DNA of 64,000 nucleotides, from assembly GCA_030748435.1 (NCBI GenBank), contig JASMLZ010000094.1, positions 1 through 64,000 of the forward strand. Reading direction: 5' to 3'. Below the pieces are notes generated by a model. That model was given only the letters and a program-made list of their open reading frames with translations. It made no database searches and had not been told where the DNA came from. Both the position numbers and the translations under genes were made by a program. Below, piece by piece: positions 1-64,000 of the stretch. Source of the stretch: Gammaproteobacteria bacterium (GTDB lineage Bacteria > Pseudomonadota > Gammaproteobacteria > Pseudomonadales > Balneatricaceae). Position 1 is the stretch's first letter; every line of letters starts with the position of its first letter.

Positions 1-271
1 CTACGAGTGGTGTGTATTAGTTTAGGGGATAGTTACAGGATAGTAGACTGATAATGGCGAATGGCTCAGACCGGCCTTAAATAAATTGATTAACTATAAT
101 GAGGGAATGCTCATAGACAAGAAGCAGATAACCTAGAAAGATATTTGCCAAATATTCTCTTGCAGGGGAATACAACACATAGCTATTGTCCTAAAAAAAG
201 CATAACTATAGTCGCACTCAGTGCTGTCATATTCTACAATATCTCCCAGCAAACCAATTTGAGTAATAAGC

Positions 272-2266
272 GTGTTTATCATACCTCGTCGCATCCAGTA
301 TTTGCTTGCCTTAACCGGCTTATTATTTTTTACACAAATCGTATTTAGAGGACTATTCTGGAGCCTGTTATCTGACTTACCGGTTGCTTTAGACGCACAT
401 CTATGGAAAGCTTTTTGGATAGGTATTCGGTTCGACCTGCGGGTGGCTTTGCTGGCCGCCTTATGCACTATACCTTGGCTAATTTTGCCGCGCTTTAATG
501 CTGTCAACTATGCTTGGTTGATGCGCATTCTACAAATCTGGGTTGCTGCTATATTACTGATGATGCTCTGTATTTACGTTGTGGATGCTGGCCATTATTT
601 GTACCTGACAAAACGTTTGGATGCATCTATTGTACGCTTTAGCACCAACTTAAAAGAATCAACCCTGATGGTCTGGCAGTCTTACCCCGTGTTATGGGTT
701 TTGCTTGCTATTGCAGCTGTATGGTTGGTAACGGTTAAGCTTCATCAACAACTGATAATTACTACTCTCAAACGCCAACACAAGCCCCTTCATTGGTGGA
801 AAAAAAGCGTTGCGGTAATCGTGTTTGGTGCCTTGTTACTGTTAATTATTTTAGGCCGTTGGTCGCTAGTCCCATTGCGCTGGAATCATGCCTATTTTCA
901 TGGTGATGCAGAAGTGGCTGCATTAGGGCTAAACCCTTTGATTTGGGTCTATGACACGGCCAAATACACCAACCCACAAATTACTGCTACAGACCTAGCC
1001 AACCATTATCCAAGCCTGCAGCAGTTATTCGGCGTCCCTTTGCCTACGAATGGTCAAACAGCTATGGACCGTATTGAAGTACCTGTAGCACCTGTGGTAC
1101 CAGATGGAGCAACACCAAATATCGTCATCGTGTTTCTGGAAAGTCTGGGCAACAGTCATATAGGTGCTTACGGCAACCCTTTAAAACCCACACCCAATAT
1201 CGATGCCTTAATCAAGCAATCGCTCTGGTATCCAAATTTTAATGTACCCGCCCGTTCCACTGCCAAAAGTGTATTTACTTCCATCACTGGCATTCCCGAT
1301 GTATCGGCTATTCGCACTGCTACGCGCAATCCATATATCACTCACCAACGCTCCTTATTCAGTCATTTCACCGACTACGAAAAGTACTATATGCTTGGCG
1401 GCAGTGCCGGCTGGGCCAATATGAGCGCTACTTTGCACAATAGCATCCCCAATATTACCCTATTGGAAGAAAAGCACTGGCAATCACCGATTGAAGATGT
1501 ATGGGGCATTACCGACCGTGATTTATTTAAGGAATCGCTGGAAGCGCTAACATCAGCCCCACAGCCATTTATGGCTTACATTCAGTCGGCGGCTAATCAC
1601 TCACCTCACACCATCCCTGAAAATGTGCCTGCATTTACCCCTAAAACAGCTACTGCAGCAGAACTGGAAAGCAGTATGTTTATTAACCAGGATCAGTATA
1701 ATGCAGTGCGTTTACTCGACCACAATATTGCCTACTTGATTGAGCAATTTAAACAGGCCGGTTTGTATGAGGACAGCATTTTTGTCTTCTTTGCAGACCA
1801 TCAGGCAGCAGGGAAAAAGGTCAGCTTTTTGCCGGAATATATTTACCAATTTGGCCTTGGTGAATTGCCTGTGCCATTAATTATTCACAGTCCTAAATAT
1901 GTGTCACCAGCAGTTGATAACACCTTTGGCAGCCTACCGGACTTACTGCCAACTATCGCTGGCCTGTTTAATAGACCCTACCAGAATACAACTCTCGGGC
2001 GAGACCTGGCCTGGGCCAAGGGCAGAGGTCTGCCGGCTTACGGATATATACAAGACGAACGCAAGAGTGTGGTTTTTAATGGAGAAATGATAGCTAGTGT
2101 TAACCACCTGACGGGCGAAACCAGAGCTGCCATGATCAATAGTGACGGCAAAGCCGAGGATCTGGATCCACATCAGGCTGGAGCACAAGCCTTTATTGCT
2201 TATGCCAAAGCTTATTACACAGCGGCACAATACCTGCTAAAAGCGAATGTAAAGCCGCGCCAATAA
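272..2266 (+). CDS. LTA synthase / sulfatase family membrane protein
   Basis: The protein has 664 residues. About five hydrophobic segments fill the first ~200 residues, followed by an extracytoplasmic alkaline-phosphatase/sulfatase-fold domain (about 285-600). The domain opens with NIVIVFLESLGNSHIGAYGN, which carries the metal-ligand Glu. A Ser/Thr-rich nucleophile region (ARSTAKSVFTS) and a late FFADHQA metal motif follow. This architecture matches LtaS/OpgB-like phosphoglycerol or phosphoethanolamine transferases, which modify periplasmic glycans or lipids. The exact substrate cannot be told. The start is GTG, with only a weak ribosome site upstream. No neighbour points to a pathway; it converges on norD. 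Confidence 0.8.
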   Translation: MFIIPRRIQYLLALTGLLFFTQIVFRGLFWSLLSDLPVALDAHLWKAFWIGIRFDLRVALLAALCTIPWLILPRFNAVNYAWLMRILQIWVAAILLMMLCIYVVDAGHYLYLTKRLDASIVRFSTNLKESTLMVWQSYPVLWVLLAIAAVWLVTVKLHQQLIITTLKRQHKPLHWWKKSVAVIVFGALLLLIILGRWSLVPLRWNHAYFHGDAEVAALGLNPLIWVYDTAKYTNPQITATDLANHYPSLQQLFGVPLPTNGQTAMDRIEVPVAPVVPDGATPNIVIVFLESLGNSHIGAYGNPLKPTPNIDALIKQSLWYPNFNVPARSTAKSVFTSITGIPDVSAIRTATRNPYITHQRSLFSHFTDYEKYYMLGGSAGWANMSATLHNSIPNITLLEEKHWQSPIEDVWGITDRDLFKESLEALTSAPQPFMAYIQSAANHSPHTIPENVPAFTPKTATAAELESSMFINQDQYNAVRLLDHNIAYLIEQFKQAGLYEDSIFVFFADHQAAGKKVSFLPEYIYQFGLGELPVPLIIHSPKYVSPAVDNTFGSLPDLLPTIAGLFNRPYQNTTLGRDLAWAKGRGLPAYGYIQDERKSVVFNGEMIASVNHLTGETRAAMINSDGKAEDLDPHQAGAQAFIAYAKAYYTAAQYLLKANVKPRQ

Positions 2267-2307
2267 GCTACTATCAATAGCCCTAATGCTTGTGTTGATT
2301 GCTTATT
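2262..2307 (+). terminator. Probable terminator after the LTA-synthase-like gene
   Basis: AATAAGC/GCTTATT forms the base of a hairpin. A second inner pairing, ATCAA/TTGAT, closes the loop. The hairpin overlaps the stop codon and lies between convergent genes. There is no clean T-tract, so the call is tentative. Confidence 0.4.
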
Positions 2308-2404
2308 AGACTAGGGAATCCATCCCTGACTAATAGACTTCATGGGTTAAAATTTGTGTGTCGCAGCACCTTTGACACTGACATCTTCTGCAGAGGTTCT
2401 CTGG

Positions 2405-4261
2405 TTACTGACCCAACCTCTGTGTCAGCATTAAGTACAACTGAGGCAATTTTTGGGGCAATTGTCGAGCCGAAGAAATCCAACTATAGCCTTGGCGACC
2501 AAACAGATAGGGCAAGTACTGATTGGCACGCGAATCAATAGTGATACAAAAGGGCACCAAACCCTGTTTTCTGGCTTCGACAATGGCCATACGCGTATCT
2601 TCAATGCCATAGCGCCCTTCATAGCGATCCAGATCATTGGGCTTGCCATCGGTAATAATCAGCAGTAGTTTTTTTTCTTCGGTCTGACGCCCAAGGAGCA
2701 CTGAAGCATGGCGTATAGCCGCGCCCATACGGGTATAGAAACCCGGCTTGATAGCTGCTATACGACCCCGGATGTTAGCATTATAGACTTCACTGAAGTT
2801 CTTAATGCAATGCATACGTACATGACTAGGTTTGCAGGAAGAAAAGCCGTGAATGGCAAACTCATCTCCTGCCGCTTTTAAGCTTTCTGCAAATACATAC
2901 AAGCTATCACGGATGACATCAATAACTTGTTGTTCATCATTAATCCATGCATCAGTAGATAAGGATAAGTCTGCCAATAACAGCGTAGCTAAATCTCGAG
3001 CAGCGGGATATTTCTGGCTAAATAGACGTGCCTCGGCCGGTTGTTGTCCTTGCTGCAGACTGGCCCAATAGTCAACATAAGCTTCTATATCAAGACGATC
3101 ACCTTCAAACTGACCTTTGTGCCAACGTGGAAAAGCGGCCAGTTGCTGGAACTGGCGTTTTAGGATAGTACAAGGTTTACGTAAGTGCTCAGGCAGGTCA
3201 CAAGCTACGGCATCACGACTTAACATAGGTAATAATTGACAATAGTCTGCCTGCAGTTGCTGCTTACTATAGTCCCATTCCGGATATCGAATACCTTCAC
3301 TTAACACTAAATCATCAGCCGCCGCCGAGGGTAGGTCAAGGTCAAACTTGATTCGGCTGGTGGTGCTGGTTTGGCTCTGAGAAAGCGACATTTGATCAAG
3401 CTCATCGGCAATTTTTTCCGCATCTGATAAGTCCTCATCTTCTTCTGCACTGCGATCCAACTTCACATACTCGGCAAAAGTAAACAAACTGGTCTCATGA
3501 CGCACACCAAAGGGTGCCCCCGGCTTGTCATCGGGCATTTCAACACGTTCACCACGACGCCGTCTTTCATCAGCTTGGGCTATTTTTTTGGCCTCATCCA
3601 AACCCACTGTGGAATCTTCATTGGTTGATAAATCAGCAGTCGCCAAGGGTGGCGAAGGGTGCAACCACAAATAAACAGGGGCCGGCGATATTGTGCTATC
3701 AAAGAAGGTTCCAGCAGTCACTGAGCCCGGATCACACAAGGCCTGACGAATGGTTTTTTCTTGGTATTTTTCTGCTTCTGACAGGGATTTTAGCGAGGGC
3801 CTCATGGGTAGCATAGCCGCCACTAACTGCTCATAGCGTCCAGTCAAACCTGGAAACGCCCCTAGGGTTTTTATAGTGGCTTGCTGGCTGGCCTGTAACC
3901 AATCATCTGCAGGCAAACTACCAGATGTGGCCAACGCGGCTAACCAATAGTACAAGTCTTGATTAAGTGCTTGACTTGGCAACACATCAAGACTGTGAGG
4001 CAAATACAAACAGCGCTCATCACGCCACGCCAACTCCACCTTCTGCCCCGTACCAGCCAGCCGATGCAGCCAACTGCGCCGAGCACCATGCGAGGTAGCA
4101 GAGCAGCTACTAATTGTTAACCCGGCATCACCACCCATAGCTCTAAAAAAAACGCCCAAAGGGGCTTTCACTTGCTGCAATTCCAGCTTTGCTTTAGGAA
4201 AGCTATTGTGTGCTGCCCGAGTAATAAAACGGTGCCAATATTGACCAACCCTTTCTTCCAT
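2405..4261 (-). CDS. norD: Nitric oxide reductase activation protein NorD
   Basis: This 618-residue cytoplasmic protein has a C-terminal von Willebrand A domain (about residues 430-618; LLLIITDGKPNDLDRYEG). The middle is acidic and low in complexity (EEDEDLSDAEKIADELDQ). This is the NorD layout. NorD partners the AAA+ protein NorQ and is thought to insert or activate the non-haem iron of NorB. It is the last gene of the minus-strand nor block, 43 bp after norQ. The length is normal and the frame is intact, unlike norB upstream. Confidence 0.88.
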   Translation of the reverse strand: MEERVGQYWHRFITRAAHNSFPKAKLELQQVKAPLGVFFRAMGGDAGLTISSCSATSHGARRSWLHRLAGTGQKVELAWRDERCLYLPHSLDVLPSQALNQDLYYWLAALATSGSLPADDWLQASQQATIKTLGAFPGLTGRYEQLVAAMLPMRPSLKSLSEAEKYQEKTIRQALCDPGSVTAGTFFDSTISPAPVYLWLHPSPPLATADLSTNEDSTVGLDEAKKIAQADERRRRGERVEMPDDKPGAPFGVRHETSLFTFAEYVKLDRSAEEDEDLSDAEKIADELDQMSLSQSQTSTTSRIKFDLDLPSAAADDLVLSEGIRYPEWDYSKQQLQADYCQLLPMLSRDAVACDLPEHLRKPCTILKRQFQQLAAFPRWHKGQFEGDRLDIEAYVDYWASLQQGQQPAEARLFSQKYPAARDLATLLLADLSLSTDAWINDEQQVIDVIRDSLYVFAESLKAAGDEFAIHGFSSCKPSHVRMHCIKNFSEVYNANIRGRIAAIKPGFYTRMGAAIRHASVLLGRQTEEKKLLLIITDGKPNDLDRYEGRYGIEDTRMAIVEARKQGLVPFCITIDSRANQYLPYLFGRQGYSWISSARQLPQKLPQLYLMLTQRLGQ

Positions 4262-4304
4262 ATTATGCGCCCTTTATTAAGGCCTTTGCAGTATGCAAAG
4301 GTGG

Positions 4305-5129
4305 TCATGAATCAAATACGGCATGCACCAGTTGCATTAAACCTGTAAGGGTATCTGCATCATCGCTAAGTGGTTCAATCATGCCTGCCCGACAAGCTGC
4401 AACCGGATCAAATCCAGACTTAATTAAAGTCGCTGTGTACACCAACAAGCGGGTACTGGCACCCTCTTCAATATCTTGATCTTTAAGTTTTCTCAGCGCA
4501 TTGGCCAGGCTTACCAACTGCTCAGCCGTGGTGATATCAATATCACTTTCTTGCATAACCACTTGGGTTTCTGCCGCCGCCGGTAAATAGTCAAATGTCA
4601 GGCAAATAAAGCGCTGTCGTGTGCTGGGCTTTAGACCCTTGAGCAGATTTTGATAGCCGGGATTATAAGATACCACCAACATAAAGTTATCTGGAGCATG
4701 CAAAGTTTCGCCTGTACGGTCGATAGGCATGATGCGACGGTCATCGGTCAAAGGGTGAATAACTACCGTGGTATCTTTGCGCGCCTCCACAACTTCATCC
4801 AAATAACAAATACCGCCCTCGCGTACCGCACGTGTAAGTGGCCCATCCTGCCACTGAGTTTGCTGCTGAGCGATTAAATGCCGCCCCACAAGATCAGGTG
4901 CAGTTAGATCATCATGGCAAGCAACCGTGTGCAACGCCAACCCCAGACGCTGCGCCATAAAGCTGATAAAACGGCTTTTACCACAACCAGTAGGACCCTT
5001 GATCAGGACTGGAAGCTGATGTTGGAAGGCATGCTCAAATAGGGCAATTTCATTGCCCTGAGGTTGGTAATAAGGTGTCTTTATATCCTTGTCATTAGCC
5101 ACCAGATTGAGGCTACTATGATGATGCAT
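4305..5129 (-). CDS. norQ: AAA+ ATPase NorQ (CbbQ/NirQ/NorQ family)
   Basis: This is a 274-residue MoxR-type AAA+ ATPase. The Walker A motif is GPTGCGKS (about residue 44) and the Walker B region is GGICYLDEVVEARKD. The sensor region VVSYNPGYQNLLKGLKPSTRQRF is highly characteristic of the CbbQ/NorQ family. With NorD it forms a chaperone complex that activates nitric oxide reductase. It sits between the small COX4-like gene (10 bp away) and norD, the usual nor order. No defect is visible. Confidence 0.88.
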   Translation of the reverse strand: MHHHSSLNLVANDKDIKTPYYQPQGNEIALFEHAFQHQLPVLIKGPTGCGKSRFISFMAQRLGLALHTVACHDDLTAPDLVGRHLIAQQQTQWQDGPLTRAVREGGICYLDEVVEARKDTTVVIHPLTDDRRIMPIDRTGETLHAPDNFMLVVSYNPGYQNLLKGLKPSTRQRFICLTFDYLPAAAETQVVMQESDIDITTAEQLVSLANALRKLKDQDIEEGASTRLLVYTATLIKSGFDPVAACRAGMIEPLSDDADTLTGLMQLVHAVFDS

Positions 5130-5139
5130 ATTTTACTCC

Positions 5140-5412
5140 TCAGTAATTAGCGCCCTGTGTAAAGAAAGAAATAAGCCCGATGATGCTTACTACCAAAGGC
5201 ACATAAGCCATCATCAGACCGCGCCAAAGCCACGGTGCTTCAGCCAAGCCCATAAAATACTCACTAATAACAGTGGCCTTAACAACTGTAATCAATAGCA
5301 CTATCAATAACCCAAACAAGTGCAAATCGGCTACCTCGGCAAAACTTGCAGAGGCCAGTGTCAACAACAACAATAGCAACCATAAACCAAGCCGTAATAA
5401 AACCATTCTCAT
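5140..5412 (-). CDS. norF: Small membrane protein, NorF / cytochrome c oxidase subunit IV-like
   Basis: This 90-residue protein has three predicted membrane helices and no soluble domain. The motif VVKATVISEYFMGLAEAP in helix 2 is typical of prokaryotic COX subunit IV/NorF-like proteins. It lies between norE and norQ, where norF is expected. The role is accessory: NorE/NorF help full NO reductase activity in denitrifiers but are not catalytic. The assignment rests on position and topology more than on detailed similarity. Confidence 0.65.
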   Translation of the reverse strand: MRMVLLRLGLWLLLLLLTLASASFAEVADLHLFGLLIVLLITVVKATVISEYFMGLAEAPWLWRGLMMAYVPLVVSIIGLISFFTQGANY

Positions 5413-5428
5413 GGGCTTATCGAACTCC

Positions 5429-7247
<1,819 letters not shown>

Positions 7248-8165
7248 CTAGCGCAGATGTTGGATCACACGATCAGCGATCAGTTGGCTTACTCTGATAT
7301 TGGATTCTACGGTAACACCAGCGATGTGTGGCGTCAGCAGTAGGTTATCAAGACCGATGAACTTTGCAGCATCATCAGCTGTTAAAGGTTCGTTTTCAAA
7401 TACATCCAGGGCTGCACCACCGAGCATTCCTTCGCGCATAACATGAGCCAGAGCGACCTCATCAACTACCCCACCGCGAGCAGCATTCACTAATACCGCA
7501 CCCGCTTTCATTAGGGCCAGTTGGTCATTGCTGATAAGGTGATAAGTATCGTTGGTCAAGGGCACATGCAAACTCACCACATCAGCAACCTGCAATAGAG
7601 CATCCAAGGGCATGGCTTGAGTATTACCCCAAGCCGGATTGCTTGGCTCCAAAAATGGGTCATAAGCACACACCTTCATACCCATTGCTTTCGCCCTTTT
7701 AGCAGCCTCTCGGGCTATACTACCATAGCCAATCAACCCCAGCGTTTTACCCGACAACTCCCGGCCAGCACATGCTTGGCGTGGCCACTCACCAGCTAAC
7801 ATGGCAGAGTGTGCATTATAGGCACCTCGCAGCAGGACCATAGCACTGGTAATAACATACTCGGCCACACTCAAGTCATTGGCACCAATGGCAGGATAAA
7901 CGGCTATATTACGTGCCTGACAAGCTTGCACATCAATATTATCCAAACCCACCCCGAGCCGGCCGACACACTGTAAATCCGGGGCATGATCCAGCAGCTC
8001 AGCGGTCACTTGAGTGCGGTTACGCACAATAATAGCCTTGACTCCAGCCATCTCCTGCGCCAATAAGTGCTGGCTGTCAGCCAAAGCAGGGGCATAGTTA
8101 GTTGCAAATAGGTCAGTCAATTGTGCTACAGCTGTTTTATCCATAAACTCAGTGATCAGTATCAT
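7248..8165 (-). CDS. D-isomer-specific 2-hydroxyacid dehydrogenase; candidate (S)-sulfolactate dehydrogenase
   Basis: This 305-residue NAD-dependent dehydrogenase has the family's Rossmann motif GLIGYGSIAREAAKRAKAMG (about residue 142). It also has the catalytic Arg in VNAARGGVVDE, a Glu in LDVFENEPL and the His in LLTPHIAGVT. It is the last gene of the minus-strand sugar cluster, 14 bp after the aldehyde dehydrogenase. SlcC, which oxidises sulfolactate to sulfopyruvate, belongs to this family. In a sulfoquinovose cluster that would be the step after sulfolactaldehyde oxidation. The alternatives are a phosphoglycerate or hydroxypyruvate dehydrogenase-like enzyme. The family is certain; the substrate is inferred from context. 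Confidence 0.8.
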   Translation of the reverse strand: MILITEFMDKTAVAQLTDLFATNYAPALADSQHLLAQEMAGVKAIIVRNRTQVTAELLDHAPDLQCVGRLGVGLDNIDVQACQARNIAVYPAIGANDLSVAEYVITSAMVLLRGAYNAHSAMLAGEWPRQACAGRELSGKTLGLIGYGSIAREAAKRAKAMGMKVCAYDPFLEPSNPAWGNTQAMPLDALLQVADVVSLHVPLTNDTYHLISNDQLALMKAGAVLVNAARGGVVDEVALAHVMREGMLGGAALDVFENEPLTADDAAKFIGLDNLLLTPHIAGVTVESNIRVSQLIADRVIQHLR

Positions 8166-8179
8166 AGTTAAAGCATCCC

Positions 8180-9625
8180 TTAGATTCCGGCAATCGCCGT
8201 ATATTTAGTTTCCAAATAATCACTCAAACCCTGACTACCACCTTCCTTGCCCAAACCACTTTCTTTCAAACCACCAAAAGGTACTTCTACGGTAGTGATC
8301 AGACCAGAGTTAATGCCAATCAAACCATACTCAAGTGCATCTGACAGGCGAAACACACGGCCTACATCACGAGTATAAGCATAGGCAGCCAAACCAAACT
8401 CCGTGGCATTGGCCGCAGCAATAACTTCTGCTTCATCTTCAAACTGAAACACCGCCGACAGTGGACCAAAAATTTCATCTGTGGCAAATTGCATATTGGC
8501 TTTGGCATTGGTAATAACCGTAGGTTGGAAAAATGTCCCCCCCAGAGCATGCCGCTCCCCCCCTTGTACCACCTGACCACCTTTGGCAGTGGCATCCGCA
8601 ATCATCTGCTCAACTTTTTGTACAGCACTAATATCAATCAAAGGCCCCTGTTCTACCCCGGCTTGCATACCATCACCCACGCATAAATCAGCCGTAGCCT
8701 GTGTTAAGCGACTGACAAACTCATTATGGATGCCAGACTGAACATAAAAACGATTGGTACACACACAGGTTTGCCCCATATTGCGGTACTTGGAAATCAT
8801 CGCGCCTTCTATAGCTGCGTCAATGTCGGCATCGTCAAAGACAATAAAGGGCGCATTGCCACCCAGCTCCATAGACACCTTCTTAACTGTCTCGGCCGAC
8901 TGACGAATCAGTGTTTTACCTACCTCGGTTGAACCGGTGAAAGTCACCTTACGCACGTGAGGGCTGGACATGATTGCGCCACCAATGTCACGTGATGACC
9001 CAGTTAGAATGTTCACGACACCCGGTGGAAAGCCCACCTGCTCACACAGCACTGCCCAAGCCAAAGCCGAGTAAGGTGTGGCGGTGGCCGGCTTGGCAAC
9101 TACAGTGCAACCAGCAGCCAATGCTGGGCCTAACTTGCGCGCCAACATGGAGGACGGAAAATTCCAGGGTGTAATCGCACCCACAACGCCAACCGGATGA
9201 TGTGTGACCAGCAATTTACGATCATTGGCAGGGGCCGGAACGATTTCACCTTTGGCCCGTCGAATTTCTTCAGCAAACCACAAAATATAGGCCGCACCAA
9301 TGGCAATTTCACCCCTAGACTCAGCTAGAGGCTTACCTTGTTCAAGGGTCAAGAGTTGTGCCAGCTCCTCCTGATTTTCGAGCAGGGCTGCATGCAGCTT
9401 GCGCAACAGGTCAACACGGTAGGAAGTGTCTGTTTGTGACCAGCTTTTAAAGGCTTCGGCGGCCGCTGCAATAGCCTTCTCGGTTTCATCTGCCCCGCAA
9501 TTTGGCACTGTGCCAATCTGTTCTCCATTGGCAGGGTTGTTTACGGCAATAGTTTGGCCGTTATCGGCGTTAACCCAAGCACCTGCAACAAAGCATTTTT
9601 GCTGCATCATATTGGCAATGGTCAT
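8180..9625 (-). CDS. GabD-like aldehyde dehydrogenase; candidate sulfolactaldehyde dehydrogenase
   Basis: This 481-residue NAD(P)-dependent aldehyde dehydrogenase belongs to the succinate-semialdehyde dehydrogenase group. The substrate-binding signature ITPWNFPSSM is at about residue 150, the catalytic Glu is in SMELGGNAPF, and the nucleophilic Cys is in MGQTCVCTNR. The C-terminal GLKESGLGKEGG is intact. Sulfolactaldehyde dehydrogenases of sulfoquinovose pathways belong to this group. Its place beside a YihV-like kinase and a LacD-like aldolase suggests that it oxidises the aldolase product. Plain succinate semialdehyde remains possible. It is 2 bp from the epimerase gene. Confidence 0.85.
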   Translation of the reverse strand: MTIANMMQQKCFVAGAWVNADNGQTIAVNNPANGEQIGTVPNCGADETEKAIAAAAEAFKSWSQTDTSYRVDLLRKLHAALLENQEELAQLLTLEQGKPLAESRGEIAIGAAYILWFAEEIRRAKGEIVPAPANDRKLLVTHHPVGVVGAITPWNFPSSMLARKLGPALAAGCTVVAKPATATPYSALAWAVLCEQVGFPPGVVNILTGSSRDIGGAIMSSPHVRKVTFTGSTEVGKTLIRQSAETVKKVSMELGGNAPFIVFDDADIDAAIEGAMISKYRNMGQTCVCTNRFYVQSGIHNEFVSRLTQATADLCVGDGMQAGVEQGPLIDISAVQKVEQMIADATAKGGQVVQGGERHALGGTFFQPTVITNAKANMQFATDEIFGPLSAVFQFEDEAEVIAAANATEFGLAAYAYTRDVGRVFRLSDALEYGLIGINSGLITTVEVPFGGLKESGLGKEGGSQGLSDYLETKYTAIAGI

Positions 9626-9627
9626 AT

Positions 9628-10644
9628 CTATTTTTCCTTGTTAAATTTAAATTGTGTATGTTGTCTGTAGCGCTCTGAGGCTCGCAATAATGCTTGTGGA
9701 AAATGTGGATTATTTGGTGCATCCGGCCACGCTTGTGGCTCAATGGCAATGCCTGCATAGGCCCCCAAAGGTCGTTGGTCCAAACCGAGCACAGGTACAT
9801 CCAGCAAACTACCATCATATACCTGTAAGCCAGGCTCTGTAGTACTTACATGCATGGTGATACCGGATGTCGCATGGCTAAGCTGCGCCACCTGACGCAG
9901 TGCAGTTTTTTGTTCTGCCAAGCAAAAATTATGATCATGAGGCATGTCAACGACCCTGTGTCGCAGCATTTGTGGATATCGATAATCAAAATTGGTTCCT
10001 GCTACAGACTTTTTTTCTCCGGTAGGAATCAACTCTTCATCTACTGGCAGATAATACTCAGCATCAACTTGTAGCTTATGATCAAGCACATCATCTGTAT
10101 CTCCCAGATTAAAATAGCTGTGATGGGCCAAATTGCATAAGGTAGTCGCATCAGTAGTGGCTTGGTAGACGATGTCCAATACACCGTCATCAAGCAAGGT
10201 AAAGGTAGCATTTACCGCCAAATTACCCGGAAAGCCCATGTCGCCATCAGGGGTATCAATAGCCAATTGCACACTATGGTGGGTTTGGTCGACAATACGC
10301 CAAACCTTTTTCCCCATACCAGCCTGCCCACCGTGTAATAAGTGCTTGCCCATAAAGTTACGGTCAAGGTTATAAATAACACCGCCAAACACGGCTTGCC
10401 CATGACCAATACGATTGGCATAGCGACCTGCTGTGGCGCCAAAATAGCGTGAATGATTTAGGTAATCAGCAAGGCTGTTCAGGCCCAATACCAAGGCACC
10501 TGGGTGCCCTTCTAGTCTGAGATCCTGTAATACTGCCCCGTAGGTTAAAAAGGTAGCCGTAAGACCACCACCAGCTATGGTAATGCTGGCCACCTCCTGA
10601 CCATCTGGCATGACTCCAAATAAATTTATTGAGGGTTCATTCAT
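9628..10644 (-). CDS. Aldose 1-epimerase (GalM family mutarotase)
   Basis: The 338-residue protein has the beta-sandwich mutarotase signatures RYFGATAGRYANRI (about 65), the catalytic-His region CNLAHHSYFNLG, and a late EPGLQVYDG. It interconverts the anomers of a free sugar so that the isomerase or kinase receives the right form. In sulfoquinovose clusters a dedicated SQ mutarotase has this role; YihR is in the same superfamily. It is embedded in the operon with gaps of 2-3 bp to its neighbours. The sugar itself cannot be read from the sequence. Confidence 0.85.
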   Translation of the reverse strand: MNEPSINLFGVMPDGQEVASITIAGGGLTATFLTYGAVLQDLRLEGHPGALVLGLNSLADYLNHSRYFGATAGRYANRIGHGQAVFGGVIYNLDRNFMGKHLLHGGQAGMGKKVWRIVDQTHHSVQLAIDTPDGDMGFPGNLAVNATFTLLDDGVLDIVYQATTDATTLCNLAHHSYFNLGDTDDVLDHKLQVDAEYYLPVDEELIPTGEKKSVAGTNFDYRYPQMLRHRVVDMPHDHNFCLAEQKTALRQVAQLSHATSGITMHVSTTEPGLQVYDGSLLDVPVLGLDQRPLGAYAGIAIEPQAWPDAPNNPHFPQALLRASERYRQHTQFKFNKEK

Positions 10645-10647
10645 TGT

Positions 10648-11736
10648 CTAATCCAATGCCACTGCCAGACCGGTTCTGGCCGATAACTCAGCTGCTTCAC
10701 CAACTCGGACAGACCAGAGTGCGTCTTCGATAGTGACCTCTGGTTCTCCAATACCAGTTTTCACCAACTGCAGAAACTTCTGATGTTGGTAATAGGTTGA
10801 GCCATGGTGATCTCCAGCTGCCAAAATAGTTTCATCGACCTCCACATCCTGCTTAATCTGTTGTTTACTGGAACGCTCAGATATAACCAGCTGCGATCTG
10901 CGCTCTTTACCATCTTTGGAAAACCGTGCCGGGCCTGGTATACGGGCATCAATACGGCCCTTCGCACCGGTTAGGGACACGACCTCCTGCCAGTAGGAAC
11001 CTTCGGCAAACATACATAAGTCAAGCATGCCCCTAGCTCCATTACGAAAGTCAACGATAACAAAAGCATTATCAATAATATCCGGCGTCTGACCATCATA
11101 CTGTTCGTCCAGATGGTTCACATCAACACCAGCCGAAGCATATACTCGCACCGGATCACTGCGCAAAACCAAGCGCATCAAATCCCAAAAGTGACAGCAC
11201 TTCTCTACCAATGTGCCTCCTGTGCGAATATTAAAACGATTCCAGTCACCAACCTTTGTCAAGAATGGGAAGCGATGTTCACGAATCGCCATCATGCGCG
11301 GCACCCCAACATAGCCTTTTTCCTGAGCTGCCATAAGCTGCTGGATTGGAGGCATATAGCGATATTCCATAGCTACCCATATGGGAGCGGCACGATCCTT
11401 GGCAGCGGCAATAACTGTGCGACATCCTTGCGCTGTAGTACACAAAGGCTTTTCACACAGTATGGGTTTATCAGTAGGTAACACATCCAGCAATAGCGAC
11501 TGATGTGTATCATTGGGTGCCACTATCACATAAGCGTCACATACATCCGCCGCAAGCATAGTGTGGTGATCAGTGAATGTTTGAGCCCTGCCACCAAGCA
11601 AGCCATTGGCCAGTTCAAGCATACCCTCATCGGGGTCGGTCAGAGCCACCACTTCAACCCCATCAATAAGCAATATATTGCGGATATGTTCCTGCCCCAT
11701 CATACCTGTGCCTATCAGGCCATAACGTATTGTCAT
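10648..11736 (-). CDS. Gfo/Idh/MocA family oxidoreductase or NAD-dependent glycosidase
   Basis: The N-terminal Rossmann motif is GLIGTGMMGQEHIRN, CEKPLCTT carries the family's conserved EKP, and GGTLVEKCCHFWDL lies in the catalytic region. I moved the start to the ATG at 11736 (MTIRYG), which has AGGAAA upstream; the track's 23 extra residues would overlap the preceding gene. The family includes sugar dehydrogenases and also NAD-dependent glycosidases (GH109; and, as I recall, the GH188 sulfoquinovosidases). In a cluster without an obvious classical glycosidase, a role in releasing the sugar from its glycoside is attractive but unproven. Confidence 0.8.
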   Translation of the reverse strand: MTIRYGLIGTGMMGQEHIRNILLIDGVEVVALTDPDEGMLELANGLLGGRAQTFTDHHTMLAADVCDAYVIVAPNDTHQSLLLDVLPTDKPILCEKPLCTTAQGCRTVIAAAKDRAAPIWVAMEYRYMPPIQQLMAAQEKGYVGVPRMMAIREHRFPFLTKVGDWNRFNIRTGGTLVEKCCHFWDLMRLVLRSDPVRVYASAGVDVNHLDEQYDGQTPDIIDNAFVIVDFRNGARGMLDLCMFAEGSYWQEVVSLTGAKGRIDARIPGPARFSKDGKERRSQLVISERSSKQQIKQDVEVDETILAAGDHHGSTYYQHQKFLQLVKTGIGEPEVTIEDALWSVRVGEAAELSARTGLAVALD

Positions 11737-11737
11737 A

Positions 11738-13123
11738 CTAGATTTCCTGTAAAGGTAGTTGCATTGATGCCGCCACTGCTCGCAGAATGTTGCGGTGGTC
11801 GCCATAAGCTAAGGCCATATGATGTTCCAGGCCAGAATCCAGAATGTTTTTTAGTACTTGCCCTGCATGTCGCTCATAACGAATTACGCCAGAGGTGCCG
11901 GTAAAGGACATAGGCCGATCCTGCATTTCGCCATATGTAATCACCATTTTGAGTGAATTATGGCTCTGGGAAATGCGCATCATTGTTACCGGACCAGGCT
12001 TTAACGCAAATTCATATAACAACGGCATTTTGCGATTAGTATGAATGGTGGCTGTGGCTGCAGTGCTTGAAGCCCGCATTGAGATGGGAGCCTGACCACA
12101 GTGCCATACCACACCAGTGTTATCCTCAACATCAAGGTCAACCAGGTCCGTAAGGAATACCGGCTGGCCAGTTGCCTCTTGCAACACCATTTGGGTCAGA
12201 GCACCATAAACATCAGCCTCACAGGCACATGGTATTTGCGCCTCTCCCATCATGGATACGGGCCCGCAAACAGCACCGCCATACTCGGTAAAAGTTTCCG
12301 GCCAGCAACGAATGGCAAAAGCATCATAACCACCGGTTTCACGTAATTGATCAAGCCCAACTTTCAAGCGCAGAGATTTGTCCAGCTCGATTTGGTCTAC
12401 TTCATGCAAACCATCTGCAACCTGTTCAGCCTGCTTGCGAACTAATTCCACATGCTCTTCGGAAGCAGCATCGGCCACATCAAACAGATCTGACAGTTGT
12501 AAAGCATCAACTTTTATCCCTGCCAATTGTTCAACTTCTTGCCCGGAATAGGCACAGGTATCAAAGCCAAGAGGGTGCTCCCCAATACGCCCCACACGCT
12601 TACCTTTTAGTGCTTCGACAATCTGTTTACCGGCGTTTGACTCAAAAGCTATCGAATCCTGTGTAGGCAAAGGTATATTTTGTCTGTTGCCAGCCAGCAT
12701 AGCTTCAATATCTTCCATTACCCTGCCTGTTGGATCAGCATACAGCCAGGAAAATTGTCTATTGTTCAAACTGAGCGCATGGCTGGCAAGATTAAGCCCA
12801 CAAAATGCATTTAACCTTAAGCGACCACCAACTCTCGGTTCTGGCACAGCCCATATGGATAATGGCAGGGTAAATGCCTGAGCCAACTTGGCTGTCATGG
12901 CGGCGTCGGTAAAGGTTACCTGAAGGATAAGCAACTGATCGATATCTGTATCTTTCAAGTCGGCGGCAGCCTTGTCTGCCTGCTCGGCATCCAACAAAAG
13001 CTCCCTTGGGCCAATGATGGTATGACGACTTTGGTCAAGAACAGTCAGCATCTTGTGCAATTTTTCATTGGCGTACTCAACATCAAAGGTCCCTCTACCA
13101 AGGGCTAACATCCCAATCTTCAT
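11738..13123 (-). CDS. L-fucose/arabinose isomerase-like protein; candidate sugar isomerase
   Basis: From the ATG at 13123 (MKIGMLALGRGTFDVEY, with AGGAG upstream) the protein has 461 residues. The track start adds 38 residues that overlap the aldolase gene. The N-terminal domain has the L-fucose-isomerase-like fold (LLILQVTFTD, GGRLRLNAFCGLN). The C-terminal half carries acidic and His residues suited to a metal site (EHPLGFDTC, WHCGQAPISM). It probably converts the aldose to the ketose before phosphorylation by the PfkB kinase. It is 26 bp downstream of the aldolase gene and 1 bp upstream of the Gfo/Idh gene. The family is only moderately secure. Confidence 0.68.
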   Translation of the reverse strand: MKIGMLALGRGTFDVEYANEKLHKMLTVLDQSRHTIIGPRELLLDAEQADKAAADLKDTDIDQLLILQVTFTDAAMTAKLAQAFTLPLSIWAVPEPRVGGRLRLNAFCGLNLASHALSLNNRQFSWLYADPTGRVMEDIEAMLAGNRQNIPLPTQDSIAFESNAGKQIVEALKGKRVGRIGEHPLGFDTCAYSGQEVEQLAGIKVDALQLSDLFDVADAASEEHVELVRKQAEQVADGLHEVDQIELDKSLRLKVGLDQLRETGGYDAFAIRCWPETFTEYGGAVCGPVSMMGEAQIPCACEADVYGALTQMVLQEATGQPVFLTDLVDLDVEDNTGVVWHCGQAPISMRASSTAATATIHTNRKMPLLYEFALKPGPVTMMRISQSHNSLKMVITYGEMQDRPMSFTGTSGVIRYERHAGQVLKNILDSGLEHHMALAYGDHRNILRAVAASMQLPLQEI

Positions 13124-13149
13124 AACAATCTCCTGACCAACATCAATAG

Positions 13150-14175
13150 TTAAATAGCCGCATACTGTTGACGAAATTGCGCGTCTGCATAGGCAAAATG
13201 CGCGCCGCTGGGGCTGTAGCAAGAATGCTGTTTCCATGGTTGTGCTGCAGCATCTGCCAACAATGAAATCTCACGCATATAATCAGTGGCACCACCTCGC
13301 AAATCCAACTCGATCTGCTGCCAATTGGGATAGGCGTTAAATGCTTCCAACCAAATAGCCCTACCGGCCAGAAAGCCAGAGGCTCCAGCCTTAAATGCAT
13401 GCGCCAGTACCTGTTTGAATTCTTCCTTACCCGCCCCGGCAGAAAGCATCACCCAAGGCCTGCCCGCAAGGCGGCCCATTTCATCAAACACTGCCTGTAC
13501 TTCGCTAGAGCCATCTGCATCAGCAGCATTTACAGGACTTTCCAACTTAAAGACATCAACACCATAGTCTGGTTTGGCAAATTCCATAACTGACTCTAAT
13601 ACATGCTCGGCTTTTTTGCCCTTCATCTCAACATACTCTTTAGTTTGGTGCACATCTTTTGCCAGAGGATAAACCAGCAGCTCAAACAAAAAAGGAATAT
13701 CAAAGCGCGCGCACTCTTCACCTAAACGTTTCACATAGTCCTGTTGCTGTTGCAGTACTCGTGGTCCAGCATCAGGACGATACCAAGCCAATACTTTTAC
13801 CGCATCACCACCCATACGCTTTATTTTAGATACCGACCAATCATCAATATCTGCACTCAATCGACCGTCTATTGTTTCAGCAAAAAGGGAATCCTCCAGG
13901 GTCACAATTAAACCTTTACTTGGGCATAGAGCATCAAGGCTATAGGGAATAGCATAATGTGGGTCAAGCAACATGGCCGTACTCTGTTCCTGCAGGGTCT
14001 CAACCAACAGGCCTTTAAATTTGGCAACCTGCTCCCATGGGGCTTCACTAGTTCCTAAGTGTGCGGCTATAGGGCCCTTAATTGGTGGGCGTTGATCCAC
14101 AGCGGTCATCTTGAAAATACCTCTTGCATCAGCCATGCGACGCAACCCCCACTGCTTACCTGGTGATAACTGCAT
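13150..14175 (-). CDS. Class I ketose-phosphate aldolase, LacD/YihT family
   Basis: This is a 341-residue TIM-barrel aldolase. Motifs are FKMTAVDQRPP near the start, AMLLDPHYAI, GGDAVKVLAWYRPD, the probable Schiff-base lysine in DVFKLESPVN, and AGASGFLAGRAIW. LacD cleaves tagatose-1,6-bisphosphate; its relative YihT cleaves 6-deoxy-6-sulfofructose-1-phosphate. The WYR in place of LacD's YYD at the strand after GGDAVK resembles YihT's LWR, as I recall it, which is weak support for a sulfonated substrate. It is coupled to the kinase gene (2-bp gap). Confidence 0.82.
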   Translation of the reverse strand: MQLSPGKQWGLRRMADARGIFKMTAVDQRPPIKGPIAAHLGTSEAPWEQVAKFKGLLVETLQEQSTAMLLDPHYAIPYSLDALCPSKGLIVTLEDSLFAETIDGRLSADIDDWSVSKIKRMGGDAVKVLAWYRPDAGPRVLQQQQDYVKRLGEECARFDIPFLFELLVYPLAKDVHQTKEYVEMKGKKAEHVLESVMEFAKPDYGVDVFKLESPVNAADADGSSEVQAVFDEMGRLAGRPWVMLSAGAGKEEFKQVLAHAFKAGASGFLAGRAIWLEAFNAYPNWQQIELDLRGGATDYMREISLLADAAAQPWKQHSCYSPSGAHFAYADAQFRQQYAAI

Positions 14176-14177
14176 AC

Positions 14178-15059
14178 TTACTTCTCCTTAATAAAATGTT
14201 CTGTTGCAACACGATCGGGGCAACCTTGTCGTCCCCCTGAGCGTGTACATTTGATAGCGGCAGCAGCATTAGCAAATATAACAGCATCCTTTTCGCCAGC
14301 TCCTTCAGCTAACCTGAGGGTAAAGGCGCCATGCCAAATATCCCCAGCACCCAGAGTATCAACAACGTTTACTGGATAAGCGGGCACTGTTTCTATCTTA
14401 TTGTTAGCCACATAAAATGTGCCATTGGCACCATCTGTCACACTGCAAAACCCTGACACTGTAGCGGCAACTTCTAGCAAAGCGTCCTCCAAACTATTAG
14501 CTTTTGCCAAAGACATTAAGCCCTGTTTCGAGCACGCGATATGGCTGGCCAATGTTAAAAGGCGTTTGTCAACGGGAGCCTCAGCATCAAGCACACCGGG
14601 GATACCTCGCTCTTGGGCCCACTTCAGAGCTCTAGCAGACGCTTCAACCCAACGGCTATCTACCAGTACAGCATCAACCTGTGGTGCCAAATCAATCCAG
14701 TCTGTATTTGTGCACAAGCCAGAGCCCCGAAAATTAACAATCTGCCGTTCACCAGCACTATTTAAATAAACCGACGAATAAGATGACTGAGCTCCCGGGC
14801 AGCGCTGCACATAACTGATATCAACCTGTTCATGCTGTAAATCGGTAACAATTAGATCACCCATATAATCGTCACCCAAACGGCCACCCAAGTATGCTTT
14901 GCCTCCCAGTCTTACTATTGCCACAGCAGCATTGGCGGCAGGGCCACCACCAACAATAGTGGCTGACCTAGCAGCATACTTATCTGCTTTATCAGGCATT
15001 TGATCGACAGTAAAAACAAAGTCCATCACTGCCATGCCAACTACAAAAATACTCGCCAT
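14178..15059 (-). CDS. PfkB-family sugar kinase, YihV (sulfofructose kinase)-like
   Basis: This is a ribokinase-fold kinase with the DTLGAGDIWHGAF active-site motif (about residue 238) and an N-terminal VVGMAVMDFVF. Compared from memory with E. coli YihV, it shares DKYAARSATIVGGGPAAN, the SSYSSVYL/GERQIVNF region and the C-terminal IKCTRSGGRQG. These are closer to sulfofructose kinase than to fructokinases. I chose the ATG at 15059 over the TTG at 15062; its A is shared with the TGA of the upstream dihaem gene (TGATG), so translation is probably coupled. The product would be a ketose-1-phosphate for the adjacent aldolase. Confidence 0.82.
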   Translation of the reverse strand: MASIFVVGMAVMDFVFTVDQMPDKADKYAARSATIVGGGPAANAAVAIVRLGGKAYLGGRLGDDYMGDLIVTDLQHEQVDISYVQRCPGAQSSYSSVYLNSAGERQIVNFRGSGLCTNTDWIDLAPQVDAVLVDSRWVEASARALKWAQERGIPGVLDAEAPVDKRLLTLASHIACSKQGLMSLAKANSLEDALLEVAATVSGFCSVTDGANGTFYVANNKIETVPAYPVNVVDTLGAGDIWHGAFTLRLAEGAGEKDAVIFANAAAAIKCTRSGGRQGCPDRVATEHFIKEK

Positions 15060-16366
15060 CAATCCACCTTCAAGCCACTGGGTACATGTTTTGGCTTTCC
15101 TAAAACACCGTTAATCGAGTCTGTTCCCGTCAGTGCGTTAAGAAAAGCGATAAGATCAGCCACCTGATCGTCTCTGAGCTGAAGTGGCTGAATATCTAAT
15201 TTAGAGCTTACTCGTTGCCGCTCACGCCAATCCTCCAAGGACAGAAAATCGGTCTTTTGCAACCATGGTGCCTCAGGTAGATTCACCATTTCAGGTCGCC
15301 AACTCGCAAATCCTGCCTGCGGATCCAAATGGTGACGCACAATACCCTCTAAGGTAGCATAAGCACCGTTATGACCATATGGCGCGGTCAGGGCAACATT
15401 TTTGAGCGATGGTGTGCGAAACCGATACGCATCTTCGAGCCTGTCTGATGCCGCCATACGGCCCACATCACGAATCACCATATCCCACTGACGCGTTCGC
15501 CCTGGGCCAAACTGAGGCAAACCTAAAGCATGAAATTTATGATCAGTTAACAGTGGACCAGTGTGACAACGGTCGCACCCGGCAGCACCATAAAACAATG
15601 CCATTCCACGCATCTGGCCCTGAGTCAGAGCATCATCCTGACCATTTAAGTAAGCATCAAAAGGGGAGTCTGTCGAACGCCATTCCAGTGCTTCAAAAGC
15701 AGCTATGGCATTAGCAATATGAGCAATAGTGACTTGCTCGGGTGTATCAACATCGGCGAAGGCATTAACAAACATTTCACCATATTCGGGGATAATACGA
15801 ACTCTCTTGGCAAGAATAGGCCACACCGCATCAATTCTGTCATAGACCGCACCACCAACCTGATTTTCACCAGGGTCACCCGCCATTTCAAATTGTGATG
15901 TAAGGGGGAACAAGGCTTGTACCGCCAACAAGCTATTTAGACCTTCAGGCAACCATTCCTGCGCCGGTGTGTTGAAGTGATTGTTATAGAATGGCGCATG
16001 ACTCACACGCCCATCAAGAAAGAAAGATAAATATTCTTTGGCTCCTACATTCCACAAACCTGGAGCATTACGAGGAATGCGCTTAAGCACTCTGGCAGAG
16101 CCTTCACCTGCTGAACGTTCAGGGCCCAGACCAATACCCCCCTCACCAATACCAAGCGCCAAACCATCAGCACTACCGAGATCATGATTATGGCAAGTAC
16201 CACAGGAAATATTACGGTTGCCTGAAAGGAGGGGATCATAAAAAAGTAACTGGCCCAACTGGGCCTGCTGTTCACTAAACACGTGGAAGTCGCTATCATG
16301 TGGAGCTTTAGGTAATTCCAAGGCAAAAGTATGGCTACTCAGAAAACCAATAAGCACTATAAACAT
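15059..16366 (-). CDS. Periplasmic dihaem cytochrome c peroxidase / MauG-like protein
   Basis: There are two CxxCH haem sites, SCGTCHNH (about residue 56) and CDRCHTGP (about 260), and the family motifs PRNAPGLWNVGA and APYGHNGAYATLEGIVRHH. The track ORF opens at 16807, but its first 147 residues are antisense to the Sel1 gene. The ATG at 16366 starts a good signal peptide (MFIVLIGFLSSHTFA), giving 435 residues. It overlaps the kinase start by one base, and its 5' end overlaps the divergent Sel1 gene by 36 bp. It may reduce peroxide or oxidise a protein or small molecule. Its place in a sugar operon is unusual. Confidence 0.82.
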   Translation of the reverse strand: MFIVLIGFLSSHTFALELPKAPHDSDFHVFSEQQAQLGQLLFYDPLLSGNRNISCGTCHNHDLGSADGLALGIGEGGIGLGPERSAGEGSARVLKRIPRNAPGLWNVGAKEYLSFFLDGRVSHAPFYNNHFNTPAQEWLPEGLNSLLAVQALFPLTSQFEMAGDPGENQVGGAVYDRIDAVWPILAKRVRIIPEYGEMFVNAFADVDTPEQVTIAHIANAIAAFEALEWRSTDSPFDAYLNGQDDALTQGQMRGMALFYGAAGCDRCHTGPLLTDHKFHALGLPQFGPGRTRQWDMVIRDVGRMAASDRLEDAYRFRTPSLKNVALTAPYGHNGAYATLEGIVRHHLDPQAGFASWRPEMVNLPEAPWLQKTDFLSLEDWRERQRVSSKLDIQPLQLRDDQVADLIAFLNALTGTDSINGVLGKPKHVPSGLKVD

Positions 16367-16852
16367 GTTAATAAGATCGGTGCGATAACCACGCTTGTGA
16401 TAAGCATTGCGTTGGCGCAGCCTGTGTTGGCAGAACTTGAAACCGCGCGCGATTTGATGGATGCAAAACAGTACGTACAAGCGCTGCAAGAACTGTCTCT
16501 GGCCGCACAATCCGGTAACGCGGAAGCAGAAGAATTGATCGGCGTAATGTATGCCTCGGGCCTTGGTGTCGAGCAAGACGACATGCGGGCGTTCGAATGG
16601 TATCTCAGAGCCTCCATGAAAGGTCATGCCGGAGCACAGTCGGGGGTTGGCTGGTATTACGAAGTTGGCCGCGGGTTGGCCGCGCCTGACTTGGTCAGAG
16701 CCTATATGTGGTATGCCCTTTCCGCCATAGGAGGCGATCCTGATGCAGCAATTTCGCAAGAGGAAGTAATCAAAAAAATGTCTAAAGGCGAAATTGAACA
16801 GGCGCATTTACTTATCGACGATTACAAAAGTTGGATATATCCGTTCCGATAA
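16331..16852 (+). CDS. Secreted Sel1/TPR-repeat protein
   Basis: The 173-residue protein has an N-terminal signal peptide (TTLVISIALAQPVLA). It carries at least two Sel1-like repeats, AEAEELIGVMYASGLGVEQD and AGAQSGVGWYYEVGRGLAA, the usual periplasmic protein-interaction repeats. It is the only plus-strand gene between two minus-strand parts of the sugar cluster. The 5' end overlaps the dihaem gene by 36 bp, and a hairpin follows the stop. Its codon use looks somewhat more GC-rich than its neighbours. The partner is unknown. A slightly later start is possible. Confidence 0.72.
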   Translation: MATQKTNKHYKHVNKIGAITTLVISIALAQPVLAELETARDLMDAKQYVQALQELSLAAQSGNAEAEELIGVMYASGLGVEQDDMRAFEWYLRASMKGHAGAQSGVGWYYEVGRGLAAPDLVRAYMWYALSAIGGDPDAAISQEEVIKKMSKGEIEQAHLLIDDYKSWIYPFR

Positions 16853-16868
16853 ACGGCATAGGCGCTGC

Positions 16869-16900
16869 TAACTGCCATTGCCTATATAGAAAGGCAGTTA
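16869..16900 (+). terminator. Hairpin downstream of the Sel1 gene
   Basis: TAACTGCC and GGCAGTTA form a perfect 8-bp stem with a 16-base loop, 17 bp after the Sel1 stop. There is no T-tract, so it may only be a 3' stabiliser. Confidence 0.38.
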
Positions 16901-16924
16901 ACAACACAACAAGAACGGTAATGG

Positions 16925-16954
16925 CTGTGGCGCAACGACATAGTCGCGCCACAG
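16925..16954 (-). terminator. Strong hairpin at the 3' end of the TRAP operon
   Basis: CTGTGGCGC pairs perfectly with GCGCCACAG across a 12-base loop, directly past the dctP-like stop (16963). It probably terminates or protects the dctQMP transcript. If it terminates, the dihaem/kinase block needs its own promoter upstream of 16366. Confidence 0.5.
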
Positions 16955-16962
16955 TACTACTG

Positions 16963-18021
16963 CTAGTTCACATCAGCAGCACGTGCTGCATTGATGTCTT
17001 GCTCAGCTTCAGCAACCGCTGCAGTAAGTGCATTGAAAGATGCTTCGCCACCACGAACATTTTTCATATACCAATCATACACAGGAGCAGAGGCTTTCTT
17101 AAAGTCTGCCTTTTCTGCTGGGGTTGGCACATACAAATCACCACCACCGGCAACGAAGTCTTGGTAGGCACTGATCGACTTACGCTTTGGAGAAGCAAAG
17201 GTAGCCTGTTGCAAGGCATGGAAACCATCAACCACCACCTGTCGCAGGCTTTCTGGCATAGCTTTGAACTTGGCATTATTCATCCACCACAAAGCACCCA
17301 TGTAAGCGTGTCCATCCAAAGTCACATACTGCAGGCCAGCATCAGGGAATTTCATACCCATAATGTCAGTAATGCCATTCTTGGAACCTTCTACTACACC
17401 AGTTTGGAAAGAAGTGAACAGTTCAGGCCAAGGGATTGGGGTTGGCGAAGCACCCAAGGCACGTACCAATTCCTGAGGCAAATCAGCCACTACTGTGCGG
17501 ATTTTCAAACCTTCCATATCAGCTGGGCCCTGCACCCGACGTTTGGTATTGGCAAAATTACGCCAGCCACCAGTGTTACCAATGGTCATCAAGCGAATAG
17601 CGTCACCCGAATCTTCCAGCGCCATATCACGAATAGTGCGAGTGAAATCGCCGGTTAGAACATGCTCAGCTACACGATCGTCGGCCATCAAGTATGGTAA
17701 ATCCAGCACTTGAACGTAAGGGAAAATACCTGCGGCACCGCCAGATGTACTGATGTAAATATCAACAGAACCATCAGCCACACTTTGTAAACATTCAGCA
17801 CCACCTTTACATAGTTGTGTGCCAATAAACAGTTCTACCGAAACAGCACCGTTTGATGCTGCTTCTACATAGTTTTTGAAAACGACCAAACCATCATAGT
17901 CTTCATCATTTTCATTAGAGTTAGCGGTAGCACGCAGATTAAAATCTGCTGCTACAGTTGGCAGTGCAATACCTGCCATCATAGTCGCAAGTGCTACTGT
18001 TTTTAGGGTTTTTTTGAACAT
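16963..18021 (-). CDS. TRAP transporter substrate-binding protein (DctP family), sugar cluster
   Basis: This periplasmic solute receptor has a signal peptide (MFKKTLKTVALATMMAGIALPTVAA) and 352 residues from the ATG at 18021, which has AGGAG upstream. DctP-family motifs are VELFIGTQLCKGGAECLQSV, MEGLKIRTVVADLPQELVRALGASPTPIPWPELF, and a GVVEGSKNGITD loop. The conserved Arg that clamps an acidic group is in KIRTVV. TRAP receptors usually bind anionic substrates. That fits an acidic or sulfonated sugar, consistent with the enzymes downstream. It is the third gene of dctQ-dctM-dctP, with a 50-bp gap from dctM. Confidence 0.88.
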   Translation of the reverse strand: MFKKTLKTVALATMMAGIALPTVAADFNLRATANSNENDEDYDGLVVFKNYVEAASNGAVSVELFIGTQLCKGGAECLQSVADGSVDIYISTSGGAAGIFPYVQVLDLPYLMADDRVAEHVLTGDFTRTIRDMALEDSGDAIRLMTIGNTGGWRNFANTKRRVQGPADMEGLKIRTVVADLPQELVRALGASPTPIPWPELFTSFQTGVVEGSKNGITDIMGMKFPDAGLQYVTLDGHAYMGALWWMNNAKFKAMPESLRQVVVDGFHALQQATFASPKRKSISAYQDFVAGGGDLYVPTPAEKADFKKASAPVYDWYMKNVRGGEASFNALTAAVAEAEQDINAARAADVN

Positions 18022-18071
18022 CTTATGGACTCCTAGTTGTATTACATTAATTTGGTTTGTTGCACAAACCA

Positions 18072-19571
18072 TCACTGAACAAACCCGGTTAACCGTGGAA
18101 TGGTCATTGACAAAAACGGGAAGTAAGTAATAAGGAATATTACGGCCACTTCCACGGCCAAAAATGGCAATATGGTACGCGAAATAGTTTCCACTCTTTC
18201 TCCAGACACCGAAGAGGCAACAAACAACACCAGCCCCATGGGTGGCGTTGCCAAACCCACGGTCAAATTGACCGCCATAATGACAGCAAAATGCACAGGG
18301 TGAACACCCAGATCAACAAAGATGGGGCCTAAAATGGGGCCTAATATGATGATCGCCGGACCAGCATCAAGAAACATCCCAACGACAAACAACAGGATGT
18401 TGATCAAGAACAGCAAAATGAGTGGATTATCACTCAAACCCAGAATCATATCGGCCAACTGTTCCGGCGCATGGCTCAAGCTAATCACAGTCTTAAAGGC
18501 CACCGAAGCGCCCACCAAAAGTAATACAGTTGACGATGCCAAAGCAGATTTAGACAGAACCTTGGACAGGTCCTGAACTTTCATGGATTTAAGAATAAAT
18601 AGAGAAATGATTAAAGCATAAGCCACGGCAATGGCCGATGCCTCAGTGGGAGTAAATACGCCAATCAAAATACCACCCAATATAATAATGGGTGTCTGCA
18701 AAGGGGCCACAGCTTTTTTGCAGATTATGCGAAAATCACTGGATACCATACGCCTCAAACGTAGCAAAAATAGGTGCGCAGGGAGTAGCAGAACCAAGTA
18801 CATAAGCCAGCCAGAAAGTTGCACCTGCATGCCGGCAAAACTATTGAGTAAGGCTATCACCCCCAAACATAAAACAAACATCAAACCGGCAACATTTAAA
18901 CGCAATAGCAATAGAGAAACCCAATGTTCAACCGGCGATATAACCTGATTCTTGTTAACAATACGCTGTGCCTTGGGTAATTTATGGCGATCGGCCATTA
19001 GTCTGACCATAATCATCAAACCCACACCAACCATAAAGCCCGGCACAATGCCGGCCAAGAACAGAGCGGCCACACTTTCACCCATTACATAGGCATAAAT
19101 AATCATAATGCCCGAAGGAGGAATAATCGGCCCTATGACCGAACTGGCGGCAGTGACAGCGGCAGCGAACTTGCGCGAATAGCCATTCTTTTCCATGGCT
19201 GGAATAAGTGTCGAACCCAAAGCAGAAGTATCAGCCACCGCCGAACCGGACAAGCCAGCAAAGAGCATGGATGACAAAATATTAACCTGTGCTAAGCCAC
19301 CGCGCAGATGACCCATTAAGGCTTGCGAAAACTCCACCAGACGAATCGTGATACCCCCACGATTCATAAGTTCGCCGGCTAACATAAAAAATGGCAGTGC
19401 CATAAGGGGAAAGCTATCTATACCGTTATAAACATTTCGATATAGCAAGGCAATATCACGTTCCTGGCCGTTCAACCACAGCATGACACCTGGCGCAAAC
19501 AAGAGCGCAAAGGCAACGGGAAGGCCAATTAGAATTAAAGCCAAAAACAGGGGTAACACCCAAATAAGCAT
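18072..19571 (-). CDS. TRAP transporter large permease (DctM family), sugar cluster
   Basis: This 499-residue integral membrane protein has 12-14 helices. DctM landmarks are SFPLMALPFFMLAGELMNRGG, GLSGSAVADTSALGSTLIPAM, VIGPIIPPSGIMIIYAY and VGLATPPMGLVLF. It is the ion-coupled transport subunit, working with the small permease and the periplasmic receptor. It is somewhat longer than the usual ~425-residue DctM because of an insert around residues 200-290 that holds extra hydrophobic helices. The start codon overlaps the dctQ stop (TAATG), which indicates translational coupling. Confidence 0.9.
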   Translation of the reverse strand: MLIWVLPLFLALILIGLPVAFALLFAPGVMLWLNGQERDIALLYRNVYNGIDSFPLMALPFFMLAGELMNRGGITIRLVEFSQALMGHLRGGLAQVNILSSMLFAGLSGSAVADTSALGSTLIPAMEKNGYSRKFAAAVTAASSVIGPIIPPSGIMIIYAYVMGESVAALFLAGIVPGFMVGVGLMIMVRLMADRHKLPKAQRIVNKNQVISPVEHWVSLLLLRLNVAGLMFVLCLGVIALLNSFAGMQVQLSGWLMYLVLLLPAHLFLLRLRRMVSSDFRIICKKAVAPLQTPIIILGGILIGVFTPTEASAIAVAYALIISLFILKSMKVQDLSKVLSKSALASSTVLLLVGASVAFKTVISLSHAPEQLADMILGLSDNPLILLFLINILLFVVGMFLDAGPAIIILGPILGPIFVDLGVHPVHFAVIMAVNLTVGLATPPMGLVLFVASSVSGERVETISRTILPFLAVEVAVIFLITYFPFLSMTIPRLTGFVQ

Positions 19572-20173
19572 TATTCGGCCTCCACACTATAGGTAGTTGG
19601 TTGATCTGTGGTGGGTAATACCGCATCTGCATTCCATAGCTGCATAATAAGACGCAATATCAATTCAACATTAACCAGCAACATCAAGCCGGTGCCCAGT
19701 AATAAAGATGCATACATATAGCGTAGCTTAACCCTGACCATCTCAAATCCAATCCAATCAAGAGGTAAGCGCAAAGAGGAGCTGGTAAAGTTACCCCCAA
19801 ATCCCAGCGTATGGTTATAACCATGCTTTATGCCAACCCACAGCACGGTGGCAGACATAAGTAGCAAAACTAAAGCGGCCACACGGCCTAACAACTGCGG
19901 CAGGTGGCGGAGGAACATATCAATAGCAACAAAGCCACCCCATCTAAATGCCGAGGGAGCCATCAGACATGTCATCCAAAGCATAAGGAAACGGGCAAAT
20001 TCATCTGGCCAGGCCATTGCATCATTTAAGACATAGCGGAAAAATACTTGCAGTAGAATAACCACGACCATAACTGCCAGGCCAATACTGGCAACCAGTC
20101 TACCGATAGGCAGGATACGGTTATTAACCGTAGCAAGAACTCTGAGTACAACCATTAACATGTATGCACCCAA
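19571..20173 (-). CDS. TRAP transporter small permease (DctQ family), sugar cluster
   Basis: The 200-residue protein has four membrane helices. The DctQ signatures are FFRYVLNDAMAWPDEFARFLMLWMTCL and WGGFVAIDMFLRHLP. It is the first gene of the TRAP operon, and the regulatory gap to the DeoR gene lies upstream. Either MGAYML at 20173 or an ATG shortly after could be the start. It partners the large permease for high-affinity uptake. Confidence 0.87.
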   Translation of the reverse strand: MGAYMLMVVLRVLATVNNRILPIGRLVASIGLAVMVVVILLQVFFRYVLNDAMAWPDEFARFLMLWMTCLMAPSAFRWGGFVAIDMFLRHLPQLLGRVAALVLLLMSATVLWVGIKHGYNHTLGFGGNFTSSSLRLPLDWIGFEMVRVKLRYMYASLLLGTGLMLLVNVELILRLIMQLWNADAVLPTTDQPTTYSVEAE

Positions 20174-20367
20174 AGATAGAACTCAATGAAAGAAGACATA
20201 AGTCACCCTGCCTTGCCTATTGGTGTCAGGGTACCTTTAACTGTGGAGACCTTAGATCAAACAATAGGCTCGTTTTATTTTCGTTCTTTTCTAAATAATA
20301 ATCAAAACAAAAATAAAGTCAAGGGGTGAAAGCTTGACACAAAGCAACTGAACAGCGTGTTACCTTG
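20174..20367 (-). promoter_or_regulatory. Promoter and DeoR-type operator region of the TRAP operon
   Basis: On the minus strand, TTGACT and TATTAT with a 16-base spacer form a plausible promoter (around 20290-20325). The plus strand at 20271-20290 reads CGTTTTATTTTCGTTCTTTT, two copies of a motif close to the TTTCGTTTT half-sites of the palindrome before the DeoR gene. An opposite-strand copy (AATCAAAACAAAAA) follows. This suggests that the same repressor controls both units. Confidence 0.5.
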
Positions 20368-21147
20368 TCAGGTATCAAGCAACTGCACATCATGCTCAAG
20401 GGCCAACTGACGCAAATGACGAGAACAACGCTTATCAGTTACCAACGTATTGATGTCTGACAAATGACCAATCTGTACGGGGGCAGAACGGCCAAATTTT
20501 GAACTGTCCGCAACCAGAATAATATGGCGTGAATTTGAAATCATCGCCGTTACCACCGCCGCTTCATGCAGATCAAAGTCCAGTAAGGCACCACTGGCTT
20601 CTATGGCAGCCGCGCCAATAATTGCAATATCAAAGCGAAAGTTATTTATAAAATCAACAGCTGTTTGACCAGAAATTGTACCATCAGAACGCCGTACTTC
20701 TCCCCCTGGCACCAGTACCTCAATATCCATAAATGATTTAATATCATTGGCTATGAGCACACTGTCTGTAACCACCCTCAGGCCAGAATGGTATTTTATA
20801 TTGCGTGCCACAGCAGCTGTCGAAGTACCTGCATTCAGGGCAACCACCGCATTGTTTGGTATTAGTTTGGAACAGGCCACACCTATACGATACTTTTCAT
20901 CACTGGCTATTTCCTTGCGCGCTTCATATTTAGTGTATTCGTTACCTGCCAACAGCATGGCACCGCCATGCACCCGCATAACCCCCCCTTCTTCTTCCAT
21001 GATACTAAGATCCTTGCGTATTGTTTGGGGGGTCGCACCAAACATAGCTGCCAACTCATCAACCGAAACTCGGCCTTTTTTTTGTATATGACTTAACATC
21101 AAAGCTCGCCTGTCGCGGGCCTTTCTACCCTTGATACTTGCCACCAT
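20368..21147 (-). CDS. DeoR-family transcriptional regulator
   Basis: The 259-residue protein has an N-terminal winged HTH (KKGRVSVDELAAMFGATPQTIRKDLSIMEEEG, residues about 24-55). The C-terminal DeoRC sugar-phosphate sensor domain has VVALNAGTSTAAVARNI, VTDSVLIANDI and VPGGEVRRSDGTISG. Members of this family are typically repressors relieved by a phosphorylated intermediate. E. coli YihW, the regulator of sulfoquinovose genes, is of this type. It lies upstream of the TRAP operon in the same direction, and a perfect palindrome sits just before its start, which suggests autoregulation. Confidence 0.88.
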   Translation of the reverse strand: MVASIKGRKARDRRALMLSHIQKKGRVSVDELAAMFGATPQTIRKDLSIMEEEGGVMRVHGGAMLLAGNEYTKYEARKEIASDEKYRIGVACSKLIPNNAVVALNAGTSTAAVARNIKYHSGLRVVTDSVLIANDIKSFMDIEVLVPGGEVRRSDGTISGQTAVDFINNFRFDIAIIGAAAIEASGALLDFDLHEAAVVTAMISNSRHIILVADSSKFGRSAPVQIGHLSDINTLVTDKRCSRHLRQLALEHDVQLLDT

Positions 21148-21155
21148 ATAAAGCC

Positions 21156-21179
21156 TTTCGTTTTACTCTCAAAACGAAA
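21156..21179 (-). promoter_or_regulatory. Perfect palindrome, probable DeoR operator
   Basis: TTTCGTTTT and AAAACGAAA form an exact 9-bp inverted repeat around a 6-base centre (ACTCTC). It lies 9 bp upstream of the DeoR-family gene's start. Related half-sites recur before the TRAP operon. Confidence 0.62.
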
Positions 21180-21357
21180 ATTTTACGCTAATTTTAATAA
21201 ATAATGAAGTGGTGATAATTGCCAAGGCTCTCTGCAAGCTATTTAGCACCGTTAAACGTTAAACCAAAGACTGCCCATCATAACGGTATTGAGACATTTA
21301 TTGCTGCTTATTAATATAAGCCGGAGAAACTGCCTGTACTAAAATCTCGGGGGCGCC

Positions 21358-22011
21358 CTATGTCTGAGCATCAGGCTGAGTTTCAGGTTGTGAGCTGGCA
21401 AATGATGTTAACGACATACACGCGTTATATATTTGCCTGATATTTGGATAGGGTGTCAGGTCGACCTCAAATCTGAGGGCATTGTAAACTTGAGGCACCA
21501 GAAAAATGTCAGCCATACCTGGCGCGTCGGCAAAACAAAATAATGAGGCTTTATGGCGCCCGACCAACTGGCTTTCAGCGGCTCTAAAGCCTGTGTTAAT
21601 CCAGTGTTGGTACCAGTTTTTTTGCTGCTCATCAGTTACATCAAGGGAATCTTTTAAATATTTTAATACTCTTAAATTATTGATTGGGTGTATATCCATG
21701 GCTATGGAGTGTACAAAAGCACGCGCACGAGCGCGCTCTATAGGTGGTACGGGATAAAAAGCCGGCTCAGGATATGTTTCATCCAGATATTCTAAAATTG
21801 CCAGAGATTGGGTCAATATCTGGTTCTCACTCAGGGCCAGAGCTGGAATAAGCATTTGTGGGTTAATGGTTGCATATTGCTCAGCACGATGCTCACCGCC
21901 ATTTCTTAAAAGGTGGGTGGGAATACTTTTGTATTCTTGCCTTTTCAGGGCGAGCCCAATCCTTACTCTATATGCCGCTGAAGATCGCCAATATGTATAT
22001 AACTCAAACAT
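21358..22011 (-). CDS. maiA: Maleylacetoacetate isomerase (zeta-class GST)
   Basis: This 217-residue GST-fold enzyme has the zeta-class active-site motif YWRSSAAYRVRIGLALK at residues 7-23 and ILTQSLAILEYLDETYP at about 65-81. The C-terminal all-alpha domain contains DIHPINNLRVLKYL. It uses glutathione to convert maleylacetoacetate (or maleylpyruvate) to the fumaryl isomer, the substrate of the fumarylacetoacetase encoded 1.5 kb away on the other strand. It is 1 bp downstream of the MarR gene, so the two are co-transcribed. Confidence 0.9.
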   Translation of the reverse strand: MFELYTYWRSSAAYRVRIGLALKRQEYKSIPTHLLRNGGEHRAEQYATINPQMLIPALALSENQILTQSLAILEYLDETYPEPAFYPVPPIERARARAFVHSIAMDIHPINNLRVLKYLKDSLDVTDEQQKNWYQHWINTGFRAAESQLVGRHKASLFCFADAPGMADIFLVPQVYNALRFEVDLTPYPNIRQIYNACMSLTSFASSQPETQPDAQT

Positions 22012-22012
22012 T

Positions 22013-22507
22013 TTATCTGCCTTGTGTCGGTATATCTCTGACTTGTTGGTCCATAGACCCTTTGGCGTCTTGCCTGACTCTGCGCATTATATCCAGCAAC
22101 ATCTGGTATTCCTCGCTACTTATCCCGCTAAGCATATTTTGCTCCAATTGCTTAACCATAGGAATCAGGTGAGCCATAACACGCCTGCCCTCACGCGTAA
22201 GCCTTATCAGATTACAACGTTGATCAGCAGGATCAGTATGACTTTCTATAAAACCACGCTTTAATAGGCTAGCTACAGCCCTCGATACTTTTACCTTGTC
22301 CATACTGGACTGCAAAACAATGCTCTTGGCAGATAAGGGTGCAAACTCATTTAGCACCGCCAGCGTTCTCCACTCAGAGGCACTAAGACCATATTCTGTG
22401 GCATATATTTGTTTCACAGAATTGGCAACATCCTGACTAAAAACCCTAACTAAATATGGGAAAAAAGATGAAAGTTCGAAACTCCCATATTCATTATTGT
22501 CTATCAT
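22013..22507 (-). CDS. MarR-family transcriptional regulator
   Basis: From the ATG at 22507 (MIDNNEYGSFELSS, with AAGGTACAGG upstream) the protein has 164 residues. The track adds 32 unlikely residues. The winged HTH is clear: YGLSASEWRTLAVLNEFAPLSAKSIV, the recognition helix region MDKVKVSRAVASLLKRGFIES, and the wing DPADQRCNLIRLTREG. MarR proteins commonly repress aromatic-acid catabolism and are relieved by the substrate or its CoA ester. It is divergent from the VOC/fah/TRAP genes, with inverted repeats in the shared gap. Confidence 0.86.
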   Translation of the reverse strand: MIDNNEYGSFELSSFFPYLVRVFSQDVANSVKQIYATEYGLSASEWRTLAVLNEFAPLSAKSIVLQSSMDKVKVSRAVASLLKRGFIESHTDPADQRCNLIRLTREGRRVMAHLIPMVKQLEQNMLSGISSEEYQMLLDIMRRVRQDAKGSMDQQVRDIPTQGR

Positions 22508-22927
22508 AACCTGTACCTTACCCTCACGTATCAAAGCCAGTATTTCCCAAGGGTTATGGTTTTGCCACCTTGCATAAACCCACCTTAACAATGATAAAAA
22601 CAATCATTTTTGTCATTATTGGTTGCATATGATACCTATCATACTTTGAACATTTAATACTTTCAAGTATTACATCTAATTGTAAAATTATTTATATAAT
22701 GTTGATATTATTACTTATTTTTTAACATAAAAATAATTCATATATATGAAACTATATTTTTAATTAATTTTTTACTCAAAAAAACTTGACTTCGTTTCTT
22801 ATGAAACCAATAATCGATACTATAAATACGATTGTGTTTAAGCCGTGCTATGAGCAGCATTATCAGATTCGAGCGGCTTAACTGAATAGGTTTAGTATCC
22901 TCAATCGTAAAGACGGAGAACATAACA
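22508..22927. promoter_or_regulatory. AT-rich divergent control region with MarR-type operators
   Basis: No gene lies in this 420-bp stretch. A good plus-strand promoter is TTGACT (22786-22791), a 17-base spacer, and AATAAT (22809-22814). The spacer contains the perfect inverted repeat GTTTC-TTAT-GAAAC (22794-22807). A second palindrome, TTCATATATATGAA, lies at 22737-22750. Both are good candidates for the MarR protein. Repressor binding at the first would block the promoter directly. Confidence 0.58.
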
Positions 22928-23464
22928 GTGACTATCAAAAAAATTCATCACGTGGCGTACCGCTGCCATGACACCAAAGCAACCGTTGAGTGGTATCTAA
23001 AATATCTGCATATGGATTTCGTTCTGGCTATTGCTGAAGATTCAGTACCATCTACTAAAGAGCCTGATCCCTATATGCATGTCTTTTTGGATGCCGGGAA
23101 TGGCAATATTCTGGCATTTTTTGAACTGCCAAACTCACCACCTATGGGCCGCGACACTAACACCCCGGCGTGGGTTCAGCATTTAGCATTTGAGGTTGAT
23201 TCAGAGGAGGAAATGATGAATGTTAAACAACGTCTGGAAGCAGATGGTATAGAAGTCATTGGGCCTACCAATCACACAATTTTTAAATCCATTTATTTCA
23301 GAGACCCAAACGGCCACAGATTGGAGCTAGCCGTAAATACAGGTACAGCCCAAATGTATCAACAATTGGATGATGTCAAATGGGCAATGCTGGAAGAATG
23401 GACCAGAACCAGAAAAGCGCCAATGCATGCAAAATGGATGCACACACAAGAATTTAACCAATAG
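22928..23464 (+). CDS. VOC-superfamily metalloprotein (glyoxalase/extradiol dioxygenase fold)
   Basis: This 178-residue protein is made of paired beta-alpha-beta-beta-beta modules. Candidate metal ligands are the His in KKIHHVAY, the Glu in LAFFELP, the His in WVQHLAFEV and the Glu in GHRLELAV. The start is GTG, preceded by GGAG. It is followed after 14 bp by the fumarylacetoacetase gene. The fold covers glyoxalases, isomerases and ring-cleaving dioxygenases. Because this cluster has no recognisable homogentisate or gentisate dioxygenase, it might fill an upstream step. That is inference only. Confidence 0.75.
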   Translation: MTIKKIHHVAYRCHDTKATVEWYLKYLHMDFVLAIAEDSVPSTKEPDPYMHVFLDAGNGNILAFFELPNSPPMGRDTNTPAWVQHLAFEVDSEEEMMNVKQRLEADGIEVIGPTNHTIFKSIYFRDPNGHRLELAVNTGTAQMYQQLDDVKWAMLEEWTRTRKAPMHAKWMHTQEFNQ

Positions 23465-23478
23465 CGGAACTCGCAATA

Positions 23479-24516
23479 ATGAAATTGGCCTCTCTAAAAA
23501 ACCACACTCACGATGGCAAGCTAGTGGTTGTAGCAAAAGATCTCAAGTCATATAAAGCCGTTCCTGACATCTCACCCACCTTGCAATGCGCTTTGGATGA
23601 CTGGGCCAATATAGCCCCCAAACTGGAAGCAGTGTATACCCAACTAAATGCCGGTGACGCACAAGGAGCCGAGCCCTTTGATCAGGCAAAATGCAACTCG
23701 CCATTGCCGCGGGCATTTCATTGGGCCGATGGTTCAGCCTATGTCAACCATGTAGAACTTGTGCGCCGGGCCAGAGGTGCTGAATTGCCAGCAACATTTT
23801 GGCAAGATCCTTTAATTTATCAAGGCGGCTCGGATTCTTTTCTTGGCCCGCATGACAATATAGAGCTTGCTTCTGAAGACTTTGGCATAGACTTTGAAGC
23901 AGAAATCGCGGTGATTCTTTCCCATACCCAAATGGGAGCACCAAAGGATCAAGTAGATAGTAATATCAAACTACTAATGCTGGTAAACGATGTATCACTG
24001 AGGAATTTAATACCTGCTGAACTCGCCAAAGGTTTTGGATTTTATCAATCAAAGCCATCCAGTGCCTTTTCTCCGGTAGCGGTAACACCAGATGAATTAG
24101 GTACTGACTGGTGTGATGGGAAAATTAATCTGCCCCTGCTTTCCACACTCAACGGACAAGCCTTCGGTACACCTGATGCTGGCGTAGATATGACCTTTAA
24201 TTTTTATGAATTGATTAGCCATGCAGCGAAAACACGTCCTTTAACAGCAGGCTCTATTATTGGTTCTGGAACCGTTTCTAATAAATCTCCAGATGGTGGC
24301 CCAGGAAAAGCCGTGACAGATGGTGGCAAAGGGTATTCCTGCATTGCCGAGTTAAGAATGATTGAGACCATCAACTATGGCAAACCCAAAACCAGTTATA
24401 TGCAATACGGTGACCAAATACAAATTGAGATGCTAGACAAAAATGGGGCATCCATCTTTGGTGCTATCAAGCAAGAATTAGTGCCCTATGTGAGGGCTGA
24501 CAACAAAGGTAATTGA
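23479..24516 (+). CDS. Fumarylacetoacetate hydrolase (bacterial FAH)
   Basis: The 345-residue protein has the proteobacterial FAH N-terminus (LPRAFHWADGSAYVNHVELVRRARGAE). The metal site includes EDFGIDFEAEIAVI, and catalytic-domain motifs are LVNDVSLRNLIPAELAKGFGF and GSIIGSGTVSNK. It hydrolyses fumarylacetoacetate (or a similar acylpyruvate) to fumarate and acetoacetate, the last step of homogentisate-type ring catabolism. maiA on the other side of the promoter region supplies the preceding isomerisation. The TRAP genes downstream probably import the aromatic or related acid. Confidence 0.88.
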   Translation: MKLASLKNHTHDGKLVVVAKDLKSYKAVPDISPTLQCALDDWANIAPKLEAVYTQLNAGDAQGAEPFDQAKCNSPLPRAFHWADGSAYVNHVELVRRARGAELPATFWQDPLIYQGGSDSFLGPHDNIELASEDFGIDFEAEIAVILSHTQMGAPKDQVDSNIKLLMLVNDVSLRNLIPAELAKGFGFYQSKPSSAFSPVAVTPDELGTDWCDGKINLPLLSTLNGQAFGTPDAGVDMTFNFYELISHAAKTRPLTAGSIIGSGTVSNKSPDGGPGKAVTDGGKGYSCIAELRMIETINYGKPKTSYMQYGDQIQIEMLDKNGASIFGAIKQELVPYVRADNKGN

Positions 24517-24678
24517 GAATTATAAGCTCATGGTAACACCCACAGCCTCCAGTTGGGGTGAATTATCAAGTTATATAACTTTGATATTGAAATATGAAAG
24601 GGAATGCGAATTTTATTTTTTATGATAGTAAAAGTCATTTTTTTATAAAATAATTAAACTAATAAATAGGGTGATAAA

Positions 24679-25692
24679 ATGAATAAAATCAAATTTTCAA
24701 TAATGGCTTTGGCTCTTGGCCTAGCCACTTATGCACAGGCTGACAACCTAAAGGTGAGTCACTTTATGCCTGCCAAGCATCCTTTCCAATCCGTTTTTAT
24801 GGAAAGCTGGGCCGCTGAATTAAAAACCTGTACGCAAGATGAAATCAATGTGGATTTTTTCCCCGCAGGTTCTGCTTTTGGTCACCTAGCCAAGCAATTA
24901 GACCAAGTAAAAGCTGGCGTAGTTGATGTTGCCCATGGGCTGACCGGTGTACCCAGAGGGCGGCTACCACGCACTTCAATTGTAGATTTACCGTTAATTT
25001 TTGACAGCGCCCATGCCGTTTCCAATACCCTGTGGGACATGCATGAGCAAGGCTTACTGGAAGATGAATTTAGCGGTGTTAAGGTACTGGCACTGCATGG
25101 CCACAATCCGGGCCTAATTCATACCAAGGGCAAGCCTACACGCGTGCCAGCAGATCTTAATGGTTTACGCATCAGGTTCCCGAGTCTGGCCGTATCTATA
25201 ATGCTTGAACAATTGGGAGCAAACCCTGTTGGACTACCCCCAACCCAAGTTTATGAAAACCTGCAAAAAGGTGTTATTGATGGCACAGTGTTCCCTTGGG
25301 ACGCCATTGGAGGTATGAAGCTTTACGAAGTACTGGACAGTCATGTCGAAGCAAACCTGTATACCACTTCATTCTACTTTGTGATGAATGAGAATAAGTA
25401 TAATAGCTTGTCTGAGCAAGCCAGATCTTGTGTCGATTCGATTTCTGGACGAGTCTTGGTTAATCGCCTGGGCGAATGGTGGAATAGCTGGGATGCTAAA
25501 GGTCTTAGTGCCACACAAGCAGCCGGCAATGAAATTATTTCTTTAACAGCAGCAGAAAGAGCCTTGTGGGAAGCGAAAGCCGAACAGTCAGTGGCCCCTT
25601 ATTTGGCAGCATTGGCCAAGCAGGGTGTCGACGATCCAGAGGCTTTGTACAGTAAAGTTAAAGCGCTGGCCGCAAACCACAATAATAAATAA
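24679..25692 (+). CDS. TRAP transporter substrate-binding protein (DctP family), aromatic cluster
   Basis: The 337-residue protein has a signal peptide (MNKIKFSIMALALGLATYAQA). Motifs are VSHFMPAKHPFQSVFMESWA, the acid-clamping Arg in NGLRIRFPSLAVS, and GANPVGLPPTQVYENLQKGVIDG. It presents an organic acid to the permease encoded after it. It follows the fah gene after a 162-bp AT-rich gap that could hold a second promoter. The ligand is unknown; context suggests an aromatic or dicarboxylic acid. Confidence 0.88.
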   Translation: MNKIKFSIMALALGLATYAQADNLKVSHFMPAKHPFQSVFMESWAAELKTCTQDEINVDFFPAGSAFGHLAKQLDQVKAGVVDVAHGLTGVPRGRLPRTSIVDLPLIFDSAHAVSNTLWDMHEQGLLEDEFSGVKVLALHGHNPGLIHTKGKPTRVPADLNGLRIRFPSLAVSIMLEQLGANPVGLPPTQVYENLQKGVIDGTVFPWDAIGGMKLYEVLDSHVEANLYTTSFYFVMNENKYNSLSEQARSCVDSISGRVLVNRLGEWWNSWDAKGLSATQAAGNEIISLTAAERALWEAKAEQSVAPYLAALAKQGVDDPEALYSKVKALAANHNNK

Positions 25693-25701
25693 TATTGTGC
25701 C

Positions 25702-25736
25702 AACAATGCCAGCTATCTTCGGAAGCTGGCATTGTT
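25702..25736 (+). terminator. Strong intercistronic hairpin after the TRAP receptor gene
   Basis: AACAATGCCAGCT pairs perfectly with AGCTGGCATTGTT (13 bp). The apex contains a TTCG tetraloop flanked by TC/GA. No T-tract follows on the plus strand. I read it as a processing or attenuation hairpin that keeps receptor mRNA more abundant than permease mRNA; a partial terminator is the alternative. Confidence 0.6.
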
Positions 25737-25960
25737 AAGATAATCACAGAATTATGCACCATCAGCTTTGCATCACAAAAATTATCAAATCGAGCCTTTT
25801 GCACGAACTGGGATTTGATTCTGTAACAAGGCAAAAACGCACACACAAAGTAAGTTTATGCACGGTAAATGACCGATTGAGTGTGTTTTTAACGCCACTA
25901 CAGGACCAAAGAACTATCGTGCAAAAGCCTCAAATTAACTCAATTGCATGTTGATCAACC

Positions 25961-26464
25961 ATGTTAGACAAATTTCTTAACCTTTTAGAAAAAGTAATTC
26001 AGCAACTGGCATGGGCAGGCATGGCAGGGCTAGTCATTGCTGTACTAGTTACGGTTATAGATATTGTAAGCAGAAAAACCATTGGTTGGTCCATCAAGGG
26101 TATTGTAGAAATTATGCAGTTGGCGGTGATGTATGCGGCATTCAGCGCGATACCCTTTGCTTTTGTTTCCGGCAGCCATGTCTCTGTAGATATATTTGCA
26201 CAACATATGTCAACTGGTGCTAAAACAGCTATAACATTGACCAGCTTGGTTTTAGGCTGCTTACTTATGTTCAGCCTGGCCTACTTTGGAGCACAACAGG
26301 GGCTGCTAGAATGGTCATACAATGATGTGACCATGACCCTGGGAATTAGCAAAATATATTTTTGGATACCATTGGTGGTCGGTTCAGCTTTAAGTGCAAC
26401 TTTGTTACTTGGATATATTATTAGACTAATTTTTTCTGTGAAAAATTTTACTGAAGAACATTAG
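25961..26464 (+). CDS. TRAP transporter small permease (DctQ family), aromatic cluster
   Basis: The 167-residue protein has four hydrophobic helices. It shows DctQ features such as GIVEIMQLAVMYAAFSAIPFAFVSGSHVSVDIF. It lies between the receptor and large permease genes, after a 268-bp gap that contains the hairpin at 25702 and no credible gene. The membrane subunit works with the large permease encoded 170 bp downstream. Confidence 0.87.
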   Translation: MLDKFLNLLEKVIQQLAWAGMAGLVIAVLVTVIDIVSRKTIGWSIKGIVEIMQLAVMYAAFSAIPFAFVSGSHVSVDIFAQHMSTGAKTAITLTSLVLGCLLMFSLAYFGAQQGLLEWSYNDVTMTLGISKIYFWIPLVVGSALSATLLLGYIIRLIFSVKNFTEEH

Positions 26465-26634
26465 GAAATTTTGCAAATGACAGCCGGTGCGAGGAAAAAC
26501 GAGGGAGCAATCTCTAATCTATTGATTTAAATAACTATTAGATTGCTACACTCACAAAAGCTACCATACCCATGGTTTATAACCTCCTTAGGCATTTATA
26601 AAATTGTTTTAGTCTACTGTTAAGAGTGCTGTTA

Positions 26635-27936
26635 ATGTCAGATCCGGTTTTTGGTTTTATTTCTTTTTTGTTGTTGCTCTTACTTATCGCTTGCCGCATT
26701 CCAGTAGCAATAGCAATGGGGACGGTCGGGGTTATTGGGGGAATGATCGTTAATGGGTTTTCCAGCGTTAGCTTTATCGTTGGATCCTTGCCATTTGAGA
26801 CCGTTTTCCCATACGGTTTGTCAGTGGTTCCGTTATTTATTCTGATGGGAGTCATCGCTGCTCAAGCCGGGTTATCAAAAGACCTGTACCAAGCCACACA
26901 AGCTTTCGTCGGACACTTTAAAGGTGGCTTAGCTATGTCCACTGTTGGGGCATGCGCTGCTTTTGGCTCCATATGTGGCTCCAGCTTGGCCACTGTGGCC
27001 ACTATGGCAAGAGTCGCACTGCCAGAAATGAAGAAAGCAAACTATGACGAAAATTTTGCCGCTGCTACTGTTGCTGCTGGCGGCACATTGGGGGTATTGA
27101 TCCCACCAAGCATCATTATGGTTATTTACGCCATACTGACCGAAGAATCCGTAGGCCAAATGTTTGCAGCGGCTATATTACCGGGGTTATTAGCCACTAT
27201 TTTATATATGCTGGCAATACATTACAAAGTCAGGTTTGACCCCAAATCGGGCCCTGCAAACCCAGCCTTATCTTACGCACAACGGATCCGTGCAGTGATC
27301 AGTGTATGGCACGTTGCACTGCTGTTTAGCGTGGTGATTGGTGGTATCTATATTGGCTGGTTCTCACCAACCGAGGCGGCAGCAGTAGGTGTTCTCGGAG
27401 CCTTGGTACTGGCTGTGATAAAACAGAAAATGACAATTGCTCTAGTGCAGAATGCTATGTTGGAAACAGCATCCATCAGCGGTATGATTTTCTTAATATT
27501 GGTGGGCACCTCACTATTTAACTTTTTTATTGAAAGTACAATGCTGCCTCAGGTATTAGTAGAGTGGGTCACAGGATTAGACATTAATCGCTATATAGTG
27601 TTATTGATTCTACTTTTGTTTTTCATAGTATTAGGCATGTTTATGGATGCCTTAAGTATGATTCTATTGACCTTGCCGTTTGTTTTTCCTCTGATCACTT
27701 CACTTGACTTCAATCCAATCTGGTTTGGAATCCTCATGGTTTCTGTAGTTGAAATTGGCTTGATCACGCCACCTGTTGGGATGAATTTATTTATCTTAAT
27801 AGGTATAGATAAGAAATTGCATATCGCTGCTGTAAGCAAGGCTATTATACTTTTTGTCATAGCCGACATCATCCGCATAGGCGTGCTGATTGTACTGCCA
27901 GAATTGAGTTTATGGCTACCATCACGGATGTTGTAG
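26635..27936 (+). CDS. TRAP transporter large permease (DctM family), aromatic cluster
   Basis: This is about 433 residues from the ATG at 26635 (MSDPVFGFISF); the track's GTG at 26626 adds three residues. Typical DctM segments are VVPLFILMGVIAAQAGLSKDLY, AAFGSICGSSLATVATMARVALPEM, LGVLIPPSIIMVIYAIL and ITPPVGMNLF. It is the ion-coupled transport subunit. The length is normal for the family. It converges on the RpiR-type regulator gene. Confidence 0.9.
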   Translation: MSDPVFGFISFLLLLLLIACRIPVAIAMGTVGVIGGMIVNGFSSVSFIVGSLPFETVFPYGLSVVPLFILMGVIAAQAGLSKDLYQATQAFVGHFKGGLAMSTVGACAAFGSICGSSLATVATMARVALPEMKKANYDENFAAATVAAGGTLGVLIPPSIIMVIYAILTEESVGQMFAAAILPGLLATILYMLAIHYKVRFDPKSGPANPALSYAQRIRAVISVWHVALLFSVVIGGIYIGWFSPTEAAAVGVLGALVLAVIKQKMTIALVQNAMLETASISGMIFLILVGTSLFNFFIESTMLPQVLVEWVTGLDINRYIVLLILLLFFIVLGMFMDALSMILLTLPFVFPLITSLDFNPIWFGILMVSVVEIGLITPPVGMNLFILIGIDKKLHIAAVSKAIILFVIADIIRIGVLIVLPELSLWLPSRML

Positions 27937-27978
27937 CCGCCTTAGCCCAACATAAACGCCAAGCCTGGCATAGTGCGC

Positions 27979-28836
27979 CTACTTGCGCTTAAGCGGGGTA
28001 CGCAGGCCTCTTAGGGAGCGCTTGATAGTCTTTAGGTGGGCCATGGTCTCGGCGCCAAGTTTCATGGTTACACCCACTACCAACACATCAATAACCACCA
28101 TCTGGGTAATACGAGATGACATTAGGGTTCCCAGCTCCTTATCACCATCCAAATCGATAAACAGTGGAATCGGAGCCAACTCCGCCAAGGGCGTATGACT
28201 TGGGCATAGAGCAATAACAGTGGCTCCTGCATCCAAGGCTAACTGTGTAGTGTGCAGCAAGTCACGTGTTCGACCCGTTTGTGAAATGGCAATCACCACG
28301 TCACCCTCTTGTAGGGTTACCGCTGCCATGGTTTGCAGATGCGGATCCGAATAGGCAGTGGCAGACAAATTCAAACGGAAAAACTTGTGCTGGGCGTCAC
28401 TGCAAATAGGAGCAGAAGCACCAAAGCCATAACAGTCGACCCGTCGGGTTTGTGCCAAGGCTTGAATAGCACGTTCCAGATTGTCTGCATCCAAATCGTG
28501 TTTAACACGAACCAGATTACCCACCGTTGAATCAAAGATTTTCTCTTTGAACTCTTCCACGGAATCACGGCTATCTAAACGGAACTGCTGATAGGAATTG
28601 TTGGTAGCCACACTTTGCGCCAAAGTCAGCTTGAAGTCCTGAAAACCATCAAAACCCAGGGCTCGGCAAAAGCGCACTACGGTGGGCTCACTGACTTCAG
28701 CTGCCGCCGCCAGATCAACTATACGCATTTGCACGACTGCTGAGCGCTTTTGCATCACATAGTCGGCGACTTTCTTTTCCGACTTGCGTAGATGTTCGTA
28801 GCTTTCTTGCAGAATTTTAAATAGATCGTTGGTCAC
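27979..28836 (-). CDS. RpiR/HexR-family transcriptional regulator
   Basis: The 285-residue protein has an N-terminal RpiR-type HTH (VVQMRIVDLAAAAEVSEPTVVRFCRALGFDGFQDFK, about 34-70). A SIS sugar-phosphate-binding domain follows (VDCYGFGASAPICSDAQHKF, GDVVIAISQTGRTRDLLHTTQLA). It closely resembles HexR, which senses KDPG in gammaproteobacteria. Here it is the last gene after a D-lactate dehydrogenase gene rather than next to glucose genes. It may control central carbon metabolism or just this operon. Confidence 0.85.
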   Translation of the reverse strand: MTNDLFKILQESYEHLRKSEKKVADYVMQKRSAVVQMRIVDLAAAAEVSEPTVVRFCRALGFDGFQDFKLTLAQSVATNNSYQQFRLDSRDSVEEFKEKIFDSTVGNLVRVKHDLDADNLERAIQALAQTRRVDCYGFGASAPICSDAQHKFFRLNLSATAYSDPHLQTMAAVTLQEGDVVIAISQTGRTRDLLHTTQLALDAGATVIALCPSHTPLAELAPIPLFIDLDGDKELGTLMSSRITQMVVIDVLVVGVTMKLGAETMAHLKTIKRSLRGLRTPLKRK

Positions 28837-28918
28837 AGGGCTGTGTTACCTTGTCTGTCTGGCATATTGGTTTTATTCTAACCCATTCTATGCCTTAGCA
28901 CTAACCCCAATAATTGAT

Positions 28919-30307
28919 TCATTCAAGATCAAAGATCTTGCCAGGATTAAGTATATTTTTTGGATCCATAGCACGCTTGATCAGCACCATGGTAGCTACA
29001 GTTTCTGCCCCTAACTCGGTTGGCAAATATGGTTTCTTGCGCAGCCCCACCCCATGCTCACCGGTACAGGTTCCCCCCATACTAATAGCCAGCTTCACCA
29101 AATCACCCGCATAGGCTGCAGCTCGTTCCAACATGGCTTGCTGGTCAGGGGGGTAAAGTATTAACACATGGAAATTACCATCGCCAACATGACCCACTAT
29201 GGCCGTCATTAAGTCCGCCTGTTCAGCTCGTCGTTTGGCTTCCAGTATGCAGTCAGCCAAGCGGGAGATAGGTACACATACATCAGTAGTCATCACCTGC
29301 CATCCAGGCCGAATATTCAGACCGGCAAAATAGGCTTTGTGACGTGCAGTCCACAACTCATTACGCTCTTCCTGAGTGGCAGCCCAACGAAACTGACTAC
29401 CACCATTGGCTGTTGCCACCTCCTCCACCAGACTAACCTGCTCATCAACGCCAGTGACGCTGCCATGAAACTCAAAAAACAGGGTTGGTGCTGCTGTAAA
29501 CCCTGCCAATCTGGAGTAGTTGATGCAAGCCTGCATTTGCACTTCATCAAGCAGTTCGACCCGGGCCAACGGAATCCCCATTTGCATACACTCCACCACA
29601 GTCGTAGCGGCTGTCTCAATACTGGGGAAAGCACACACAGCAGAGGAAATCTGCTCGGGAATGGCAAATAAACGCAAACGTATTTCGGTAATAATACCCA
29701 AAGTGCCTTCGGAACCAACAAACAAACGGGTCAGATCATAGCCAGCGGCACTTTTTTTGGCACGACCACCTGTGTGCAGTATTTGGCCTTGGGCATTTAC
29801 CACCGTTAAACCAATAACCACATCCTTCATAGTGCCATAACGCACGGCATTAGTGCCCGATGCACGGGTGGCAGACATACCACCAATACTGGCATTGGCA
29901 CCCGGGTCTATAGGAAAAAACAAGCCTTGATGGCGCAGTTCATGATTTAGCTGCTCGCGGCTCACACCGGCTTGTACCAAACAATCAAAATCTTCACTAT
30001 TGATTTCCAATACCTGCGCCATTTCTGTCATATCAATACTGATCCCGCCCTTAACAGGCACCAGGTGGCCCTCCAGAGAAGAGCCTACGCCATGCGCAAT
30101 CACCGGGATATGGTATTCACTACAGATAGTGACAGCCTCAGCTACCATGGCTGTAGATTGAGCAAACAGCACCCCGTCAACAATGGGGCCATGGGGGTAA
30201 CTTTCCCCGTGGGAGTGTTCATCACAAACACTCTTATTACGAGTAAATTTATCAGCAAAAACATCGGCCAGCTTCTGCAAGCCAGCCGCCTGTTGGTTAT
30301 TTATCAA
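28919..30307 (-). CDS. FAD-linked D-lactate dehydrogenase / glycolate oxidase GlcD-type
   Basis: The 462-residue protein is a PCMH-type FAD flavoprotein. FAD-binding segments include VIAHGVGSSLEGHLVPVKGGISIDM, DPGANASIGGMSATRASGTNAVRYG and GSEGTLGIITEI. The C-terminal cap has the catalytic-type IVGHVGDGNFHVLI and GGTCTGEHGVGLRKK. It oxidises a 2-hydroxyacid, most likely D-lactate, and passes the electrons onward. It follows a TRAP system of the type that takes up lactate or 2-oxoacids (15-bp gap), so uptake and oxidation are probably linked. Confidence 0.85.
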   Translation of the reverse strand: MINNQQAAGLQKLADVFADKFTRNKSVCDEHSHGESYPHGPIVDGVLFAQSTAMVAEAVTICSEYHIPVIAHGVGSSLEGHLVPVKGGISIDMTEMAQVLEINSEDFDCLVQAGVSREQLNHELRHQGLFFPIDPGANASIGGMSATRASGTNAVRYGTMKDVVIGLTVVNAQGQILHTGGRAKKSAAGYDLTRLFVGSEGTLGIITEIRLRLFAIPEQISSAVCAFPSIETAATTVVECMQMGIPLARVELLDEVQMQACINYSRLAGFTAAPTLFFEFHGSVTGVDEQVSLVEEVATANGGSQFRWAATQEERNELWTARHKAYFAGLNIRPGWQVMTTDVCVPISRLADCILEAKRRAEQADLMTAIVGHVGDGNFHVLILYPPDQQAMLERAAAYAGDLVKLAISMGGTCTGEHGVGLRKKPYLPTELGAETVATMVLIKRAMDPKNILNPGKIFDLE

Positions 30308-30321
30308 TGCCGCTTACCCTG

Positions 30322-32982
30322 CTAAAAATTCAACGATATATCCTTGTGGTTAGACATGCAAGCCGACACCGACTTGGCCAGCTCCAGAGGCATACGTTCT
30401 TGCAAACGTAAACCGATTGAACCAGCAATAGCCTGATCGTAAGTCACCAGCGCCGGCATTAGCTCAACCGCAGCACGCTGACGCCAAACCACCTGATTCT
30501 GCAACATAGCGATGGCTTCATCCAGATATTGACGGGCTTTTTGAGGGTTGTATTTACTACCCTTGAGGGCTCGACGTGCCTTGGATAGCTTGGACTTAGC
30601 CTTGCTAACTCCAGACAAGGCGCCTAACTGCCTTTCCTGTTGTTTGATGGCCGCCATGGCTGGCTTGGCTGGCTGCTCTGCAATAACCGCTGCCAGGGCC
30701 TGAACATCAGGCAATGCGGCAGCTACTGCATCCGCTTCACCAATCACCATCTGCAGATCCACAATGGTTTGATAGGACTCATCAACCGCACGGCGATAAT
30801 CTCTTCGCGCCTTGATTTCAGCCTTGTTAAGACTCACATACTCAACTCTTGCCGATTCCCAACCAGCAGGAATAGTGGCCTGTAAATCAGTTATCAAAGC
30901 CTGCAGCTCTGTCTCCTGATCAGACATGGATTGCTTACGTAGCAAATCTTCCGGGGTATCATCCAAGCGACGAATCTGTACTTTCAACTCTTTCAACTCA
31001 GATTCTGCTGCACGTATCTCGGCTTCTATGCCACGCGCCTCACGATGCAGTGGCGCATAGTCGGGCACATACTCCATTCTATTGGCAGTGGCTGTGTAGA
31101 TTCCATCTACCATGGTAAACACCGAACCGGCCTGCTCCAGACTGGTATGCAATTGCGTCTGTACAGCATCAGGCAAATAGGTTACGTCCGCTTCAGACAT
31201 AGCTGTAATAGCTGACTGCAACATCTGCTGGTTAGCCCTGTAATACTGCAGTACCTCAGCCTCTAAACAAGGTTGGATACGCGGATTCATAGGCGGAGGC
31301 GCCGACTCGGAGGTCAAGTAGGTGCGGTTAGGCAAATAGTTCACCAAAGCGGGGAAGATGCCGGTAATAATCAACGCCAACACCTGCAAGCCGATAAAGG
31401 GCACCACACCCTTGTAGATGGACAGGGTTTTGACCACCTTATCTGCCACACCTCGCAAGTAGAACAGGGCAAAACCAAATGGCGGGGTAAGGAAAGAGGT
31501 TTGAATATTCAAGCCAACCATTACCCCTAGCCAAACAGCTGTCACGTTAGCAGCGGGATCAGACAGTAAAATAGGCGCGACAATAGGCACCACCACCACG
31601 GCAATCTCAATAAAGTCGAGGAAGAAACCTAGAATAAAGATAACCAGCATAACCACAAAGAACTGCATCCAGAAGCCACCTGGTAAACTGGAAAGCATAT
31701 CTTTTACCAGTTCTTCACCACCAAAGGCACGAAACGCAGAGGTTAGCATGGCGGCACCGATCAGAATAATAAACACCATAGAGGTCGTCTTGGCGGTTTC
31801 CAGCATGACCTCATGCAAGGTGTTTTCAGTTTTATAGACCCGCCAGCCACTCCAGGCCACACCAATTAGCAAAGCCACTACAGCAAGTATAGCCAAAGTA
31901 ACACCAATCACATCATCTGTGCTATTGATACTCTTCACATTGATATCATAATTAGCCAGAATAATCGTAATCGTTACAATAGCGCCAATGGCAATGGCTG
32001 CCGGGGTATAACGTCGCTGGTCGCTGGTGTGCAGCCGATAGCCAGCCATAATCATAGCGCCCACAGCACCCACTGCACCAGCCTGGTTTACCGTAGCGAT
32101 ACCAAGAATAATCGACCCCAAAACCACAAAAATTAGGGCCAAAGGTGGCAACAAAGACCAGGCTACTTTAATAGCAAATTGAATATCATATTTGCCTGTA
32201 TAGGGTACTGGAGGGGCCTTTTCCGGCTTAATCAATGCCGTGATCAGAATATACAGAACGTATAAGCCTACCAACAACAAACCCGGAATAAAGGCACCCA
32301 TAAACATATCACCGGCACTGGCTGAGGTAATATCCAGAGTTGAAGGCATAGAAAACTCACCGGTGATTTCCCGGTAATCAGCCTTACGCATAGCACTAGC
32401 CTGGTCAGCGGCATTACTTAACTGGTCGGCCAAAATGATCAGCACAATAGAAGGCGGGATAATCTGCCCTAAAGTACCCGAGGCACAGATAGTGCCTGTA
32501 GACAGGGAGTGGGAATAGTTATTACGCAACATAGCTGGCAGGGAGATCATGCCCATGGCAATCACTGTGGCCCCCACAATACCGGTAGTCGCTGCCAATA
32601 GCGCGCCCACCAACACGACCGAAATGCCCAGACCACCAGGTACTGGACCAAACAACTGGGCCATGCTTACCAGCAGATCTTCAGCCACTTTGGAGCGCTG
32701 TAGCATAATGCCCATAAAGATAAACAAGGGTATGGCAATCAGCGTATCCCGTTCCACATCCCAATATAGGCTGCGAAAGTTGGTGACCCCGGCACTGAGC
32801 CACTGAATAGGCCCGCCATCATGAAAATAGGCATCGGGGTTATCAGCAAACAGCCAGCCACACAAGGCCGCCAGTCCAATCGCTATAATAGATGCACCGG
32901 GCAAAGAAAACGCCACTGGAAAACCGGACGTCAAGGCAATAATCATCAACAGGACCAAAAGGCCCAAAAATAACATTTCCAT
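30322..32982 (-). CDS. TRAP large permease with C-terminal coiled-coil extension
   Basis: The 886-residue protein has a DctM-type permease in residues 1 to about 575 (TLIAIPLFIFMGIMLQRSKVAEDLL, LGQIIPPSIVLIILADQLS, IQTSFLTPPFGFALFYLRGV). About 300 soluble, charged, mostly helical residues follow. These contain probable coiled coil (EARGIEAEIRAAESELKELK) and a basic stretch (KAKSKLSKARRALKGSK). Ordinary DctM proteins are about 425 residues, and TakP-type partners about 550-600. The extension has no family that I recognise. It is co-transcribed with the small permease (16-bp gap) and the lactate dehydrogenase gene. Confidence 0.85.
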   Translation of the reverse strand: MEMLFLGLLVLLMIIALTSGFPVAFSLPGASIIAIGLAALCGWLFADNPDAYFHDGGPIQWLSAGVTNFRSLYWDVERDTLIAIPLFIFMGIMLQRSKVAEDLLVSMAQLFGPVPGGLGISVVLVGALLAATTGIVGATVIAMGMISLPAMLRNNYSHSLSTGTICASGTLGQIIPPSIVLIILADQLSNAADQASAMRKADYREITGEFSMPSTLDITSASAGDMFMGAFIPGLLLVGLYVLYILITALIKPEKAPPVPYTGKYDIQFAIKVAWSLLPPLALIFVVLGSIILGIATVNQAGAVGAVGAMIMAGYRLHTSDQRRYTPAAIAIGAIVTITIILANYDINVKSINSTDDVIGVTLAILAVVALLIGVAWSGWRVYKTENTLHEVMLETAKTTSMVFIILIGAAMLTSAFRAFGGEELVKDMLSSLPGGFWMQFFVVMLVIFILGFFLDFIEIAVVVVPIVAPILLSDPAANVTAVWLGVMVGLNIQTSFLTPPFGFALFYLRGVADKVVKTLSIYKGVVPFIGLQVLALIITGIFPALVNYLPNRTYLTSESAPPPMNPRIQPCLEAEVLQYYRANQQMLQSAITAMSEADVTYLPDAVQTQLHTSLEQAGSVFTMVDGIYTATANRMEYVPDYAPLHREARGIEAEIRAAESELKELKVQIRRLDDTPEDLLRKQSMSDQETELQALITDLQATIPAGWESARVEYVSLNKAEIKARRDYRRAVDESYQTIVDLQMVIGEADAVAAALPDVQALAAVIAEQPAKPAMAAIKQQERQLGALSGVSKAKSKLSKARRALKGSKYNPQKARQYLDEAIAMLQNQVVWRQRAAVELMPALVTYDQAIAGSIGLRLQERMPLELAKSVSACMSNHKDISLNF

Positions 32983-32997
32983 GGTTAAGCCTGCTCC

Positions 32998-34092
32998 TTA
33001 TGATTCCAAACCGGGTTCAAGGGTGGTAATTTTGTGCTCCGAGGCAGCCGACCTTGTTGCAACCTCTCCACGCAACACACCAATATGCTTAAACAAATAG
33101 CTGGCAAACTGGATCACCATGGAAAACGCAAAGATAGCTAAAAAGCCAACCATCAAATACTTTACATACATACCGTAACCACTTTGTGATACTTCCACAC
33201 TTAATAAAGGACTGTTAATACTGCTGGTTTTATCCCACATGCCCAATAGCAAAATAGTCCAGCACAGGGGTAAACCCAAGGCTATTACACCAATACTATT
33301 AACCCAGGCTTTGGTACGGTCAGTAAAATGGGTATAGGCTACATCCACACGAATATGGCCTTCCACCAATAAGGTATGTGCAGAGGCAAACAGAAATAGA
33401 GCGGCATACCAGAAACGCACCAAATCACCCATAAAGGCCTGCTCATAAGAAAAGATAAAGCGGGTGATCACAATCATAAATTCTGCAATCACCACCAACA
33501 GGGTCAACCAGGTAAAACCCAAACCTCTGCTGCGCCAAGCCAGCAAAGCCGCCAACACAATCAGCGGCAGATGCACAAAGCCACCTCGATAGTGGGGCTT
33601 ACCCATATCCGAAGCCATTTGCTCGGTCATAATGGCTGGCAAAAATGCTTCTACTCGTAAAAACGAAATAGTGGCATCGACGACACCAATTAATAGCACC
33701 AACCAGAAAGCCACCCGAATGCTATAAGCGGCCCAACCAGCTACCCGATCAGCCCACTGGGCATAGGAATCTGCATAACGGCGCTGCACATGCCACCAGC
33801 ACAGCGCAGGCAAGCCGGCATAGCCGAGCACCTGTAGCCAACCCAAAGTGCCTTCAGCATTACCCAACAAAGTTGCCAGAGCACCGGGCCAAGCCCACCA
33901 GAAAATCAGGAAATTGTTAACCACAAAAAATATGGTGATATAAACCACCAGCAGCGCCAAGGTGCGCAGACTTGAATCGATAAATGATAATTGCATAGTC
34001 GAGGGCCGTACTAATCTGATTACCAAACACAGAATCAGACAACAAAAAATCACAAAACCCGTGCCGACCCACACCAAGTGCGGGCCTAACAC
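32998..34092 (-). CDS. TRAP small permease, extended form
   Basis: This 364-residue membrane protein has roughly eight to nine helices; normal DctQ proteins have four helices in about 170-200 residues. The C-terminal half contains the DctQ signature LLVEGHIRVDVAY. The N-terminal half is a separate set of helices. Enlarged small permeases of this sort accompany the large DctM variants of the lactate/2-oxoacid TRAP group. It sits between the receptor gene (28-bp gap) and the large permease gene. Confidence 0.8.
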   Translation of the reverse strand: MLGPHLVWVGTGFVIFCCLILCLVIRLVRPSTMQLSFIDSSLRTLALLVVYITIFFVVNNFLIFWWAWPGALATLLGNAEGTLGWLQVLGYAGLPALCWWHVQRRYADSYAQWADRVAGWAAYSIRVAFWLVLLIGVVDATISFLRVEAFLPAIMTEQMASDMGKPHYRGGFVHLPLIVLAALLAWRSRGLGFTWLTLLVVIAEFMIVITRFIFSYEQAFMGDLVRFWYAALFLFASAHTLLVEGHIRVDVAYTHFTDRTKAWVNSIGVIALGLPLCWTILLLGMWDKTSSINSPLLSVEVSQSGYGMYVKYLMVGFLAIFAFSMVIQFASYLFKHIGVLRGEVATRSAASEHKITTLEPGLES

Positions 34093-34119
34093 GGGCTTTA
34101 ACTGGCTATGTAACAGCCA

Positions 34120-35214
34120 TTAACCGCCCAAAGCGCGGTTACGTTGCTGCATATAAGCCTGATCAGAGATCTCAGCCCAAGCACCGATATCGGCACGCGC
34201 GCTGGCAAAGCTCTGGTGAATACGAGCTGCCAAATCACTGTGTTCCTGAACTTCATCGAACACCTCTTCAGCTGCTTCAGCAAAGCTGTCATAGATGTCG
34301 TCATTGAACTGGCGCAACTTCACACCCTGATCGTTGATCAAACGCTTCAATGCAGCGCCGTTCTTGGCGTTATATTCCGCCATCATGACATCATTTTCCA
34401 TGGAAGCTGCAGCCTCGATCATCACCTGATCGGCCTTGCTTAAACCATCCCACCAGGTCTTGTTGATACCACAAGCCAGCATGGCACCTGGCTCATGCAT
34501 ACCCGGATAGTAGTAATATTTGGCAGCTTCATAAAACTTCATGATTTCATCGTTCCATGGACCTACCCACTCGGTAGCGTCAATAGAGCCAGAAATCAGG
34601 TTCTCATAAATCTGCCCACCCGGCAGAGATACGGGTGAACCACCCAACTTGGCCAATACATCACCACCTAAACCTGGCATACGCATTTTCAGGCCTTTCA
34701 AATCGTCAGCAGAATTGATTTCCTTACGGAACCAGCCGCCCATCTGCACACCGGTATTACCACACATCAGGCCTTTCAAACCAAAATCAGCGCCTAACTC
34801 ATCCCACAGTTCCTGACCGCCGCCAAAACGAATCCAGGCGTTCATTTCTGTGTAAGTCAGACCAAAGGGTACAGCGGTAAAGTAGGCAAAACCAGGATGC
34901 TTGCCTTTCCAGTAGTATTCAGCTGAATGGTACATCTGCGCATTACCAGAAGCCACTTCATCAAAAGAGTCAAAGGCTTTTACGCGTTCGTTAGCTGCAT
35001 AGTAGGTCACTTGAATACGACCATCGCTCATATCATTTAAACGCTGGGCAAAACGCTGGGCACCAGTACCCAAGCCAGGGAAGTCGCGCCCCCAAGTGGA
35101 TACCATGGCAATTTCAACACGTTCTTTGGCAATGGCTGGCGCGGCTATCGTGGATGCGGCAGCCGCACCACCCAAACCAACAATGCCTTTTTTCAATATC
35201 TCACGTCTTTTCAT
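34120..35214 (-). CDS. TRAP substrate-binding protein with Tat signal (TakP-like)
   Basis: From the ATG at 35214 (MKRREILKKGIVGLGGAAA) the protein has 364 residues. The track adds six residues. The N-terminus looks like a twin-arginine export signal ending near IAAPAIA. Receptor motifs are DLKGLKMRMPGLGGDVLAKLGGSPVSLPGGQIYENLISGSIDATEWVGPW. The last of these resembles the TakP/lactate-binding group. It is the first gene of the operon, and a D-lactate dehydrogenase lies downstream, so lactate or a 2-oxoacid is the likely ligand. Confidence 0.87.
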   Translation of the reverse strand: MKRREILKKGIVGLGGAAAASTIAAPAIAKERVEIAMVSTWGRDFPGLGTGAQRFAQRLNDMSDGRIQVTYYAANERVKAFDSFDEVASGNAQMYHSAEYYWKGKHPGFAYFTAVPFGLTYTEMNAWIRFGGGQELWDELGADFGLKGLMCGNTGVQMGGWFRKEINSADDLKGLKMRMPGLGGDVLAKLGGSPVSLPGGQIYENLISGSIDATEWVGPWNDEIMKFYEAAKYYYYPGMHEPGAMLACGINKTWWDGLSKADQVMIEAAASMENDVMMAEYNAKNGAALKRLINDQGVKLRQFNDDIYDSFAEAAEEVFDEVQEHSDLAARIHQSFASARADIGAWAEISDQAYMQQRNRALGG

Positions 35215-35483
35215 ATACAATATTCTCCGCATGTTGTTGTTATTTGTGAAACCGACTGAGGTGAGTCAGGCAGCTTGGGTCAGGAATAACTAGTGAAATT
35301 CCAGTTGAATAAGTACAATAGCGCACTGATATAACAAGAAATTTTCTACTGCCCAGAACCCATAGCTGACACCAACATACCTTGTTAGCTGCATACTGGC
35401 AAGTTAAACATTTGTCTAATGGTCAGACAAGTTTACAAAAACCAGTTCTTAGCGCAGTTAGTGAATAACAATTGGATATACAA

Positions 35484-37709
35484 ATGGACGTTTCACTTTT
35501 ACTAGACGGGCTTAACGGCGCACAGCGCGAAGCCGTTGCCGCCCCCGAACAGAATTTATTGGTACTGGCTGGGGCCGGCTCCGGCAAAACCCGCGTGCTA
35601 GTGCATCGCATCGCCTGGTTGATCGATACTGTAGGCCTCTCACCCTGGTCCATTATGGCCGTTACCTTTACCAATAAGGCGGCCAGAGAAATGCGCGGGC
35701 GCATCGAAGATCTGCTGTCACTGAACACTGAGCATCTGTGGGTAGGCACCTTTCACAGTCTGGCCCACCGCCTGTTACGCCGCCACTGGCAAGAAGCCGG
35801 CTTGCAACAGCAGTTTCAGATTATTGACAGTGACGACCAGCTCAGCCTGCTTAAGCGCTTGTGCAAGGAAATGCAATTGGATGAGGCGCGCTGGCCAGTG
35901 CGCCAATTCCAGAGCTTTATCAATGGCTGTAAAGACGAAGGCCAACGACCACAACATATAGATACCAACGGTGATTTCCATCTCCAAACCCAAGTAAATG
36001 TTTACGCTGCCTATCATCAAGCCTGTGAGCGTGCCGGGTTGGTAGACTTTGGCGAGCTGTTATTGCGTTGTCATGAACTGTGGCTCCAAAATCCGTCATT
36101 GTTAGCCCACTATCAGGGCCGTTTTAAACATATTTTGGTGGATGAATTTCAGGATACCAATACCATCCAATATGCCTGGCTGCGGGTACTGGCCGGACAA
36201 AGTGTTTACGTTATGGCCGTGGGCGATGACGACCAGTCTATCTATGGTTGGCGCGGAGCCAAAATCGAGAACATCCAACAATTTGAAAGCGATTTTGACC
36301 AGGTTGTTAGCGTGCGTCTGGAACAAAACTATCGTTCTACAGGTACCATACTAAAAGCAGCCAATGGCTTGATCAGCAATAATCATGGGCGTCTGGGCAA
36401 AAATTTATGGACTGACGGCAAGGACGGCGAACTAATCTCCCTGTATGCGGCTTTCAATGAAATGGATGAAGCGCGTTTTATAGTTGACCAAATTAGCCAA
36501 TGGCAAGCAGGTGGCGGCCTGCGTGCAGAATGTGCCATTCTATATCGCTCCAACGCCCAATCAAGGGTGTTGGAAGAAGCCCTGATTCGGGCCAATATGC
36601 CCTACCGAATTTATGGTGGCCAACGCTTTTATGACCGCCTTGAAATTCGTAATGCTCTGGCCTATTTGCGCTTAATCCATAGCCGTAATGACGATGCCGC
36701 CATGGAACGGGTATTTAATGTACCCACACGGGGCATAGGAGCCGCCACAGTCACCAAAATTCGCCAGCATGCTCGCAGCGAAGGCTGCTCTATGTGGGAC
36801 GCCAGCCGGCAAATACTGGCCAGCAATAGTCTATCCACACGCGCCCACAATGCCGTTGACAACTTTATCAAGCTGCTTGAGCAGCTAGCCGAAGACACCG
36901 CCGAGGCCCACCTACACGAGTTGGTGGATCATGTTATTCAGCAATCCGGACTGATCCAACACCACCTAAAGGAAAAAGGCGAAAAGGCTCAGACCCGCAT
37001 CGACAACTTGAATGAACTGGTCAGTGCAGCAAAAAGTTTTGCCAGTGGCTGGAGTCCGGTACAAGAATCAGCTGATCCAGATGGCGATCTCGACCCCCAA
37101 GCCAATACACCTTTGGGTGCCATGCTGGATCAGGCCGCCCTGGATGCGGGGGAGCAGCAAGCTGACGAGTCTGAAGACAGTGTACAGTTAATGACCCTGC
37201 ACTCGGCCAAAGGACTGGAGTTCCCATTGGTATTTTTGGGCGGCGTAGAAGAAGGCCTGTTTCCCCATAAAATGTCTCTCGAAGAAGGTGGTCGTCTGGA
37301 GGAAGAGCGGCGCCTGTGCTACGTCGGCATTACCCGTGCCATGCAAAAGCTGTATATTACCTATGCTGAGAGTCGGCGCTTGCACGGTCAGGATACCTTT
37401 AACCGCCCATCACGCTTTATTGGTGAGTTACCCGATGAATTGCTGCAAGAAGTGCGCTTAAAATCCAGTATTAGCCGCCCATTGACCTCAGGCCATACAA
37501 CAGAACCAAAATTTGATCGCTGGGGCCGTCAGCAACAACTAGAACCACCTGCCATTGCACTGGGCCAAATGGTGCGCCATCCCATATTTGGTATCGGCAC
37601 CGTAGTCAATGCCGAAGGTGCCGGCCCGCAGGCCAGAGTACAGGTGAATTTTGAAGACGAAGGCAGCAAATGGCTGGTGCTGGCCTATGCCAAGTTAGAG
37701 AATCTCTAA
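35484..37709 (+). CDS. uvrD: DNA helicase II UvrD
   Basis: This is a 741-residue SF1A helicase starting at the ATG (35484); the track's TTG is four codons earlier. Motif I is AGAGSGKTRVL, motif II LVDEFQDTN, motif III GDDDQSIYGWRGA, motif IV EQNYRST, motif V TLHSAKGLEF and motif VI YVGITRA. The C-terminal Tudor-like domain (about residues 675-741) marks UvrD rather than Rep. It acts in mismatch and nucleotide-excision repair. The last 235 bp exist again at 38903-39137, on the far side of an Rpn-family gene. The gene itself is complete. Confidence 0.95.
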   Translation: MDVSLLLDGLNGAQREAVAAPEQNLLVLAGAGSGKTRVLVHRIAWLIDTVGLSPWSIMAVTFTNKAAREMRGRIEDLLSLNTEHLWVGTFHSLAHRLLRRHWQEAGLQQQFQIIDSDDQLSLLKRLCKEMQLDEARWPVRQFQSFINGCKDEGQRPQHIDTNGDFHLQTQVNVYAAYHQACERAGLVDFGELLLRCHELWLQNPSLLAHYQGRFKHILVDEFQDTNTIQYAWLRVLAGQSVYVMAVGDDDQSIYGWRGAKIENIQQFESDFDQVVSVRLEQNYRSTGTILKAANGLISNNHGRLGKNLWTDGKDGELISLYAAFNEMDEARFIVDQISQWQAGGGLRAECAILYRSNAQSRVLEEALIRANMPYRIYGGQRFYDRLEIRNALAYLRLIHSRNDDAAMERVFNVPTRGIGAATVTKIRQHARSEGCSMWDASRQILASNSLSTRAHNAVDNFIKLLEQLAEDTAEAHLHELVDHVIQQSGLIQHHLKEKGEKAQTRIDNLNELVSAAKSFASGWSPVQESADPDGDLDPQANTPLGAMLDQAALDAGEQQADESEDSVQLMTLHSAKGLEFPLVFLGGVEEGLFPHKMSLEEGGRLEEERRLCYVGITRAMQKLYITYAESRRLHGQDTFNRPSRFIGELPDELLQEVRLKSSISRPLTSGHTTEPKFDRWGRQQQLEPPAIALGQMVRHPIFGIGTVVNAEGAGPQARVQVNFEDEGSKWLVLAYAKLENL
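37473..37707 (+). repeat. Direct repeat, copy 1: 3' end of uvrD
   Basis: These 235 bp are repeated at 38903-39137 with four differences that I can count (231/235 identical). The repeat ends within two bases of the uvrD stop codon. It encodes the Tudor-like C-terminal domain. Confidence 0.9.
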
Positions 37710-37769
37710 GCCGGGTATTTGCCAAGGTTGATTGGTACGACAAATTACACGTATCAAGTACAAGCCCCT

Positions 37770-38711
37770 TCAATGGCCAGATGGCTTGGCGTGCTGTTTC
37801 ACTAACTGGTCGATCTGTTTAGAACTCAGATTGGTCACGCGCTGGATGAATTTGACATCCAAACCCTCTTTTAGCATATTGGCCGCCACGGTATGCACAC
37901 CTTTCTGCATGCCTTCTTGTCGGCCTTCCTGCCGTAAAGCTTCACCAATGGTCATAATTATCTCCTGTTGTTCCTTCGACTCCAGCTTGTCGGCCACCAC
38001 CTTAAACGCTGCGGATGGTTTGTCGGTATTCGCCTGTATCTGGTAGTACTGTATCAATACTTTTAGAGTATAAAACCCGGCTGAATCTTGTGCAATAGTA
38101 CGGATCACCGAATCAGGCAGTGACTTAAGCGCTGGATACACATCCTGATCACGCACATGTTTGAAAAAATAACTGAATAATCCGGCCGTGTCGGCACTTA
38201 GCAGGGCTTGATCAGACTGCTGTTGCACATCAATTAGCTGGGGTGGCCCCTGTAGTGTGTATGTGGCCTGCTCAGGGGTACGAAAGCATTGACACAAATC
38301 CAGGGTATAGGGATAGGGTGTTTGTCGGCCGTGATAAAACACTAGGGTATGTATAGGAGGCAAATAATCATCCTGTACATGGTTTAGCAGCAATGCCGCC
38401 TTGTATTGCCAAAGGCGTACGGCCATGGCTGGATCCGGGGTACTCTGGTGCTCGACAAGGGTGTATAGATACCCTGACTGTGTTGCGGATGGATCCGTTG
38501 CATCACAAAAATCAACCCGATACAGGATATCGGTATGCAGTTGCTGAAAGGCCTGGGTAACGGCACTGCCTGACTGTAATGCCAATGTGTCTAGATCAAT
38601 GCTGTCTTGCAAGTTTGGGCTCAGATAGCGTTTGAAGAAAGAGCGCGCATTCTCCGGTTGGGTCATCAGTTGCCGAAAACAGCTATCATGGGGGTTGGTA
38701 ATATCAGTCAT
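37770..38711 (-). CDS. Rpn-family recombination-promoting nuclease / putative transposase
   Basis: The 313-residue protein belongs to the Rpn (YhgA-like, Transposase_31) family. It has the N-terminal DSCFRQLMTQPENARSFFKRYL and the PD-(D/E)xK nuclease core HTDILYRVDF ... LYTLVEHQS. The C-terminal tail has the family's EGRQEGMQKG repeats followed by a helical end. E. coli Rpn proteins are DNA endonucleases that promote RecA-independent recombination. This gene is flanked by two 235-bp copies of the uvrD 3' end, which suggests that it or its carrier arrived or duplicated by recombination at uvrD. The gene looks intact. Confidence 0.85.
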   Translation of the reverse strand: MTDITNPHDSCFRQLMTQPENARSFFKRYLSPNLQDSIDLDTLALQSGSAVTQAFQQLHTDILYRVDFCDATDPSATQSGYLYTLVEHQSTPDPAMAVRLWQYKAALLLNHVQDDYLPPIHTLVFYHGRQTPYPYTLDLCQCFRTPEQATYTLQGPPQLIDVQQQSDQALLSADTAGLFSYFFKHVRDQDVYPALKSLPDSVIRTIAQDSAGFYTLKVLIQYYQIQANTDKPSAAFKVVADKLESKEQQEIIMTIGEALRQEGRQEGMQKGVHTVAANMLKEGLDVKFIQRVTNLSSKQIDQLVKQHAKPSGH

Positions 38712-38860
38712 TGGGCATCCAGTTCCCTATCTGTCTTGTATATTGCTGGTTTTTCAAATCATATTGACCCGCTCAAAGCATAGTCCACGTTGGCAAAGAC
38801 GCAAGATAAAGGCGAGCATACTGATAGAGCGAAAGCAGCGTATTGGGGACGGAAACGGCA

Positions 38861-38888
38861 ACAGCCGTTGTCGGCTCCAACAGGCTGT
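38861..38888. repeat. Hairpin just outside uvrD repeat copy 2
   Basis: ACAGCCGTTG pairs with CAAC-A-GGCTGT (10 bp, one bulged A, 7-base loop). It lies 14 bp before the second uvrD repeat. No T-tract follows. It could mark the edge of a mobile unit. Confidence 0.45.
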
Positions 38889-38902
38889 AACCAAAGACAG
38901 TC

Positions 38903-39137
38903 AGCCGCCCATTGACCTCAGACCATACAACAGAACCAAAATTTGATCGCTGGGGCCGTCAGCAACAACTAGAACCACCTGCCATTGCACTGGGCCAAAT
39001 GGTGCGCCATCCCATATTTGGTATCGGCACCATAGTCAATGCCGAAGGTGCTGGCCCGCAGGCCAGAGTACAGGTGAATTTTGAAGACGAAGGCAGCAAA
39101 TGGCTGGTGCTGGCCTATGCCAAGTAAGAGAATCTCT
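38903..39137 (+). pseudogene. Duplicated uvrD 3' fragment (direct repeat, copy 2)
   Basis: This is an in-frame but promoterless copy of the final ~78 codons of uvrD. The four differences from copy 1 give Gly to Asp, Val to Ile, one silent change, and TTA to TAA. The last creates a stop four codons early (...LAYAK). Both copies would end Asn-Leu-stop in the original frame (TAA versus TGA). It is not a functional gene. Unselected changes suggest that this is the displaced copy. Confidence 0.88.
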
Positions 39138-39251
39138 GAAACATGTGTCATTGCTAGGAGGTGTTTCCAGGAAAAGATTGCTGCGCTTGCAATGGCGGAT
39201 TTATAAATTTTTCGGCAATGCCTTAGTTACCAAATAATAAACTACAATAAT

Positions 39252-41381
39252 ATGCCAATGATTGGCTTAACACTTGTTCAAGTTCGACAATCAAAAGCTA
39301 TGGGTGTACCCTTTTTTATAAATAGACTTTGGAGATTATCCACTTTGTCACTGGCCAACCCTAAAGAAATCGCAACACAGCACAGCCAACCCATAGCCAC
39401 AACAACTGTTAAACATCTGCACATTTTGGTGCTGTTTTTACTGGCCTGCCTTTTTCTTTTCGTTGCGCCTTTACAGCTCGGTTCAAGTGGTTGGGAAACC
39501 ATTGATACCTCGCACTGGATTGGTTGGGTGGTGGTTGCCTTGATAACCGGGATGGGGCTGATGATGCCTTTCTATCAGCAACGATGGAACATTGCCAAAA
39601 GTCTGTTGCTGGCGACGGTAGCCTATATATTGCTGACTGGTATTGCTGCTGTTTTGGCTAACGACTTTAATCCTGCTGTACGCTGGGAATGGTGTGGCTT
39701 GCTAGCAGGGTTGTTGTTCTTTTTGGCACTACACCAGATGCCTGGGGGTGACAAGAGAGAGCAGCAGATCTTGTGGATTATTCTGCTCTCCGGGTTTACT
39801 CAGGCAATCTTGGGCTATCTGCAATATCATAGCATCTCCATCGCCGGTTATACCTTTCGCCCCACCGCTGCTGTTGGTGGCTTCTATCAGGTCAATAACT
39901 TTTCCAGTTATCTGGCTACGGCGGCCTTGATACCTTTACTTCTACATCTACCACGAAGACACAGAATATCTGTGCAAGCCTTTTTGCTGCTGATACTGAT
40001 GCTATCAGCCTACTCCCTTTATCTGGCTTCATCAAGAACCGGGCTACTTGGTATTGTTATCGGCGCCGTGCTGATTTTATTTGGCAGGTGGAGAGGCCGG
40101 CACAAACCGCAAGCAAAAACTCCTGTTATATTGTCAGGCTGGCTATGGATGATAGCTATTATGGCCGGTTACCTGCTAGCCCATTTGCTGGAGGACGGCA
40201 GTCTGGTAGGCAAGGTGGCTGCTCTGGGTGATCCTGGTGGGCTTAACCGCCGTGGTATGTATGAAGGCACCTGGAATCTGTTTCTGGAACAACCACTGTT
40301 TGGTCACGGTCTTGGTACCTTTACCACCAACTTCCAACCAGCCTATGTAGCGACCATGGAGCAGCTTGGCAATAGCAAGATCATCAGTTCGACCACTACT
40401 TACCCCCATAATGAACTGCTCTATCGGCTGGCGGAATCGGGCTTGATGGGAGGGCTTGGTTTGATGCTGATTGCCGGCGCTACCATCAGCATATGGTGGC
40501 GTTTACCTGAACATCGCGGCTGGCTTTATGCCGGGCTGCTTTTCCCTCTGTTGTTGCATACCCAGACCGAGTACCCTTTTTACCATAGTTTACTGTCATG
40601 GACACTATTTCTAACCATTCTGTACCTGACCTCACGCCATCTTGTGGCACACGAAAAACTAGTATGGTCTGGTACTAAGGCAAGTCTGGCTGCTATGTTG
40701 CTGATATTTGCCACCACCCTTGCTAGCACAGTGTTTTTGGTGGATAAAATGGTACGCTCCATGGCTATGGAGCAGGCACTTATCACAACACAAGATACAC
40801 AGAATAAGCCCCCTATAGAGTATTTACAGGGGCTATTGCATGCTAACCTGCAGGACAGTTACTTTGCCCCGCCCAGCAGACGTTTGCTAATGTTGCAGCA
40901 GGTAGACTGGATACAGAATAGGGCAACAATAGAGGAGGCGAAAGCCTGGCTGGAGCTACTGCACACTGCCTATCGCCACTTCCCTACCGCACCTTACTAT
41001 CATATGCAGGTATTGGCACTAACTACTATAAATAAGTTTGATCAGGCCTGGGCACTACTCGAGCAGGCTGGCCGACTCTATCCAAGATACAAGTCGCAGA
41101 CCGAGCGGGTTGTGCTGCAAAAATGGCTGGTTTATATTGCAAATCAGCAACCCTCTACAGAGGCAGGTGAGAAGTACACCCCCAACAAGACAGTGTTTAG
41201 TCGCTATAGCAACTGGTTGGCACAGGCCACTCTTCAGGGTACGCCATTAAGTGCTCAGGATTATCATTTTGGAATTTACAGTCTCAAGCATATGGGAGAG
41301 GATGACCGAGCCAGACAACTGCTTGAGCTGGCGCGCGCACAGCATCCTGAGGCCTCAGTACTGCAAAAGTGGAAGCTATAA
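39252..41381 (+). CDS. O-antigen ligase / PglL-type oligosaccharyltransferase-like membrane protein
   Basis: The 709-residue protein has about 12 membrane helices in residues 60-490 and a soluble, TPR-like helical C-terminus. The region RPTAAVGGFYQVNNFSSYLA corresponds to the family's NQFA/NN motif. The periplasmic loop GHGLGTFTTNFQPAY and the conserved TTTYPHNELLYRLAESG match Wzy_C/PglL proteins. These transfer lipid-linked glycans to pilin or lipid A core. No pilin or glycan genes are adjacent, so the acceptor is open. The start is uncertain; the ATG at 39300 (MGVPFF) is an alternative. Confidence 0.78.
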   Translation: MPMIGLTLVQVRQSKAMGVPFFINRLWRLSTLSLANPKEIATQHSQPIATTTVKHLHILVLFLLACLFLFVAPLQLGSSGWETIDTSHWIGWVVVALITGMGLMMPFYQQRWNIAKSLLLATVAYILLTGIAAVLANDFNPAVRWEWCGLLAGLLFFLALHQMPGGDKREQQILWIILLSGFTQAILGYLQYHSISIAGYTFRPTAAVGGFYQVNNFSSYLATAALIPLLLHLPRRHRISVQAFLLLILMLSAYSLYLASSRTGLLGIVIGAVLILFGRWRGRHKPQAKTPVILSGWLWMIAIMAGYLLAHLLEDGSLVGKVAALGDPGGLNRRGMYEGTWNLFLEQPLFGHGLGTFTTNFQPAYVATMEQLGNSKIISSTTTYPHNELLYRLAESGLMGGLGLMLIAGATISIWWRLPEHRGWLYAGLLFPLLLHTQTEYPFYHSLLSWTLFLTILYLTSRHLVAHEKLVWSGTKASLAAMLLIFATTLASTVFLVDKMVRSMAMEQALITTQDTQNKPPIEYLQGLLHANLQDSYFAPPSRRLLMLQQVDWIQNRATIEEAKAWLELLHTAYRHFPTAPYYHMQVLALTTINKFDQAWALLEQAGRLYPRYKSQTERVVLQKWLVYIANQQPSTEAGEKYTPNKTVFSRYSNWLAQATLQGTPLSAQDYHFGIYSLKHMGEDDRARQLLELARAQHPEASVLQKWKL

Positions 41382-41454
41382 TTGACCCAAATACCGGGCC
41401 TTAGCTGCAATAAGTTGTTGGTAAGGCAATCACCATTAGCAGCACAGACAGTCC

Positions 41455-41500
41455 GGTCAGGAACGCTGACCAAGCCAACTTAACTAATCAATATAATGTG
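41455..41500. other. Intergenic hairpin and shared 13-mer
   Basis: GGTCAG-GAACG-CTGACC is a perfect hairpin (41455-41471). TCAATATAATGTG (41488-41500) is identical to 13 bases at the right end of the element in the cobalamin leader. The convergent gap 41382-41540 holds no gene. Confidence 0.4.
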
Positions 41501-41540
41501 CTCTCGGTAGCAACATCAGACTGTATCTAAGGCCAGAATT

Positions 41541-41975
41541 TTAGACCTCCAACATAAAAGTCACCGGGCCATCATTACACAGACTAACCTGCATATCCGC
41601 ACCAAATTTACCCGTTTGCACAGGCAGTATTTGTGCGGCCTGGGTATGGAAGTAATGATACACTTCCTCGGCTAAAGCAGGCGCCGCTGCGCTGGTAAAA
41701 CTGGGGCGCATACCCTTATGGGTAGATGCTGACAGGGTAAACTGACTGACCACCAATAAACTGCCCCCTGCCTGTTGTATATTGCAGTTCATGCGCCCTT
41801 CCTGATCGGCAAAAACACGGTAGTGCAATACCTTATGTAACAGCTTCTGGGCAGTGGCTATATTGTCATCCCTGTCTACCCCTAACAGCACCAAAAGGCC
41901 GGGGCCAATGTTGCCAACAGTGGTACCGGCAACATCGACTTGGGCATGGGATACACGTTGAATCAAAGCTTTCAT
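41541..41975 (-). CDS. dtd: D-aminoacyl-tRNA deacylase
   Basis: The 144-residue protein starts at the ATG at 41975 ([15 protein letters not shown]), the universal Dtd start; the track adds 16 residues. Family motifs are the active-site VSQFTLSA (about residue 76) and the C-terminal [11 protein letters not shown] containing the Gly-cisPro loop. It hydrolyses D-amino acids wrongly attached to tRNA. It is 22 bp downstream of the proline iminopeptidase gene, a pairing seen in many gammaproteobacteria. Confidence 0.94.
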
Positions 41976-41997
41976 AATCTTCCAAAAACAAAATAAA

Positions 41998-42969
41998 CTA
42001 ACCCATTTTAGGTGCAAAGGCACGCGTCGCAGTCACCAGATTATCAATAATCCCCGGCTCCATCTGACTATGCCCGGCATCACGCACAATATGCAACTCA
42101 CTAGCCGGCCAGTGATCGTACAATAGTTGTGCCTGATCCATAGGACACACCATATCGTAGCGGCCATGTACAATAATACCGGGAATGTCCTTAATAGCAG
42201 ACATATTTTGCAAAATCTGATTAGGCACCAAAAAGCAATCATGCCGGGCATAATGGCACTCTATAGAGGCTATGGCCAGAGCGTCATGCAGATCACTGCC
42301 TGTTGCACACACAATGTGCTGTGGTTCTAAAGTTGAAATACGTGCTTCCCAGATTGCCCATGTCTTGGCGGCAGCCAGGCGGCGCAATTCATCTTCTCCA
42401 GTTAACAGATCATAGTAATATTCGACCATACTGTCCTGCCGATGTAATGGCACCATAGCCGTATAGTCACGCCAATAATCAGCAAAGATGCGACTGGCAC
42501 CCCCCGCCTCAAATAACCATCTCATGTCTTCTGGCCGCCCCAGAAAAATACCCCGCAGTATCATCCCTCGCACGCGCTGGGGGTGTGTCTGGGCATATAC
42601 CAAGGACAGGGTCGAGCCCCAGGAACCACCAAATAGCAACCAACTTTCTATAGCCAGTGCCTCACGCAGGGATTCAAAATCAGCCACCAGCTTGTCTGTG
42701 GTATTGGCTACCAAACTGGCGTGGGGCTGGGATCTACCAGCGCCCCGTTGATCCACCATAGTGATATTATAAACAGTCGGGTCAAAAAAACGTCTGGTCA
42801 AGGGACTACAACCACCACCTGGCCCACCATGCACTACCAGCACAGGAATACCCCACGGACTGCCACTCTGCTCTACATACAGGCTATGGCCATCACTGAC
42901 ATCAAGAAAAAATTCTCGATAGGGATGAAAGTCAGGATAAAGACTGTGCATAGGTGGCTCATATATCAA
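41998..42969 (-). CDS. pip: Proline iminopeptidase (alpha/beta hydrolase)
   Basis: The 323-residue S33-family peptidase has an oxyanion-hole HGGPGGGC, the nucleophile elbow GGSWGS, an Asp in HGRYDMVCP and a His in DAGHSQME. The [10 protein letters not shown]-like segment ([14 protein letters not shown]) is diagnostic of Pip. It removes N-terminal proline from peptides in the cytoplasm. The ATG at 42951 (MHSLYPDF) may be the true start. It is divergent from an M24 peptidase gene, so two proline-related peptidases sit side by side. Confidence 0.93.
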
Positions 42970-43037
42970 TATTGGCGCTTTGAGTCACCCATGCTAACAT
43001 CATGCTCTATTTGACCCAATACCAACAGATCAGAGTT

Positions 43038-44141
43038 ATGCTAGAAATCCTTAAACAACGTCAGGCACATCTGGTGCAATTGCTGGAAGCAAGTGAATTT
43101 ACGGCACTAGCCATTGTTCCGGGGCCCAATTTTCTATACCTAACCGGCCTAAGCTTCCACCTTATGGAACGACCAACCCTGTTTATTATTAGCCAAACAG
43201 GTGCCTCCATAGCCATTATGCCAGCACTGGAAAAGCTTATGTGGGAGTCAGCCATGCCTGATGTGACAACCTTTTATTGGCAGGATAAGGATGGCTTTGA
43301 CGAAGCTTTCGCCATGGCTGCTGCTCAGTTACCGGCTGGCAAACTGGGTGTCGAAGGATTACGTATGCGGGTCTTTGAAGCAGATGCACTTCGCTGTCAC
43401 TACGGACAGGAGGCTATCGCCAATGCTGCTCCTGTCTTTAACCGGCTGCGCTACTGCAAAGATCCACAGGAAATCAACCTTATAGAAGAAGCCATTGCCA
43501 TCAGTGAATTATCATTACAGGAAACACTAGCCGAAACCAAAGTTGGCATGAGCGAAAAACAGATACACAATCTACTTAAAATGCGTATGCTGGCTAATGG
43601 CACAGAAGGCTTTGCCTTTGAACCCATTGTCTTGGCTGGTGGCAATGCAGCCAACCCCCATGGCCATGCCAGTGATTACTGTTTACAGGCAGGTGATCCT
43701 CTATTGATTGACTTCGGCGCTTATTTTCAAGGCTATAGTGCCGATATCACCCGCACCTACTTCTGCCAATATGCACGTGACGAACATAGAGCCATCTACG
43801 AAACAGTGCAACAAGCGAACCATCTTGGGCGTGAACTGGCGGCCCCCATATATACCGCCCATGATATCGACAAAGCTGTTACCCAAGTGCTACAAGACTC
43901 CGATTTTGCCGACTATATCGTGCATAAGACTGGTCATGGTCTGGGTCTGGATGTACATGAAGCGCCGCAAATAATGATTGGCAATCCTATGCCATTGCAG
44001 GCAGGCGTGGTCATGACTATTGAACCGGGGTTATACAAGGCTAACGAAATAGGCGTGCGCATTGAAGACGATATCCTGATTACTGCCACTGGTTGCCGAT
44101 CGTTAACCAGCTTAAGTCGGGAACTGCAAATTATTGGCTAA
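43038..44141 (+). CDS. M24 family Xaa-Pro aminopeptidase/dipeptidase
   Basis: From the ATG at 43038 (MLEILKQRQ) the protein has 367 residues; the track start adds 12. The N-terminal creatinase-like domain is followed by the pita-bread metallopeptidase. All five metal ligands are visible: the Asp residues in LLIDFGAYFQGYSADITRTY, the His in HKTGHGLGLDVHEAP, and the Glu residues in MTIEPGLY and GVRIEDDILI. It cleaves Xaa-Pro bonds. The length and domain layout fit YpdF/PepQ-like enzymes. Confidence 0.88.
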   Translation: MLEILKQRQAHLVQLLEASEFTALAIVPGPNFLYLTGLSFHLMERPTLFIISQTGASIAIMPALEKLMWESAMPDVTTFYWQDKDGFDEAFAMAAAQLPAGKLGVEGLRMRVFEADALRCHYGQEAIANAAPVFNRLRYCKDPQEINLIEEAIAISELSLQETLAETKVGMSEKQIHNLLKMRMLANGTEGFAFEPIVLAGGNAANPHGHASDYCLQAGDPLLIDFGAYFQGYSADITRTYFCQYARDEHRAIYETVQQANHLGRELAAPIYTAHDIDKAVTQVLQDSDFADYIVHKTGHGLGLDVHEAPQIMIGNPMPLQAGVVMTIEPGLYKANEIGVRIEDDILITATGCRSLTSLSRELQIIG

Positions 44142-44198
44142 TGCACCAATAAATAATCCTGTTTACCGGGTTTGGCGCCTCAACATGGCGTATTTAAC

Positions 44199-44217
44199 AA
44201 AGGCCGGGACGGCTTTT
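44199..44217 (+). terminator. Probable intrinsic terminator after the M24 peptidase gene
   Basis: GCCG-GGA-CGGC is followed by TTTT and preceded by an A-rich arm (AAAGG), so it can pair further. It lies 58 bp past the stop and before the cobalamin leader. Confidence 0.5.
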
Positions 44218-44255
44218 GCTATTATTATTTCCCCATTAGGCCTACAATGGCCCTC

Positions 44256-44641
44256 GTGAGATGTTCCACCCTGCGGTAGGGTGGTTAATGGGAAGCAAAA
44301 GCAACATTGCGGTGTACCGGTGTTGCTTAGCACACCAGCCACATTATATTGTTGAGTTCAGTGAGAGGCTTCAGCGTGCCTGGCAAGGCGCGTCTTGCCG
44401 CTAATGGTCATTCCCTTAGTAAAAGGCGCAACTTAGTCCAGGGGCGCTGAACCACTCACCCATAGGGCGTTGTTCTGGTGCCCCGCAGCCGCGTTACCGT
44501 GTTTGGCAAGGGAATGACCATTACCTGCACACGTCGCCTTGCTGCGCAACACCAGAACAACGCTGAATCCGTCAATATAATGTGGCTGGTGTGCGAGCAC
44601 TGCCCCCGCAACGGTTACCAAGTCCGATACCAGCACTCACA
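44256..44641 (+). promoter_or_regulatory. Cobalamin (B12) riboswitch with a large internal insertion
   Basis: The 5' half is recognisable. It has TGTTCC, the hairpin CCACCCT...AGGGTGG, then TTAATGGGAAGC (44284-44295), the usual TTAATaGGGAA block. The 3' half is textbook: GCACTGCCCCCGCAACGGT (44595-44616), then AGTCCGATACCAGC (the B12 box). GTGAG at 44257 can pair with CTCAC near 44637 to close the aptamer. Between the halves, where a short P5 hairpin should lie, are roughly 300 bp that include the inverted-repeat element. It precedes the cobalamin operon and should repress it when B12 is plentiful, if it still folds. Confidence 0.8.
44330..44594. repeat. 265-bp palindromic element with 22-bp terminal inverted repeats inside the riboswitch
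   Basis: 44330-44351 and 44573-44594 are exact reverse complements (22 bp). Inside are a perfect 16-bp pair (44402-44417 with 44508-44523), a perfect 14-bp pair (44467-44480 with 44550-44563) and a hairpin GGCAAG/CTTGCC (44382-44399). The 16- and 14-bp pairs interlock, so they cannot both form in a simple nested fold. There is no ORF, and I see no clear target-site duplication. A related end occurs at 7176-7205. It looks like a MITE-like or structured mobile element. Confidence 0.7.
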
Positions 44642-44654
44642 ACTAACACCATAT

Positions 44655-44671
44655 TCGCACGGCGGGTGCGA
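44655..44671 (+). promoter_or_regulatory. Hairpin after the B12 box, possible expression platform
   Basis: TCGCAC-GGCGG-GTGCGA forms a 6-bp stem just 3' of the aptamer. There is no T-tract. It could act in translational or transcriptional control of the first gene, whose start is about 100 bp downstream. Confidence 0.42.
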
Positions 44672-44775
44672 GAGGGTCTTACTTTGCTACATATTTCTTA
44701 CTGTAAAGCAATCGCTTTGCAGATTCAGGCCTCTGCGTCCCTGTGTATTTATAGCACCAGCGGGGGGCATGTCCT

Positions 44776-46446
44776 GTGAAACCAAATTTTCCATTTACGG
44801 CTGTGGTCGGCCAAGCACAAGTAAAACTGGCTTTGGTGCTATTGGCCATCGATCCGATAATAGGTGGTGTACTGGTCAGCGGCCCTCGTGGGAGCGCCAA
44901 ATCCACCCTCGCCCGTAGTCTGGCAGACCTGCCTATCAACGGTCTGCGACAGCTTATCACCTTGCCCTTGGGTAGCAGTGAAGAAATGGTTACCGGCACC
45001 CTTGATCTACAACAGGCCCTGGGCGAACAACAGGTGGCGTTTGCGCCTGGCCTATTGAGTAAAGCCCATCAAGGCTTACTCTATGTTGATGAAGTAAATC
45101 TGCTTCCCGACAGTCTGGTGGACCTGCTATTGGATGTGGCCGCCAGTGGTGTCAACCGCATTGAACGCGACGGTATTAGCCATGAGCACGCCGCCGAATT
45201 TGTGCTTATGGGAACCATGAATCCGGATGAGGGTGAACTCCGGCCACAACTCTTGGACCGTTTTGGCTTTGGGGTCGCACTGGCTAACCGCTACAGCGCT
45301 CAAGAACGGGTTGAAATTGTGCGCCGCAGGCAAGCCTTTGATAATGATCCACAGGCTTTTCTGGCTACCTATGCCGATGCACAGACTCACCTTGTAGAAC
45401 AGATACATCAGGCACAGGAACGACTGCACCAAGTAACCATCAGTGATCAGCTACGTTTGGCCATAGCCGAACATTGTGTTGCTGCACAAGTAGATGGTGT
45501 ACGCGGCGATCTGGTGTGGCTGCGCGCGGCCTGTGCTCATGCCGCCTGGCAACAGCGCCAAGAGGTGACTATGGATGATATTGATGCTGTAGCAGAGCTG
45601 GTGCTGATGCACCGCCGTCAACAGCCACCTAAAGCCTCTAGCCCCCCTGACAATAGTATGCCACCACCCCTGCAGCAACCACAGAATCAAGCCAAGCATA
45701 CAACGGCAGCTGATAGTGATTGGGGGCAGATGCAACCCCAAACTCAGCATACTGGTCAACTCAGCGCCCTTGATATGGGGTCTAACCCACATCAGCCCCA
45801 AACAGGCCCAGCTGGAGCCTGTTCCAGCCAAGGCAATTTATGGCACGGTAAAGGGCAGGCTACCCGCAACTGGAGCCAACGCATTAACTGGTTTGCCAGC
45901 CTGATAGCCGGGCGTGGTAGCAAACCTGAACTGCGTTACCGCCGTCAACAAGGCGCCGACCCGACCATGCATTTAGTATTGCTGGACACCTCCGCATCTA
46001 CCCTCTCCGGCCAAGGCCAAGCACAGGCTAAAGGTTTGGTAGCCGGTTTGGCCCAACAAGCCTATTTGGCGCGCCAGCACATGTTACTGCTGGGTTTTGG
46101 TAACGACAAGGTAGAGCCATTATTGGCTTTGGGCCGTGCCCCCAAAACCATGACATCATTATTGAACAGCATTGGCGCTGGTGGCGGCACGCCCCTTAGG
46201 CAGGCTCTGCAACAGGCCCAAGCCTGCGGCCAACAACTTCTGCGCCGCAACCCCACCACGCGCATTATTAATTACATTATTACCGATGGCCGCGTACAAC
46301 AGGATATAACGGGTCTGCACCTGCCTGGTATCAGCGTACTAGTCGATACAGAACAAAGCCAGATCAAGCGCGGTCGGGGGCAACATATTGCCCGTCATTT
46401 AAGCGCCGAATATTTTACTCTGGCCCAAGTACAACAATTTACCTAA
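44776..46446 (+). CDS. Fused ChlI/ChlD-type chelatase AAA+ and VWA subunit
   Basis: The 556-residue protein has an N-terminal AAA+ module (Walker A GPRGSAKST about 36-44, Walker B LLYVDEVNLLPD). A Pro/Gln-rich linker (about 290-360) and a C-terminal VWA domain with a MIDAS motif (LLDTSAST, GGGTPLRQAL) follow. This combines the BchI and BchD roles in one chain. Such proteins power CobN-type cobalt insertion where CobS/CobT are absent, which fits cobN downstream. The start is GTG, after GGGGG. It is the first gene of the operon. Confidence 0.82.
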   Translation: MKPNFPFTAVVGQAQVKLALVLLAIDPIIGGVLVSGPRGSAKSTLARSLADLPINGLRQLITLPLGSSEEMVTGTLDLQQALGEQQVAFAPGLLSKAHQGLLYVDEVNLLPDSLVDLLLDVAASGVNRIERDGISHEHAAEFVLMGTMNPDEGELRPQLLDRFGFGVALANRYSAQERVEIVRRRQAFDNDPQAFLATYADAQTHLVEQIHQAQERLHQVTISDQLRLAIAEHCVAAQVDGVRGDLVWLRAACAHAAWQQRQEVTMDDIDAVAELVLMHRRQQPPKASSPPDNSMPPPLQQPQNQAKHTTAADSDWGQMQPQTQHTGQLSALDMGSNPHQPQTGPAGACSSQGNLWHGKGQATRNWSQRINWFASLIAGRGSKPELRYRRQQGADPTMHLVLLDTSASTLSGQGQAQAKGLVAGLAQQAYLARQHMLLLGFGNDKVEPLLALGRAPKTMTSLLNSIGAGGGTPLRQALQQAQACGQQLLRRNPTTRIINYIITDGRVQQDITGLHLPGISVLVDTEQSQIKRGRGQHIARHLSAEYFTLAQVQQFT

Positions 46447-46455
46447 CGATTGCTT

Positions 46456-47049
46456 ATGACCACTAAAACACACGCACAACGTATGGCCGCTAAAAAGGCC
46501 GTTATTGACGCCCGCATAGCTAAAGCGACAGAAGAACGCGGTGTCGTTATTTTGCTACGCGGCAATGGTAAGGGTAAAAGTAGCTCTGCCTTTGGTACCC
46601 TTATGCGCAGCTTGGGTCATGGCAAAGCAGGTGCTGTAGTACAGTTTGTCAAAGGCCGTATTGCCACTGGTGAACACAAATTTTTCCAAACCCATACCAA
46701 CATTCCCTGGCATATTATGGGTCATGGCTTTACCTGGGAAACACAAGACAAAGGGCGTGATATTGCTGCCGCTGAACAAGCCTGGGAAATAACTCAAAAG
46801 CTGCTACAAGATGATAGTATCGATATGTTGGTGCTGGATGAAATGGCCTATATATTTAAGTACAACTACCTGCCCGTGGAACCGGTTATTGAAGCACTCA
46901 AACGGCGCCCAGCCAAGCAGACCGTGATTATAACTGGCCGGGTTATGCCTGATGCTCTGGTGGACTACGCCGACACAGTAAGCACGGTTAAAGATGATGG
47001 TCACGCTTTTCGCCGCGGCGTTAAAGCCCAAGCAGGGATAGAATACTAA
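46456..47049 (+). CDS. cobO: Cob(I)yrinic acid a,c-diamide adenosyltransferase CobO/BtuR
   Basis: I chose the ATG at 46456 (MTTKTHAQRMAAKK), giving 197 residues. The P-loop is LLRGNGKGKSSSAFGT. Family motifs include VVQFVKGRIATGE, DMLVLDEMAYIFKYNYL and TGRVMPDALVDYADTVS. It adds the upper 5'-deoxyadenosyl ligand from ATP to the corrinoid. It overlaps cobB at TAATG, so the two are coupled. Confidence 0.94.
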   Translation: MTTKTHAQRMAAKKAVIDARIAKATEERGVVILLRGNGKGKSSSAFGTLMRSLGHGKAGAVVQFVKGRIATGEHKFFQTHTNIPWHIMGHGFTWETQDKGRDIAAAEQAWEITQKLLQDDSIDMLVLDEMAYIFKYNYLPVEPVIEALKRRPAKQTVIITGRVMPDALVDYADTVSTVKDDGHAFRRGVKAQAGIEY

Positions 47050-48356
47050 TGTCGCAACCAACAACAGCCTTATGCCCAGCCTTATTTTTGGCTGCACCTG
47101 CCTCTGGACAGGGTAAAACCACTGTTACCGCCGCACTGGCCCGCTACCATCGCGATCAGGGCCGCAAGGTCAGGGTATTTAAAATGGGGCCGGATTATCT
47201 GGACCCCCAGATTCTGCAGCAAGCATCGGGCCAACCCGTCACCCAACTGGATCTATGGATGGCTGGGGCAGAATACTGCCGCCAGCAGTTTTATCTAGCC
47301 GCACAAACAGCTGACCTTATTCTGGTTGAAGGTGCCATGGGCATGTTTGATGGCGAACCATCCAGTGCTGATCTGGCAGCCACCTTTGGTATTCCCATTG
47401 CTTTGGTTATGGACGTTAAAGGTATGGCACAAACGGCCGCCGCCGTAGCCTTGGGACTAGCCAATTACCGCGATGATGTAGCCGTTGTTGGCTTGATTGC
47501 CAACCACTGTGGCACCGAACGCCATGCTCAACTGGTGCGTGATGCCTTGGGCGATCGTATGCCCCTGCTCGCCCATTTGGCGCGCGCTGAAGAAGTGGCT
47601 TTACCCGAGCGACATCTGGGTCTGGTGCAAGCCGAGGAAGTCAGTGAACAGCTGGAAGAAAAGTTTAATCTGGGCAAGGCCTGGTTAGGTGAACAAGCCA
47701 TATGTAACCTGCCAGCGCCAGTCGCCTTTGCCGATCAACATATTGCTGATCCGCAGCCACTGCTGGCAGGCAAACGCATTGGTATCGCCAAAGATCAGGC
47801 CTTTAGCTTTATCTATAGTGCCAATACTGGTCTACTGCAAGCTATGGGCGCTAAATTGCACTACTTCTCTCCCATGCATGATACCCAACTGCCTGAGGTA
47901 GATGCTTTATGGCTCCCTGGTGGCTACCCGGAATTACATGCGCAAAAGCTGGCGGCCAACCAAACTATGCGTCAGGCTGTGCAGACTTTCCATGCCTCCG
48001 GTAAAGCTATTTTGGCTGAGTGTGGCGGTTTTCTTTATTGTCTGGAGAGCCTGACTGATTTGCAACAAGATACCTGGCCAATGGCGTCTATCATGGCTGG
48101 CCAAGGCGCCATGCGCGGCAAACGTGGTTGTCAGGGTATGCAGCTGGCCCCCTTACCAGAAGGTGACATAAGAGGTCACGCACATCATCGTTCGCGTAGC
48201 CAGAATACCCCCGCACCCATAGCTCATGGTCGCCGCCAACGCCACTCGGCAGCGGGCGAAGCCATCTATCGTGAACAGGGGTTAACAGCCAGCTATTTGC
48301 ATTTATTTTTCCCCTCCAACCCGGTTGCCACAGCAGCCCTGTTTGGCGTCAAATAA
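47049..48356 (+). CDS. cobB: Cobyrinate / hydrogenobyrinate a,c-diamide synthase CobB (CbiA)
   Basis: The 435-residue protein has an N-terminal ATP-grasp-like dethiobiotin-synthetase fold (APASGQGKTTVTAALARYH) and DLILVEGAMGMFDG. The C-terminal class I amidotransferase domain has the catalytic Cys in ILAECGGFLYCLESL and a late SYLHLFFPSNP. It amidates the a and c carboxylates with glutamine. The family does both CbiA and CobB jobs, so the name does not settle whether cobalt is already bound. Confidence 0.92.
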   Translation: MSQPTTALCPALFLAAPASGQGKTTVTAALARYHRDQGRKVRVFKMGPDYLDPQILQQASGQPVTQLDLWMAGAEYCRQQFYLAAQTADLILVEGAMGMFDGEPSSADLAATFGIPIALVMDVKGMAQTAAAVALGLANYRDDVAVVGLIANHCGTERHAQLVRDALGDRMPLLAHLARAEEVALPERHLGLVQAEEVSEQLEEKFNLGKAWLGEQAICNLPAPVAFADQHIADPQPLLAGKRIGIAKDQAFSFIYSANTGLLQAMGAKLHYFSPMHDTQLPEVDALWLPGGYPELHAQKLAANQTMRQAVQTFHASGKAILAECGGFLYCLESLTDLQQDTWPMASIMAGQGAMRGKRGCQGMQLAPLPEGDIRGHAHHRSRSQNTPAPIAHGRRQRHSAAGEAIYREQGLTASYLHLFFPSNPVATAALFGVK

Positions 48357-48373
48357 CCAGCACAGACCAGATT

Positions 48374-49483
48374 ATGTGGCCCGAATCAAGTGAACAACAC
48401 CAGCCCCTACGCACCGGTTTAACCACCGGCACTTGCGCTACGGCCTGCTGCGTGGCCGCCGCTCACCTGTTACTGGCCCGGCAGATTTGTGAGCAGGCCA
48501 GTGTTACCTTGCCCAAGGGTCAAATTGTCGAGCTGGATATAGTCGATTTACAATGTTCCGACCAGATCGCCCATGCTGCTACTATCAAGGATGCTGGTGA
48601 TGATCCTGATGTTACCCATGGTGCTAAAGTATGGGTTAATTTGCGTCTGCTACCAACGACTGGGGTTACCTTTAACGCCGACCGAGGTGTCGGTACTGTT
48701 ACCCGTGCTGGTCTGGCCTTGGCCGTTGGTGAACCAGCCATCAATCCAGTACCCAGACAAATGATGCGCAGCAACCTGCAAGTTGTTGCCCAAAAATATA
48801 ACTACAAGGGTGGTTTTGCCGTCAGTATCGGCATTGATCAAGGTGCAGAACTGGCACTAAAAACCATGAATAGTCGTTTGGGTATTGTCGACGGGCTGTC
48901 CATATTAGGCACCAGCGGTATTGTCAGGCCCTTTTCCTGCAGTGCCTGGATCGCCTCTATTCATCGTGGTATGGATGTGGCACACGCCAATGGCTACGCT
49001 CATATTGCTGCCTCTACGGGCAATACCAGTGAAGCCTACGTGCAACAACACTACCAAATGGCCCCCATGCAACTGATCGAAATGGGTGACTTCGCCGGTG
49101 CCGTGCTGAAATACCTAAAGCAAGTACCTATTACCAAACTCACTCTTTGCGGTGGGTTTGGCAAACTAAGTAAACTGGCTAATGGCCATCTTGATTTGCA
49201 CTCCAGCCGCTCCAGCATTGATTTTGGGCAACTCCAAGAGCTGGCTCAACAGCAAGGCGCTCAGCCAGCACTACTAGACTACATAGGCCAGGCCAATACT
49301 AGTCTGCAAGCATTGCAGGCCTGCCAGACTGACGCTATTGATCTGGCTACCAGTGTTTGCTATGCCGCTTATCAGCAAGCTAGAAAACACCTTCCTGCCA
49401 GAGTAGAAGTAGAAATTATTGCTATCAATCAGCAAGGTGAACTGCTCAGCCAGTATCCACTGCTACCAGAGGGGGCGGCATGA
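48374..49483 (+). CDS. cbiD: Cobalt-precorrin-5B C1-methyltransferase CbiD
   Basis: The 369-residue protein has the hallmark N-terminus RTGLTTGTCATACCVAAAHLL. It also has DAGDDPDVTHGA, GVGTVTRAGLALAVGEPAINPVPRQM and STGNTSE. CbiD is the C1 methylase of the cobalt-early (anaerobic) route, replacing CobF. A cobF gene is not seen in this window. The end overlaps cobK (ATGA), giving coupled translation. Confidence 0.93.
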   Translation: MWPESSEQHQPLRTGLTTGTCATACCVAAAHLLLARQICEQASVTLPKGQIVELDIVDLQCSDQIAHAATIKDAGDDPDVTHGAKVWVNLRLLPTTGVTFNADRGVGTVTRAGLALAVGEPAINPVPRQMMRSNLQVVAQKYNYKGGFAVSIGIDQGAELALKTMNSRLGIVDGLSILGTSGIVRPFSCSAWIASIHRGMDVAHANGYAHIAASTGNTSEAYVQQHYQMAPMQLIEMGDFAGAVLKYLKQVPITKLTLCGGFGKLSKLANGHLDLHSSRSSIDFGQLQELAQQQGAQPALLDYIGQANTSLQALQACQTDAIDLATSVCYAAYQQARKHLPARVEVEIIAINQQGELLSQYPLLPEGAA

Positions 49484-50238
49484 ACCTGTTGCTATTGGGT
49501 GGCACCGCCGATGCCCGCAAAATATGTGCATTGCTGCATAGCCAATACCCTTATGCTCAACTGATCTATAGCGTGGCCGGTCTGGTGCGTCTACCCCAGG
49601 TGCCGGCGCAAGTAATCAGCGGGGGCTTTCGTCAATTTGGCGGCTTAAACCAATATTGCCAAACCCATAATATTCACGCCATCATTGATGCTACCCACCC
49701 CTTTACGACAACTATGGGCGCCAGTGCACGCACCAGCGCACAAGCTCTGGCCATACCCTACTGGCGTTTTTTACGCCCGGCCTGGCAACCACAAACAGAT
49801 GACCGTTGGCACAGCTTTAACAACCGTCAAGATCTGTTACAGGCCATACAGGGCTACCAGCGCATACTGCTTACCCTGGGGCAAGTCAGTGTTCAGGAGT
49901 TAGGCCAATTGGACCGGGTACCACAGGTTTGGCTGCGCACCGCAGCCCAGCCTCAGATCAATCTGCCGCAACATGTAAAGTGGCTTAAGGCCATCGGCCC
50001 CTTTGCCTTGGCCAATGAGCAAGCTTTGCTGCAGCAACACCGAATTCAGGCTCTGGCTTGTAAAAATAGTGGTGGTGATGCCACCAGTGCCAAATTAACC
50101 GCAGCCCGAGAGCAGGGATTACCTGTATATATGCTGCAACGCCCCCGCCAAGAAGGGGTAGCATACTCGGCGTTTGCCCAATTATTAAACCAGATTGACA
50201 TCTGGCAACAGAGATGGATGGCCCAACCGGCCTCTTGA
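49480..50238 (+). CDS. cobK: Precorrin-6x reductase CobK/CbiJ
   Basis: The 252-residue protein opens with NLLLLGGTADARKICALL, the family nucleotide-binding start. It has AIIDATHPFTTTMGASARTSAQ, PYWRFLRPAW, and the C-terminal LACKNSGGDATSAKLTAARE. It reduces the macrocycle of (cobalt-)precorrin-6A to 6B with a pyridine nucleotide. It sits between cbiD and cbiX. Confidence 0.92.
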   Translation: MNLLLLGGTADARKICALLHSQYPYAQLIYSVAGLVRLPQVPAQVISGGFRQFGGLNQYCQTHNIHAIIDATHPFTTTMGASARTSAQALAIPYWRFLRPAWQPQTDDRWHSFNNRQDLLQAIQGYQRILLTLGQVSVQELGQLDRVPQVWLRTAAQPQINLPQHVKWLKAIGPFALANEQALLQQHRIQALACKNSGGDATSAKLTAAREQGLPVYMLQRPRQEGVAYSAFAQLLNQIDIWQQRWMAQPAS

Positions 50239-50247
50239 GGAAAAACT

Positions 50248-51222
50248 ATGAGCAATGAAAAACCCGCCATTTTATTCGTTGGCCACGGTTCTCGCGATGT
50301 AGAAGCAGTAAACGAATTTTACCAACTGGCTGAGAATTTTAAACAGCGCTTTCCTGAGCGTATGGTAGAAACCGGCTTTCTAGAATTTGTGCGCCCCATT
50401 ATCGCCGACGCCGTGCAAAAACTGATTGACCAGGGTGCTACCAAAATCCATGCCGTACCTGGTATGTTGATGATTGGTGCCCACGCCAAAAATGATATCC
50501 CCAGCGAATTAAACAATCTGCAGTTACAGCATGGCATCAAAATCGAATATGGTGCCGAGCTAGGCATTGATGCCAAGATGCTGCAGGCGGCCCGTGACCG
50601 CATTGAAGAAGCCGAAGCAACTATTGCCAATTACGATGCAAGCAAAGATCGTCGCGATACTCTGCTAGTGATTGTCGGACGTGGTGCCACTGACCCAGAC
50701 GCCAATTCCAATATCAGCAAAATTACCCGCTTTCTGGAAGAGGGCATGGGCTTTGGCTGGTCAGCTACAGCCTATAGCGGTGTTGCTGACCCGCTGGTAC
50801 CAGCGGCTCTGGAACGCACCAAAGGTTTGGGCTTTAAACGCGTGATTGTGGCACCTTACTTCCTGTTTACCGGGCGTTTGGTAAAACGTATTTATCAGGC
50901 TGCTGATGAATTTGCCACCGCCAATCCTGATATTGAAGTAGTCAAGGCACCCTATCTGAACGCCCATGAAAAAGTGATTGACACCTTTGTTGAGCGCCTC
51001 GATCAAATTAGTAGTGGTGATGCCAAGATGAACTGTCAGCTATGCCAATATCGAGTGCAGATTATTGGTGTGGAACACAAGGTTGGTCAGCCTCAGGAAG
51101 GCCACCATCACCATGTGCAAGGTATTGGTACCGATGCGGACCACCATCACGACCACCATCACCATCACCATCATCACCATGATCACCAGCACGGTCATCA
51201 CCACCATGACGATGACCAATAG
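50248..51222 (+). CDS. cbiX: Sirohydrochlorin cobaltochelatase CbiX, long form with His-rich tail
   Basis: The 324-residue protein has two chelatase-fold halves. The first begins ILFVGHGSRDVEAVNEF with a metal-binding His; the second has LVIVGRGATDPDANSNIS and APYFLFTGRLVKRIYQ. The C-terminus has MNCQLC, the MxCxxC iron-sulfur motif known from long CbiX proteins. A tail of about 40 residues there is more than half histidine. It inserts cobalt early, into sirohydrochlorin. The operon also encodes CobN, a late chelatase. The His tail probably buffers cobalt. Confidence 0.93.
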   Translation: MSNEKPAILFVGHGSRDVEAVNEFYQLAENFKQRFPERMVETGFLEFVRPIIADAVQKLIDQGATKIHAVPGMLMIGAHAKNDIPSELNNLQLQHGIKIEYGAELGIDAKMLQAARDRIEEAEATIANYDASKDRRDTLLVIVGRGATDPDANSNISKITRFLEEGMGFGWSATAYSGVADPLVPAALERTKGLGFKRVIVAPYFLFTGRLVKRIYQAADEFATANPDIEVVKAPYLNAHEKVIDTFVERLDQISSGDAKMNCQLCQYRVQIIGVEHKVGQPQEGHHHHVQGIGTDADHHHDHHHHHHHHHDHQHGHHHHDDDQ

Positions 51223-51224
51223 CC

Positions 51225-51866
51225 ATGCATTACGATTATAACCCTGATCCACAGGGCATAGAGCAGGAGAGCTTCCGCCAGATCCGTGAGCTCACTAAAC
51301 TTGATGCTTATGACCGCGACAGCCAACAAGTAGTCATGCGTGTGGTACATAGTCTGGGTGAACCGGGTGTGGCACAATCCATGCGGCTTAGCAGTGGCGC
51401 CTGCGCGGCAGGCCGCAGCGCTTTGGCCAATGGCAGCGCCATCCTGTGTGACGTGGAAATGGTCAAACAAGGCATTACCAAACGTATGCTGACAAGGGAA
51501 CCTTTGTGCTACCTGAATCATGCCCACACAGCTGAACTGGCGCAACAAGCAGGTGAGACGCGTTCTATGGCCGCTTTACAGCTATGGGGCAATGATTTGG
51601 CTGGCAGCGTGGTAGTCATTGGCAATGCCCCTACAGCCTTATTCCGTCTGCTGGAAATGATCCGGCAGGGGGCCTGCAAACCGGCTTTGATCGTCGGCAT
51701 ACCCGTAGGTTTTGTAGGTGCGGCTGAGTCAAAGCAAGCATTATGGGATGCCTATCAGCAGCTCGGCCTGCAGTGTATTACCCTGCTGGGTCGCCAGGGC
51801 GGCAGTGCCGCCGCCGCTGCAGTTGTCAATGCCTTACTACGCTGCAATCTGGGTGAGTATTACTAA
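51225..51866 (+). CDS. cobH: Precorrin-8x methylmutase CobH/CbiC
   Basis: The 213-residue protein has the catalytic histidine in RVVHSLGEPG (about 43-48), GSAILCDVEMVKQGITKRML, GNAPTALFRLLEMI and IVGIPVGFVGAAESKQAL. It moves the C11 methyl group to C12, giving (cobalt-)hydrogenobyrinate or cobyrinate. Only 2 bp separate it from cbiX, and its stop overlaps the cobL start (TAATG). Confidence 0.93.
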   Translation: MHYDYNPDPQGIEQESFRQIRELTKLDAYDRDSQQVVMRVVHSLGEPGVAQSMRLSSGACAAGRSALANGSAILCDVEMVKQGITKRMLTREPLCYLNHAHTAELAQQAGETRSMAALQLWGNDLAGSVVVIGNAPTALFRLLEMIRQGACKPALIVGIPVGFVGAAESKQALWDAYQQLGLQCITLLGRQGGSAAAAAVVNALLRCNLGEYY

Positions 51867-53119
51867 TGTTAAACATCAGCGTTATCGGCCTAGGCATCCA
51901 CCAGCCACCCGTATTAACAACCACCGCCCAACAAGCGCTGGGGCAAGCTCAAGCAGTATTTGGCTCAGCCCGCCAACTGGCCAGTGTGGCGCACTTATTA
52001 GCCACTGACTGTGAGCCCTGCGAACTACCCAAGCTAACCCAATTGGCCCAGCAATTACAGCCTTACCAACAGGTAGTAATACTGGCCTCCGGTGATCCCT
52101 TGCTGTTCGGTATTGGCAAGTTTTTGCAACAGGAATTCCCCCAGCAGGTCACTTGTTACAGTGGCATATCCAGCCTGCAGGGTGCTTGCCAGTTGACTGG
52201 CCTATCCTTGCAGGATGCTCAGTTGGTGAGCCTGCACGGACGGCCATTAAACAGCCTGCGGCGCCACCTGCAGCCTAATCGCCAACTATTGGTTCTTACC
52301 GACCAGCACAGTCAACCCCAACATCTGGCGCAACAGCTGGCTGATGTCAATCTGGGCGCTTCGCGCCTGCATGTGTGCGAACGTCTGGGCTATGCTGACC
52401 AACGCTATCGGCAGTTTAGTGTGCAACAGTTGCTGGCCCATGATCTGACATTCGATGCTTTGCATGTGAGTGTGATCGAAACCCGTGGCCCAGGCGGCAT
52501 TATCCCCAACTTCCCGGGTATCCCGGACCACGAGTTTATTACCGACGGTGTTTCTGTTACGGGCAGAGGCGCTGGCCACGGACTGTTAACCAAGCGTGAA
52601 GTACGTTTGGCCATCCTGTCTTTATTGCAAGCCGGCCCGGATCAGATAGGCTGGGATATTGGTGCCGGCTGTGGTGGCGTCGCTGTCGAATGGGCCTTAT
52701 GGAACCCTAAGGGTCAAGTCTATGCTATTGAGCACCACCAACAACGCTTTGACTGCCTGCAGGCCAATAGGGACAAATTCGGTGTAGGACAAAATCTCTA
52801 TGCTGTTCAGCAAACCGCACCACAGGGGCTAAGTGACTTGCCCAGCCCCGATAAAGTATTTGTTGGTGGCAGCAGTGGCGCCCTGAACGCAATTATGCTC
52901 GCTGCCTGGCAGGCCTTACGCCCCGGTGGTCGCCTGCTAGCCAGTGCGGTAACAGAACAAAGCAAAGCCACCTTATTGCAGTTTGGTAATCAAGTAGGCT
53001 GCGATATAGCTGAACTGTTACAAGTCAGTGTTAGCCGCGCCGATAAATTAGCCGGCCACGACCTGTTGCGGCCAAATTTGCCTATTACTCTTATTTGTTG
53101 GGACAAGCCCCATGAGTAA
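51866..53119 (+). CDS. cobL: Precorrin-6Y C5,15-methyltransferase CobL (CbiE-CbiT fusion)
   Basis: The 417-residue protein has a CbiE-type tetrapyrrole methylase (residues 1 to about 205; SVIGLGIHQPP, LASGDPLLFGIGKFL) fused to a CbiT-type class I methyltransferase (about 225-417; GWDIGAGCGGVAVEWAL, VFVGGSSGALNAIM). It methylates C5 and C15 and decarboxylates the ring-C acetate. The fusion is standard for proteobacterial CobL. It overlaps cobI by 8 bp. Confidence 0.93.
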   Translation: MLNISVIGLGIHQPPVLTTTAQQALGQAQAVFGSARQLASVAHLLATDCEPCELPKLTQLAQQLQPYQQVVILASGDPLLFGIGKFLQQEFPQQVTCYSGISSLQGACQLTGLSLQDAQLVSLHGRPLNSLRRHLQPNRQLLVLTDQHSQPQHLAQQLADVNLGASRLHVCERLGYADQRYRQFSVQQLLAHDLTFDALHVSVIETRGPGGIIPNFPGIPDHEFITDGVSVTGRGAGHGLLTKREVRLAILSLLQAGPDQIGWDIGAGCGGVAVEWALWNPKGQVYAIEHHQQRFDCLQANRDKFGVGQNLYAVQQTAPQGLSDLPSPDKVFVGGSSGALNAIMLAAWQALRPGGRLLASAVTEQSKATLLQFGNQVGCDIAELLQVSVSRADKLAGHDLLRPNLPITLICWDKPHE

Positions 53120-53855
53120 CTCAAATCACAGCTATAAAGCCAAAAAGGCCACTTTTTATGGTGCCGGTGTTGGCCCGGGTGATCCCCTGCTACTGACCAT
53201 AAAAACCCACCAGCTAATACAGACAGCCGATGTGATCAGCTACCTGGCCAGCACGGATGGTCATTCTCAGGCCCGGGATATTGCGCGCCACAGCCTGGCA
53301 TCCCGCACTAGTGACGCTGAAGAAGTGGTCGTCACCATGCCTATGAGCACCGACCGCAGTCAGGCCAATTGTGCTTATGATGCTGCTGCACAACAACTGC
53401 AGAAACATTTGCAGGCTGGCAAATCAGTCGTATTCCTGTGTGAAGGCGATCCCTTGTTTTTTGGTTCCTTCAGCTATCTGCTGCAACGCCTAAGTGATGA
53501 TTTTAGCTGTCAGGTGGTGCCCGGGATTGCCTCAGTCAATGCCGCATCCGCTGCTCTGCAGCAACCACTAACCTTGTTACAGGAGTCCTTTGCTGTGGTC
53601 AGTGGCCGTCATACGGATCAACAAATCGAAAATACCTTGCAGCAACATGACAGTGTGGTGATTATGAAAGCCGGTCTGGCCCGCCCGCGCATACTGGCTT
53701 TGCTACGCAAAACCGGCCGCTGGGCTGATGGTCATTATCTGGAATATATCGGTCGCGACAACCAGCGACTGGTGGCCAATCTGGATGAACTGGAAGACCA
53801 GACTGGGCCTTATTTTTCTTTATTTGTTATTCTACGGGGGGAGCGTCCGGCATGA
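53112..53855 (+). CDS. cobI: Precorrin-2 C20-methyltransferase CobI/CbiL
   Basis: This is a 247-residue tetrapyrrole methylase. The SAM-site signatures are YGAGVGPGDPLLLTIK (about 14-29) and VVFLCEGDPLFFGSFSYL. CQVVPGIASVNAASAAL also matches the CobI/CbiL subgroup. It places the C20 methyl group on precorrin-2 or its cobalt form. It overlaps cbiG by 4 bp (ATGA). Confidence 0.92.
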   Translation: MSNSNHSYKAKKATFYGAGVGPGDPLLLTIKTHQLIQTADVISYLASTDGHSQARDIARHSLASRTSDAEEVVVTMPMSTDRSQANCAYDAAAQQLQKHLQAGKSVVFLCEGDPLFFGSFSYLLQRLSDDFSCQVVPGIASVNAASAALQQPLTLLQESFAVVSGRHTDQQIENTLQQHDSVVIMKAGLARPRILALLRKTGRWADGHYLEYIGRDNQRLVANLDELEDQTGPYFSLFVILRGERPA

Positions 53856-54649
53856 TTCGTATCTTTGCTCTTACTGACGCAGGTGCCACCTTGGGTAGGC
53901 GCCTGCAGCAGCATCTACAAACGGCTGCACAAGACGTGATATTGGCAGTGCGCCCGCCAGAATTTGCCGCAGCGGTACAAACGGCCTTTGAGCATGGCGA
54001 ACGTTTAATACTGATCTGTGCCACAGGCATTGCCGTACGCACTCTGGCCCCGGTTTTAGTGGATAAATACCGCGACCCAGCCGTATTAGTGCTGGATGAA
54101 CAAGGTGAGTTTGTTATTCCCCTGCTTTCTGGCCATGAAGGCGGTGCCAATGAGTGGGGTCGTCAGGTCAGCGAACTATTATCAGCACAACTGGTAATGA
54201 CCACTGCCAAACCCTATCTACAACCTGTTTACACAGTTGGCATGGGCTGTGAACGCCACTGTGACACTGCCCACCTACAAGCCCTGCTGCAACAATGCCT
54301 GACCCAACAGGGCCTGAGCATGGCTGATATTGTCAGTATTAACAGTATCGACATTAAAGCTGACGAGGTGGGTTTGATCGAGCTGGCGCAAAGTCAGCAG
54401 AAACTGTTCCAGACCTTTAGTGCCGAGCAGTTGGCTGGGGTAAATGACCAGTTACAAACACCATCGCAATACGTTTATAACACTGTTGGTGTCTATGGGG
54501 TAGCAGAGTCCGCTGCCCTATGGGCCGCCCAGCAGGCCACCCAAGCCAAAGCCGAACTGGTGCTGGCTAAACAAAAGACAACCAAGGCAACCTGTGCCAT
54601 TGCCCGAGCCTACCCGCCCGGCTCCGGCAGTACAGGTATGCTGGATTAA
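53852..54649 (+). CDS. cbiG: Cobalt-precorrin-5A hydrolase CbiG (short form)
   Basis: The 265-residue protein has a CbiG N-terminal domain (LILICATGIAVRTLAPVLVDKYRDPAVLVLDEQGEFVIPLLSGHEGGAN) and a C-terminal CobE/CbiG domain (YTVGMGCERHC, IVSINSIDIKADEVGL, VYGVAESAAL). The usual middle domain is missing; full CbiG proteins are often about 330-350 residues. CbiG opens the ring-A lactone and releases acetaldehyde in the cobalt-early route. It belongs with CbiD and CbiX here. Confidence 0.88.
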   Translation: MIRIFALTDAGATLGRRLQQHLQTAAQDVILAVRPPEFAAAVQTAFEHGERLILICATGIAVRTLAPVLVDKYRDPAVLVLDEQGEFVIPLLSGHEGGANEWGRQVSELLSAQLVMTTAKPYLQPVYTVGMGCERHCDTAHLQALLQQCLTQQGLSMADIVSINSIDIKADEVGLIELAQSQQKLFQTFSAEQLAGVNDQLQTPSQYVYNTVGVYGVAESAALWAAQQATQAKAELVLAKQKTTKATCAIARAYPPGSGSTGMLD

Positions 54650-54667
54650 TTAATACGAGAGCAAAAC

Positions 54668-55444
54668 ATGAGTAAATTATTTGTTGTAAGTACTGGCCCC
54701 GGCGACAGTCAGTTGGTAGCACCCCGTGCTCAGACTGCCATTGCCGCCAGCACAGATCTGGTAGCCTACGGCTTGTACCTGCAAATACTGGGAGATATTT
54801 GTCATGGTAAAAATCACCATGACCTGCCTCTGGGGGAAGAAATCGGCCGTGCCCGTTTGGCTCTGGATTTGGCTGCCAGTGGCAAAACCACGGCCCTAAT
54901 TTCCAGTGGAGATATTGGCATCTATGCCATGGCCACACTGGTATTTGAACTATTGGACAGGCAATTACAGGGCAAAGAAAACCAGCCTCAGTGGCTGGAT
55001 GTAGAAATTGAGGTAATACCCGGCATCTCCGCCATGCAAGCTGGTGCCAGCCGAGTCGGCGCCATGTTGGGCCACGATTTCTGCACTATCTCATTGTCAG
55101 ACCTGCTGACACCTTGGCAGACCATCCTCAAGCGTATCGAAAAAGCCGGTGAAGGTGATTTTGTGGTGTCTTTCTATAACCCGGTTTCCAGAAAGCGTGA
55201 CTGGCAACTAAACACCGCCCGCGATCTGCTTCTTAAGCACCGGCCTGCATCCACACCCGTATTGCTGGGGCGTCAGCTGACCCGCCCGGACGAGAACATA
55301 AACATTATTCGTCTGGATCAACTGGATGCTAAAGATGTGGATATGTTTACTCTGGTATCCGTGGGTAACAGTGAATCACGCCATATAATTAATGGTAACA
55401 AAGAGTGGGTTTACACCCCCCGCGGTTACCGGAAAAAGCTCTAA
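54668..55444 (+). CDS. cobJ: Precorrin-3B C17-methyltransferase CobJ/CbiH
   Basis: The 258-residue tetrapyrrole methylase begins LFVVSTGPGDSQLVAPRAQ, and TALISSGDIGIYAMATLVFELL is the family's second SAM loop. It also has VIPGISAMQAGASRVGAMLGHDF, SFYNPVSRKRDWQL and VLLGRQLTRPDENI, all CobJ/CbiH marks. It methylates C17 and contracts the ring. In the cobalt-early route this needs no CobG, and cobG is not seen here. Confidence 0.93.
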   Translation: MSKLFVVSTGPGDSQLVAPRAQTAIAASTDLVAYGLYLQILGDICHGKNHHDLPLGEEIGRARLALDLAASGKTTALISSGDIGIYAMATLVFELLDRQLQGKENQPQWLDVEIEVIPGISAMQAGASRVGAMLGHDFCTISLSDLLTPWQTILKRIEKAGEGDFVVSFYNPVSRKRDWQLNTARDLLLKHRPASTPVLLGRQLTRPDENINIIRLDQLDAKDVDMFTLVSVGNSESRHIINGNKEWVYTPRGYRKKL

Positions 55445-55455
55445 AAGGAACACTT

Positions 55456-56232
55456 ATGACCGTTTATTTTATTGGTGCCGGCCCGGGCGACCCAGAATTA
55501 ATGACCATTAAAGGCCAGCGTTTATTGGACACCGCACCTGTGGTGTTGTTTGCCGGCTCTTTGATCCCGCAAGAGAATATGGCCAAGGCCCGTTCGCGCG
55601 GCGCTTTAGTGGTGGATACTGCCCCTTTGGCACTGGATGCCATTGTTGACTATATACACAAGGCCCATAAGCAGGGCCAGGATGTGGCTCGCCTGCACTC
55701 TGGCGACCCCATGCTGTATGGCGCCATTGGCGAACAAATTCGTCGTCTGGACGAACTGGATATTGATTATGAAGTGATTCCCGGTGTTATGGCTACCTCG
55801 GCATCGGCAGCCTGGTTAGGCAAGGAACTCACCCTCTCCGGCATTTCACAAACCGTTATTCTAACCCGTTATGAAGGCAAAACGCCCTTTCCAGAGCGGG
55901 AGCGTCTACCGGCTCTGGCAGCTACTGGCGCCACCTTGGCTATCCATTTGGGTATCACGCGTATTCACAAGATTATCGCCGACCTGTTACCTTTCTATGG
56001 GGCAGACTGCCCGGTGGCAGTCTGCTATCGCACTAGCTGGCCCGATCAGGACAAGGTGGTTGGCACCCTCGGTGATATTGTGGCAAAAGTCAGAGCCAAA
56101 AAGTTTACCCGCACAGCGCTGGTTATTGTTGGCCACGTACTGGATGCAGACAACTTTGATGACTCTTACCTGTATGACGCCGATCAGACACATATTTATC
56201 GTGACAAAGACCACTCCAAAAAGGCGAACTAA
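55456..56232 (+). CDS. cobM: Precorrin-4 C11-methyltransferase CobM/CbiF
   Basis: I prefer the ATG at 55456 (MTVYFIGAGPGDPELMTIKG), preceded by AAGGAA; the track's start overlaps cobJ. That gives 258 residues. Signatures are VVLFAGSLIPQENM, ARLHSGDPMLYGAIGEQI and VIPGVMATSASAAWLGKELTL. It methylates C11 of (cobalt-)precorrin-4. It lies 2 bp before cobW. Confidence 0.94.
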   Translation: MTVYFIGAGPGDPELMTIKGQRLLDTAPVVLFAGSLIPQENMAKARSRGALVVDTAPLALDAIVDYIHKAHKQGQDVARLHSGDPMLYGAIGEQIRRLDELDIDYEVIPGVMATSASAAWLGKELTLSGISQTVILTRYEGKTPFPERERLPALAATGATLAIHLGITRIHKIIADLLPFYGADCPVAVCYRTSWPDQDKVVGTLGDIVAKVRAKKFTRTALVIVGHVLDADNFDDSYLYDADQTHIYRDKDHSKKAN

Positions 56233-56234
56233 GC

Positions 56235-57323
56235 ATGCAACTTAATAAGATCCCCGCTACCGTCGTCACCGGCTTTTTAGGCAGTGGCAAAACCACCTTG
56301 CTGGCCAATATTATGCGTCAGGCACAAGGCAAACGTATTGCCGTTATTGTCAACGAATTTGGTGAACTGGATATCGACGCCGACCTACTGCGCAACTGCC
56401 CCCTCGACTGTGACGACGACACTCAGACTAAAGGCACGCAACAGGGTATCTACGAGCTGGCTAACGGCTGTATTTGCTGCACCGTGGAAGAAGAGTTTCT
56501 GCCGGTTATGCAGGAACTGGTAAAACGTCGTAATGATATTGATCATATCCTTATTGAAACCAGCGGTCTGGCCCTGCCCAAACCACTGGTGCAAGCCTTT
56601 AACTGGCCTGATATTAAGCAACACTGCACTGTCGATGCGGTGATCACCGTTATTGATGGCCCCGCCGTTGCCGCTGGCCGCTTTGCCCATGATGCTGAAC
56701 AGGTGCAACAACAACGTTTGGCCGATGACAGCCTCAATCATGATCCTGATTTAGCTGAATTACTCGACGACCAGCTAAGTGCAGCAGATTTAGTATTGGT
56801 TGCCAAAAGTGACCTGCTGGATACTGAACAACGCAGCACAGTGGAACAAGTGGTTAGTAACAAGGTACCAGCAGCAGTAAAAACAGCCTATATAGGGCAA
56901 ACCGCCAATGGCCAAAGCGATGCTAATCTGGAGCTGGTTATGGGTTTACAGGCCGCCGCCGAAGAACGCATTAACCATGTACACACCCACCACGATCATC
57001 ACCATGACCATGACCATGAGCACGAACATGCTCACGATCATTTTGACTCCTGTGTAATTAACCTTGGGGAGGTTGATGGTAAGCAGTTGCAAAGCATCCT
57101 GCAGGACCTGTTAGCCCAATACCCCATCTACCGTTGTAAAGGTTTTGCTGCCCTGCCTGGCAAACCCATGCGGCAGGTCTTACAAGCGGTTGGCCAACGT
57201 TTAGAAAGCCATTTTGACCGTCTTTGGCAGACCCATGAACAACGCGGCACCAGTCTGGTATTTATTGGCAAACAGATCAATGCCAAAACCCTGACTGCCG
57301 CCCTGAGCAACGCAGAAGTATAA
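56235..57323 (+). CDS. cobW: CobW GTPase / metal chaperone
   Basis: This is a 362-residue G3E GTPase with Walker A GFLGSGKTTL (about 14-23), the metal-binding CxCC motif GCICCTVEEEF, and VVAKSDLL (NKxD-like). The linker is His-rich (HVHTHHDHHHDHDHEHEH, about 255-272). A CobW C-terminal domain follows. CobW is thought to deliver cobalt, consistent with its place directly before cobN (12-bp gap). The His run could bind cobalt or zinc. Confidence 0.93.
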   Translation: MQLNKIPATVVTGFLGSGKTTLLANIMRQAQGKRIAVIVNEFGELDIDADLLRNCPLDCDDDTQTKGTQQGIYELANGCICCTVEEEFLPVMQELVKRRNDIDHILIETSGLALPKPLVQAFNWPDIKQHCTVDAVITVIDGPAVAAGRFAHDAEQVQQQRLADDSLNHDPDLAELLDDQLSAADLVLVAKSDLLDTEQRSTVEQVVSNKVPAAVKTAYIGQTANGQSDANLELVMGLQAAAEERINHVHTHHDHHHDHDHEHEHAHDHFDSCVINLGEVDGKQLQSILQDLLAQYPIYRCKGFAALPGKPMRQVLQAVGQRLESHFDRLWQTHEQRGTSLVFIGKQINAKTLTAALSNAEV

Positions 57324-57335
57324 AGAAGTTTAATT

Positions 57336-60300
57336 ATGCACCTACTGGCAGCACAACCCGGCGGTTTCGTCGAGGAAGAAGGCATCATCGATCTGGGTCA
57401 GGACCCGGCGCGCATGGTGATGCTGGCAGCTGCCGAGACCAGTCTGGCCATGCTGGCTGACGCCGCGGAACACTTGGCTGACGAACTACCCAGTCTGCGG
57501 TTGGCCAACTGGAGCCACCTGCTAAAACCAGCCGCCTATGACCTGTATGAAGATAAGGTTCTGGCCCAGACACAACTGGTGCTGGTCTCCATGCTAGGTG
57601 GTGCCAGCTATTGGCAATATGGCTTTGAGCGCTTGCAGGCCTGGCAACAGGCCAAACCGGGCCGCCACCTGATTCTGGTGCCCGGTGACGATACCCCCGA
57701 CCCACAATTGGCCGCCGCCAGCAATGTCAGTGCTGACAGTTATAGCAGACTTTGGGCCTATCTGCGCCATGGTGGAGTGAGTAATGGTATTAGCTTGCTG
57801 CGTTATTGCCAGCAACAACTCTTGCAACCCAGCTTGCCAGATACCTGGCACGAGCCCTGTACCTTGCCCCAAGCCTTACTCTACCTGCCAGGCCAAAGCC
57901 AAGCCAGCCTCAGCGACTGGCGCCAGCAGGCACAAGCCAAGGGTATCTCTGGTAAAGCCCCCAGTGTTATTTTGCTGTTTTATCGCAGCCACCTGCAAAG
58001 TGGTAATACGGGCATGTTTGACGGCCTTCTGCAGTGCCTTGAGCAGGCTGGGTTAAACCCTCTGGCTTTGGCTATTACATCGCTTAAAGATCCAACTGCC
58101 AAAGCCTTGCTTAACCATACCATCGAACAGGTCGGTGCCAGTTTGGTAATCAGCAGTCTGGGGTTCGCTAATAATCGCGTTGACGCACCGGATTTAAGCT
58201 CAGCGCCAAGCCATTACCAACTGCCTATCGACAAGGCCATACCGGTACTGCAGCTAGTACTTAGTTCTACTACTCGAGAGGCTTGGCAAGAATTTAAGCA
58301 AGGCTTGCGCTCCAGAGACATTGCCATGCAGGTGGTGTTACCGGAAATGGATGGCAATATACTCACCCGAGCTATTAGCTTTCGCTGCATGGATGAACGT
58401 CTGGAACGTACGCAAATCAGCCTAACCCGATATGTACTGGAGCCCGAGCGGGCAGCTTTTGTGGCGCAACTGGCATGGCGCTACTGCCACCTGCAGAGCC
58501 AGCCCAATCAGCATAAACGCATTGCCCTGGTACTAGCCAACTATCCCACTAAAGACGGCCGCATTGGCAATGGTGTGGGTCTGGATACACCCGCCTCGGC
58601 AGTCAATATATTGCGCGCTCTGGCCCAGTCTGGCTACCCCATTGCCGATATTCCCAAAGACGGTACCAGCTTAATTAAAGCACTACTGCAAGCGGTAACC
58701 AATAACCCCAATACCCTGCATCATTTACCCTGCTGGCAAAGCCTGAGCGTGGATGACTATATGTACCACTTCCAGCACTTGCCAGAAACCAATCAGCAGC
58801 AGATCTGGCAACGCTGGGGAGCACCGCAACAGGACCCCAAATATCGTCAGGGCCGCTTAATGATTGCCGGTATTCGGCTAGGCGAAACCTTTGTCGGTAT
58901 TCAGCCAGCACGGGGTTATAATTTGGACCTAAGTGCCAATTACCATGACCCAGATCTGGTGCCTCCCCACAGCTATCTGGCCTTTTATTTTTGGCTGCGC
59001 CACACCTATCAGGTAGAAGCCTTTATTCATGTCGGTAAACACGGTAATCTGGAATGGCTGCCCGGCAAAGGCGTGGCCCTATCAGATACCTGTTACCCAG
59101 ATATGATACTCGGCCCCATGCCACACTTTTATCCATTTATTGTTAATGATCCGGGTGAAGGTGCACAAGCCAAACGGCGCACACAAGCAGTGATTATCGA
59201 CCATCTAATGCCGCCCATGGCCCGTGCTGAAGCCTATGGAGATATGGCTGCACTGGAGTTGCTGGTGGACGAGCTATATCAAGCCACAGGGCTGGATCAA
59301 GGCCGCGAACAATGGCTACGCCAACAGATTGTTAGCAAACTCGCCAGTAGCCACCTGCAGCAAGAGTTGGGACTTACGACTGATAGTGACGAAGATACCT
59401 TGTTAGCGCAACTGGATGCCTACCTATGCGATATTAAAGAGTCCCAGATTCGCAATGGCCTGCATATTCTGGGACAACTACCAGAGGCGGCAGAATTGGC
59501 CGAAACACTAGTGGCACTGCTACGCTTGCCAAGAGGCGAACAACCCCATGAACAGGGCATCTTGCACAACCTGAGTAATGACTTTGGCCTGCACGGTTAT
59601 GATCCCCTGGAGAGCAAAGTCGCGCCCTGGCAGGGGCCACGACCGGCACCTCTGCTAGCCATAACAGATGCCCCATGGCGCACCAATATGGATACTCGCG
59701 AGCGTCTCGAATTAATGGCCTTACAGATAGTAAGTGAACACCTACTGGGGGATGCTGACATAGCCAGCATAGCTGCCAGCTTACCAGCCACCAGTCAACA
59801 ACTGCAGTACGCCAAACAAGTATTAATGAGCGCCTTAAACACCAGTGCCGAGCAGGAAATTCAAGCTCTGATACAGGGCCTTGGAGGCCGGTCAGTCGCC
59901 CCCGGGCCCAGTGGTGCACCGACTCGTGGTCGACTGGACACCCTACCCACAGGGCGTAACTTTTTCTCTTTAGACAACCGCTCTGTGCCCTCACCTGCAG
60001 CTTGGGCTTTGGGCCAGCTGTCAGCACAAGCACTGATTGAACGACACTTGCAAGAACACGGTGATTTTCCCCAACAGCTGGGCCTCTCTGTATGGGGTAC
60101 GGCCACCATGCGCACCGGTGGTGATGATATTGCCCAGGCCTTTGCCCTGATGGGCATTAAGCCAATCTGGGCGCCCGGATCCCAGCGGGTGATCGATTTT
60201 GAGATTATCCCGGCTATGCAATTGGCGCGTCCGCGAGTCGATGTCACCCTGCGTGTATCCGGTTTTTTCCGTGACGCCTTCCCTAATGTAATGAAGCTTT

Positions 60301-61208
60301 ATGATGCTGCAGTCACGGCCTTGGCTAACTATGATGAACCCGGCACCAGCAATACTATTCGCGCACATATTGAAAGCCGGCAGCAAGCGTTGGAAAACAC
60401 TGGCCTAAGTGCAGAACAGGCTCGGCGCCAAGCCTCCTATCGCGTTTATGGCAGTAAGCCTGGGGCTTATGGGGCTGGTCTGCAGGGCTTGATTGATGAA
60501 CGCTGTTGGCAAGAACGTAAGGATTTGGCAGAAGCCTATATTAACTGGGGTGGCTATGCCTATGGTAACTGGGGGGGTAATTGGGGGAGCGGTAACGGCA
60601 GTGATAACGATAACCAGCACCAAGCTGATGGTATCGCTGCCCACAGTGATTTCCAGCACCGCTTGAGCCAACTGCAAGCGGTGGTACAAAATCAGGATAA
60701 CCGCGAACACGACCTGCTGGACTCAGACGACTACTATCAATTTCAGGGCGGCATGGCCAATGCCGTAAGCCAATTCAGTGGCACTGCACCAGCCATTTAT
60801 CATAGTGACCACAGCAACCCCACGGCGCCCAAAACCCGGACCCTAAAAGAAGAGCTTAACCGAGTATTGCGCGCCCGAGTGCTAAACCCAAAATGGATCG
60901 GGGCCATGCAACGCCATGGCTATAAGGGTGCCTTTGAAATGGCAGCCAGTGTGGATTATTTATTTGCTTATGACGCCACCACTGATCTGATTGATGACTA
61001 TCAATATAAACAGGTTAGTGAAGCTTTAATCTTTAACCCACAAAATCAGCAATTCCTGCTTCAACATAATCCCGCAGCACTGGAAGAAATGGCCGAGCGA
61101 ATGCTGGAGGCCTGCCAGCGCAATATGTGGCAGCAGCCAGGCGAACAAGCTGATAAACTTCAAGATCTACTACTGCATATGGACCAGCAACAGGAACAGG
61201 GCCAATGA
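57336..61208 (+). CDS. cobN: Cobaltochelatase large subunit CobN
   Basis: This 1290-residue CobN/BchH-family protein has [24 protein letters not shown] (about 395-420). The conserved [20 protein letters not shown] is near 570, [17 protein letters not shown] near 970, and [25 protein letters not shown] near 1115. It inserts cobalt into hydrogenobyrinate a,c-diamide with ATP-driven AAA+ partners, here presumably the ChlI/D-type protein at the operon start. A Gly/Asn/Trp-rich insert ([15 protein letters not shown]) near 1080 is unusual. The end overlaps cobQ. Confidence 0.95.
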
Positions 61209-62713
61209 CTTACCGCAACCCCCATACCCTGATGGTGCAAGGCACCACCTCTGATGCTGGCAAAAGCGTGTTGGTAACAGCCCTGTGCCGCATATTAGCC
61301 CGCCAAGGGCTAAAAGTAGCACCCTTTAAAAGCCAAAATATGGCTCTCAACAGTGCCGTCACCCCCACTGGCGGAGAAATTGGTCGCGCTCAGGCAGTGC
61401 AGGCCGAAGCCTGTTATCTGGCGCCCGATGTACGCATGAATCCTATCCTGTTAAAGCCCAATAGTGATCTGGGTTCACAGGTGATTGTGCGGGGCAAAGC
61501 CATTGGCAATATGAAGGCCGCGGAATATCACAACTACAAGCCTGAATTGCTAAAAGATGTAGTCAGTGCCCACGACGAGTTGCGTCAGGAATTTGATTTT
61601 ATCATCGTAGAAGGTGCTGGCAGCCCAGCAGAAATCAATCTGCGCGAACATGATTTAGCCAATATGGGCTTTGCCGAAGCCGTGGACTGCCCAGTGATTA
61701 TTGTCGCTGATATTGATCGCGGCGGGGTCTTTGCCCATCTGTATGGCACTTACGCCTTATTAAGTGACAGCGAACAACAACGGGTTGAAGGCTTTGTTAT
61801 CAACCGCTTTCGCGGCGACCCGGCCCTATTGCAAGGCGGGCTGGACTGGCTGGAGGCCAAAACCGGCAAACCGGTGTTGGCGGTTTTACCCTACCTGCAT
61901 AACCTGCATATCGAAGCCGAAGATGCGGTTGCCCAACAACAGCTGGATAGCCAAAATCAACAATTAAAAGTGGTGGTACCGGTTTATCCCCGGGCTAGTA
62001 ATCACACCGACTTTGATGCCCTGCGCATGCACCCGCAAGTTGACTGCCAACTACTCAGAGATATTAATCAGTTTCAGGGTGCTGACCTGATAATACTGCC
62101 GGGCAGCAAAAACACCCGTGGTGACTTGGCGTGGTTCAAACAGCAGGGCTGGGATCAGGTGCTGCAGCGCCATTTGCGTTTGGGGGGCAAGGTGATGGGT
62201 ATCTGTGGTGGCTACCAAATGCTGGGGCAATGGGTACATGATCCACATGGTAGCGAGTCGAGCCCCGGCAGCTGTCAAGGCTTGGGGCTATTGGCTATTG
62301 AAACGACCCTGCAGGGAGAAAAACAACTGCGTAATGTGCAGGGCCACTGGGCTGGACTACACGCCGATGATCAGCAAGCGCCTCTGCAAGGCTATGAAAT
62401 TCATGTCGGCAGTACTACTGGCCCGGATACCAAACAACCGCTGGTTTATCTACATACAGCAGGGCAAACGCCCGAACGCCAGCGTGCCGATGGCGCTCGC
62501 AATGCCGATAACACAGTGATGGGATCTTACGTACACGGCATTCTGGATCAATCCGGCCTGCTCGACTCTATTCTTATCTGGGCCGGCGTCGAGACCATTC
62601 AACCCTTCGACTATCAGGCCCACCGAGCCAGTGAAATTGACCGTCTGGCAGATGCTACCGAAGCCGCCCTGCCTGTCAGCAAGCTGCATGAACTGTTAAA
62701 CTGGCCACCATGA
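61205..62713 (+). CDS. cobQ: Cobyric acid synthase CobQ/CbiP
   Basis: The 502-residue protein has the N-terminal P-loop-like [31 protein letters not shown], and [15 protein letters not shown]. The C-terminal amidotransferase has the catalytic Cys in [12 protein letters not shown] and a His in [10 protein letters not shown]. It amidates the b, d, e and g carboxylates of the adenosylated corrinoid. It overlaps both neighbours by 4 bp (ATGA). Confidence 0.95.
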
Positions 62714-63633
62714 TGAGCGCACTATTAAGCACCCTGTTGGCACTACTTCTGGACCATCGTTTGGGAGAGCCGCAACGACTGCACCCCTTAATTGGCTTTG
62801 GCAGCCTGGCGGATGGTCTGGAAAGCTGGCTTAACAACCACCAACGAGCAAAGGCAGCACGCTGGTGGGGTCTGATTGCCTGGGCTCTAGCCGTGTTGCC
62901 ACTCACCTATATGGCCTTTGCCCTTAGCCAGTCTTTGGCTGGCAACTGGTTACTGCACACGCTGGTCAGTGGTGTGGTGCTGTATTTGGCCATTGGCTGG
63001 CACAGTCTGGTGCAACATGCTCAAGAAATATACGAGCCCTTACAAGCGGGGGATTTACCACAGGCGCGTCAGGCCGTCAGTTATATTGTTAGCCGTGATT
63101 GTCAGCACCTAGATGCTCAGGAAGTGGCTACAGCCGCCACCGAATCGGTGCTGGAAAATGGTGCAGATGCCATCTTTGCTGCCCTGTTTTGGTTCCTGTT
63201 AGCCGGTATTCCCGGTGTGGTGCTGTATCGTTTAAGCAATACGCTGGATGCCATGTGGGGTTACAAAAATCAGCGCTTTTTACATTTTGGCTGGGCAGCA
63301 GCGCGCCTTGACGACCTGTTAAACTTTATTCCAGCCAGACTAACAGCGCTTACCTATACCCTGTGTGGTCATCGTGCCACTGCCTGGCGCAGTTGGCGCC
63401 GTCAGGCCGGCACCTGGAAAAGCCCCAATGCCGGCCCGGTGATGGCAGCCGGCGCTGGTGCCTTGCAAGTGCAATTGGGCGGCCCTGCCCCCTACCACGG
63501 AACAATGCAGGAACGCCCACTGTTAGGCGAGGGGGAACCCGCCCAAGCGCAGACTATTGATCAAGCCTGTAAGCTTATTGCTCGTGGTCTGGTGCTATGG
63601 GTATTTATTATTACTGCAGGCAGCTTATGGTAG
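62710..63633 (+). CDS. cobD: Adenosylcobinamide-phosphate synthase CobD/CbiB
   Basis: This 307-residue inner-membrane protein has about four or five helices. Family motifs are [57 protein letters not shown] and [32 protein letters not shown]. It attaches aminopropanol phosphate to cobyric acid. The cobC start lies inside its last codons. Confidence 0.94.
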
Positions 63634-64000
63634 GCCCATTATTACATGGCGGTGACCTGTATACGGCCAGCCAGATATATGGACACCCCCAGACAGACTG
63701 GCTGGACCTGTCCACGGGCATCAATGTACACAGCTATCCGCTGCCCACCATACCCGCCAGCGCCTGGCAACAACTGCCTTATATCAATCCGCAACTGATC
63801 AAGGCCGCCACAGGCTACTACGGTCGCCAGCAGCTATTGCTTAGTGCCGGCAGTCAGCCGGTGATTGAACTGCTACCCCAAACCTTAACCGCTCTGGGCA
63901 ATCAGGGCCCGGCTTTGTTACCTGCGATTGGCTATCAGGAGCATGCTGCCGCCTGGCGTGAGCAGGGTGATATAACCACTTATCCAGGCCTTGGCAATGA
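63627..64000 (+). CDS. cobC: Threonine-phosphate decarboxylase CobC, partial at window end
   Basis: This ORF is cut by the window edge and is not in the supplied track. The ATG at 63627 overlaps the end of cobD by 7 bp and reads [19 protein letters not shown], then DWLDLSTGINVHSYPLP and LLLSAGSQPVIELLPQTL. It matches the PLP aminotransferase-fold CobC/CobD(Salmonella) proteins that make (R)-1-amino-2-propanol phosphate from threonine phosphate. About 124 codons are visible. Confidence 0.88.
   Translation, partial: MVGPLLHGGDLYTASQIYGHPQTDWLDLSTGINVHSYPLPTIPASAWQQLPYINPQLIKAATGYYGRQQLLLSAGSQPVIELLPQTLTALGNQGPALLPAIGYQEHAAAWREQGDITTYPGLGN

Follow-up and report, generated by a model that had tools for sequence, protein, structure and literature searches.

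Does a cobalamin (B12) riboswitch still work once a mobile element has entered its aptamer? The question is posed by the leader of a 16-gene cobalamin operon on the plus strand of a 64,000-nt stretch of DNA (hereafter the window), in which a 263-bp element (44331–44593) splits the aptamer into halves at about 44256–44330 and 44594–44640. The finding rests on one draft genome. An earlier note, made from the letters of the window, had recognised the two conserved aptamer blocks, and they lie where it put them (TGTTCC...TTAATGGGAAGC, 44262–44296; GCACTGCCCCCGCAACGG...AGTCCGATACC, 44597–44631).

The split leader and its sisters

Corresponding leaders stand before the same chelatase gene in 12 of 14 sister genomes. 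Eleven of them score above the Rfam threshold, while the twelfth, in G009, was matched by a covariance model that we built from the other 11 (the sister model). In the sister alignment, P2, P4 and P5 are backed by two-sided paired changes in several columns. The interrupted leader shares with RF00174 and env8-type switches the conserved blocks, P4, P5 with its L5, the B12 box, a P13-like hairpin and the type of operon; the core residues of RF00174 and helices P1–P6 with the B12 box are all present, the helices being backed by paired changes.

Whereas the sister leaders reach the RF00174 threshold, the split leader, its P5 interrupted by a 263-nt mobile element, goes unrecognised by Rfam. The Cobalamin model (RF00174) has no match over its gathering score anywhere in the window, and in 44150–44800 it is absent at E-values up to 10, the sole listing there being a weak match of the 3' half to AdoCbl-II. 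The sister model matches the two halves only (44256–44384, 50.2 bits; 44520–44643, 18.0 bits). The split leader is a descendant of RF00174 members, not a member that the model recognises. The earlier note had allowed that the insert might prove a conserved part of sister leaders, or that a compact aptamer might lie elsewhere in the region; the element is absent from all 12 sister leaders, and covariance-model searches with Rfam and with the sister model found no compact aptamer elsewhere in the window.

The same genome carries two uninterrupted cobalamin riboswitches at other loci (L049, 1501–1702, minus strand, 105.9 bits; L050, 1501–1673, plus strand, 63 bits). The G009 riboswitch (L043, 3237–3391, minus strand) has its own, independent insertion of some 20 nt (ATACGGGGGTTACATAGCCTCT) between P4 and TTAATGGG; it is missed by Rfam and scores 123.6 bits with the sister model.

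The remaining parts of the leader are in place on both sides (Table 1), and transcription would probably start near 44256. A predicted leader ORF separates the P13 hairpin from the chelatase gene in the window as in L037 and L038, and a peptide pattern (...TLL.....ALQ..ASA...) is shared by the window, G005 and G006; most of the remaining sisters have the L13 motif directly 5' of the gene's ATG. The operon continues after its putative cobaltochelatase/ChlI-D gene with CobA, CobB, CbiD and precorrin-6A reductase.

Table 1. Positions of leader, element and operon features in the window
Feature	Position	Strand	Support
Probable native −10 box, TACAAT	44243–44248	+	GCCTACAAT kept in 11/11 aligned sister leaders
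Aptamer 5' half: P1/P2 5' strands, P4 hairpin (44266–44284), TTAATGGGAAGC, L5 hairpin	44256–44326	+	Sister alignments, sister covariance model
Original L5 hairpin of P5, whole, AAGCAACA...TGTTGCTT	44299–44328	+	Base-paired changes across sisters
Left target duplication, TTAG	44327–44330	+	CTAG in empty site of G005; CTAG flanks of other copies
MITE, 263 bp, CACACC...GGTGTG, strongly self-folding	44331–44593		Three more full-length copies and fragments in genome; minimum free energy far below shuffles
Left arm, perfect terminal inverted repeat (22 bp counting adjoining base 44330)	44331–44351	+	All pairs probability 1.0
Internal inverted repeat I2, arms 44383–44417 and 44508–44542	44383–44542		
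Internal inverted repeat I3, arms 44467–44489 and 44541–44563, interlocked with I2	44467–44563		
Right arm, perfect terminal inverted repeat (22 bp counting adjoining base 44594)	44573–44593	+	All pairs probability 1.0
Right target duplication, CGAG	44594–44597	+	CTAG in empty site of G005; CTAG flanks of other copies
Aptamer 3' half with B12 box; preceding G44597 is the first base of GCACTGCCCCCGCAACGG	44598–44640	+	Conserved residues identical in all sisters
P13-like expression-platform hairpin, TCGCAC-GGCGG-GTGCGA	44655–44671	+	Same in G005, conserved in sisters
Predicted leader ORF: TTG start, AGAGGG ahead, TGA overlapping the next gene's GTG	44684–44779	+	Frame and part of peptide kept in G005, G006
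Cobalamin operon, 16 intact ORFs	44776–63633	+	First gene a putative cobaltochelatase/ChlI-D protein

The inserted element and its empty site

The inserted element is a MITE, that is, a short non-autonomous transposable element. At 263 bp it is too short for a transposase gene; it is non-coding, bounded by terminal inverted repeats, dispersed in several copies and flanked by a target-site duplication, and a relative retains the empty site. The exact 22-bp inverted ends (44330–44351/44573–44594) and the two interlocking inverted repeats described in the earlier note are confirmed, the ends being nested in 32-nt arms that are 88% complementary. Its length of 265 bp has to be corrected, as the mobile unit measures 263 bp with a 4-bp duplication on each side and the larger figure had taken in a duplicated base at each end. 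An 18-base end motif occurs three times in the window (at most 3 mismatches) against 0.08 expected, and the minimum free energy of the element is −141.6 kcal/mol, compared with −85.7 ± 5.2 kcal/mol for 200 dinucleotide shuffles.

That the element is a MITE with further copies in the genome had been missed before. Three of these copies are full-length (255–263 bp, 89–91% identity to the query); the partial or miniature ones number more than ten. When aligned, the copies end in TACACC...GGTGTA and adjoin CTAG tetranucleotides; most copies with readable ends retain an intact CTAG on one side or both. In G005, the closest sister genome, the same place reads GTGTTGC-CTAG-CACTGCCCCC, with the single CTAG of an empty site. 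Since CTAG stands beside other copies and is empty in G005, it is CTAG (or the TA within it) that is duplicated on insertion, and each of the two duplicates here appears to have changed by one base since then.

The element enters the 3' strand of P5 after the L5 hairpin and ahead of the basal GC/GC pairs (44295–44296 with 44597–44598), in a part of P5 that is an internal loop in G005. Given this position, the element is a second arm hung on P5 and not a replacement of it. The earlier wording, that the element "replaced or entered" P5, is therefore right in its second half, in view of the empty CTAG in the 3' strand of P5 in G005, and wrong in its first, the L5 hairpin being whole.

Full copies are confined to the source species: neither the other 14 species of the genus nor the rest of 116 family genomes yielded one, and the only matches outside the source genome in that family-wide set were inner-core stretches of 50–64 bases in two other genera. 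Palindromic repeats at L101–L104 (G062, G061, G104) share 50–64 inner-core bases and have apparently different ends (GGGAACCTGCGAA...), which hints that modular structured repeats of this kind form a broader group extending to other genera of the family. Within the source genome, miniature versions of about 46–59 bp (L012, L014, L021, L066, L068) carry TACACC...GGTGTA ends beside CTAG, suggesting a modular element family in which even very small derivatives were mobile. Two degenerate fragments of the element lie elsewhere in the window (7149–7205, plus strand; 41422–41500, minus strand). A search for the end motif in GTDB genomes, from which the source organism's records were possibly excluded, gave three single matches in unrelated organisms, at about chance level. 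As for a partner transposase, the two families tried, DDE_3 and DDE_Tnp_1, have no gene in the source genome, and a partner may be gone; an identified autonomous partner is usual for a MITE, but MITE status does not require one.

Folding, conservation and the fate of the switch

With its two ends pairing perfectly over more than 20 bp, the element would fold upon itself as a side arm. In a partition function of the whole leader, every terminal-repeat pair of the element has a probability of 1.0, and the mean pairing probabilities of P1, P2 and P4 are 1.00, 0.88 and 0.99; the pairing of P1 and P2 says little on its own, as random inserts of the same length usually permit it too. The folding cost was taken as the free energy needed to impose P1, P2, P3 and P4 jointly with the L5 hairpin and the base of P5, in a calculation that leaves out tertiary contacts, ligand and co-transcriptional order. 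This native core costs 5.43 kcal/mol with the element and 3.32 with the flanks joined, a penalty of 2.1 kcal/mol over the insert-free leader, whereas random 263-nt pieces of the window raise the cost to 9.8 ± 2.7 kcal/mol (minimum 5.73, about 100 draws). Full-length sibling copies swapped into the P5 site give the same 5.43, so the low cost is a property of the paired ends and not a special adaptation of the riboswitch copy. With unmutated CTAG duplicates the cost is 7.23 kcal/mol, and when single changes were tried in each duplicate, the actual pair ranked among the best 23 of 144, which is suggestive only. From the paired ends and these costs, P5 has plausibly become a three-way junction, in which the basal GC/GC pairs, the original L5 hairpin and the MITE arm would meet, and P1–P4, the B12-box half and the P13 hairpin could still assemble.

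Conservation points in the same direction. All 69 residues that are invariant among the 11 sister leaders are kept in the split halves, and the P13-like hairpin is unchanged relative to G005. The riboswitch copy of the element, on the other hand, has 11 private substitutions in 263 positions (4.2%), and the target duplicates have 2 changes in 8. At 4.2%, about 2.9 changes would be expected in 69 sites, and the Poisson chance of none is about 0.055 if the changes postdate the insertion. In the riboswitch copy, 5 of 6 private changes at paired columns maintain or re-create a pair, T1–A263 to C–G among them, against 5 of 14 in the sibling copies (one-sided Fisher about 0.07), with a consensus structure that includes the riboswitch copy itself. 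These statistics are weak (about 0.05–0.07), and they tend to favour an RNA that is folded and under constraint. Perfect pairing of the ends was also considered as proof of selection on the RNA and was rejected, the sibling copy L003 being perfect over 21 bp as well.

Alternatively, the insertion may have broken the switch. Its halves would then misfold or be cut apart, the operon would be constitutive or permanently low, and the conserved blocks would be the undecayed relics of a young event. The unconstrained calculation gives this reading some substance: in the lowest-energy fold the L5-hairpin strand pairs instead with the B12-box strand, and the L5 hairpin itself drops to a probability of 0.35 with the element, from 0.93 with joined flanks. 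Moreover, the insertion is specific to the source species and so may be recent, and the two other intact cobalamin riboswitches of the genome could preserve B12 sensing for other genes. It has to be reconciled, however, with a native-fold penalty lower than with any random insert tried, with an intact P13 hairpin and intact operon ORFs, and with a pattern of change in which both duplicates have mutated and the element has gained its private substitutions, yet none of the 69 invariant aptamer residues has changed. We consider a broken switch possible but rather doubtful, and retained regulation would seem likelier than loss.

An outward promoter in the element, from which the operon would be transcribed while bypassing the aptamer, has a parallel in the Correia elements of Neisseria, which are able to create promoters at their ends (PMC2649163). 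The right end of the element does contain TATAAT (44576–44581), but no good −35 hexamer precedes it and a sigma-70 scan of 44150–44800 returned 0 sites against 0.5 expected, which makes this explanation very improbable. An assembly artefact, with repeat copies misjoined inside the leader, might be suspected of a repeated element in a draft genome of 108 contigs, and is scarcely credible when the other copies differ from the riboswitch copy at 7–11% of sites, leaving no long identical stretch to invite a misjoin, and when the flanks, with both duplicates present, meet precisely at the CTAG which in G005 has no insert.

With insertion, anatomy and conservation established, the explanation that we favour, and regard as probable when taken as a whole, is that a MITE entered a cobalamin riboswitch at a CTAG in the 3' strand of its P5 and duplicated that CTAG, and that the switch would remain foldable and B12-regulated. 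The conserved native promoter would yield a transcript carrying the element inside the aptamer, in which the end stem would set the element apart as a self-folding side arm. In env8, the ligand causes L5 to dock on the L13 hairpin, which hides the ribosome binding site (PMC10907184); this behaviour, together with the preservation of L5 and P13, suggests the same translational control here. By analogy with homologous switches, B12 binding would dock L5 on P13 and thereby repress translation of the leader ORF and the operon. The best matches in L5–L13 complementarity fall on the P13 stem strand.

The genome has a gene for RNase III, and this enzyme may, more speculatively, cut the long stem and leave a two-piece aptamer held by a stub, as 23S rRNA intervening sequences and Correia elements might lead one to expect. 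For the more specific picture, a working B12 riboswitch with a complete MITE as its P5 arm, possibly cut by RNase III into two pieces, and with paired ends that made the insertion nearly neutral for folding, we see the chances as evenly balanced. The earlier proposal that the aptamer could fold around the insert gains support from folding energies and conservation.

Precedents and meaning

MITEs are already known, as are cobalamin riboswitches and stem-forming inserts in structured RNAs, and the closest precedents are two. The first is the intervening sequences (IVS) of 23S rRNA, such as that in helix 45 of Coxiella, for which excision by RNase III has been shown (PMC4990558); cleavage by RNase III has a further precedent in Correia elements (PMC2649163). 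The element and an IVS are both selfish sequences whose ends pair and which lodge in a peripheral helix of a structured RNA, with similar stem length and folding energy; the element's complementary ends lie in P5, with a stem pairing probability of 1.0. The host RNA of an IVS is, however, ribosomal and not a regulatory mRNA leader, its excision is demonstrated where ours is speculative, and the IVS replaced a tetraloop whereas the MITE added a side arm. The second precedent, and the nearest published case in the literature searched, is the pneumococcal trp leader, where a BOX element lies between two T-box riboswitches and RNA-seq suggests that regulation still works (PMC3049150). There too a small structured repeat sits in a riboswitch leader, although between two riboswitches and not, as here, inside one aptamer. 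In the light of the BOX case, the earlier note's "new for a riboswitch" was somewhat overstated; we found no report of a MITE or transposon inside a single aptamer in a literature search of incomplete coverage, with few subscription papers.

As a mobile element, the insert resembles the Correia/NEMIS, RUP and BOX MITEs (PMC2229807; PMC10969869) in being non-coding and multicopy, with terminal inverted repeats, a target duplication and strongly folded transcripts, and differs from them in its ends, its CTAG target and the restriction of full copies to the source species. The leader ORF has a counterpart in the ppe2 B12 riboswitch of M. tuberculosis, whose translated uORF overlaps the next gene through AUGA (PMC11260477). 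Both ORFs lie between a B12 switch and a gene with a stop/start overlap, although the one here is only predicted and no insertion is described in the ppe2 aptamer.

Interrupted aptamers escape covariance-model surveys, as illustrated by the blank Rfam result here and by the smaller insertion in a sister species that Rfam also misses. If the switch is broken, the locus would be a clear example from nature of a B12 operon that lost its regulation to a MITE. If it works, a ligand-binding RNA domain can survive the entry of a transposable element whose ends pair, which would provide an mRNA counterpart of rRNA intervening sequences and a possible way for riboswitches and other structured RNAs to acquire new peripheral arms.
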